This document shows positions 1 to 36,548 of a stretch of DNA of 36,548 bases, in pieces. The stretch covers positions 65,603-102,150 of the forward strand of contig VAXZ01000111.1 in NCBI GenBank assembly GCA_005885035.1. The letters are read 5' to 3'. The notes below the pieces were generated by a model. The model had not been told where the DNA came from. It made no database searches and worked only from the letters and a program-made list of their open reading frames with translations. The position numbers were made by a program, and so were the translations under genes. The first letter of the stretch is position 1. Every line of letters begins with the position of its first letter. Source of the stretch: Actinomycetota bacterium. Its GTDB lineage: Bacteria > Actinomycetota > UBA4738 > HRBIN12.

Positions 1-92
1 AGCCTCGTCCACCCGATCCAACCGGTCCAGATCGCCGCGAACAGCATGACGATCGCGAGGGACTCATCCGTGCCGCCGGTGTGCGCGATCAT
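1..92 (-). CDS. Partial small membrane protein, cut by the window edge
   Basis: An open frame begins at ATG 92 on the minus strand, 7 bp after the TGA stop (102-100) of the CopC-like gene, and runs off the window edge. It is too short for the ORF track. The 30 visible residues start MIAHTGGTDESL and then become hydrophobic (LAIVMLFAAIWTGWIGW), so this is probably the first transmembrane helix of a small integral membrane protein. The tight spacing implies co-transcription with the two upstream genes. Function is unknown; a role in copper handling would be inference from the CopC-like neighbour only. Confidence 0.5.
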   Translation of the reverse strand, partial: MIAHTGGTDESLAIVMLFAAIWTGWIGWTR

Positions 93-99
93 GCGGTGC

Positions 100-768
100 T
101 CACGACTCGCGTCGTCCCCTCCGCGTGCGCGCGAAGGCCGTGGCGCCCATCCCGAGGCCGATCGAACCGACGACCACGCCGATGATCGCGACCGTCGTGG
201 CGGAGCCGGCCGCGCTCTTCGCCGAGGCCGCCGCGGCGGTCGCGTCGGACAGCCGTCCGGCGTCCTGCTGGATCCGATCGGCGAGCTCCTGGTTCGTGGG
301 CGTGTTCACGGGCGGAAACGCCGCCTCGGCGGGATCTTGGACCTCGTCGAAGGTCTTGGGACCCGACGTGAGGGTTTCGTCGATCTTCGTGCCGCGCACC
401 GTGCCGGCGAGATGGAACGTGTACGGGCCCGGCTGCGATGGGATGAACCAGGCCCGGTAGTCCCCGGGCGTGCCGTCCCCTCCCACCTCGAAGTTGGGCT
501 CGAGCCGGAGGTCCGTCTGCTGCCCACCGAACGAGACCGTGACCTCCAACGCGTCCCCGAGTCCGACGATCGCGCGGCCGTGCTCCGTGAGGATGATCTG
601 CACGCTGTTGGGTTGCCCGACGTAGGCCGGCTCGGTGCCGAACCCGATCTCCATGTGGATCGGGCCGGCTTGCCGCTGCGCGTGCGCCAGCGCCTCGGGC
701 GCTCCGACGATCACCGTGAGTACGGCGAGCGCAGACGCCACGGCGAGCGCGCGCATGGAACGGTGCAT
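100..768 (-). CDS. Secreted, C-terminally anchored CopC/YtkA-like beta-sandwich protein
   Basis: 222 residues. Residues 1-28 form a signal peptide ending in ALA|HA, so the mature protein would begin with histidine, as in CopC copper proteins where His1 is a copper ligand. The middle (about 35-135) looks like an immunoglobulin-type beta domain (EIGFGTEPAYVGQPNSV, GPYTFHLAGTVRGTKI). A low-complexity helical linker follows (LADRIQQDAGRLSDATAAAA), then a C-terminal transmembrane helix (about 190-212) and an Arg-rich tail, the usual layout of membrane-anchored actinobacterial CopC-like proteins. A good ribosome site (AAGGAG) lies about 8 bp before ATG 768. It follows the 4-TM gene by 51 bp, probably in one operon. 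The extracytoplasmic location is well supported; copper binding is inference, since other ligands cannot be assigned by eye. Confidence 0.65.
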   Translation of the reverse strand: MHRSMRALAVASALAVLTVIVGAPEALAHAQRQAGPIHMEIGFGTEPAYVGQPNSVQIILTEHGRAIVGLGDALEVTVSFGGQQTDLRLEPNFEVGGDGTPGDYRAWFIPSQPGPYTFHLAGTVRGTKIDETLTSGPKTFDEVQDPAEAAFPPVNTPTNQELADRIQQDAGRLSDATAAAASAKSAAGSATTVAIIGVVVGSIGLGMGATAFARTRRGRRES

Positions 769-819
769 GGTCGAACTCCTTCGGTCGACGGCCGGGACGC
801 TCCTGACGGAGCCGGACGT

Positions 820-1389
820 CTACCGGGGAGGTCCGCGCTCGCCGAGGACGAGCCGGTCGGTGAACGCCGGGACTCCGGCGCGGAGGGAGAGCAACACCGG
901 AACGCTGCGACGGGGGGTCGGTGAAGCGGGCCCGAGGATCCCTGCGGCCGCGTCGGCTGCTCGAAGGACCAGCTTGATCACGGTCGCCATCAACACGCCG
1001 ACGGCCAGCTGCGCGACCGCGCCGACCGGCAGGACGTGCGTCAGGTCGTGCAGCGGCGCGCGCGCGGCGGATCGCTCGGCGACCTCGATCGCCGCGAAAG
1101 CCAGGAACTGGAAGGAGACGACCCGTGACGCGAGCGCGCGGAACGCCATCTCGCTCGCACCTCGTCCACGACCCAGCCGCCCGAGGAACGCCGTTGCGAG
1201 TCCGACCACGGTGGACACGAGCCCGGCGTGCACGGCGACGGGAAGGTACGCGTGTCCGGTGGAAGCCAGGAGCTGCGACCGAGTCTGGGCGAGGGGCGCG
1301 AGGATCGCGTACGTGAGCGCGTGACCGACGAACACACCGGTGAACGCGATCGACCAGACGATGCTGCGAGGGACGGGCAGCCGCGACAT
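820..1389 (-). CDS. Unknown integral membrane protein with four predicted helices
   Basis: 189 residues with about four hydrophobic segments: SIVWSIAFTGVFVGHALTYA, YLPVAVHAGLVSTVVGLATA, RVVSFQFLAFAAIEV and VGAVAQLAVGVLMATVI, followed by an Arg/Pro-rich tail. Several histidines fall in or next to helices (VGHAL, TGHAY, AVHAG), which would fit a metal or heme role, but no family was recognised. The gene leads a three-gene minus-strand operon with the CopC-like protein and the partial membrane gene. A TAGCAT hexamer sits 7 nt before ATG 1389, so its mRNA is likely leaderless. It is divergent from the dehydrogenase gene and shares the symmetrical -10 element with it. Confidence 0.6.
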   Translation of the reverse strand: MSRLPVPRSIVWSIAFTGVFVGHALTYAILAPLAQTRSQLLASTGHAYLPVAVHAGLVSTVVGLATAFLGRLGRGRGASEMAFRALASRVVSFQFLAFAAIEVAERSAARAPLHDLTHVLPVGAVAQLAVGVLMATVIKLVLRAADAAAGILGPASPTPRRSVPVLLSLRAGVPAFTDRLVLGERGPPR

Positions 1390-1395
1390 CGCCCC

Positions 1396-1402
1396 TATGC
1401 TA
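1396..1402. promoter_or_regulatory. Bidirectional -10 element TATGCTA
   Basis: The 7-mer reads TATGCT on the plus strand and TAGCAT on the minus strand, so one element fits TANNNT in both directions. Leftward transcription would begin at or near ATG 1389 (leaderless). Rightward transcription would give a leader of about 20 nt carrying GGGGGAG before GTG 1431. No convincing -35 box is visible on either side. Confidence 0.45.
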
Positions 1403-1430
1403 CGTGCTCTCGATACGGGGGGAGCGGGTC

Positions 1431-2159
1431 GTGCTGGCGAAGGACGTGACGCGGGTCGGCGTGGTGGGTTTCGGTCTGATGGGTTCCGGGATCGCTCACG
1501 TCGTCGCTCGCGTCGGGATCGATGTCACCGTGGTGGAGCCCACCGAAGACCTCTTGGCGCGCGGACGCGAGCGGCTCGATGCGTCGACCGGCAGGGCGGT
1601 CGAGCGGGGCCGCGAGCTCGATCGCGTCGTCGGCCCTGACGCGGTGTTCGCGTCGAACACCTCGTCGATCCCGATCGCGACGCTCGCGTCGGCGACGTCT
1701 CGCCCGGACAGGGTCGTGGGCCTGCACTTCTTCAACCCCCCGCCGGCGATGGATCTGATCGAGGTCACGCCGTCGCTCATGACGAGCGCGGACACGGTCT
1801 CGTTCGCGCGCAGGTTCGGCGAGCGTCTGGGCAAGACGACGGTGCTCGCGAAGGACGAGGCGGGGTTCATCGTGAATCGGCTCCTCATCCCGTACCTGTG
1901 CGCCGCGATCCGGTTGCTCGACGAGGGGTTGGCCACTCGTGAGGACATCGACATGTCGATCGCGCTCGGGTTGAACCATCCGATGGGTCCGCTCCGCCTG
2001 GCCGACCTGATCGGACTCGACACCGTCCTGCAGATCGCCGACGTGCTCTTCGACGAGTTCCGCGAGCCGGCCTACGCGCCCCCGCCGCGACTGCGGCGGA
2101 TGGTCGCGGCCGGCCGGCTGGGGCGCAAGTCGGGTGCCGGTTTCTACGATTACGGCTGA
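1431..2159 (+). CDS. 3-hydroxyacyl-CoA (3-hydroxybutyryl-CoA) dehydrogenase with internal deletion
   Basis: Start GTG 1431 is preferred over the longer ORF (1404) because GGGGGAG lies 6 bp upstream; this gives 242 residues. The family oxidises 3-hydroxyacyl-CoA with NAD+. Seen here: dinucleotide motif GFGLMGSG (13-20), ASNTSS (74-79), GLHFFNPP with catalytic His99, Glu111 in LIEVT, Asn149 in FIVNR, and the C-terminal dimer domain with NHPMGPLRLADLIGLD and SGAGFYDYG. Odd: the stretch that normally separates the nucleotide motif from ASNTSS (RI..T.DL....DLVIEA.E...K...F) is missing. RAVERGR runs straight into ELDRVVGPD, about 45 residues short and in frame. Usual length is about 280-290. Either a true deletion removing part of the NAD site or a sequence/assembly artefact. 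It converges with the cupin gene 7 bp away. Confidence 0.85.
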   Translation: MLAKDVTRVGVVGFGLMGSGIAHVVARVGIDVTVVEPTEDLLARGRERLDASTGRAVERGRELDRVVGPDAVFASNTSSIPIATLASATSRPDRVVGLHFFNPPPAMDLIEVTPSLMTSADTVSFARRFGERLGKTTVLAKDEAGFIVNRLLIPYLCAAIRLLDEGLATREDIDMSIALGLNHPMGPLRLADLIGLDTVLQIADVLFDEFREPAYAPPPRLRRMVAAGRLGRKSGAGFYDYG

Positions 2160-2166
2160 GCTCGGA

Positions 2167-2481
2167 TCACCGTTCCTCGGGCTCCGACGGCTTCGTCTCC
2201 TCCACGCACCGACATCCACGCGATCCGACGGTCGCCGCGTGCCTCGTCCTGGGCGCGAGGTCCAACCGATCTCCCGCGTGTAAGGCGACATCGCCATCCC
2301 CGGTATGGAAGACGATCGACCCTTCGAGGCAGAACAGGACCTTGTGATCGTCGTGCTCGTGCCAGCCGTAGCGATCCCGGGGATCGTTGCTCCAAGCGCG
2401 AGGCGCCGAGCATCCCTCTCGCCGCAGCGAGTCCGTCGCGTCGTCAGCCGTGGCCGCGCCGGGCGAGACGCGAGCGCGCAT
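2167..2481 (-). CDS. Small single-domain cupin protein
   Basis: 104 residues. The cupin signature is visible: GWHEHDDHKVLFCLEGSI (metal-binding His pair in the first motif) and VALHAGDRLDLAPRTRHAA (second motif with His). No catalytic partner domain is present, so it may be a small binding or dioxygenase-like cupin; the substrate is unknown. Its ATG (2481-2479) directly abuts the TAG stop of the zinc-ribbon gene, which argues for translational coupling. It is the last gene of the carboxylase operon and ends 7 bp from the convergent dehydrogenase gene. Three cysteines (one in EGCSA, two in GCRCVEE beyond the second motif region) are notable but not diagnostic. Confidence 0.7.
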   Translation of the reverse strand: MRARVSPGAATADDATDSLRREGCSAPRAWSNDPRDRYGWHEHDDHKVLFCLEGSIVFHTGDGDVALHAGDRLDLAPRTRHAATVGSRGCRCVEETKPSEPEER

Positions 2482-3111
2482 CTAGAGCGTGATCCCGAGG
2501 ACGGCACGAGCTCGCTCGAGATCGTCGCTCGGCACCATCAGCGCGCCGGTCGCGCGGCCCCGATCGTCGCTGGTCGCGGTCTCGACGTGGACCTCGATCC
2601 CCGCATCGCGGAGTCGCTCGAGCTGGGTCGCCATCCCGGCGAGCACGCCGGAGGCGACCTCGACGAAGGGGTCGTCGTCGTCCGTCGCATCGTCATCTCC
2701 GGCCTCCACGACGGCATCGATCAAACTCGGGTCACCCGTGTACTCGACCAGCACGGCCTGCGCCGCCGCGAGGTTCGTGTCATGGATCAGGACCTCGACA
2801 CCGCCGTCCTCCGTTCGCTCGCCCAGCCTCGTACCGATCCCCTCCGCTCCCAGGGCCTCGATCAGGCCCGGTGCGTCGTCTTCGACCATGACGGCGAGGA
2901 TCAACCGCTTGGGTGGACGTTCCTCACGGTCGAACAGATCGGACGACGACGCGTTTCCGCTCGCTTCATCGGTGTCCGCGCGGTAGGCGAAGCTCGCGGG
3001 AGCAACCCGGTGGGTCGGCCCATGCTCGAGCAGGCCGCCGCACTCGGTACAGATCGTGTATCCCGCTCGGTTCTCGGCACCGCAGTCGGGGCAATGGACG
3101 ACGTCGCTCAT
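2482..3111 (-). CDS. Zinc-ribbon protein with DUF2007-like domain(s)
   Basis: 209 residues. An N-terminal zinc ribbon has Cys7-x2-Cys10 and Cys21-x2-Cys24 (CPDCGAENR, CTECGG). An acidic, low-complexity linker leads to a segment (about 68-125) resembling DUF2007-type 'putative signal transducing' domains: VLIHDTNLAAAQAVLVEYTG with preceding LIEALGAEGIG. A second similar unit may occupy about 150-209 (LERLRDAGIEVHV, LMVPSDDLERARAVLGI). Between them is a run of aspartates. Start ATG 3111 lacks an obvious ribosome site; it lies 10 bp after the epsilon-like gene, so coupling is likely. Role unknown; its place between carboxylase genes and a cupin suggests an accessory or regulatory job. Confidence 0.6.
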   Translation of the reverse strand: MSDVVHCPDCGAENRAGYTICTECGGLLEHGPTHRVAPASFAYRADTDEASGNASSSDLFDREERPPKRLILAVMVEDDAPGLIEALGAEGIGTRLGERTEDGGVEVLIHDTNLAAAQAVLVEYTGDPSLIDAVVEAGDDDATDDDDPFVEVASGVLAGMATQLERLRDAGIEVHVETATSDDRGRATGALMVPSDDLERARAVLGITL

Positions 3112-3121
3112 CCGATCGGCG

Positions 3122-3388
3122 TCAACGAACGTCGGCGCGCCCGTTCATGGGCGGCACGCCCTTGCGGGCGAACTCGACCCACTGCCCGTGCCACGGCTCG
3201 CGTGCGAACCGCCGCACCTGGAGCGCGCCGTACCCGGTCGCCTCGATCCGGCCCTGGAGCACCCACGGCGCGGGCTTCGGATCGTCCTCGACGAAGTAGC
3301 GCTCGAGCGCCATGAGGGCGGCGCGTTCCTCTTCCGGGGTCAACCCCTCCGGAAGGTCGAAGCGCCGTCCGCCCTCGGTTTCGAACAT
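3122..3388 (-). CDS. Acyl-CoA carboxylase epsilon-like small subunit
   Basis: 88 residues starting at ATG 3388 after a strong AGGAGGAG ribosome site, 10 bp downstream of the carboxyltransferase gene. In Actinomycetota a short, poorly conserved AccE/PccE subunit typically follows the beta subunit. This protein has the expected shape: a helix with LTPEEERAALMALERYF, then PWVLQGRIEATGYG and a Trp-containing C-terminus. Resemblance to known epsilon subunits is by position and pattern rather than clear identity, so the name is partly inference. If correct, it would bridge alpha and beta subunits in the holo-complex. No alpha (biotin carboxylase/BCCP) subunit is in the window. Confidence 0.5.
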   Translation of the reverse strand: MFETEGGRRFDLPEGLTPEEERAALMALERYFVEDDPKPAPWVLQGRIEATGYGALQVRRFAREPWHGQWVEFARKGVPPMNGRADVR

Positions 3389-3398
3389 GCGGCTCCTC

Positions 3399-4985
3399 CT
3401 AGAGCGGGATGTTCCCGTGCTTGCGGGCGGGGACGGACTCCCGTTTCGTGGAGAGCATCCGGAGCGCCCGGATCAGGCGGGGCCGGGTCTCGGCGGGCTC
3501 GATCACCTCGTCCACGAACCCCCGCTCGGCGGCCGCATACGGGGTCGAGAACTTGTCTCGGTACTCGCGGATCAGCTCGGCGCGCTTCAGTCCTGGGTCG
3601 GCGGCCCGCTCGATCTCTCTCTTGAACACGATGTTGACCGCTCCCTCGGCCCCCATCACCGCGATCTCGGCCGTCGGCCAGGCGAACGAGACGTCCGCCC
3701 GAAGGTGCTTGGAGTTCATGACGAGGTAGGCGCCGCCGTACGCCTTACGCGTGATCACCGTCATCCGTGGCACGGTCGCCTCCGCGAACGCGTAGAGCAA
3801 CTTGGCTCCGTGCCGGATGATGCCGTTGTACTCCTGTTGCGTTCCCGGCAGGAACCCCGGCACGTCGACGAAGGTCAGGATCGGGATGTTGAACGCGTCG
3901 CAGAACCGAACGAACCGCGACGCCTTCTCGCTGGCGTCGATGTCGAGCGTCCCGGCTCGAACCTTCGGCTGATTCGCGACCACCCCGATGCTCCGTCCGT
4001 CGAGCCGCGCGAACCCGATCACGATGCTGTCGGCCCAGAGCGGGAAGACCTCGAGGAAGTCCCCGTCGTCCACCACGTAGCGGATCACCTCGTGCATGTC
4101 ATAGGGCTCTTGCGCCCGATCGGGGATCAGGTGCGTCAGCGCCTCGGCTCGACGCTCGGGGTCGTCGGTGCTCGCGTACCCGGGCGGATCTTCGAGGTTG
4201 TTCGATGGGAGGAACGACAGCAGGTACCGGACGCGCTGCAGGACGTCCTCGTCGTCCTCGCCCACGAACGAGGCGACGCCGGATTCGGTCGCGTGCGTCA
4301 TGGCACCGCCGAGCGCCTCCATCGTCACGTCTTCGCCCGTCACCGTCTTGATCACATCCGGGCCCGTGATGAACATATGCGACGTTTCCTTCACCATGAA
4401 GGTGAAGTCGGTGATCGCCGGTGAGTACACCGCGCCGCCGGCGCACGGGCCCATGATCACGCTGATCTGCGGGATCACGCCGGACGCGCGGACGTTCCGC
4501 TCGAAGATGTATCCATAGCCGGCGAGGCTGGCGGCGCCCTCCTGGATCCGTGCCCCGCCGGAGTCGTTGATCTGGATGAAGGGCGCACCGGTCTGCAAGG
4601 CGAGGTCCATGACCTTGCACACCTTCTGCGCGTGTACCTCGCCCATCGATCCACCGAACACGGTGAAGTCCTGCGACGCCACGAAGACCTTCCGTCCGTC
4701 GATCGTGCCGTAGCCCGTGATCGCTCCGTCGCCGGCCGGTCGACGCTTCTCCATCCCGAAGTCATGCGAGCGATGGACGGCGAAGGGATCGGTCTCCACG
4801 AAGGACCCGATGTCCATCAGGATGTCGAGCCGCTCGCGTGCGGTCAGCTTGCCCTTGTCGTGCTGTCGCTGAGCTGCCTCGCGTCCTCCCGGCTGGAGCG
4901 CGGACCTGCGGCGCTTGTGGAGCTCGTCGATCCGATCCTCGATCGTGCGGTCGGCGGGGGCGGCTGCCTTCTCGGTCTTCGCCAT
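3399..4985 (-). CDS. Acyl-CoA carboxylase carboxyltransferase (beta) subunit, PccB/AccD type
   Basis: 528 residues, normal for the family. It transfers CO2 from carboxybiotin to acetyl- or propionyl-CoA. Seen: N-terminal [14 protein letters not shown], crotonase-type halves with SGGARIQEG and [10 protein letters not shown] oxyanion loops, [17 protein letters not shown], and the classic C-terminus KHGNIPL. At the position known to set acyl preference in Streptomyces PccB/AccB (Asp versus Ile in GGAY-x-VM) this protein has Leu, so relaxed or acetyl/longer-chain preference is possible; that is inference. First gene of a four-gene minus-strand operon. TAGACT lies 7 nt before ATG 4985 and no ribosome site is seen, so the mRNA is probably leaderless. 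Confidence 0.92.
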
Positions 4986-4992
4986 AGCGGGG

Positions 4993-4998
4993 AGTCTA
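4993..4998 (-). promoter_or_regulatory. -10 box TAGACT of the carboxylase operon
   Basis: TAGACT on the minus strand ends 7 nt before ATG 4985, the spacing expected when transcription starts on the start codon. No purine-rich ribosome site fits in the gap. No clear -35 box. Confidence 0.5.
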
Positions 4999-5010
4999 GC
5001 GACGGCGCCG

Positions 5011-5463
5011 CTAGCAGGCCTTCACGGGCCAGCCGGCACGCCGCCAACCTCCGAGCGCACGCACCATCCGGACCGTCACGATCGCGTTCGAGCGACCGGA
5101 GAGCGCCGAGGACGACAGCATCCAACTCGGTTGCGTGTACGTCGTGAAACGCAACGGCCAGTAGGTCGCCGAGTGCTGGTAGAGGCCAAGGTACTTCCCC
5201 TTGGGCGAGCTGGCGGACGGGATGAGTCCGCTCTCGCGCCGAGCGATGCAGATCGCGCGTGCCGCCCCGCCCGTGATGGGACCGTACACGCCAACGGCGC
5301 ACCGGATCAGTCGTTCGGAGAAGTGCTGGATCGCCTCCCCGTCGCGGCGGGTGAGCTCGCAGGGGTGATGCGGATGTCGTCCCGCCGCCGCCGGGGATGG
5401 GAGGAGGAGGGTCGAGACGACGAGGACCGCGACCAGCAGGAGCGTGCGCACGCGTCGCTGCAC
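5011..5463 (-). CDS. Small secreted lysozyme/transglycosylase-like protein
   Basis: 150 residues from GTG 5463. Residues 1-27 are a signal peptide ([17 protein letters not shown] ending PSPAAA). The mature domain has the SLT/lysozyme-like pattern [20 protein letters not shown] with a candidate catalytic Glu77 in RRESGL, then [10 protein letters not shown], which matches the ESG...GLfQ layout of goose-type and SLT folds. Cysteines at 35, 55, 72 and the last residue could form disulfides. The long ORF in the track (to 5859) runs upstream over the neighbour in another frame and is not the gene. TAGGGT 8 nt before GTG 5463 suggests leaderless expression. Likely peptidoglycan cleavage or remodelling outside the cell; activity is inferred. 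Confidence 0.7.
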
Positions 5464-5471
5464 GGATCCGG

Positions 5472-5477
5472 ACCCTA
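5472..5477 (-). promoter_or_regulatory. -10 box TAGGGT of the lysozyme-like gene
   Basis: TAGGGT on the minus strand, 8 nt before GTG 5463. This supports the GTG start and a leaderless transcript. No recognisable -35. Confidence 0.5.
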
Positions 5478-5528
5478 GCACGAGCGTTCCACGACGCCCC
5501 GCGCGCCGGTTGGCTTGCAGAGCACCCC

Positions 5529-6083
5529 TCAGCGCGCGTCCCCCGGTCCGCCGGCGCGCCAGTACTCGCCGTGGTCTCGACCGAGGAGGCCCTCGTCCAC
5601 GAGCGCTCGGCGGAGCGCGGCGTGATCGTTGAAGAACCGCGCGACGATGCCGTTGACCTCCTTCTCGTCGTAGCGCCGTCCCGGTTCGAACTCGATCGCG
5701 ATCCGTTCGAGGACCATCCGGCGCTTCGACCTCTTCGTCGGGATCTCGGTCAGGCGGCCGTTGCGGAAGAACGTCCGCAGGACCGACCTCTCGGTCGGGG
5801 TGACCGCTCCGAGCACCAGCCCGGTCTCGCGCGGCGGGCCGACCTGCTCCGCGGCCCACCGCAACGTGTCCCGGTCGAGCCAGTAGGAAGCGCGATCCTG
5901 GCTCACCCTCGCCACGCCGGCCGACGCGAGACGGTTGAGGTGGGTGCGGACCCGTTCGACCGGGAGGTCGAGCGCCTCGGCGAGCGTCCGTGCGCTCGCG
6001 GGCCCTCGAGCGAGGATGCCGGCGATCGCCAGGCGTTGGGGGTCGGCGAGCGCGCGCAGGATCTCGTCGGGCGTCTCGGCCAT
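5529..6083 (-). CDS. HTH (ArsR-like) regulator with DUF2087 domain
   Basis: 184 residues from ATG 6083, chosen because GGGGGAG lies 8 bp upstream; the track ORF extends further but only as a shadow of the divergent nuclease. Residues 1-75 form a winged helix typical of ArsR-type repressors (ILRALADPQRLAIAGILARG, ARTLAEALDLPVERVRTHLN, ASAGVARVSQ). Residues about 105-180 match DUF2087: LRTFFRNGRLTEIPTKRSKR, KEVNGIVARFFNDHAALRRA, LVDEGLLGRDHGEYWR. DUF2087 often accompanies HTH domains but its ligand is unknown. No metal-binding Cys pair is seen, so this is probably not a metal sensor. It is divergent from the Fe-S nuclease with only 27 bp between starts, so it may control both genes. Confidence 0.8.
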   Translation of the reverse strand: MAETPDEILRALADPQRLAIAGILARGPASARTLAEALDLPVERVRTHLNRLASAGVARVSQDRASYWLDRDTLRWAAEQVGPPRETGLVLGAVTPTERSVLRTFFRNGRLTEIPTKRSKRRMVLERIAIEFEPGRRYDEKEVNGIVARFFNDHAALRRALVDEGLLGRDHGEYWRAGGPGDAR

Positions 6084-6098
6084 GTCGGTGCTCCCCCG

Positions 6099-6104
6099 TA
6101 GCAT
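6099..6104 (+). promoter_or_regulatory. -10 box TAGCAT of the nuclease gene
   Basis: TAGCAT ends 6 nt before ATG 6111, consistent with a leaderless mRNA. The box overlaps the 8-bp palindrome AGCATGCT (6100-6107), which could serve as a binding half for the divergent HTH regulator; that is inference. Confidence 0.45.
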
Positions 6105-6110
6105 GCTCGC

Positions 6111-7076
6111 ATGCAGCTGACGGACCCGCAGCGTCGGACCCTCCAGCAGCTGATCGGCACCGGGGAGCGCCCGGTGTTCCCTGCGGACCTCGCGCAACGG
6201 CTCCGCGATCGGATCGAGGGAGCGGCCCGGAGCCTCGACCTGCCGGACGGGCTCTGGCTCGGCAAGGAGAAGCTGAACGATCTCGGCCGGTGCGAGGGCG
6301 CCTTCTCCTCCAAGATCGCGGGCGAAGCGCCGCCGTTCGAGCATGGACGCGCGAGCGCCACGGGCGTCCTCCAGCACCGCGCGATCGAGGTGGTGGTCGG
6401 CGCGCGCGAGGCCCTCGACCCCCATACCGCTGCCGAGCTCTCCGTCGAACGCACCGTGGAGAAGGAGGAGCGCTTCGCGGAGTACTGGGCGGGGCTGCCC
6501 GCTCCGGAGCGCGACGACATCCAGATGGAGGTCGTTCGGCGGACGATCCTGTTCGAGGCGTCGTTCCCGCCGCTCCGAGAGCTCCGTCGCGAGCTCTCGC
6601 CCGCGACGGAGCTCTCGGTGCGCGCCGAGCTGCTCGGCGGGGCGCTCGTGATCTCGGGCAAGCTCGATCTGCTCCTGGGGGCGCCGGACCGGCTGGAGCC
6701 CATGCGCGCCACGCGGATCGCGATCGACCTGAAGACGGGAAGCGCCTATCCCCAATACGCCGAGGACAACCGGCTCTACGCGCTGGTCCTCGCGTTGCGT
6801 TTCGGCGTCCCGCCGTTCCGGGTCGCCTCGTTCTTCCTCGAGGGCGGGACGTGGCAGGCCGAGGACGTCGATGAAGGCACCCTGTTCCATGCCGCCGATC
6901 GGGTCGTGGAGGCTGCTCGGTCCGCGGCCGCGATCCACAACGGTCGGGAGCCGGGCCTCACGCCAGGCCCGTGGTGTGGCTGGTGCCCGCGGGTGCAGGT
7001 GTGCCCCGCGGCCGACCCCGATGCCCGGTCATCGGTGGCGGAACCATCCGTTGTCGGCTCAGCCGACCGTCGCTAG
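6111..7076 (+). CDS. Stand-alone PD-(D/E)XK nuclease with Fe-S cysteine set (RecB/Cas4/AddB-like)
   Basis: 321 residues. The nuclease core is visible: Asp186 in ISGKLDLLLG, then IAIDLKTG with Asp206 and Lys208, then NRLYALVLALRFG (motif with Tyr/Leu helix). Four cysteines are spread as in Fe-S nucleases of the AddB/Cas4/RecB-like group: Cys61 (DLGRCEGAF) near the N-terminus, and Cys289, Cys292, Cys298 (CGWCPRVQVC) at the C-terminus. No helicase domain is fused and no CRISPR genes are nearby, so a DNA-repair exonuclease role is more likely than spacer acquisition. The mRNA appears leaderless. The stop TAG (7074-7076) overlaps the promoter of ccr. Confidence 0.8.
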   Translation: MQLTDPQRRTLQQLIGTGERPVFPADLAQRLRDRIEGAARSLDLPDGLWLGKEKLNDLGRCEGAFSSKIAGEAPPFEHGRASATGVLQHRAIEVVVGAREALDPHTAAELSVERTVEKEERFAEYWAGLPAPERDDIQMEVVRRTILFEASFPPLRELRRELSPATELSVRAELLGGALVISGKLDLLLGAPDRLEPMRATRIAIDLKTGSAYPQYAEDNRLYALVLALRFGVPPFRVASFFLEGGTWQAEDVDEGTLFHAADRVVEAARSAAAIHNGREPGLTPGPWCGWCPRVQVCPAADPDARSSVAEPSVVGSADRR

Positions 7077-7079
7077 GGT
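7051..7079 (+). promoter_or_regulatory. Promoter TTGTCG-N17-TAGGGT for ccr
   Basis: TTGTCG (7051-7056) and TAGGGT (7074-7079) are 17 bp apart, a good sigma-A-type arrangement, located in the 3' end of the nuclease gene. Transcription would start near 7086 and give a leader of about 35 nt with GAGGGG before ATG 7121. Confidence 0.6.
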
Positions 7080-7120
7080 TCCGCAACCCACTGGCGCGGC
7101 GTGAGCGAGGGGTTCGTTGC

Positions 7121-8362
7121 ATGGGCAAGGACGTCTACGACATCGGTGAGCTCCCGCCGCTCGGCGAGGTTCCACCCCGCATGCATGGGATGCTCGTCCG
7201 TCCCGACCGGCTCGGCGACCCCAGCGACGCCATACGGGACGAGGTGATCGACGTCCCCCAGGTCGGGCCGCACGACGTCCTGGTCGCCACCATGGCTGCG
7301 GGGGTCAACTTCAACAACGTCTGGGCCGCCCGGGGTGTCCCGATCGACGTCACGAAGGGTCAGTCGCGATGGGGTGAGCCCACCGACTTCCACATCGTCG
7401 GCTCGGACGCGAGTGGGGTCGTTTACGCCGTGGGCTCGGACGTGCGAGATGTCCAACCGGGAGATGAGGTGGTCGTTCACCCGGGGCAATGGAACCTCGA
7501 CGACCCCTGGGTCATGTCGGGCAAGGATCCGGGGCTCGCATCCAGCTTCCGCGTGTGGGGCTACGACACGTGCTGGGGATCCATGGCGCAGTTCACGAAG
7601 GTCCAGGAGCACCAGTGCTTGCCGAAGGCAGATCATCTGACGTGGGAGGAGGCCGCGGCTCCGACGCTCACGGGTGGCACCGCGTACCGGATGCTCTTCG
7701 GGTGGCCACCCCACACGGTTGAACAGGGTGACCTCGTCCTCGTCTGGGGCGGAGCGGGGGGATTGGGGTCACTGGCGATCCAGCTGGTCACCCACGCCGG
7801 CGGTCGGGCGGTCGCGGTGGTCGGCTCTCCGGAGAAGGCCGAGTACTGCCGGTCACTCGGCGCGGTCGGCTCCATCAACCGGAAGGACTTCAGCCATTGG
7901 GGCGTGCCCCCCAGGTGGGACGCGCCCGGATGGAAGGAGTGGCTGGAGGGTGCGAAGGCGTTCGGGAAGGCGATCTGGGAGGCGGTGGGCGAGAAGACCA
8001 ACCCTCGCATCGTCTTCGAGCATCCCGGGGAGGACACTATCCCCACATCGAACTTCGTGTGCGACCGGGGCGGGATGATCGTGATCTGCGCGGGAACCTC
8101 GGGATACGACACCCTGATCGACGTTCGCTACCTCTGGTACCTGCAGAAGCGATACCAGGGCTCCCACCTGATGAACACCGAGCAAGCGGCCGCGTTCAAC
8201 GACCTCGTGCGTGACGGGACGATCACTGCGACGCTCGGCACCGCGTACGCCTACGACCAGATCCCCGCCGTCCATCACCTGATGGAGGAAGGCGGGCTCC
8301 CGGAGGGGAACGTCAGCTGCCTCGTGAACGCGCCGCAGACGGGCCTCACGACCCTTCGCTGA
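7121..8362 (+). CDS. ccr: Crotonyl-CoA carboxylase/reductase
   Basis: 413 residues from ATG 7121, which follows GAGGGG; the track ORF starts too early. Ccr is an MDR-family enzyme that reductively carboxylates crotonyl-CoA to ethylmalonyl-CoA with NADPH. Seen: AGVNFNNVWAARG with the CO2-binding Asn (Asn65), the long Ccr-specific insert HPGQWNLDDPWVMSG, NADPH loop VWGGAGGLGSLA, the Ccr signature INRKDFSHWG, and YQGSHLMNTEQA with the CO2-binding His349. At the position usually Glu in the family motif (GYET/GFET) there is Asp149 (WGYDTCWGS). Neighbours in the window include a thiolase, a dehydrogenase and an epimerase, consistent with the ethylmalonyl-CoA pathway or ethylmalonyl extender supply. 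It converges with the epimerase gene 24 bp away. Confidence 0.92.
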   Translation: MGKDVYDIGELPPLGEVPPRMHGMLVRPDRLGDPSDAIRDEVIDVPQVGPHDVLVATMAAGVNFNNVWAARGVPIDVTKGQSRWGEPTDFHIVGSDASGVVYAVGSDVRDVQPGDEVVVHPGQWNLDDPWVMSGKDPGLASSFRVWGYDTCWGSMAQFTKVQEHQCLPKADHLTWEEAAAPTLTGGTAYRMLFGWPPHTVEQGDLVLVWGGAGGLGSLAIQLVTHAGGRAVAVVGSPEKAEYCRSLGAVGSINRKDFSHWGVPPRWDAPGWKEWLEGAKAFGKAIWEAVGEKTNPRIVFEHPGEDTIPTSNFVCDRGGMIVICAGTSGYDTLIDVRYLWYLQKRYQGSHLMNTEQAAAFNDLVRDGTITATLGTAYAYDQIPAVHHLMEEGGLPEGNVSCLVNAPQTGLTTLR

Positions 8363-8386
8363 AGGCCTGAGGGCTGGCGGGTCGGT

Positions 8387-8797
8387 TCAGCCCGGCTGGA
8401 CGAGCTCGACCAAGACACCGCCCATCGATCTCGGATGCACGAACGCGATCAAGGTGTCCCTCGAGCCCTGCCGGGGCACACGGTCCACCAGACCCGCGCC
8501 CTGCGCGCTCAGGTCCTCCAGCGCGGCGGCGACGTCACGGACCCGATAGGCGACGTGGTGGAGACCCGGTCCACGCGTCGCGAGCGAGCGTCCCACCGAG
8601 GAGTCCGGCCCGATCGCCCCGAGCAGCTGGATGAACGAGGACCCGACCGCGAAGAGCACTTCGTCGACCCCTTGGTCCTCGACGCGTTCTCGGTGGACAG
8701 GCTCGATCCCCAGCAACGTGCGGTACCGCTCGACCGAACCCTCCAGATCCTCGACCGCGATCCCTACGTGGTCGATGTCCAAGAGATGGATCGTCAC
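8387..8797 (-). CDS. mce: Methylmalonyl-CoA (ethylmalonyl-CoA) epimerase
   Basis: 136 residues from GTG 8797 with GGGGGA 4-5 bp upstream; upstream codons in the track ORF are not part of it. Glyoxalase/VOC fold with two beta-alpha-beta-beta-beta units. Metal ligands of the family are all visible: His in IDHVGIAVED, Gln in SFIQLLG, His in GLHHVAYRV, and Glu in LVELVQ at the C-terminus. It interconverts the (R) and (S) forms of methylmalonyl-CoA; in ethylmalonyl-CoA pathway organisms the same enzyme also acts on ethylmalonyl-CoA. Placement next to ccr supports the latter. A minus-strand TAGGGT box lies about 44 nt upstream. Confidence 0.9.
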   Translation of the reverse strand: MTIHLLDIDHVGIAVEDLEGSVERYRTLLGIEPVHRERVEDQGVDEVLFAVGSSFIQLLGAIGPDSSVGRSLATRGPGLHHVAYRVRDVAAALEDLSAQGAGLVDRVPRQGSRDTLIAFVHPRSMGGVLVELVQPG

Positions 8798-8840
8798 GCT
8801 TCCCCCATCACGATCTCCTGCGCCGACCCATCGCGAAGAG

Positions 8841-8846
8841 ACCCTA
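8841..8846 (-). promoter_or_regulatory. Candidate -10 box TAGGGT for mce
   Basis: TAGGGT on the minus strand lies 43 nt before GTG 8797, giving a leader of about 37 nt. No good -35 at 17 bp. It lies in the 197-bp divergent region between mce and the FtsH-like gene; on the other side TACGGT (8948-8953) is a weaker candidate for the protease gene. Confidence 0.4.
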
Positions 8847-8994
8847 TCCATCTTCCCTCGATGCTGCGGCCGAGGTTCCCCAGAGGTCTGGACATCCGGT
8901 CCCCCGACCGAGCCGAAGGTCCGATAGCCGGGTGAGGCCATCCGATGTACGGTGGATCGATCGGGAATCTCCCCACGACGAGGAGCACGCGCTC

Positions 8995-10815
8995 GTGAAC
9001 GACAGGACGCCAGCCAGCCCCGCCGCACTCCTCGAGGGGTCCCAGCTCATGCGCCAGGGGACAGCCGACGTCTTCCGTCATCGTGAACGCAGCCGTCTGA
9101 AGAAAGTGCTCCGCGCCATCGCGGTGGTGTTCCTGCTCGATGCGTTCCTCTACGACTGGTACACGACGGGACACCGGATCGGGTTGCCGTCGTTCGGGCC
9201 CGAGTTCATCTACTTCTTGCCGGTGATCGGCATCTTCGTCGCGATCGCTTTCATGGCGCTGATGCCTTTCATGTTCGGTCGCTCACCGCACCTCACCGTG
9301 TACCCGGAGCAGGTGGAGATCGGACTCACCGAGATCAAAGGTCTGGACACGCAGGTCGATGAAGTGATCCGGACCCTCGACGTCTTCCTGGGGTACGCGA
9401 CCTTCCGGGACGAGCTCGGCGGGACGCCACGGCGCGGCATCCTCTTCGAGGGGCCGCCGGGCACCGGGAAGACCTTCCTCGCCAAGGCGATGGCGAAGCA
9501 GGCGGGCGTGCCGTTCATGTTCATCCCCGCGCCGTCGTTCGTCTCCATGTGGCAGGGCATGACGGCCTGGCGGATCCGGGCCTTCTTCAAGAAGCTCCGA
9601 AAGGCGGCGCGCAAGGAAGGGGGCGCGATCGGCTTCATCGAGGAGATCGATGCGGTGGCGATGTCGCGTGGCGGTGTGTCCTCCGCCACGGCAGCGCCGA
9701 GCGACCTCGCGCGTACCACGTCCGCGTTCTTCGGCTCCGGCGAGGGGAGCATGGTGAACGAGCTGCTGATCCAGCTGCAGTCCTTCGACACCCCACCGTG
9801 GCGGGACCGGGTGCGGGGCAAGCTGATCGCGTGGGTGAACGGATACCTCCCGCCCAACCGCCAGTTCCACTCGATCCGGCCCGAGTACCACAACATCTTG
9901 CTGATCGCGGCGACCAACCGCGGCGACTCCCTCGATCCCGCCCTCCTTCGTCCGGGTCGGTTCGACCGCCGTCTGTACTTCGACCTTCCGACGAAGCAGG
10001 AGCGTCGAGACCTGATCGATTTCTTCCTGGCTCGGAAGTCCCACGACGAGCGATTGGACGTCGATGCCGATCGCGAACGGATCGCGCACGAGACGTTCGG
10101 CTACACCCCGGTCATGATCGAGCACCTGTTCGACGAAGCCTTGCTGGTGTCGCTCCGCGAGGGACGAAAGCGGATGAACTTCGAAGACGTGATGGAGGCG
10201 AAGTTCACGGAGGAGATCGGCACCAAGCAGGTGACCAACTACACGGAGACCGATCGAGACGCCGTCGCCACCCATGAGGCGGGGCACGCCACCGTCGCCT
10301 ACCTGGTCGGCGTCGGACGGCGGCTCGAGGTGTTGTCCATCATCAAGCGTCGCGGCGCGCTGGGACTGCTCGCGCACAGCGACGAGGAGGAGCGCCTCAC
10401 GCGAACGAAGACCGAGCTCGAGGCCGGGATCGCGATCGCACTCGGAGGTCTCGCCGCCGAGGAGATGTGCTTCGGTGAGTCGGGGACGGGCCCGGGCGCC
10501 GACCTCGCAGCGGCAACGTCACTCGCGGCGCAGATGGTGGGGTCCTTCGGGATGGCGGGATCCCTCATCAGCTACGAGGCCGTCGCCGACGGACCCCTGT
10601 CTCGCTCGAACCTCGTGGGCAAGGTGCTCGGGAACCCCGAGACGAAACAGCGGGTGGAGGACATCTTGGATGGCCAGCGCGAGCGCGTCCGCGAGGTGCT
10701 CGCCGAGAACCGCGACATCCACGCAGCGCTCCGCGACGCCTTGATGGAGCACGACGAGCTCGTCCGCGACGAGATCCTCGAGGTCATCGAGAAGGCGCTC
10801 GCGAACCGGCTCTGA
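8995..10815 (+). CDS. FtsH-like membrane AAA+ zinc metalloprotease, divergent
   Basis: 606 residues from GTG 8995, chosen for GAGGAG 9 bp upstream. Two membrane helices (about 38-56 and 70-94) are separated by only about 15 residues, against about 70 in FtsH. AAA+ module: Walker A GPPGTGKT (153-160), Walker B-like FIEEIDA (214-220) with Glu where FtsH has Asp, and the arginine-finger segment ATNRGDSLDPALLRPGRFDR (306-325). The pore loop reads FVSMWQGM instead of the FVEMFVGVGA type. An insert of about 40 residues lies between Walker B and the arginine fingers. Protease: HEAGH (427-431) with third zinc ligand Asp503 (GADL). The protease site is intact, so membrane-protein degradation is likely, but substrate handling probably differs from FtsH. 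Likely a paralogue rather than the housekeeping copy. Confidence 0.85.
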   Translation: MNDRTPASPAALLEGSQLMRQGTADVFRHRERSRLKKVLRAIAVVFLLDAFLYDWYTTGHRIGLPSFGPEFIYFLPVIGIFVAIAFMALMPFMFGRSPHLTVYPEQVEIGLTEIKGLDTQVDEVIRTLDVFLGYATFRDELGGTPRRGILFEGPPGTGKTFLAKAMAKQAGVPFMFIPAPSFVSMWQGMTAWRIRAFFKKLRKAARKEGGAIGFIEEIDAVAMSRGGVSSATAAPSDLARTTSAFFGSGEGSMVNELLIQLQSFDTPPWRDRVRGKLIAWVNGYLPPNRQFHSIRPEYHNILLIAATNRGDSLDPALLRPGRFDRRLYFDLPTKQERRDLIDFFLARKSHDERLDVDADRERIAHETFGYTPVMIEHLFDEALLVSLREGRKRMNFEDVMEAKFTEEIGTKQVTNYTETDRDAVATHEAGHATVAYLVGVGRRLEVLSIIKRRGALGLLAHSDEEERLTRTKTELEAGIAIALGGLAAEEMCFGESGTGPGADLAAATSLAAQMVGSFGMAGSLISYEAVADGPLSRSNLVGKVLGNPETKQRVEDILDGQRERVREVLAENRDIHAALRDALMEHDELVRDEILEVIEKALANRL

Positions 10816-10838
10816 CCTCCCTCCAGGGGCCGCGCTCG

Positions 10839-10844
10839 TACACT
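10839..10844 (+). promoter_or_regulatory. -10 box TACACT of the thiolase gene
   Basis: TACACT ends 6 nt before ATG 10851, again the leaderless layout. It lies in the 35-bp gap after the protease stop, so the thiolase need not depend on read-through. Confidence 0.5.
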
Positions 10845-10850
10845 CGGTGC

Positions 10851-12032
10851 ATGACCAGCTCGTTCATCGTCGCCGGGGCGCGAACGCCCATCGGGAGGTT
10901 CCGCGGCGGTCTCGCGCCGCTGCGCGCGGTGGACCTCGGAGGCGCCGCGATCCGCTCCGCGCTCGAGCGAGCAGGGATCGAGCCCGACCACGTGGAGTAC
11001 ACCGTCATGGGGCACGTCCTGCAGGCGGGGCAGGGCCAGATCACCGCGCGACAGGCCTCGATCGCCGCGGGGGTCCCGAAGGAGATCCCTGCGCTCACGG
11101 TCAACAAGGTGTGCCTGTCCGGCATGTCGGCCATCGCGATCGCCGATCAGATGATCCGTGCGGGCGAGCTCGAGATCGCCGTCGCGGGCGGCATGGAATC
11201 GATGACGAACGCCCCGTACCTCGCACCGACCGCCCGTGAGGGGGCGCGGCTGGGCGACGCACCGCTGATCGACGCCATGATCCACGACGGGCTCTGGTGC
11301 GCCTTCGACGACCGTCACATGGGCGCGGGGACCGACGCGATGAACGACGAGTACGGCGTCACGCGGGAAGCGCAGGACGCCTGGGCCGCCCGCTCGCATG
11401 TGCGCGCGGCAGCCGCCTGGGATCAGGGCCGGATGGAGGAAGAAGTGGTGGCCGTCTCCGTCCCCCAGCGAGGGGGCGAGGTCGTCGAGGTCGGGCGTGA
11501 CGAGGGGATCCGAGCGGACAGCACGCCGGAGGCGCTCGCGGGGTTGCGGCCGGCGTTCTCGCCGGACGGAACCGTGACCGCGGGCAACGCCTCGCAGATC
11601 AGCGACGGCGCGTGCGCCGTCGTGATCGCCTCGGACGCGGCGGTCGAGCGGCTCGGTATCGAGCCGCTCGCCGAGATCGTCTCCTACGGGATGTCGGCCG
11701 ATCGGTACGCGTCGCTGCACACGGTCCCGGCCCTCGCGATGGAGAAGGCACTCAAGAAGGCGGGCCGATCCACCGCGGACCTGGGGCTCGTCGAGATCAA
11801 CGAGGCGTTCGCCGGGGTCGCATCGCACGCGGCTCGCCTGCTCGAGCTCGATGAGGCGATCGTCAACGTCAACGGGGGAGCGGTCGCGCTCGGTCATCCG
11901 ATCGGTGCGAGCGGCGCGCGGATCGTCCTGACGCTCGCGCTCGAGATGTGTCGGCGGGGCGTCGCCCTGGGCGGCGCCGCTATCTGTGGCGGCGGCGGCC
12001 AGGGCGACGCCCTGGTCCTGCGCCTGGCGTGA
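10851..12032 (+). CDS. Acetyl-CoA acetyltransferase (thiolase)
   Basis: 393 residues, typical of biosynthetic/degradative thiolases. Condenses two acetyl-CoA to acetoacetyl-CoA or cleaves 3-ketoacyl-CoA. Catalytic residues visible: Cys88 in NKVCLSGM, NEAFA, His349 in ALGHPIGASGAR, and Cys379 in AICGGGGQGDA. The common CIGGGQG reads CGGGGQG here. It provides the entry step for a 3-hydroxybutyryl-/crotonyl-CoA route with the dehydrogenase (1431-2159) and Ccr (7121-8362). Leaderless promoter at 10839-10844. It converges with the coiled-coil protein gene with 15 bp between stops. Confidence 0.92.
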   Translation: MTSSFIVAGARTPIGRFRGGLAPLRAVDLGGAAIRSALERAGIEPDHVEYTVMGHVLQAGQGQITARQASIAAGVPKEIPALTVNKVCLSGMSAIAIADQMIRAGELEIAVAGGMESMTNAPYLAPTAREGARLGDAPLIDAMIHDGLWCAFDDRHMGAGTDAMNDEYGVTREAQDAWAARSHVRAAAAWDQGRMEEEVVAVSVPQRGGEVVEVGRDEGIRADSTPEALAGLRPAFSPDGTVTAGNASQISDGACAVVIASDAAVERLGIEPLAEIVSYGMSADRYASLHTVPALAMEKALKKAGRSTADLGLVEINEAFAGVASHAARLLELDEAIVNVNGGAVALGHPIGASGARIVLTLALEMCRRGVALGGAAICGGGGQGDALVLRLA

Positions 12033-12047
12033 TCCGGCGCGACCGGC

Positions 12048-15020
12048 TCAGCTCTCGAGCTCGGCGAGACGGCGGAGCTCGGCGGCCAGCTGCTGATGCG
12101 CGGCCTCGGCCTGCCACGGCTCGTCCTGTGGCTGCCCCGTGGCATCGTCGACGAGGATCTTGACCTCGGGCGCGATCGCGCCACCCGCCTGGACCTCCGG
12201 ATCGGGGAGGAAGACCCGGAACGCCGACCCGCCGCCATCGCGGCTCTCGGCCTTCACGGTGCCGCCGTGGGCCTCGGCGAGCCGTCGCACGACGGGGGAG
12301 ATGGAGGCGTCCGAGGACGGCTCCGGATCCTCGACCGACAGCATCGCGCCTCCCTCGACGTGCTGGAGCCGAACGACGATCGTCTTGCCGCTTTGGGTGC
12401 GCTCGCTCGAGGCACGGAGCAGGCCATTGAGGATCTGCTCCGTGCGGACCTGGTCGATCCGCACCTTGGTGGGCTCCGCGACGACGCGGATGTCGTGATC
12501 GGAGTCGGCCATCGCTTCTTCGACGACCCTGTTCACCAGGGACTCCATGTCGGTGCGCCGGATGTTGAGTTTGATCGCACCTGCGGCAAGCCGCTCGGCG
12601 TCGGCGATGTCGGCGACCAGGTTGTCCAGCCGCCGGGCGTGTCCAGTGAGCTGCTTGATCAGCTGCGCCTGGTCCTTCTGGTCCTTCTTGTGCTTGAGGA
12701 GCTGCGTGATCCCGTTGATCTTGGCGACCGACTTCTTGGCGTCGAGCGAGAGCTCCTTCATGAACGGCGTTGTCCCTCGACGATCCTCGACCGGTACCTC
12801 GACGACAGCGACCTGCTCGTCGCGGGCGACGGCGTCGGCCGTCTCTTGTTCCCGCGTCTCGCGGAGCGCATCAGACATCTGGTGCATCCGGAGATCGCCT
12901 TCGATGACCTCCAGACGGTTGCGGGCCGTGATCAGATCCGTCTCCAGCTCCTTCACGCGGTCCTCGGCCGCGATCAGCTTCTCGGTCTGACCGGCGAGCC
13001 GCTCTTGGGTCACCTGGAGCAGCTGGTCGATCTGAGCGCGGCCCTGGTCGTCGGCAAGCTCGAGCTGGCGGCGTGCCTCGAAGTCCTGGAGGCGCCGGTT
13101 GAGCTCCGCGTTCTCCGCGGCGGCGTCCTCGAGCTGACGCACCAGCTTCTCCGCCCGCGCCTGCTGGGACGCACGATCACGATCGGCCTTCAGCGAGACG
13201 TCCTCGGTCTCGGCGTTGCGGAGCCGCTCGGCCTCGAGCTCTGTCCGCATCTGCTCGATCGTTCCGTCCGCCCGAGCAAGATCCTCCTGCAACGCCGTGA
13301 GGGAGCGTCGCATCTCGTCGGCCTCCTTGCGCGCCTGGCCGACCGCCGCGGTGCGCTCCTTGACCTCGGAGGTGTGACCTTTGAGCTCGCCGCGGATCCG
13401 GGCGATCTCGTTGTGCGCCTCGAGGAGTTGCTGTTCGCGGCTGGCGGCCTCGGCCCGGGCGGCCGTGACCTCGTCGCGCACTCCCTGCAGATCGTGTACG
13501 GCCGTGCGCGCCGCCGTTTCGGCGTCGGTGACCCGCCCGTGCAGTTCCACCTCGCGCTGTTCCAGCTGGCTGCGGTAGGACGCCTCGATCTCCTCGAGCT
13601 GACGTTGGAACTCCTCGCGCGTCGCCCGGACCTTCTCCTCCAGCTCGGCCTCACGCTCAACGAGATCGGCACGATGCGAGGCCTGCCCGCTCTCGAGCTC
13701 GGCCTTCGCGGCCCGGAGCTCGTCCTCGAGCATCGCCGCGCGCTGCTCCTCGTTGCGGAGCGCGCGGAGCTCGGTGTGTGCATCCTCCAGCTCACGCTGC
13801 GCGGTGACGAGTTGCGATCCCGCGGTGGTCAGCGCGTCTCGCATCTGCACCATCTCCACGTTCGCCGCGTCCAGCTCCTCCTGGGTGTGTGAGGTGGTCC
13901 CGGTCGATGCCCGCATCGAGGCGAGCTCCCGCCGGGTGGCATCCAGCTGCTCCTTCGTCACGTCGAGCTCGGCGTTCAAGCCGATCGCTTCCAGCTCGGC
14001 TTCGCGCAGCCGCAGATCCTGCTCGTCGTCGTCAACGACCCGCATCGCCTCCTGGATCGTTTCCTGGAGCTGCGTCGCGAGACGCTCGCGCTCTTTCGTG
14101 ACGGTTCGCAGTTGCAGCTCGAGCTCCTGGACCTGCCCCTCCGCCCGCAAGGCCCGCTCCTCGATCCGCGGGTCCCCGGCGGGGACCGAGCGGGGCTCGC
14201 GAGCGAGCTGCTGGAACGACTGGAGCTCTTCCAACGTCTTGCGGTACTGATCCTGCAAGAGCCCGAGCCGCTCCTCGGCGGCTCGCGCCCGTTCCTCCGC
14301 GCGCCGTCTCGCCTCGCCTTCCTCTCTGAGCCCTGGGTGAGGAGCCGCTGCGCGCACGGGGCGGGGGATCACGACGGGTCGCGTCTCCACGCGACCGTCG
14401 GCGGTGTCGCTGACCACCGCGAGGACCCGAGCAACGCCGAAGACCGCGACGCCGAGGAGTACCAGCAATGCGAACAGGAACAGGGCGTTCGTCCGCCAGG
14501 GACCGGCCGCGCTCGCGATCGGCGCGTCGGGGTGCGTGAGCTCGACGACGGCCGGGCCGCCGACGCCCGAGCGGAAGCGCAGCGGGAGCTCGACGGACAA
14601 CCTGCCGTCGAACTCGCTCGTCAACGGGACCCCGCGGAGCGCCTCCTTGATCGAGTCTTTCTCACCGGGGAGCTGCGTGCCGATCCTGCTCGTCGCCGTC
14701 GAATACAGGATGGTGCCTTCGGGGGAGAACAGGGTGACCGAGTCGAAGTCGCTGGGATCGATCACGATCGACTGGATCTGAGCGGTGAGCTGGCTGGCGC
14801 GCGCCGCCGAAGCCGGGCCCGTGAGGTCGTCGGGGGTGAACGCGAGGGTGAGCGAGCTGTCGGTGATCGTCTGCGCCTGGTGGACGATCTGAGCCTGGGC
14901 CGCGTGACGTGCGTGGACGCCCATCAACAGCGATCCGATGATGCCGAGCACGAGGAGCGCCCCGAGCGCTGCCAGCAGCGTCCGCGCGATCCTCCCGTAC
15001 CCCTTCAACGAAGCGATCAT
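12048..15020 (-). CDS. Membrane protein with ~480-residue coiled coil and degenerate histidine-kinase module
   Basis: 990 residues. TM1 about 13-34; an extracytoplasmic sensor-like region 35-173 with a PDC/Cache-like pattern (SVTLFSPEGTILYSTAT); TM2 about 176-203; then a Glu/Arg/Ala-rich coiled coil from about 235 to 720. Residues about 752-815 resemble a HisKA hairpin (MKELSLDAKKSVAKINGITQ, RRLDNLVADIADAERL), but the H-box (SHELRTPL) is replaced by SLDAKKSV and has no phospho-acceptor histidine. Residues about 840-940 resemble HATPase_c (RTEQILNGLLRAS, AEAHGGTVKAESRDGGGSAF), but N-box asparagines and the G1/G2 boxes are not intact. It looks like a pseudokinase scaffold that senses outside and transmits through a long rod. 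No response regulator is adjacent. Start ATG 15020 follows GAGGGG. Confidence 0.75.
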   Translation of the reverse strand: MIASLKGYGRIARTLLAALGALLVLGIIGSLLMGVHARHAAQAQIVHQAQTITDSSLTLAFTPDDLTGPASAARASQLTAQIQSIVIDPSDFDSVTLFSPEGTILYSTATSRIGTQLPGEKDSIKEALRGVPLTSEFDGRLSVELPLRFRSGVGGPAVVELTHPDAPIASAAGPWRTNALFLFALLVLLGVAVFGVARVLAVVSDTADGRVETRPVVIPRPVRAAAPHPGLREEGEARRRAEERARAAEERLGLLQDQYRKTLEELQSFQQLAREPRSVPAGDPRIEERALRAEGQVQELELQLRTVTKERERLATQLQETIQEAMRVVDDDEQDLRLREAELEAIGLNAELDVTKEQLDATRRELASMRASTGTTSHTQEELDAANVEMVQMRDALTTAGSQLVTAQRELEDAHTELRALRNEEQRAAMLEDELRAAKAELESGQASHRADLVEREAELEEKVRATREEFQRQLEEIEASYRSQLEQREVELHGRVTDAETAARTAVHDLQGVRDEVTAARAEAASREQQLLEAHNEIARIRGELKGHTSEVKERTAAVGQARKEADEMRRSLTALQEDLARADGTIEQMRTELEAERLRNAETEDVSLKADRDRASQQARAEKLVRQLEDAAAENAELNRRLQDFEARRQLELADDQGRAQIDQLLQVTQERLAGQTEKLIAAEDRVKELETDLITARNRLEVIEGDLRMHQMSDALRETREQETADAVARDEQVAVVEVPVEDRRGTTPFMKELSLDAKKSVAKINGITQLLKHKKDQKDQAQLIKQLTGHARRLDNLVADIADAERLAAGAIKLNIRRTDMESLVNRVVEEAMADSDHDIRVVAEPTKVRIDQVRTEQILNGLLRASSERTQSGKTIVVRLQHVEGGAMLSVEDPEPSSDASISPVVRRLAEAHGGTVKAESRDGGGSAFRVFLPDPEVQAGGAIAPEVKILVDDATGQPQDEPWQAEAAHQQLAAELRRLAELES

Positions 15021-15126
15021 CCCCGTCCCCTCACTGCCACCCGTCGTGTCGCAACCACTCGTTCGAACTGGTCTCCGAAGGTGGTTATCGGCAGGGTTCC
15101 GCGCGAGCTTCAGCGGCAGATCGGTG

Positions 15127-15160
15127 TAGGGCCATCGGCCGATATCGGAGGAAGGCCCTA
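15127..15160 (-). terminator. Nested inverted repeats at the sbcC stop codon
   Basis: TAGGGCC (15127-15133) and GGCCCTA (15154-15160) are exact inverted arms around a 20-nt loop. The loop holds two overlapping 10-bp palindromes, ATCGGCCGAT (15134-15143) and CCGATATCGG (15139-15148). The TAG stop of sbcC lies in one arm. There is no T-run, so it is not a classic Rho-independent terminator; it could equally be an operator upstream of the coiled-coil gene. Confidence 0.3.
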
Positions 15161-17689
15161 GGCCGGGCCAGCGCCGGAGAGCACCCGGGTCTCACCCGTG
15201 CGGACGTCCTTGTCGAGCACGATCAGGTCCTCCATGAGCTGACGCATCTGCTCGACGTGGGAGACGACGACGACCAGGCGATCGACGTCACCGGCCACGA
15301 GGCGGCCGATCCCGTCCATCGCACGGTCGAGGTGTTCGGCATCGAGGCTCCCGAACCCTTCGTCGAGCAGGAAGCTGTCGAGGCGACCACCTCCCCGCGC
15401 GACCATCTCGGCGAGCGCGAGCGCGAGGGCGAGCGATGCGAGGAAGGTTTCGCCGCCCGAGAGCGAGTCCGCGGTCCGGTCGGCGGCCCCGGCGTTCATG
15501 TCGAGCACGTGGAAGGCATCGTCATCGCTGAACCGGTATGCCCCGTCGGTCAGCTCCTCGAGGTGCACGCTTCCCAGGTCCGCGAGTGCGGCTCGCTCCT
15601 CTTCCAGGAGGTACGCGAGGAACCGCGACGGTTGCAGATCGGCGACGAGCCGTCGCGCGACGTTCCGAGCTCCGGTCGCGACGACGAGGCGAGCCTCGAG
15701 ATCGGCGCCCGCCGCCAGGGTTTCCTCGATCGTTCGGACGCGCTCGGCCGATGCGGCGGCGGCGGCCGCGGCGTCGGCGACCACGCGGGCGACGTCCGCG
15801 TCGGGCGGAAGGTCGAAGGCCGCGAGCTCGGCGGCGACTGCCTCCGTCGCCGCGTGGGCCTCTGCCGCCGCCCGGTCGCCGGCTTCGGCAGCTTCAGTGA
15901 GCCGCTCCACGAGCGTCTCGCCGATCTCCACGTAGGAGCTGCGGACGTCGGCCGCAGCGGTGCCGACGGGGCGGGGCTGCCCCAGCAGTCCCCAGGCCGA
16001 CGCCAGCTGGTTCGCGAGGGTGGCGAGCCCGCGACCCGTCTCGTCCGCCTGGACACGGCAGGTCTCCAACTGGGTGCGGGCCGCGTCGGCGGCAGCCGAC
16101 GCGGCCCGAACCGCGGTCTCCGCCAGCTCGAGCTCGTGCTGGCGTTCGTCCAACAACGCCCGCGGATCGCCGTCGCCCAGCCGGTCGACGAGCTCGCTCT
16201 TCGTCGTGGCGAGTGCGGCTTCGGCGTCCCGGGCGGCGTCCTGACCTGCGACGAGTTGGATCGCGAGGGCCTCTGCCCGCTCGCTGCCGGCGGCCGACTG
16301 CTCGAGGGCGGTGGCGGCCCCCGCAGCCGCTTGCTCCTTGGTGTTGCGCGCCTTGGTCTCGACCGTCCGAGCCTTCGCGAGCGCACGGTCCGCCGCCGCG
16401 ACCTTGGGGGCGGCGCCGGCGCGCGGGACGCGTTCGACGACGCGGTCGCACACGGGGCAGGGCTCTCCGGCCGTCAGGTCACGTCGGAGCTCATGCGCCA
16501 TCTCGGCGTGCTGCGTGACGTGCAGCGCGGCCTCGGCCTCGGTGCTGGCGCTCTCCGCCGCTTCGAGGGCGGTCGTCGCGGCGTCGAGCGCTTCGCGCTT
16601 CTTCGTGGCGGCGCGCGCCAGGTCGTCCGCGGCGGCACGGGCCGCCTCCGCCTCCCGCGCGGCGACCTCCACCGCTCTAGCCGCCTGTTCAACGGCTCTC
16701 GCTTCGTGGTCCAGCTTCTCGACCAAGGCCGCGAAGGCCTGGAAGGCCGCGTGGCCGCCGATGCGTTCCGAGATCGCTTCGAGCTCGGCCTCGGCGACCT
16801 TCCTGGCTTCGTCCGCGGCGGTCACGTCCTCCTGCGCGATGCGCACGGCCTCAGTGGCTGCCGCCGCTGCTTCGGCCACCTCCTCGAGCCGTTCGGCCGT
16901 GGGCATGGCCGTCGCCGCCGCCTGGAGCTGCGCGGTCCGCGCCGACGCCTGGGCGGCATCGCGAAGCGCGGAATCTCGCGCTTGGGTGAGGCCGCCGAGC
17001 CTCTCACGCGCTGCGTCCAGGCTGGCGTGTCGCGCCGACGTCGCCGTGGCCTCCGCGCGTGCCTCGTCCAGGCGCGCACGCGCTTCGGCAAGCCGCGAGC
17101 CCTCCCGCTCGAGCTCGTCGAGCTCGAGCTCGGCGCCGCGGACCCGGTCCTTCGCCGCCGACAGCGCGGCATCGAAGCGTTCATAGCCGAACACGCCTTT
17201 CAGCACGGCGTTGCGATCGGTGGGGGTCGCCTTCAGGAACTCCGCGAACCGGTTCTGGGCGAGCAGGACCGACCGGCAGAACGCGTCGAAGGTCATCCCC
17301 AGCAAGCGCTCGACACGTTGACGCACCGGCTTCTCCTGCAGGACCGTCTCGAGCACCTCGGCGTCGTCCGCATCCTTCGCCAGGCGTTCGAGCCGATGCT
17401 GGCTCTGGCCCTTGCGTCGGAGCGCACGCTGCGCCCGCCAGATCTGACCGTCCACCTCGAACAGGAGCTCGACGTGGCAGCCGTCCTCGAGCTGGTGGAT
17501 CAGGGATCGCGTATCGCGCTCGAACGATGGCGTCTTGCCGTAGAGCGCGAAGACGACGGCGTCGAGGATCGTCGACTTGCCGGCGCCGATCGGTCCGACG
17601 ATGCCGACGAGCCGCCGGCCCCGGAGGTCGAAGGTCGTCCGGCCCCGGTACGACCGGAATCCTTGCACGGTCAGCTCACGCGGACGCAT
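15158..17689 (-). CDS. sbcC: SMC-family DNA double-strand-break exonuclease subunit SbcC (Rad50-like)
   Basis: 843 residues from ATG 17689 (MRPRELTVQGFRSYRG), preceded by GAGGAGG; the track ORF extends into sbcD in another frame. ATPase arm of the SbcCD (Mre11-Rad50) complex. Seen: Walker A GPIGAGKST (32-40), Q-loop NRFAEFL, two Ala/Glu/Arg-rich coiled-coil arms, a zinc hook CPVC near residue 410, the ABC signature LSGGETFLASLALALAL near 740, and Walker B with SFLLDEGFGSLD near 773. It is shorter than E. coli SbcC (about 1050) but within the actinobacterial range. Its start overlaps the sbcD stop by 14 bp, implying translational coupling and fixed stoichiometry. Confidence 0.93.
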   Translation of the reverse strand: MRPRELTVQGFRSYRGRTTFDLRGRRLVGIVGPIGAGKSTILDAVVFALYGKTPSFERDTRSLIHQLEDGCHVELLFEVDGQIWRAQRALRRKGQSQHRLERLAKDADDAEVLETVLQEKPVRQRVERLLGMTFDAFCRSVLLAQNRFAEFLKATPTDRNAVLKGVFGYERFDAALSAAKDRVRGAELELDELEREGSRLAEARARLDEARAEATATSARHASLDAARERLGGLTQARDSALRDAAQASARTAQLQAAATAMPTAERLEEVAEAAAAATEAVRIAQEDVTAADEARKVAEAELEAISERIGGHAAFQAFAALVEKLDHEARAVEQAARAVEVAAREAEAARAAADDLARAATKKREALDAATTALEAAESASTEAEAALHVTQHAEMAHELRRDLTAGEPCPVCDRVVERVPRAGAAPKVAAADRALAKARTVETKARNTKEQAAAGAATALEQSAAGSERAEALAIQLVAGQDAARDAEAALATTKSELVDRLGDGDPRALLDERQHELELAETAVRAASAAADAARTQLETCRVQADETGRGLATLANQLASAWGLLGQPRPVGTAAADVRSSYVEIGETLVERLTEAAEAGDRAAAEAHAATEAVAAELAAFDLPPDADVARVVADAAAAAAASAERVRTIEETLAAGADLEARLVVATGARNVARRLVADLQPSRFLAYLLEEERAALADLGSVHLEELTDGAYRFSDDDAFHVLDMNAGAADRTADSLSGGETFLASLALALALAEMVARGGGRLDSFLLDEGFGSLDAEHLDRAMDGIGRLVAGDVDRLVVVVSHVEQMRQLMEDLIVLDKDVRTGETRVLSGAGPA

Positions 17690-18836
17690 CCGCCACCTCC
17701 TCGAGCACCTCGCGGAAGAGCTCGAGCAACCCCGGGGGCGGTTCTTCGCCCGTGTCTCGCCGATAGTAGTCGGCGTACTGCTCGTCGTCGCCCGGCCGTG
17801 GCCCCGTCGAGCGGGGACGGCGTTCACCGGCCGGTCGATACGGCCGGACGTTGACGAGGAAGGGGAAGGTGTCGGCGGCGCGCCGACCCAGGTCCGAGTC
17901 GATCCCGCCGACCCGCACCGTGATATCGAGGTAGGCGTTCCGCAGTTCGTCGATCCGCGCGTCGATCTGGTCCCACGTCCCTTCGGCGCGAACCAGCGGC
18001 CGCCCGGAGGCGAGCGGGATCGAGGCGACCGTAGCCAGCCGGCCGGGTTCGACGTCGACGATCACGACCCGCTTGGCCTCGCCTGCCTCGCCGAAGTCGA
18101 GGGGAAGGAGCGACCCGGCGTACTGGCCCGGCACCGGTGAACCGGGGATCGATTGTGGTGCGTGGATGTGGCCGAGCGCGACGTATTGAGGTCCCGGAGG
18201 GATGGCCTGCGCCGACGCGACGTATGCCCCGCCGACGTGCAGCTCGCGCTCGGAGCCGCCCACCTTCACGCCACCGACCATGAAGTGGGCGACGAGCAAC
18301 GGGACGAGGTTCGTTCCCGCTCGCGCGGCGAGCGCGGCGTCGAAGGCCGCGGTCAGGGCCGCGATGCGCTCGGCGTACTGGCCGTACCACTCACCCGCGT
18401 CGCGCATGAAGTCCACGACGCGACCCTCACGGAGGAACGGGATGCAGCCGACCAGCGCGGGGATGCCGAGCTGCTCGGGGCCGAGCACGCCGCCCTGATC
18501 GGGCCGGCGGATGGACCCGACCAGGTGGACGCCTCTGCCCTGATCGCGCACCAACGGCGCGAGCGCGTCGAACAGCTCGGGGGAATCATGATTCCCGGCA
18601 ACGGCGACAACCGGGCGATCCTTGGCGAGCCGCAGGAGACCCCCGAGCCCCAGCGCGAGCGCGTCGACGGGGGGGATCGGCCGGTCGAAGACGTCGCCAG
18701 CGACGAGGACCAGGTCCACCTGGTGCTCGGTCGCGATCCGAGCGACCTCCTCGAGTGCGGCCGCCGTCTCGGCGGCACGATCGTGCCGGCCGAGACGGCG
18801 GCCGACGTGCCAGTCGGCGGTATGCAGGATCCGCAT
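17676..18836 (-). CDS. sbcD: DNA double-strand-break nuclease subunit SbcD (Mre11-like)
   Basis: 386 residues, metallophosphoesterase nuclease of the SbcCD complex. All two-metal motifs are visible: HTADWHVG (7-13 region), LVAGDVFDRP, VAGNHDSPE, VAHFMVGG and ALGHIHAPQ. The C-terminal part (about 290-386) is the capping/SbcC-binding region, rich in Arg, Pro and Gly before a final helix LLELFREVLEEVAD. No clear ribosome site precedes ATG 18836; the 55-bp gap after herA contains a short GGCGCC inverted repeat. Clustered with herA and nurA in the order nurA-herA-sbcD-sbcC, which matches the archaeal end-resection gene set. Confidence 0.93.
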   Translation of the reverse strand: MRILHTADWHVGRRLGRHDRAAETAAALEEVARIATEHQVDLVLVAGDVFDRPIPPVDALALGLGGLLRLAKDRPVVAVAGNHDSPELFDALAPLVRDQGRGVHLVGSIRRPDQGGVLGPEQLGIPALVGCIPFLREGRVVDFMRDAGEWYGQYAERIAALTAAFDAALAARAGTNLVPLLVAHFMVGGVKVGGSERELHVGGAYVASAQAIPPGPQYVALGHIHAPQSIPGSPVPGQYAGSLLPLDFGEAGEAKRVVIVDVEPGRLATVASIPLASGRPLVRAEGTWDQIDARIDELRNAYLDITVRVGGIDSDLGRRAADTFPFLVNVRPYRPAGERRPRSTGPRPGDDEQYADYYRRDTGEEPPPGLLELFREVLEEVADASA

Positions 18837-18891
18837 CAGCTGGGGGGACGCCGTGGCGGAGGGAGGACGGCGCCGATCTGCGGCGCCCTCA

Positions 18892-20640
18892 TCACGTCAG
18901 CCCGGCGAACGGATCGTCACCGGCGTCCGCCACCTCCTCCTTCCTGGTCGCCCACGGCGGGAAGGGGAAGGTGACCACGAGCGGAACCGGGATCGCTGGC
19001 TGGCTGACGACCATCGTGCCGGGCTTCAACAGGCGTGCCCGAGACCGCGTGGACGGCAGCATCCATCCGTACTCGGCGCGCTCGGCCTCGGCCGAGTCCA
19101 GCCGGCCGGTGACGCGGATCGCGGCGTTCTCCAGAACCTCGGGAGCGACTCGGCTTGCCGTCTGCTGCGCGCCGACGAGCAACACGCCGAGAGAACGGCC
19201 GCGCTGGGCGATGTCGATGAGCATGTCCTTGAGCGGGCCGGTTCCGTCGCGTGGGGCGTACTTGTTGAGCTCATCGAGCACGATCACCGACAGCGGGAGC
19301 CGTTGGCCCGTGTCCTCCTTCTCCTTGAAGGTCTCGCGGAGGAGCGCGCCCACGACGAAGCGCTGGGCTTGCTCGTGCAGCGACTGGATCGCGACGACCG
19401 TGACGTTGGCGGCGCCGCGGTCGATCCGTCGATCCGCGTCCGCTCGGACCAGATGCCCGAGCCGGGCAGACGCTGCATGCAGCCGACGGAGGAAGGCTGC
19501 GATGGTGCCCGGCATCACGCGGGCCGTCCACGCGGGGTCGGCCTCCGAGCCGTCATCAGGCTCGAGGTGGATCTCGAGCGCGCGCACCATGGAGGGGAGA
19601 TCGGCGATCACGACATCGGCCTGCGCGGCCGGGACGCGGTCGTCCCGCGACCAGCCATGGCCGTCGGGCGCCTGGGACGGATCGCGGAGGGCGACGGCTC
19701 CCGGCATGCCATCGACGCCGACAGCCCACCGTTTGAGCTGGAGTTGCACCCGTTCGCGGATGAACGGGATCTGGTTCTTCGCGTCGCTCGCATCGGTGAA
19801 GCAGAACTCGAGCAGGTCCTGTTCGATGAACGCGCGAGGCGTCCAAGAGAACACCTGCACGCCGTCGAAACGTCCACCCGTATCGGGGACGACGACGTCG
19901 CCGCTCTGGCGTCGCGGTGGCGCCCAGAAGCGGACGCTCGGGAACGGGGCAGGGTCCACGCCCAGGGCCGACCATGCCTCCCGGGCCCCCTCGTGTGCGT
20001 CGAACAACCGGTTGGACCGATCGAGCCAGAGCAGGTCCTCACCCTTGACGTTGAACACGAGGACACGGAGGTTGGCGGCGCCCGAGCCCACCACGTCCGG
20101 CACCGAGGTCAGCATGCGCAGGAAGAACAGCGCGAACGAGGTCTTGGTGGCCACCCCCGAGATCCCGCTGATGGACATGTGGCCGCCCTTGCGACCGTCG
20201 AAGAAGTCGAGGTCGACATGGACGGGGGCGCCGTCGCGGCCGAGCCCGATGGGTAACGGCCGCTCCATCTCATCGGCGTACAGGGCCTTGCGGCGCTCCT
20301 CGCCGGTCGCGCGCGCGACCTCCTCGCCGGGGTCCGCCGACACCCACACCTCGGGATCGACCCGCGTGACGGCGACCCGAGCCGTTCGCACCTTTGCCGC
20401 AGGCATGATGCCGAGCTCTGCGATCCGGTGCGTGTCCGATTCGTATTGGGCACCCTCGTACACCGCTTCGGCTTCGGTGATGACGCCGTAGGTCCTGACC
20501 TCCCCGACCTTCGGCACCTCGGTCCGGACGACGATCAGGTCGTCGAGTTGGAGGTACTCCTCTTCTTCCAAGACAACGCGGAACTCCGCAGTCGTCGTGT
20601 GCTCGGATCCGAGTACACGGCCGACGCGATCGTGGATCAC
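18892..20640 (-). CDS. herA: HerA-like hexameric DNA translocase/helicase ATPase
   Basis: 582 residues from GTG 20640, which overlaps the nurA stop as GTGA. N-terminal HAS-barrel (about 1-100: DRVGRVLGSEHTTTAEFRVV, VRTYGVITEAEA). RecA-like core: a P-loop that deviates from consensus, GISGVATKTS near residue 160 (Thr instead of Gly before Lys-Thr); Walker B VIVLDELNKYAP near 455; sensor motif LLVGAQQTASRV; and LENAAIRVTGRLDSAEA. HerA proteins form hexameric rings that thread DNA and activate NurA nuclease. The GTGA overlap with nurA supports a physical complex. I recall the ATKTS P-loop from actinobacterial HerA/DUF87-type proteins, so it may be a subfamily trait rather than decay. The larger 885-residue track ORF is the true gene plus a shadow over nurA. 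Confidence 0.85.
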   Translation of the reverse strand: MIHDRVGRVLGSEHTTTAEFRVVLEEEEYLQLDDLIVVRTEVPKVGEVRTYGVITEAEAVYEGAQYESDTHRIAELGIMPAAKVRTARVAVTRVDPEVWVSADPGEEVARATGEERRKALYADEMERPLPIGLGRDGAPVHVDLDFFDGRKGGHMSISGISGVATKTSFALFFLRMLTSVPDVVGSGAANLRVLVFNVKGEDLLWLDRSNRLFDAHEGAREAWSALGVDPAPFPSVRFWAPPRRQSGDVVVPDTGGRFDGVQVFSWTPRAFIEQDLLEFCFTDASDAKNQIPFIRERVQLQLKRWAVGVDGMPGAVALRDPSQAPDGHGWSRDDRVPAAQADVVIADLPSMVRALEIHLEPDDGSEADPAWTARVMPGTIAAFLRRLHAASARLGHLVRADADRRIDRGAANVTVVAIQSLHEQAQRFVVGALLRETFKEKEDTGQRLPLSVIVLDELNKYAPRDGTGPLKDMLIDIAQRGRSLGVLLVGAQQTASRVAPEVLENAAIRVTGRLDSAEAERAEYGWMLPSTRSRARLLKPGTMVVSQPAIPVPLVVTFPFPPWATRKEEVADAGDDPFAGLT

Positions 20641-21572
20641 GAGGCCATCCGTTCGTGCACCGCTTCTCGGAGCGCGCGGTACACGAGTCCGGGTTCGCCC
20701 ATGCGATGGCGGAGCTGCCGCTCGAGCGCAGCGATCGGAACGAGGTTCTGCGGCGCCCGTGGATCCAGATGGGACTCCGACGCCACGAGTGGCAGCACCG
20801 CGGCCGTCCGGTCGGCAAGACGGATCACCTCGGCTGCAGGGAGCTGCCCGCTTGCTTCGCACCGGACGATCCCGGACCAGGCATGGCCGCCTCGCACGTC
20901 TGCCAGCCGCACGTACCACGAGTATCGGCGGTACTCCGAGATGGTGAACAACGGGGTGCGTTGCCGCGGTCCGAGCGCGGCGACCACGGTATTGCGCTCG
21001 GGCGGCAGATACGTAACGCGGTGGCTCTTGATCGATCCCACCGCGGGCACCGGAGCCAACTCGTTCAGCGGTCCGTCGGCGATCACGAAGCTGTCCGTGG
21101 CAGCGGCGGTGGCGACATGGCCCTCGGCCGTCCGCATCTTCGTATGCAACGTCCTGATCAGGCCCGCGGGGTCCGTGTCCGGTGTCGTCGTCGTGTCGTA
21201 TGGCGGCTCGAGCGCCACGACGGGGAAGATCTCGGAACGCCCGCCCGCGAGCACCGCCCATCGGCCGATCCGCTCGTGCGCGATCGACGACCGGCACGCC
21301 TCTCGGTCCCAGACCGCCGCACCGACCGCGAACGTGCCGCAGATCCCGGCGACGGGACCGGACGGATCGTCGAGCGTGAGCCTCGCGTCGACACGCCGGA
21401 CGCCGTCGACGAAGGCGATCCGGGGGACGCCGTCGTCGACGCCGTCGCGCGGGATCCAGTCCTCGGTCTCGACCGAGGTGTCGACCGACCCCTCGGCCGG
21501 CGCCAGCGCCTCGTCCGGATCCAACGGAGCGCCGTACTCGGGCGACCAACCCTCGACGAAGATCCGTGCCAT
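20637..21572 (-). CDS. nurA: NurA-like 5'-3' nuclease
   Basis: 311 residues from ATG 21572; TAGTAT lies 7 nt upstream, so this start (rather than 21596) and a leaderless mRNA are favoured. NurA is a Mn-dependent RNase H-like nuclease that works with HerA in end resection. Seen: first acidic motif IAFVDGVRRVDA (Asp56), a later FVIADGPL (second acidic strand), and TISEYRRYSWYVRLAD near the C-terminus, in the family order. The stop overlaps the herA start by 4 bp. It opens the nurA-herA-sbcD-sbcC cluster. Exact metal ligands cannot be assigned by eye beyond the first motif. Confidence 0.8.
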   Translation of the reverse strand: MARIFVEGWSPEYGAPLDPDEALAPAEGSVDTSVETEDWIPRDGVDDGVPRIAFVDGVRRVDARLTLDDPSGPVAGICGTFAVGAAVWDREACRSSIAHERIGRWAVLAGGRSEIFPVVALEPPYDTTTTPDTDPAGLIRTLHTKMRTAEGHVATAAATDSFVIADGPLNELAPVPAVGSIKSHRVTYLPPERNTVVAALGPRQRTPLFTISEYRRYSWYVRLADVRGGHAWSGIVRCEASGQLPAAEVIRLADRTAAVLPLVASESHLDPRAPQNLVPIAALERQLRHRMGEPGLVYRALREAVHERMAS

Positions 21573-21579
21573 CCGCCGG

Positions 21580-21585
21580 ATACTA
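21580..21585 (-). promoter_or_regulatory. -10 box TAGTAT of the nurA-herA cluster
   Basis: TAGTAT on the minus strand ends 7 nt before ATG 21572, consistent with a leaderless transcript for the first gene of the cluster. No -35 consensus seen. Confidence 0.5.
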
Positions 21586-21608
21586 CCCACGGCCACCGAC
21601 GCTACCGC

Positions 21609-22325
21609 TCAAGCGGGCGTCGTCGTCCGCGACGACGTCGTCCACCGGTCGCCACCGGCGTAGGTGAGGACGCTTCTCCTCATGGCGCTCGGGCAGCAGT
21701 GCGGGTCACCGCGCGCGTAGACCGACTCCGTCAAGATCAGACCGACCGGATCCGTCGATGGGACGATGCGGGTGTCGCAGACGCTGCGATCGAACACCCG
21801 AGCACCGTCGGCGAGATCGATCGCGAGATAGACCCCACACCCTCCCGAGCCGCCCGTCTCGGCGAACACCAGCGCGTCGTCCGACGCGTCACCGGTGACG
21901 TCGCCGATCACCGCCGTGAGGCCGAATACCGGGTCCCGGTTCGCAGGGAACCCGACCGCGTCGATCGGGCGCCACGGCGACCCCGGATCGCCTCCGTGCA
22001 GCCATACCGCGATGCCTCGCTCGGTCCGGAAAGGATCGGCTCCGCGACGTTGCCAGGCGACCACGATCGCGTCGCCAGCGGAGGTACGCGCGTACCACGT
22101 CCCCGTGACCAGGTTCCCCTTGGGAACGAGGTCGCCGACCGGCACATCCCCGGCGGGCAGATCCGAGGGGTAGGCGGTGGGGAGCCCGCGGGGGAGTGAC
22201 GGGATCCCTGACGGGGTGCCCGAGGTCGGGGGCCCTGCCGGCGCTCCAACGTGACACGCAACGAGGCCCACCGCCACGAGGCACTTCAGGACCCCGGCGG
22301 GCACCAGCCGACGACGATCGATCAC
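21609..22325 (-). CDS. Secreted lipoprotein with FG-GAP-like segment
   Basis: 238 residues from GTG 22325. N-terminal lipoprotein signal: Arg-rich n-region, hydrophobic stretch and lipobox LVAC with Cys24. A Pro/Gly/Ser/Thr-rich spacer (about 27-70) would hold the globular domain off the membrane. The folded part has an FG-GAP/integrin-like calcium motif, AVIGDVTGDASDDALVFAET, and paired cysteines (GSGGCG, SVCDTR, PHCCPS). No specific family recognised. No ribosome site is visible. It lies 36 bp downstream of the nurA start region on the same strand and divergent from aconitase. Probably a cell-surface protein of unknown function. Confidence 0.6.
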   Translation of the reverse strand: MIDRRRLVPAGVLKCLVAVGLVACHVGAPAGPPTSGTPSGIPSLPRGLPTAYPSDLPAGDVPVGDLVPKGNLVTGTWYARTSAGDAIVVAWQRRGADPFRTERGIAVWLHGGDPGSPWRPIDAVGFPANRDPVFGLTAVIGDVTGDASDDALVFAETGGSGGCGVYLAIDLADGARVFDRSVCDTRIVPSTDPVGLILTESVYARGDPHCCPSAMRRSVLTYAGGDRWTTSSRTTTPA

Positions 22326-22356
22326 GGGCCGATGGTCGCAGACGTTCGGGCGACCT

Positions 22357-25203
22357 GTGGGACTTCGCGGGTTCGGCGACCGACCCGCCTCGTTTTGGGA
22401 GGATGGAGGTGACCTCGGCGATCACGGCGGCCGGCCGGCGCGAGGCCCTGGCGACCGCGAAAGGAGCCCGACGACGCGATCGATCTCTGAGCTCGAAGGG
22501 GCCCGCTCGAGCCTCGCGCTCGCCGCGGGCAACGTGGCCATCTACCGGCTGGGCTGGTTGTCCGAGCAGGGGATCGGCGCGGTACAGGGGCTGCCGCATA
22601 CCCTCAAGATCCTCCTCGAGGACCTGCTTCGGCGGGCGGGGAGCCGGGACGTCGCCGACGCCGACGTCGCCGCGCTCGCCGCGTGGCCGGCGCCGGCGCT
22701 CGCGATCGCGTTCATGCCCGGACGCGTCCTCATGCAGGATTTCACCGGCGTGCCCGCGGTCGTCGACCTGGCGGCGATGCGGAGTGCGGTGGCGCGTGGG
22801 GGTGCCGATCCGGCGCGCGTGAACCCGCACGTTCCGGTCGACCTCATCATCGACCATTCCGTCCAGGTTGATCTGTTCCGGTCGCGCGATGCGTACGAAG
22901 CCAACATCGACTGGGAGTACCGGCGGAACGCGGAGCGCTACGCCCTGCTCCGGTGGGCGCAACAGGCCTTCGCCAACGTCCGCGTGGTTCCGCCGGGCGC
23001 GGGGATCTGCCATCAGGTGAACCTGGAGCATCTCGGACATGTGGTCGCGTCCAGGGACGGGGTCGTGTTCCCCGACACACTCGTGGGCACGGATTCCCAT
23101 ACGACCATGGTCAACGGGCTCGGCGTGCTCGGCTGGGGGGTGGGTGGCATCGAGGCCGAGGCGGCGATGCTCGGACAGCCGATCTTCCTTTCGCAACCGC
23201 TCGTGCTCGGGGTTCGTGTCGTGGGTTCCCTTCCTGCCGGTACCACGGCTACCGACCTGGTCCTGAGGCTGACGCAGATGCTCCGAGCACACGGAGTGGT
23301 CGGGACGTTCGTCGAGTTCTTCGGCGACGGGTTGTCTTCATTGTCGGTGGCCGACCGGGCGACGTTGTCGAACATGTGTCCCGAATACGGGGCCACTTCC
23401 GCATTCTTCCCGGTCGACCACGAGACCCTTCGCTACCTCACCTTCACGGGTCGCGGTGACCTGGTCGATCTGGTCGAGCGGTACACGAAGGAACAGGGGT
23501 TGTTCCGGACCGACGGGGACCCGGAGCCCCGCTTCTCGGAGGTCGTGGAGATGGACCTTGCGGCGATGGAACCCTCGGTCGCCGGCCCGAAGCGTCCGCA
23601 GGACCGCGTGCCTCTCCCCGAGGTCTGGGGATCGTTCGTGGCGGCGTTCCGCGACCACGACGAGCCCGATCCCCGCCCGAGCGACGTCGGCAGGTTCGAG
23701 GAGGAGGGCGGGAACGTCGACGTCGAGGTGGATACCGACGCGACGACCGAGCCGGGCGCGGAGACTCCGATGTCGGTCGACGGCGACGTCGTGAAGCACG
23801 GCTCGGTCGTGATCGCCGCGATCACCTCCTGCACGAACACGTCCAACCCGTCGGTGATGCTCGCCGCCGGCCTCCTCGCGAAGAAGGCCGTGGAGGCGGG
23901 ACTCGAGACGCGCTCGTGGGTCAAGACGTCGCTTGCACCGGGCTCGCGCGTCGTCACCGACTACCTCGACAGCGCGGGTCTGACGCCCTATCTCGAGAAG
24001 CTCGGGTTCGCGCTCGTCGGGTACGGCTGCACGACGTGCATCGGGAACTCCGGGCCACTGCCCGATCGCGTCGCGGCGGCGGTGGACGAGGGCGACCTCA
24101 ACGTCGTGGCGGTCCTTTCCGGCAACCGGAACTTCGAGGGTCGGATCCACCCGCAGGTACGGGCGAGCTACCTGGCCTCGCCGCCGCTCTGCGTGGCGTA
24201 CGCCCTTGCCGGTTCGGTCGAGGTCGATCTGACGAGCGAACCGCTCGGCGTGGGCACCGACGGACCCGTCTTCCTCCGGGATATCTGGCCGGCGCCCGCC
24301 GAGATCGCCTCCGCGATGGCAGCGGCGATCACGCAGGAGCAGTTCGTGCGTGAGTACGCCCACATCTGGGACGGCGACGAACGGTGGATGTCATTGCCGA
24401 CCCCGAGCGGACCGGTCTACGCCTGGGACCCCGCGTCGACCTACGTGCAGGAACCGCCATTCTTCCGCCAGGAGGAGGCGCGACCGATCGCGGATATCGA
24501 GGGGGCGAGGGTCCTCGTGCGCGTCGGCGATTCGATCACGACCGATCACATCTCCCCGGCGGGCTCGATCAAAGCTGATTCGCCGGCGGGGCGCTACCTG
24601 CAGGAGCATGGCGTCCCTCCGGGTGAGTTCAATTCCTACGGTTCCCGTCGCGGGAACCACGAAGTGATGATGCGCGGCACGTTCGCCAACATCCGGCTCC
24701 GCAACGAGCTCGCACCCGGGACCGAGGGCTCGTGGACGGCCCATCTCCCGAGCGGAGAGGTGCTCTCGATCTTCGACGCCGCCGAGCGGTACCGGGACGA
24801 GGGCGTCCCCCTGGCAGTGCTCGCGGGGAAGGAGTACGGCAGCGGGTCCAGCCGCGACTGGGCGGCAAAGGGGCCCGCGCTCCTCGGCGTCCGTTTCGTG
24901 ATCGCGGAGAGCTACGAGCGGATCCATCGCTCGAACCTGGTCGGGATGGGCGTCCTGCCGCTGCAGTACCTCGCAGGCACGTCCGCGGCGTCGTTCGGCC
25001 TGACCGGACGCGAGACGTACGCCGTCCGCGGGCTGACCGGCGGGATCGTGCCGGGGCAGGAGGTGGCCGTCGAAGCACTGGCTGAGGATGGACGGGTCAT
25101 CTCGTTCCCGGCGACGCTCCGCGTCGACGGTGCCGCCGAGCTCGACTACCTCCGGGCCGGCGGGGTCCTCAACCTGGTCCTCGCGGACATGCTTCGACCC
25201 TGA
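22357..25203 (+). CDS. acnA: Aconitate hydratase A (start uncertain)
   Basis: Interconverts citrate and isocitrate in the TCA cycle with a [4Fe-4S] cluster. Seen: NVAIYRLGWL near the true N-terminus, GTDSHTTMVNGLGVLGWGVG, cluster cysteines in ITSCTNTSNP and GYGCTTCIGNSGPL, the swivel domain GKEYGSGSSRDWAAKGP and ESYERIHRSNLVGMGVLPLQ. Family homology begins only near 22490. The sole in-frame ATG/GTG/TTG upstream is GTG 22357, which has no ribosome site and adds about 40 residues of low third-position GC. AAAGGAG (22460-22466) instead points to ACG 22474 (7-bp spacing; 909 residues, a normal length). A third option is a 1-nt frameshift joining GTG 22409, which has GGAGG 6 bp upstream. It converges with rskA 21 bp away. 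Confidence 0.93.
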   Translation: MGLRGFGDRPASFWEDGGDLGDHGGRPARGPGDRERSPTTRSISELEGARSSLALAAGNVAIYRLGWLSEQGIGAVQGLPHTLKILLEDLLRRAGSRDVADADVAALAAWPAPALAIAFMPGRVLMQDFTGVPAVVDLAAMRSAVARGGADPARVNPHVPVDLIIDHSVQVDLFRSRDAYEANIDWEYRRNAERYALLRWAQQAFANVRVVPPGAGICHQVNLEHLGHVVASRDGVVFPDTLVGTDSHTTMVNGLGVLGWGVGGIEAEAAMLGQPIFLSQPLVLGVRVVGSLPAGTTATDLVLRLTQMLRAHGVVGTFVEFFGDGLSSLSVADRATLSNMCPEYGATSAFFPVDHETLRYLTFTGRGDLVDLVERYTKEQGLFRTDGDPEPRFSEVVEMDLAAMEPSVAGPKRPQDRVPLPEVWGSFVAAFRDHDEPDPRPSDVGRFEEEGGNVDVEVDTDATTEPGAETPMSVDGDVVKHGSVVIAAITSCTNTSNPSVMLAAGLLAKKAVEAGLETRSWVKTSLAPGSRVVTDYLDSAGLTPYLEKLGFALVGYGCTTCIGNSGPLPDRVAAAVDEGDLNVVAVLSGNRNFEGRIHPQVRASYLASPPLCVAYALAGSVEVDLTSEPLGVGTDGPVFLRDIWPAPAEIASAMAAAITQEQFVREYAHIWDGDERWMSLPTPSGPVYAWDPASTYVQEPPFFRQEEARPIADIEGARVLVRVGDSITTDHISPAGSIKADSPAGRYLQEHGVPPGEFNSYGSRRGNHEVMMRGTFANIRLRNELAPGTEGSWTAHLPSGEVLSIFDAAERYRDEGVPLAVLAGKEYGSGSSRDWAAKGPALLGVRFVIAESYERIHRSNLVGMGVLPLQYLAGTSAASFGLTGRETYAVRGLTGGIVPGQEVAVEALAEDGRVISFPATLRVDGAAELDYLRAGGVLNLVLADMLRP

Positions 25204-25224
25204 AGCGGGCCATCCGGCAGGGGC

Positions 25225-25902
25225 TCACGCGAGCGTCGCGGTGTATACGGGTTGGGTCGTCGGAGCGGGTGGGCACGACCTGGGCTCGACCGTGACCGCC
25301 ATCAGGTCGCTCCTGCTGACGTCGGCGTCGGTGAACGCGGAGAGCTCTCCGTCCGTGGGCGAGGCGCATCCGGCGGAGACGGGCGCGCTGCCGGTGATCA
25401 TCCAGATCTCGTACGTCTTTCCCGCGCCGGGCGACGGGAGATCCTCCCCCCAGACGAGCGCCCCCGGCTGACCCGGTTCGTACAGCATCGCGAGGGTGCC
25501 TGCGCCGCCCTGGAACCGACGGACCTGTTGCGCGGCGCTCGCACCGGCGATCGGTTGCGTGCGCGGGCGGAGCGTCGCGACGCCCGCGATGACGACGACG
25601 AGCGCGGCGGCGACCACGACGAGCGCCGCGCGCCGTCGTGGTTGCCGCCCACGCGCCCGACCCGCCCCTCGCACCCCTTCGAGCACCCGGTCCGCGAGCT
25701 CCTCGCTGACCGGAACGGGGTCGAGCGCGAACGCAAGGAGAGCCGCCGTCTCCTCGAACCCGGTCTCGAGCCGGCGGCATTCCTCGCAGTCGCCATGTGC
25801 GGCCATCCCGGCGAGGAGGGCGGCATCGTCCTCGGGCTCCAGCCCGCCGAGCGCGCGCGCGGCGAGCAACTCTTCGATCGGTCCGTGGTCGCGCGCGCTC
25901 AT
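25225..25902 (-). CDS. Anti-sigma factor, RskA family
   Basis: 225 residues. N-terminal anti-sigma domain (about 1-80: HGPIEELLAARALGGLEPED) with a ZAS-like HGDCEEC motif (His36, Cys39, Cys42); the usual spacing is H-x3-C-x2-C, here H-x2-C-x2-C. Arg-rich stretch, then a single TM helix (about 91-111), then an extracytoplasmic RskA domain with SPGAGKTYEIWMITG and LMAVTVEPRSCPP. It should hold the partner sigma factor at the membrane and release it through regulated proteolysis. Its ATG overlaps the sigma gene stop by 4 bp (ATGA), the usual sigma/anti-sigma arrangement. It converges with aconitase. Confidence 0.88.
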   Translation of the reverse strand: MSARDHGPIEELLAARALGGLEPEDDAALLAGMAAHGDCEECRRLETGFEETAALLAFALDPVPVSEELADRVLEGVRGAGRARGRQPRRRAALVVVAAALVVVIAGVATLRPRTQPIAGASAAQQVRRFQGGAGTLAMLYEPGQPGALVWGEDLPSPGAGKTYEIWMITGSAPVSAGCASPTDGELSAFTDADVSRSDLMAVTVEPRSCPPAPTTQPVYTATLA

Positions 25903-26513
25903 CGGTCCGGCCTCCCGACCATCGAGCGCATCCTTCGCATGCCGAGCAGCGCCCGGGACTTGACCGTGCCGAGCGGGGCGCCGGTCTTCTGTGCGATCTG
26001 TGATTGCGACAGGCCGTCGAAGTACATGAGCTGCAACACCTCGCGCTGGTCGTCCGGGAGTGAGCGCAATGCGGTTCGGATCGCATCGCGCTCCGCCGGT
26101 GCCGCGACAGCCTCGACCACGGCTTCGGTCGGATCCTCGGTCTCCTCATGGATCCGCGCGACCATCTCGTGGGACCGCCGTCGCTGCGCTTCCTCGCGCC
26201 GGACCACGTCGACGGCACGATGGTGGACCATCGTCATCAACCAGGCCTTCACCGAGCCGCGTCGCTCGTCGAAGACGCCTGGATCCCGCCAGAGCGTCAG
26301 GAACGCTTCCTGCACGATCTCCTCCGCCAGCTGGGTCTGTCGAACCACACGAACGGCGAGTGCCATCGCGACGGGCGCATAGCTGGCGAACAGGCTGCGG
26401 AACGCCTCTTCGTCGCCTCCTTCGATGCGCCGAACGAGCTGGCGGTCGCGCGCGGCGGAGAGGTCCTCAACCATCCCCGACGCGACGCTCCTGCCCTGCA
26501 TCGCTGCGGTCAC
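25899..26513 (-). CDS. ECF RNA polymerase sigma factor, SigK-like
   Basis: 204 residues from GTG 26513; ATG 26501 (with AGGTGA 8 bp upstream) and ATG 26474 are plausible alternatives, giving a more typical start close to region 2. Region 2: AFRSLFASYAPVAMALAVRV, AEEIVQEAFLTLWRDPG, VKAWLMTMVHHRAVDVVRRE. Region 4: LRSLPDDQREVLQLMYFDGL, SQIAQKTGAPLGTVKSRALL. The partner RskA-type anti-sigma and the overlap by 4 bp support SigK/ECF19-type assignment. The regulon cannot be read from this window; a CCATCC at 26562-26567 upstream recalls SigK -35 boxes but lacks a matching -10. Confidence 0.9.
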   Translation of the reverse strand: MTAAMQGRSVASGMVEDLSAARDRQLVRRIEGGDEEAFRSLFASYAPVAMALAVRVVRQTQLAEEIVQEAFLTLWRDPGVFDERRGSVKAWLMTMVHHRAVDVVRREEAQRRRSHEMVARIHEETEDPTEAVVEAVAAPAERDAIRTALRSLPDDQREVLQLMYFDGLSQSQIAQKTGAPLGTVKSRALLGMRRMRSMVGRPDR

Positions 26514-26599
26514 CTGCGCGGGCGTCGATCCTCCACGTGAGCCCCGCCCGGTATCCGCCGCGGATGGCCGACCGGATGACCGATCCGCTCACCTCGCGC

Positions 26600-27424
26600 T
26601 CATGCTCCTCCGGCACGACCGAGCCGGCGGATCGCTCCCTCGAGCAGTTCCGCAAGGTGCAGGCCGCTGCCGGGCTCGTACCGGGCGGTGCCGACCGACA
26701 GCTTGAGGGCGCGCGGTCGATCGCGCCGGGCATCGTGCACGGCCATCGCCTCCACCAGGCGTGACAGGACGGTGGTCTCGGCGCCCTCCGCCTCACCGGT
26801 CAGCAGGATGCAGAACGTGTCGGGTGCGATCCTTCCCGGGACGTCGGAATCGCGGACGGAATCCAGCACCACTCCGGCGGCGTCGCGGGCGAGCTCGTCG
26901 GCCGCCTCCCTGCCGAGCGCAGCCTGGAGCGAGTCGTGCTCCTCGACCCGAACGAAGACGAAGACGACCGGGTTGCCCGCGCGATCGGCCATCCGCAGAT
27001 GATGCTCGGCGATGGGTGCGAACCCGCGGAGGGTGGGGAGCGACGTCACCTCGTCGTTCGCCGCGAGCTCGCGCCGCATGCGCCGGGTGGCGACCGCGTA
27101 CCGGATCGAGCGCGGCAGGAGCGGTCCGAGCAACTCGTCTCGCACGAGGTGGTCTTCCACACCCGCATGCATCGCGACTGCGCCGTCAGCCCTGCGGTCC
27201 GCCTGCGTGACGACGACCACCGCAGCGTCGGGCTCCACCGTGCGGACGCGACGGACGGCCTCCAAGGGAGCCTCGCTCTCGAGGGCGATCACGACGGCGT
27301 CGACGCCGGTCGGTGTTTCGATCACCGGAACGCGCTGAACGGCGAACCCATCCTCACGGGCGAGCGCGGCCACTTCGGCGTCGTCGAGACCGACGACGAG
27401 CACGCTCACCGGTTCCGTCAGCAT
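26600..27424 (-). CDS. Degenerate receiver plus degenerate GGDEF domain protein
   Basis: 274 residues from ATG 27424, with GAGAGGG 8 bp upstream; ATG 27472 is an alternative. Residues 5-115 follow the receiver fold: acidic pair VVGLDDAE, Thr in VVVVTQAD, but the phospho-acceptor Asp is replaced (VVIALES) and the conserved Lys is Arg (DHLVRDE). Residues 120-270 follow a GGDEF fold: DEVTSLPTLRGFAPI (normally D.LTGL.NRR), VVFVFVRVEEHDSL, and LKLSVGTARYEPG, but the active loop RxGGDEF reads RIAPDTF (198-204). Diguanylate cyclase activity and phosphorylation are therefore unlikely. It may bind GTP, c-di-GMP or a partner protein. No membrane segment. It is divergent from the LCP gene across the repeat-rich region. 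Confidence 0.75.
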   Translation of the reverse strand: MLTEPVSVLVVGLDDAEVAALAREDGFAVQRVPVIETPTGVDAVVIALESEAPLEAVRRVRTVEPDAAVVVVTQADRRADGAVAMHAGVEDHLVRDELLGPLLPRSIRYAVATRRMRRELAANDEVTSLPTLRGFAPIAEHHLRMADRAGNPVVFVFVRVEEHDSLQAALGREAADELARDAAGVVLDSVRDSDVPGRIAPDTFCILLTGEAEGAETTVLSRLVEAMAVHDARRDRPRALKLSVGTARYEPGSGLHLAELLEGAIRRLGRAGGA

Positions 27425-27499
27425 CTCCCCCGTCCCTCTCCGGTGGTCGTCGCGGAAGGCGCCGCGCATCATCGCACATCGGTAGGGCCGGCCACCGCC

Positions 27500-27564
27500 C
27501 CGAGCGCACCACTCGAGAGCGCCGGCCGAGAGCACCCGCCGAGAGCGGCGGCCGAGGGCGCGGC
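27500..27564. repeat. Five tandem 13-bp direct repeats
   Basis: Five head-to-tail units with an exact 13-bp period: CCGAGCGCACCAC, TCGAGAGCGCCGG, CCGAGAGCACCCG, CCGAGAGCGGCGG, CCGAGGGCGCGGC. The first half (YCGAGAGC) is best conserved. The array sits in the 218-bp divergent region between the degenerate REC-GGDEF gene and the LCP gene and is non-coding in both annotated frames. It could be a cluster of regulator-binding sites; a 13-bp period does not keep sites on the same helix face. Confidence 0.7.
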
Positions 27565-27626
27565 GACCGCCACAACCTCGCCACGGGAACGACACAGGGT
27601 GGCGGCCGCCGCGCCCTCGGCCGCCG
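27546..27626. repeat. Long imperfect inverted repeat (28-bp arms)
   Basis: The arm 27546-27573 is complementary to 27599-27626 with a single mismatch (27566 versus 27606), leaving a 25-nt loop (27574-27598). The outer 20 bp of each arm are a perfect match. It overlaps the last two units of the 13-bp array and ends just before the TACGCT -10 box of the LCP gene. As RNA or cruciform DNA it would be very stable at this GC content. It may be a terminator/attenuator for leftward RNA, or an operator. Confidence 0.75.
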
Positions 27627-27627
27627 A

Positions 27628-27633
27628 TACGCT
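27628..27633 (+). promoter_or_regulatory. Candidate -10 box TACGCT of the LCP gene
   Basis: TACGCT ends 9 nt before ATG 27643; AGGAAG overlaps the gap, so a very short leader is possible. It abuts the right arm of the inverted repeat, so a protein or structure there would directly affect initiation. Confidence 0.4.
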
Positions 27634-27642
27634 AGGAAGCAC

Positions 27643-29085
27643 ATGGTGGATCCCGCTCCCGCCGCCAGGCGGCTGATCCGTGTCGCGATCGCCGTTTCCG
27701 CGTCGCTCTCCCTGGTCCTCGGCGTCGTCGGAGCGGCCAGCGCGGTCCGATGGGTGCAGCTGCGGGACGTCGGCATCGACCAAGGCTCGTTCAGCCCGGC
27801 GGTCCCTTCCGGCTCGTCGGCCCCGCCCACCGGCAGATGCTCGGAACACGTGTGCAACTACCTCCTCCTGGGCTCGGACTCGCGGGCCGGGCTGCCGATC
27901 GACGAGCAACACCAGTTCGGCACCAACAAGGACATCGGCGGCACGATCAGAACCGACACGATCATGCTCGTGCACACCGATCCGGCGCTCGAGAAGGCGA
28001 TCGTCCTTTCGTTCCCTCGCGACCTCTGGGTCGACATCCCCGGGCACGGCTGGAACAAGATCAACGCCGCGTTCGAGGGAGGTCTGCAGGGCGGTGGTCC
28101 GCAGCTCATGGCGAACACCGTCGCGAACCTGACCGGTCTGCCGGTCGACCACTACCTGTACGTGGACCTGGCCGGTTTCCAGCACGTGGTTGACACGCTC
28201 GGTGGCGTCGAGCTGTGCATCCCGCAATACGAGGTGAACACTCCCGGCTGGTTGATGCAGCACACGGGTGGAGGCGGCGAAACGAAGATCTACTACGGCG
28301 AGGTCGGCCACGTCGCCGACCCGAATACCGGCTTGGACGTCGTCCCGGGTTGCCACCATCTCGACGGCTACCAGTCGCTGGCCTACGTCCGGACGCGGAG
28401 CCTCCCCTGCGACGCGATCCCTGATTTCTCGCGGATCGGACGGCAGCAGCAGTTCATCCGGGCGGTGATCAACCAGATGCTCCGGCCGGCCGAGCTCGCG
28501 AAGGCACCCACCCTCGTCCAACCCGTGCTCGCGAACCTTCACCGCGATCGAGGGTTCCTGCCCGGTGATCTGGTGTACCTCGTCGGGCAGCTCCGCGGTC
28601 TCACGACGGGCAACGTCGAGTTCCGCACCGTGCCCGGTTCTGCGGGGATGGAGGGGACGCAGTCGGTCGTCCTCATGGACCCCGCCGCGCGACAGATCTT
28701 CGCCGCGATCCGTGACGGCAAGCAACTCGGGTCGCTCGGGACGCAGCTGGTCAACACGCCGCCCTCCGAGGCCAACACGACCGTGGAGGTCATCGACCAC
28801 GGTGCCGGGACTGCGGCGGACGACGTCGAGACGCTCCTCGCGAACTCGGGGTTCGACGTGTCGCCCGGGATCGTGAACGGTCCGGTGCCCGCGGGCGTCA
28901 CGCGGTCGGCGATCGTCTTCGCTCCGGGCCAGGATGCCTACGCCAACGTCGTCGGCGGCTACTTCCCGAGCCTTCCGCTCATCCAGTCGTCGAAGCTGCA
29001 GGGTCCCACCGTCGAGGTCGTGGTCACCGCGACGTACCACGCGGCACCGCCCACATCCGCCAGCACCTGCCCCGCTCCCGGATAG
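27643..29085 (+). CDS. LytR-CpsA-Psr (LCP) family glycopolymer transferase with LytR_C domain
   Basis: 480 residues from ATG 27643. One N-terminal TM helix (about 12-35), a short Pro/Ser linker, then the LCP catalytic domain (about 65-250): LLLGSDSRAG, RTDTIMLVHTD with Arg/Asp for pyrophosphate and metal binding, VLSFPRDLWVDIPG, WNKINAAFEGG, and LAYVRTRS...DFSRIGRQQQF. A C-terminal LytR_C domain (about 380-475) includes TTVEVIDHGAG and VEVVVTAT. LCP proteins attach polyprenyl-linked glycopolymers to peptidoglycan outside the cell. Cysteines in the ectodomain (CSEHVCN, LCIPQ, PGCHH, LPCDA) suggest disulfides. It opens the surface polysaccharide locus that continues to the window end. Confidence 0.92.
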   Translation: MVDPAPAARRLIRVAIAVSASLSLVLGVVGAASAVRWVQLRDVGIDQGSFSPAVPSGSSAPPTGRCSEHVCNYLLLGSDSRAGLPIDEQHQFGTNKDIGGTIRTDTIMLVHTDPALEKAIVLSFPRDLWVDIPGHGWNKINAAFEGGLQGGGPQLMANTVANLTGLPVDHYLYVDLAGFQHVVDTLGGVELCIPQYEVNTPGWLMQHTGGGGETKIYYGEVGHVADPNTGLDVVPGCHHLDGYQSLAYVRTRSLPCDAIPDFSRIGRQQQFIRAVINQMLRPAELAKAPTLVQPVLANLHRDRGFLPGDLVYLVGQLRGLTTGNVEFRTVPGSAGMEGTQSVVLMDPAARQIFAAIRDGKQLGSLGTQLVNTPPSEANTTVEVIDHGAGTAADDVETLLANSGFDVSPGIVNGPVPAGVTRSAIVFAPGQDAYANVVGGYFPSLPLIQSSKLQGPTVEVVVTATYHAAPPTSASTCPAPG

Positions 29086-29118
29086 CCCTCCGTCGCACGT
29101 GCGCCGCTCGGCGTGGGC

Positions 29119-29124
29119 TAGCCT
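29119..29124 (+). promoter_or_regulatory. -10 box TAGCCT of the first glycosyltransferase gene
   Basis: TAGCCT ends 6 nt before GTG 29131, the leaderless layout, in the 45-bp gap after the LCP gene. Confidence 0.45.
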
Positions 29125-29130
29125 TCGCCC

Positions 29131-30291
29131 GTGCGTGTCGTGGTCGACGCGAGATCCGCGGTCGATCCCCGCCGGACGGGGGTCGGGCAGTACACGCGGG
29201 CGGTGCTGCGCGCCCTGCCGCCCGCCGATCCCGACGCACGGTTCGTCGCGTGGTACCTCGATGTCCGCGGGATCGGGACACGACCTCGCCGCTTCGTCGG
29301 CTGGGCTCCGAACCTCTCCGAGCGGGCGTCGCGGCTGCCGACGCGACTCTACGGCCCGTTCAGTTCCCGGACGGGTCTCCCGAGACTCGAGTGGCTGGCG
29401 GGAACGTCCGACGTGGTCCTCGCGACGAACTTCATCCCCCCGCCCACATCTGCGCCGCGCGTCGTCATGGTCGTGCACGACCTGACGTTCGAGGTGATGC
29501 CGGAGACCGCCCCGCATAACGACATCCGGTGGCGGCGAGCGTTCGAGCGGTCCCTCGACCGCGCCGCGGCCGTGATCGTCCCGAGCGAAGCAACGAGGAA
29601 CGACCTCGACCGGTTCTACGGGACCGATGCTCGACGCGTGCACGTGATCCACCACGGCACCGACGCCGAGGCGTTCTCCCCGGCGATCCCCCCCCAGGTC
29701 GAACAGGTCCGCCACCGGTTCGGGATCAAGGGTCCGTACATCATCTTCCTGGGGGGTCTTGAACCACGGAAGAACCTCGGGTCGCTGGTACGAGCATTCG
29801 GCATGATCGAGGACCGGCGCAGCTCGTTGGTGCTCGCCGGAGGAACGGTCACCTGGGCGTCGGACTACTCGGAAGCGATCGATCGGGCGATCGCAGCGCT
29901 CCCGACGGACGTCCGTGCTCGGATCGTCCGGACGGGCTACGTGCCCGACGCCGACAGGCGAGCGCTCCTTTCGGGCGCGGAGATGCTCGCGTATCCATCT
30001 CTGTACGAGGGGTTCGGTTTCCCCATCCTCGAGGCATTCGCAGCGAACGTTCCGGTGCTGACGTCCAACCGCTCATCGATGCCGGAGGTCGCAGGGAACG
30101 CCGCGCTGCTCGTCGACCCCGACGATCCAGCCTCGATCGCGAAGGGGCTCGACGAACTGCTCGGCGACGATGACCTGCGGAACGTTCTCCGGGCGTCCGG
30201 CATGGCGAGGGTCGCGTCCTTCACGTGGGAACGTTGCGCGCGCCAGACGGCAACGGTGCTGGGACAGGCATACGCGTCGATCGGGGGGTAG
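29131..30291 (+). CDS. Glycosyltransferase family 4
   Basis: 386 residues, GT-B fold. N-terminal acceptor domain with DARSAVDPRRTGVGQYTRA; a bridging VVHDLTFEVMPE; and a C-terminal nucleotide-sugar domain with IIFLGGLEPRKNLGSLVRAF, RIVRTGYVPDADRRAL and the EX7E retaining motif EGFGFPILE within YPSLYEGFGFPILEAFAANV. The VxQYTRxL and EPRKN patterns are typical of mannosyl/rhamnosyl-type transferases of exopolysaccharide clusters; donor and acceptor cannot be fixed. It acts on the cytoplasmic face during repeat-unit assembly. It converges with the sulfotransferase-like triplet with 15 bp between stops. Confidence 0.9.
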   Translation: MRVVVDARSAVDPRRTGVGQYTRAVLRALPPADPDARFVAWYLDVRGIGTRPRRFVGWAPNLSERASRLPTRLYGPFSSRTGLPRLEWLAGTSDVVLATNFIPPPTSAPRVVMVVHDLTFEVMPETAPHNDIRWRRAFERSLDRAAAVIVPSEATRNDLDRFYGTDARRVHVIHHGTDAEAFSPAIPPQVEQVRHRFGIKGPYIIFLGGLEPRKNLGSLVRAFGMIEDRRSSLVLAGGTVTWASDYSEAIDRAIAALPTDVRARIVRTGYVPDADRRALLSGAEMLAYPSLYEGFGFPILEAFAANVPVLTSNRSSMPEVAGNAALLVDPDDPASIAKGLDELLGDDDLRNVLRASGMARVASFTWERCARQTATVLGQAYASIGG

Positions 30292-30306
30292 GTCCCGAGG
30301 CACGTG

Positions 30307-31062
30307 TCACGGGAGCGTTTCGGTGAAGCTCTGGTACAGGGCCGAGAGGCGCCGGCGGAGGGTCGCTGGCGCGCCGAGGTACCCCGCCCTGGCGCGAGAC
30401 GCGACGTCGTCGTGGAGCTCTTCGGAGGGTGGTCGTTCCGTCCGCCCGAGCAGAGGAAGCCCCGGCCCAACGCGGTCGCGCCAGTATCGCTCGATGAGCT
30501 CGTCCCTCGCCGAGCGGCCGCTGGCCGTGACATCGGGGGTGTCGAACGACGTCCCGAACCGTTGGTTGATCCGCTCGACCCAACCCTCGGATCCGTCGAT
30601 GACGTCCTCCGATCTGCTCACGACGATCCGGTCCCGGTACGCGAGGAGGGGTTCGTAGAAGCGGCGATAGCCGCGCATGGCCTGCCCCACGGTGAGGTCG
30701 GGCTTGATCATCACCAACCTCACGACGGCGTCCTCGGGCGCGCGTATCAGGACCAGAACCGGTATCCCCGCTTGGACGCCGGCGATCACGTTCGCGGGCG
30801 CGTGCGTGTGATGCGCGATCCTGATCGACTTCGACTGAGCCGCCAGGAGCGACGCGAAGGCCAACGAATTGCCCGAACGCGGGTACCCCTCGATCACGAT
30901 GTCGGTCGTCGGGGTGACCACCACACCGTGACCGCGTGCACGGGCCGCTCGAAGCGCGAGCCTCGGGAAGCGCGACGTCATGGTCATCACCTCGTACGCG
31001 GCCCGGCTCGCGAGTGAGCGAGCGGATGGAACGCTCAGGGTCCGCTCACGGACGCCGCTCAT
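30307..31062 (-). CDS. Sulfotransferase-like protein, third of a tandem triplet
   Basis: 251 residues. P-loop 5'-phosphosulfate motif GYPRSGNSLAF (59-69), catalytic-type His87 in HTHAPA (equivalent of KTHLP in cytosolic sulfotransferases), and the 3'-phosphate region LIRAPEDAVVR (105-115). In the family pattern R-x3-D-x3-S the Arg and Asp are present but the Ser is Arg115. Further on, RFYEPLLAYRDRIVVSRSED resembles the conserved 'yrd..l.vryEdl' segment. Expected to transfer sulfate from PAPS to a sugar hydroxyl, but the serine change may alter cofactor binding. Its start overlaps the stop of the middle paralogue by 4 bp (ATGA). Confidence 0.7.
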   Translation of the reverse strand: MSGVRERTLSVPSARSLASRAAYEVMTMTSRFPRLALRAARARGHGVVVTPTTDIVIEGYPRSGNSLAFASLLAAQSKSIRIAHHTHAPANVIAGVQAGIPVLVLIRAPEDAVVRLVMIKPDLTVGQAMRGYRRFYEPLLAYRDRIVVSRSEDVIDGSEGWVERINQRFGTSFDTPDVTASGRSARDELIERYWRDRVGPGLPLLGRTERPPSEELHDDVASRARAGYLGAPATLRRRLSALYQSFTETLP

Positions 31063-31820
31063 GCCCCTCGGCCCGCGATGGCCGCGTACACGGACTGGGC
31101 ACGCCGCCGTCCCCGTGTCAGCCGGGGGTCCCGGAATCGCTCGCGCAGGGCCTGCTTGATCCGCTCGCGCTCGTCCGAGGGCCGCGCGACGATCCGTTCG
31201 AACTCAGCACCCGTTCCGGCCCGCTCCCGGTAGTCGCCGGATATCCGGGCGAAACAGCGCTCCACGTTCTCAGGCGTGTGTCTGAACCGATCGAACGTCG
31301 ACCCGAACCGTTCGTTCACCTGTCGGACCACGAGCCCGAAGTCGGTCGTCACGTCCTCGAACGAGCTCACCACGAAGTCATCGCGGTAACGGAGCAACGG
31401 CGCGTAGAAGCGGACGTAGCCGCGCAGCGCCTGCCGCATGGACAGATGGGGGTGGCGGATGACGAAGGAGATGATCGTCGACTCGGGCTCGCGGACGAGG
31501 ACGAGCGCCGGGATGCATCGACGTGCCGCTTCGATCACCTGTGCGGGAGCATGGACGTGACACGCGACCTGGACCTGCCTTGTTTGTGTTATCTCGACGG
31601 CGACCACCGCGAACGTCATGCCGCTCCGTGGGAACGCTTCGATCACGAGCTCGGTGTCGTCGCCGACCGGGATCCCGTGGCGGCGACGGGCGATGGGAAG
31701 CGCCACACCGGGGTACTTGGCCACCACCGTCTTCGCCTCGAACACGGCTCGTCGGACCACGAGCAGCGGAAGAGACGGGCCCACCCTCCTCGTCGGCAAG
31801 GCGCGCTGGACGTCTTTCAC
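31059..31820 (-). CDS. Sulfotransferase-like protein, middle of a tandem triplet
   Basis: 253 residues. P-loop AFPRSGMTFAV (62-72), His90 in HVHAPA, and LVREPESTIIS (108-118), where Arg110 and Ser118 of the 3'-phosphate motif are kept but the intervening Asp is Ser114. Also RFYAPLLRYRDDFVVSSFED and a C-terminal Arg-rich helix. It is the only one of the three paralogues that keeps the serine known to contact the 3'-phosphate of PAPS, so it is the best candidate for an active sulfotransferase. Both ends overlap its neighbours by 4 bp, implying coupled translation of all three. Confidence 0.72.
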   Translation of the reverse strand: MKDVQRALPTRRVGPSLPLLVVRRAVFEAKTVVAKYPGVALPIARRRHGIPVGDDTELVIEAFPRSGMTFAVVAVEITQTRQVQVACHVHAPAQVIEAARRCIPALVLVREPESTIISFVIRHPHLSMRQALRGYVRFYAPLLRYRDDFVVSSFEDVTTDFGLVVRQVNERFGSTFDRFRHTPENVERCFARISGDYRERAGTGAEFERIVARPSDERERIKQALRERFRDPRLTRGRRRAQSVYAAIAGRGA

Positions 31821-32539
31821 GACGGTGATGAGACGAACGCGCCCAGGAGGCGTTCCGCTCGTTCGCGAAGGTCACTGAGGTCTCGGGCGCGGTACTCCTC
31901 ACCGAGCTCCTCCTTCAGGTCCTCACGGATCTTCGAAGGGCGTCCCACCTTGCGCTCGAAGGCCACGCCCGGGGGGAGGCGGGTAGCCCAGTCCGCTTCG
32001 ATCGCTGCGAAGGCCGAGCGCACGTTGTCATCGGTGTGATCGAACTCGAGGAAGCGGGTCCCGAACATGGCATTCACCTTCGCGATCACCTGCCCGAAGT
32101 CGGAGGTCACCTCGCGGAAGGGACCGACGACGACCTGGTCGCGGTAGGGCAGCAGCGCGCTGTAGAAGCGGAGGTATCCTCGCAACGCCTGTCGGACCGA
32201 GAGGTACCCCTTCGCGATCACGAATTCCAACACCGCATCCTCGGGTTCGCGGATGAGCGTTATCGCTGCGACGCGGGCCCGCACAGCAGCGATCACCTGA
32301 GCGGGGGCATGCAGGTGATGCGCGATCCTGACGGGCCGGTCCTGGGCCACGCGGAACGCGTGGACCGCGAAGCTGTTCGCCGACCGTGGGTATCCCTCGA
32401 TGACGATGTCGACGTGTGGATCGAATGGTTCGCCGTGTCCACGGAGCCGTGCGACGGGAAGTGCGAGTGTCGGCGATCGCGCCAGGAGGGTCTTCCCCTC
32501 ATACAGCAGACGGTTCGCAGCGTTCCGGACCGCGGGCAT
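31817..32539 (-). CDS. Sulfotransferase-like protein, first of a tandem triplet
   Basis: 240 residues from ATG 32539. P-loop GYPRSANSFAV (49-59), His77 in HLHAPA, LIREPEDAVLE (95-105) with Arg97 and Asp101 kept but Glu105 in place of Ser; RFYSALLPYRDQVVVGPFRE and FGQVIAKVNAMFGT follow. The N-terminus (AANRLLYEGKTLLARSP) is basic and amphipathic, possibly membrane-associating; similar segments occur in the other two copies. It leads the triplet operon under a good promoter (TTGTTG-N17-TAGGGT). A negatively charged residue at the 3'-phosphate contact would disfavour PAPS, so a different donor, or a structural partner role, is possible. Confidence 0.7.
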   Translation of the reverse strand: MPAVRNAANRLLYEGKTLLARSPTLALPVARLRGHGEPFDPHVDIVIEGYPRSANSFAVHAFRVAQDRPVRIAHHLHAPAQVIAAVRARVAAITLIREPEDAVLEFVIAKGYLSVRQALRGYLRFYSALLPYRDQVVVGPFREVTSDFGQVIAKVNAMFGTRFLEFDHTDDNVRSAFAAIEADWATRLPPGVAFERKVGRPSKIREDLKEELGEEYRARDLSDLRERAERLLGAFVSSPS

Positions 32540-32548
32540 CGCGGTGGA

Positions 32549-32577
32549 ACCCTAGCGGCGACCAGCAGCGGCAACAA
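32549..32577 (-). promoter_or_regulatory. Promoter TTGTTG-N17-TAGGGT for the sulfotransferase-like operon
   Basis: On the minus strand TTGTTG (32577-32572) and TAGGGT (32554-32549) are 17 bp apart. The -10 ends 9 nt before ATG 32539, so the mRNA has almost no leader. One of the two best -35/-10 pairs in the window. Confidence 0.65.
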
Positions 32578-32598
32578 CAGGATGCTCGCGCGCGGACG

Positions 32599-33723
32599 TC
32601 ACGCTTCGTCGATCGCCAACCGATACGCCGCAACCAATCGCCGGGCCGTCTCGTTCGGAGTCAGACCTCGCGTCCGCTCGCGACCGGCTGCGATCAAGCG
32701 CGCGCGGAGCGTGCCGTCGTCGAGCAGTCGCAGCATCGCGTCCGTCCACCCCGCGACGTCGTCGGGATCGACCAAGAGCCCGGCGTCTCCGACGACCTCG
32801 GGGAGCGCGGTGGCGGATGATGCGATGACGGGACAACCGACGGCCATCGCCTCGGCGAGCGGCAGACCGTATCCCTCGTATCGCGAGGGATACACGAGCC
32901 CCACGGCGCCAGCGAGCAGACGGTCGAGCTCACCATCGGAGATCCTCCCCAACCGGCGCACGCGCTCGCCTAGGCCGAGCCGACGGATCGACGTTTCGAC
33001 CTCCGTCTCGCCGTTGCCCGGGACGGCGGTCAGCACCAGCCGCACATCCGGGTCGTCGCCGGCCACGCCGGCGAACGCCTCCAACAGGACCGCGTGATTC
33101 TTGTGCCGGTGGGTCGTCGCGGGATAGACGAAGTACCGCCCCTCCACCGGTGCCGGACCGGAGCTGTTCGCGTGGTCGGGTCCCGGGAACACGGGCGCGC
33201 TCACGACCAGGACGCGGGCCGGATCGAGCCCGAAGCGATCGAGCACCTGCTGCCGAACGTGATCCGAGGGCGTCATCACGACGGCGGCGGCGCGGGCTGA
33301 CGACGGCACTCGGGCGCGGAGGTAGGCGGCATGCGACCGGTTGAGGACCTGACCGCCGGCCATCGAGCGCAGATCGTGGATCGTGAGCGCGCTCGGCCGG
33401 TTCCGGAACCATGGGATCACGTCGTTGGGGTGATGGACCAGCTGAAGGTTCCTGCGCGACGCCTCGCGGGCGAGCCAGGTGGACTCCGTCGCGATCCGCA
33501 GCGCGCGGGAGGAGCCGTCGATCGGCGCCACCGCCGTCGGGTGTCGGGCGGTGAGCTCACCATAGGCGGCCGGGAACCGGCGGTTGCAGAGGACCGTGAC
33601 GTCGACGTCACCGCGTGCATCGTCGGCCAGCGCCCGGAGGAGCCGGATCGCGTACCGCTCGGCGCCACCGGCCGCGCCTGGCAGGAGCCAGAGGAGGTTC
33701 ATCCCGACGCGGATGCGGCTCAC
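32599..33723 (-). CDS. Glycosyltransferase family 4
   Basis: 374 residues from GTG 33723, whose GTGA overlaps the stop of the upstream glycosyltransferase. GT-B fold: N-terminal GMNLLWLLPGAAGGAERYA (acceptor-side glycine loop), LTIHDLRSM, then YFVYPATTHRHKNHAVLLEA, RVRRLGRISDGELDRLLAGA and EX7E motif EGYGLPLAE. The HDLR...THRHKN signature is frequent in transferases of O-antigen/EPS clusters. Paired with the next gene as a two-gene unit; the two likely add successive sugars of the same repeat. The sugar cannot be predicted. The track ORF extends the N-terminus over the neighbour. Confidence 0.88.
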   Translation of the reverse strand: MSRIRVGMNLLWLLPGAAGGAERYAIRLLRALADDARGDVDVTVLCNRRFPAAYGELTARHPTAVAPIDGSSRALRIATESTWLAREASRRNLQLVHHPNDVIPWFRNRPSALTIHDLRSMAGGQVLNRSHAAYLRARVPSSARAAAVVMTPSDHVRQQVLDRFGLDPARVLVVSAPVFPGPDHANSSGPAPVEGRYFVYPATTHRHKNHAVLLEAFAGVAGDDPDVRLVLTAVPGNGETEVETSIRRLGLGERVRRLGRISDGELDRLLAGAVGLVYPSRYEGYGLPLAEAMAVGCPVIASSATALPEVVGDAGLLVDPDDVAGWTDAMLRLLDDGTLRARLIAAGRERTRGLTPNETARRLVAAYRLAIDEA

Positions 33724-34820
33724 CGCGATGCCTCGACCGCTTCCGCGTAGACCGCGACCGCGAGCTCGGCGGACCGGTCCCACGTGAAGGTGGACGCGCG
33801 CGCCCTCGCCGCCGCGCCGAGCGCGGCGGCGAGGGCGCGATCGTCGATCACCCGCTGCAACGCTTCGGCGATCGCGTCGACATCGAGCGGATCCACCAGG
33901 AGCGCGGCGTCGCCCGCGACCTCCTCCGTCGCCGTCCCCGCCGAGGTCACGACGGCAGCGCCGTTGGCCATCGCCTCGAGCACGGGCAGCCCGAACCCCT
34001 CTGCAAGGCTCGGATACACGACCGCCGCCGCCTGGGCGTAGAGAACGTCGAGCTCATCCCGCGGCAGGTAGCCGAGGGTTCTGGCGCGACCGCGCAAACC
34101 ATCGAGCGCGAAGCCGACGTCTTCCCTCCACCCCTTCGGGCCGACCAGGATCAACTCCGTCTCGGCGGCGTCGAGCTCGCGGAACGCTTCGATCACGCGA
34201 TGCAGGTTCTTGCGCGGCTCCACCGTCCCGACGAACAGCACGAAGGGGCGCTCGAGCCGGTATCGCCGGCGGACCCGTTCGCTGAGCTCGGGTCGGGGCG
34301 GCCGCACGCGGACGCCCAGCGGTACCACCCGCAGCCGTTGCGCTTCGATGCCTGCACCCTCACACGCCGCCTTCGTGGCGAGGGAGGGGCACATCACGAG
34401 GCGTGCGTGGCGGCGCGTGAGCTCCAACCCCCTCAAGAGCACCCGTCGCGAGTGCCACGTGTAGTGGTGGGGGTACGTGAGGAACGCGAGGTCGTGAACG
34501 GTCGTCACGAGCGGCGCCTTCGACGGCGGCACGACGTAGCCCGCGTCGTGCACCACGTCGACGCGACCCGTCGCGCGCTCGATGCTCGGCGTCCGGAGCC
34601 ATTGCCAGGACTCGTACAGGGCCCGGCGGGGCAATGGGAACCGACGGATCGGCACGGGGGGAGCGAGCCCGGCGGCGGGTGGCCGCCGGTGCCACGCGGA
34701 GACGCCCACGAGGTCCAACCCGTCGCGGGCGGTCAACGCCCGCAGCAGCTCGACGGTCGCGACCGCGATCCCGCCCGGCACGACGTGCCAGGATTGTTCG
34801 ACCGTGACGCCGACGCGCAT
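33720..34820 (-). CDS. Glycosyltransferase family 4
   Basis: 366 residues from ATG 34820 (GGAG-poor; GTG 34841 is a 7-residue longer alternative). GT-B fold: MRVGVTVEQSWHVVPGGIAV, TVHDLAFLTYPHHYTW, then FVLFVGTVEPRKNLHRVIEA, TLGYLPRDELDVLYAQAAAV and EX7E motif EGFGLPVLE. Same subgroup as the transferase at 29131-30291 (EPRKN signature), suggesting related donors. It overlaps the following transferase by 4 bp (GTGA). A minus-strand TAGAGT box 56 nt upstream may drive the pair, shared with the divergent transferase gene. Confidence 0.88.
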   Translation of the reverse strand: MRVGVTVEQSWHVVPGGIAVATVELLRALTARDGLDLVGVSAWHRRPPAAGLAPPVPIRRFPLPRRALYESWQWLRTPSIERATGRVDVVHDAGYVVPPSKAPLVTTVHDLAFLTYPHHYTWHSRRVLLRGLELTRRHARLVMCPSLATKAACEGAGIEAQRLRVVPLGVRVRPPRPELSERVRRRYRLERPFVLFVGTVEPRKNLHRVIEAFRELDAAETELILVGPKGWREDVGFALDGLRGRARTLGYLPRDELDVLYAQAAAVVYPSLAEGFGLPVLEAMANGAAVVTSAGTATEEVAGDAALLVDPLDVDAIAEALQRVIDDRALAAALGAAARARASTFTWDRSAELAVAVYAEAVEASR

Positions 34821-34875
34821 CCCGGAGGTGCTAGCGGGCACGATCGCATGCGTCTTCCGGCCGGATCACGGTTGG

Positions 34876-34882
34876 TACTCTA
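34876..34882. promoter_or_regulatory. Bidirectional -10 element TACTCTA
   Basis: The 7-mer reads TACTCT on the plus strand and TAGAGT on the minus strand, the same TANNNTA design as at 1396-1402. It lies between the divergent glycosyltransferase genes and would give short leaders in both directions (about 25-55 nt). TTG at 34872 is next to it, but no -35 is convincing. Confidence 0.4.
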
Positions 34883-34941
34883 GCGAGCGCCGCCGGGACC
34901 GCTTCTTCCGCGGCGCACGTCTGGTCGAACCAGGAGGTCCG

Positions 34942-36222
34942 GTGCGCGTTTGCTTCGTCAACCTCTTCTATCCGCCCGATGTCGCTCCTTCGGGTTCGTT
35001 CGTCAAGTCCGTGGCGGAGCACCGGGCCGCGATGGGCGATGAGGTGACCGTCATCTGTGGCAGCGGCGCGTACCTGGGACGTGCGGCGACGCGCGCGTCA
35101 ACGTCCGCAGCCAAGTCGGGGTTGTTGGTGGAGGGCCCACGCGTCATCCGGGTGTGGACGCCGGGCCTGGGGAAGGCGAGCACCGCACGTCGACTCGCCG
35201 ACTACCTCTCGTTCCTGGCGGGCGCCGTGATGCGGCTGGTCCTTTCGCCGCGACAGGATGTCGTCGTCGCGCTCACCAGCCCGCCGTACGCGTTGATCGC
35301 CGCCGTCGCCCATCGGTTGGTGCACCCGCGCGCGCGGGTCGTCTACTGGTCGCACGACGTCTACCCTGACGCCGCCGAGGAGTACGGAGCGGTCCGCGCC
35401 GGCGGAGCCGTGTCGCGGCTGTTGCGATCGGTCCAGCGCGGGCTGCTCCGGAAGACCGATCGCGTGATCGCCCTGGACGACGCCATGCTTCGACGCACGC
35501 TCGCGTACGCGCGCGACGGCCTCCCGGCGGGCTCGGTGATCCCGAACTGGGAGCCGATGTCGCTGTTCCCGCCCGGACAGCATCCGGCGGCGTGGGAAGG
35601 CTACGGAGCGCCGGAGCTGGCGGGGCGGTTCGTCGTCTTATACCTCGGCAACCTCGGCTACGGGCACCCGACGACCACGATCACGGGAGCGGCCGAAGCC
35701 CTGGCGAAGGACGGCGACGTGACCTTCCTTTTCGTCGGCGGTGGTGTTCGGTATCCGGAGCTCGCAGAAGAAGCGAGGCGTCGCGGTCTCGATGACGTCG
35801 TGCTGCGCGGCTACGTTCCCAAGGACGTGACGCCGAGCGTTCTCGCCGGCTCCGGGTGCGCCTTGATCTCGCTCGACGACGGATCGCGGGGGATCATGAG
35901 CCCGTGCAAGTTGCATGCGGCGCTCGCGAGCGCGCTTCCCGTCGTCTACGTCGGCCCCGTCGGAACCAACGTCGACGAGGCGATCGAGCGGTACGGATGC
36001 GGTTTCTCCCTCCGCCACGGTGACGTCGACGGTCTGGCCGACGCCGTTCGTCGGCTCCGCGACGATGCTGAGCTGGCGGCGGAGCTGTCGCGGAACGCAC
36101 GGCGCGCGTTCGAGGACGCGTACTGCGACGAGCGGACGCTCCCGCTGTTCGACGAGCTCTTCCAGCACCTGCGCGAGCCGAGGTCGCTCTGGTCCGTCCG
36201 GACGGATCGGGGCCGGGCGTGA
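34942..36222 (+). CDS. Glycosyltransferase family 4, WbuB-like
   Basis: 426 residues from GTG 34942 with AGGAGG just upstream; the track ORF starts too far left. N-terminus VRVCFVNLFYPPDVAPSGSF, then VALTSPPYALIAAVAHRL and YWSHDVYPDAAEEYG, typical of WbuB/WbaZ-type transferases; C-terminal domain FVVLYLGNLGYGHPTTTI, FLFVGGGVRYPEL, and IMSPCKLHAALASALPVVYV. The standard EX7E motif is absent, as is usual in this subgroup. A hydrophobic patch (LSFLAGAVMRLVL, about 90) may touch the membrane. It is upstream of and probably co-functional with the ABC exporter gene. Confidence 0.85.
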   Translation: MRVCFVNLFYPPDVAPSGSFVKSVAEHRAAMGDEVTVICGSGAYLGRAATRASTSAAKSGLLVEGPRVIRVWTPGLGKASTARRLADYLSFLAGAVMRLVLSPRQDVVVALTSPPYALIAAVAHRLVHPRARVVYWSHDVYPDAAEEYGAVRAGGAVSRLLRSVQRGLLRKTDRVIALDDAMLRRTLAYARDGLPAGSVIPNWEPMSLFPPGQHPAAWEGYGAPELAGRFVVLYLGNLGYGHPTTTITGAAEALAKDGDVTFLFVGGGVRYPELAEEARRRGLDDVVLRGYVPKDVTPSVLAGSGCALISLDDGSRGIMSPCKLHAALASALPVVYVGPVGTNVDEAIERYGCGFSLRHGDVDGLADAVRRLRDDAELAAELSRNARRAFEDAYCDERTLPLFDELFQHLREPRSLWSVRTDRGRA

Positions 36223-36292
36223 TGGCTCGTGGAGAACATGAGGAGTTCCCTGACGGAGGAGCGGACCTGGCGGCTGCCCGAAGGACCCTTGT

Positions 36293-36298
36293 TACACT
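36293..36298 (+). promoter_or_regulatory. Candidate -10 box TACACT for the exporter permease
   Basis: TACACT sits 47 nt before the presumed start at 36346, in the 123-bp gap after the transferase gene. No -35 match at 17 bp. Confidence 0.35.
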
Positions 36299-36345
36299 CG
36301 CGCTGACCTGCGCGTTCTTCCGTCCCACCGTCTGAGGAGCACCCG

Positions 36346-36548
36346 ATCGCGACCGCAGCCCGAACCACGGAACGGACCTCCGAGCCGCCCCACCTGCGGT
36401 TGCGGCAGCGTCTCCGCGAGCTGTGGGACTACCGGGAGGTTCTGCTCAACCTCGTCCGCAAGGAGCTCAAGGTCAAGTACATCGGCTCCGTGCTCGGGGC
36501 CGTCTGGTCGCTCCTCAATCCGGTGGTGTTCCTCGCGGTCTTCACCTT
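36346..36548 (+). CDS. Partial ABC-2 type polysaccharide exporter permease (Wzm-like)
   Basis: An open frame too short for the track and cut by the window end. It encodes LRELWDYREVLLNLVRKELK, then VKYIGSVLGAVWSLLNPVVF, the conserved N-terminal signature of ABC-2 permeases that export O-antigen, teichoic acid or capsule chains. No ATG or GTG exists in frame between the upstream stop (36304-36306) and this signature. TGAGGAG (36333-36339) is placed 6 bp before ATC 36346, so initiation at a near-cognate ATC is suggested; TTG 36400 is the nearest standard alternative but has no ribosome site. It belongs to the surface polysaccharide locus. Confidence 0.8.
   Translation, partial: MATAARTTERTSEPPHLRLRQRLRELWDYREVLLNLVRKELKVKYIGSVLGAVWSLLNPVVFLAVFT

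Follow-up and report, generated by a model that had tools for sequence, protein, structure and literature searches.

A 132-bp in-frame loss from the NAD domain of the only 3-hydroxybutyryl-CoA dehydrogenase gene in an actinobacterial genome assembly

The shortened 3-hydroxybutyryl-CoA dehydrogenase gene (hbd) at positions 1431-2159 (+ strand) of the window, by which we mean the whole 36,548-nucleotide stretch of DNA that was analyzed, appears to be an ordinary hbd gene that has lost a single in-frame segment of 132 bp. Taking both possible origins jointly, this loss is very probably either recent or artefactual, with a product that would lack dehydrogenase function. It would have occurred very recently on the lineage, or be limited to the assembled strain, or be absent from the organism. 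The defect is a singular one in an ordinary enzyme, and it most likely reflects either an allele that broke recently or an error of assembly, and not a new kind of enzyme. As it stands, the observation has little significance beyond its source genome.

The shortened gene and its full-length relatives

The gene consists of 242 codons and a stop, begins with GTG and ends with TGA, and its frame is open throughout, giving a translation of 242 amino acids that is an Hbd of the Mycobacterium tuberculosis FadB2/PRK07819-like type. The glycine motif GFGLMGSGIA lies on beta1 as residues 13-22 and agrees with the GxGxMGxGIA pattern. The first half of the NAD domain is kept at 1449-1610 (+ strand) and comprises this motif, beta1, alpha1, beta2 and a shortened alpha2. 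The retained second half (1611-1862, + strand) resumes in the middle of alpha4 and contains beta5, the SNTSS motif with Ser78, His99 and Glu111. The C-terminal 3HCDH (dimerisation) domain (1863-2156, + strand), with the surrounding GFIVNRLL (Asn149), is intact. Profile searches mirror this arrangement. Specifically, 3HCDH_N (PF02737, 180 positions) matches the window protein in two broken stretches, the best of which covers profile positions 99-179 only, compared with a single stretch over positions 2-179 in the congener Hbd, and 3HCDH (PF00725) is complete in the window protein (positions 1-97). The NCBIfam model PRK07819 scores the window protein at 327.3, only just over its cut-off of 319, while the congener protein P0002 reaches 393.9 bits. 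Anyone reconstructing metabolism from this assembly would thus find a complete Hbd listed, since the score still just satisfies the annotation model.

An earlier note, made from the sequence of this stretch, had claimed an in-frame loss of about 45 residues in the NAD domain. This loss is real in the assembly, and the exact count is 44. DNA alignment of the window gene with hbd from two genomes of the same genus, loci L002 (AC_51) and L003 (AC_66), shows exactly one large gap against both, of 132 bp or 44 codons and in frame, and DNA identity over the region, with the gap set aside, is 88-89%. Close relatives, which the note had proposed as a comparison, are represented by both congeners, and these are full length: their hbd product has 286 amino acids in each, without the deletion that the window protein carries. 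These are the same gene as that in the window, with protein identities of 93 and 91% outside the gap, and in L003 the hbd neighbours are also the same. DNA, pairwise (L120, L121) and codon alignments place the junction at 1609-1611 (+ strand) with a 1-nt (C) ambiguity. The left flank, GAGCGGGG(C), runs up to 1609/1610 and the right flank, CGCGAGCTCGATCGCG, starts at 1611, such that window positions 1602-1626 read GAGCGGGG-C-CGCGAGCTCGATCGCG with the C common to both sides.

A broader view of this difference comes from the distance between the glycine motif and xSNTSS. The note had put it at about 61 residues in the window against about 107 in clostridial Hbd; we measured 61 in the window protein and 102-106 at all other loci. 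This count covers 76 loci in which both motifs were found, or about 70 sequences; the window gene is there in three copies, and a few other loci are overlapping records of a single gene. A shortening like that of the window is absent from every relative measured in this set. Shortening across the whole clade is therefore ruled out, as the gene has its full length in the two congeners and in the other relatives that were measured.

Content of the lost segment and predicted structure

The nearest solved structure, and the best match by both sequence and fold, is M. tuberculosis FadB2 (PDB 6hrd; PRK07819). It has the motifs in the same order, and the window protein has counterparts of its Ser122, His143 and dimerisation domain (PMC6333283). 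The fold order of FadB2 is beta1-alpha1-beta2, alpha2, alpha3, beta3, beta4-alpha4-beta5 (PMC6333283). FadB2 keeps beta3, beta4 and all of alpha4, whereas the window protein is without these 44 residues. In the model of a full-length control the lost residues 61-104 correspond to a helix (64-72), beta3 (74-77), beta4 (88-91) and the first half of a further helix (97-110). The earlier note had described strands four and five as missing. Two strands are indeed lost, but by the control model and the FadB2 labelling they are beta3 and beta4, accompanied by half of the next helix, and beta5 is kept.

The lost piece also carries a conserved VIEAxxE...K segment that is absent from the window protein. 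Three of its residues, E91, E95 and K100 (L002 numbering), are invariant in 47 homologues and all lie inside the gap. E95 is what we take to be Glu110 of human mitochondrial HADH (1f0y), a member of the same family that has all later motifs in common with the window protein but keeps the segment with Glu110; this is the residue altered in the E110Q structure 1lsj, which is among our fold-search matches. In the Rossmann sheet beta4 stands between beta1 and beta5, and its loss should thus strip the NAD pocket of a wall. E95 and K100 lie 27 and 22 residues from the catalytic Ser, and by this spacing they correspond to Glu90 and Lys95 of Faecalibacterium prausnitzii Hbd, both of which hydrogen-bond NAD (PMC11476959). 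We infer that the loss of beta4 and of these NAD-contacting Glu and Lys residues keeps the Rossmann sheet from closing and NAD from binding. The statement in the note that the catalytic residues are intact holds for those downstream of the junction, as the alignment shows Ser78, His99, Glu111 and Asn149 all kept, but it does not extend to the NAD-contacting pair inside the lost piece. The product, if made, would very probably be no working dehydrogenase despite its retained catalytic Ser, His and Glu and its dimerisation domain.

Structure prediction, which the note had also suggested, gave the short chain high confidence over much of its length (mean pLDDT of 89.1), with a drop to 50-63 around residues 51-70. 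The weak stretch is in line with a non-functional product, and the confident remainder counts against one. The full-length control model has a mean pLDDT of 95.9 with no residue below 70, and values of 92-98 over the part that matches residues 51-70. A fold search with the short-protein model recovered the same family, with a TM score of 0.90 to 6hrd when normalised by query length. Note that the model is driven by an alignment of full-length homologues, and it is therefore no evidence that the short chain folds.

Copy number, selection and the origin of the loss

A PF00725 match is present in all 21 of 21 genomes, that of the window included, and mostly in exactly one copy. The window hbd is the only 3HCDH gene of its genome, where a search with a full-length query (E up to 10) found no second intact Hbd and returned only one weak match at 29%. 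Apart from the deletion there is no further lesion in hbd, with start, stop and frame all intact. Lineage-specific changes over the 242 shared codons occur at a nonsynonymous:synonymous ratio of 7:15 in the window gene, as compared with 7:17 and 11.5:29.5 in the congeners. These remaining codons thus give no sign of relaxed selection or of long-standing decay, although the counts are small enough that weak relaxation could be missed. The lack of visible decay after the deletion indicates that the loss is either very recent or not in the organism.

A perfect hairpin with a 14-bp stem and a 6-nt loop closes the lost piece in L003, its outer end at most 3 nt from the right breakpoint. Such closeness to a hairpin end of this kind is seen at about 0.14% of positions in comparable sequence, a figure obtained post hoc. 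Also in L003, the lost piece is flanked by the imperfect direct repeats GCAAGCTCGAT and GCGAGCTCGAT, which are 11 bp long with one mismatch and are 135 bp apart. The longest exact repeat common to both deletion ends is 8 nt. The hairpin in combination with the imperfect repeats suits slipped mispairing past a hairpin. Exact slippage from repeat to repeat was rejected, as it would remove 135 bp and leave a different junction from that of the observed 132-bp loss. Perfect hairpins also occur elsewhere in the window, at 33799-33839, 16077-16108 and 6575-6618 (stems of 19, 14 and 17 bp), and stems of 19 and 17 bp are also found among the hairpins of congener loci L126 and L120.

The earlier note had offered two explanations, an enzyme that is truly shorter and a deletion made in assembly. 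A third, a real and recent deletion that inactivated Hbd in this strain, explains the data no worse than the second, and we give it close to an even chance. It would leave the step broken or bypassed, for example by a short-chain dehydrogenase acting on acetoacetyl-CoA. The hairpin and imperfect repeats at the deletion ends are as expected of slipped-mispairing deletions, and FabG/PhaB-like short-chain dehydrogenases are present in the genome. However, all of these proteins fall under the PhaB cut-off, which makes the bypass putative, and loss of a sole copy that is clustered with ccr and thiolase genes should be costly. The other origin is an artefact, in which the organism would have a full-length gene and 132 bp were skipped in assembly or consensus at the GC-rich hairpin, an explanation that we rate at somewhat less than even. 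In its favor, this is the only Hbd of the genome, nearly all relatives keep exactly one, the rest of the gene looks fully constrained, and the assembly is split into 166 contigs and 86.8% complete. The hairpin can moreover create a gap in read depth that is wrongly closed by the assembler. Against it, the 8-nt exact repeat is too short for ordinary k-mer collapse, the locus is mid-way in a 102-kb contig, and about 30 kb of this contig aligned to the congeners contains no other comparable deletion. A locally error-ridden contig is likewise ruled out, since besides the hbd gap and a 42-bp gap at 3011 that alignment shows only small indels. Overall we lean slightly towards a real deletion, by slipped mispairing or associated with the hairpin, and away from an assembly slip. 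The data barely distinguish the two, however, and they are about equally probable.

There is much less room for the remaining explanation, a naturally shortened Hbd that is functional through a rebuilt cofactor site or that has another role, such as binding acyl-CoA or dimerising with a partner, and we consider it improbable. The gap is in frame, the start, stop, catalytic Ser, His and Glu and C-terminal domain are kept, and relaxed selection was not detected. The intact reading frame without further lesions does count against a recent or artefactual loss, as a functional protein would look the same. Nevertheless, the central strand beside beta1 and the three invariant residues are gone, no relative has such a protein, and the genome contains no other Hbd as a possible partner. 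Of what the note proposed, a loss relative to close relatives, here of 132 bp, is supported and a functional shortened enzyme is not. More narrowly, it is very improbable that the 242-residue protein is a functional minimised dehydrogenase that lacks beta3 and beta4 and binds its cofactor in some other way, or a non-redox acyl-CoA binder. If the short protein did work, it would challenge which parts of the Hbd Rossmann fold are supposed to be indispensable.

Two other length differences emerged from comparing the contig with those of the congeners. The 42 bp missing at 3011 relative to congener L003/L120 (14 codons, in frame) fall in a zinc-ribbon gene (2482-3111), apparently in a variable linker. 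Conversely, about 480 bp present in the window at 5516-6047 are missing from L120, where matches stop at 5516 and restart at 6047.

Pathway context of hbd

Several genes near hbd code for enzymes of CoA-ester metabolism. A crotonyl-CoA carboxylase/reductase (ccr; 6971-8362, + strand) matches TIGR01751 at 503 bits, over its cut-off, as do a methylmalonyl-CoA epimerase (8387-9028, - strand; TIGR03081) and an acetyl-CoA C-acyltransferase, or thiolase (10851-12032, + strand; TIGR01930, also PF00108), for their respective models. An acyl-CoA carboxylase carboxyltransferase of the propionyl-/methylmalonyl-CoA type (3399-4985, - strand) reaches 830 bits against TIGR01117, below the cut-off of 999. 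The same contig encodes a methylmalonyl-CoA-type mutase about 10 kb upstream of the window, and another such mutase is found elsewhere. Together with the CoA mutase at G000:C113:53768-55309 (L141), the genes at 3399-12032 of the window make up a cluster near hbd. Crotonases, thiolases and acyl-CoA dehydrogenases are also found in the genome. This gene set looks like an ethylmalonyl-CoA-type route of an uncultured lineage of actinobacteria; the part of Hbd in this route would be the reduction of acetoacetyl-CoA. Finally, at the far end of the window, several glycosyltransferase family-4 genes lie close together at 29131-36222 and probably form a polysaccharide locus.
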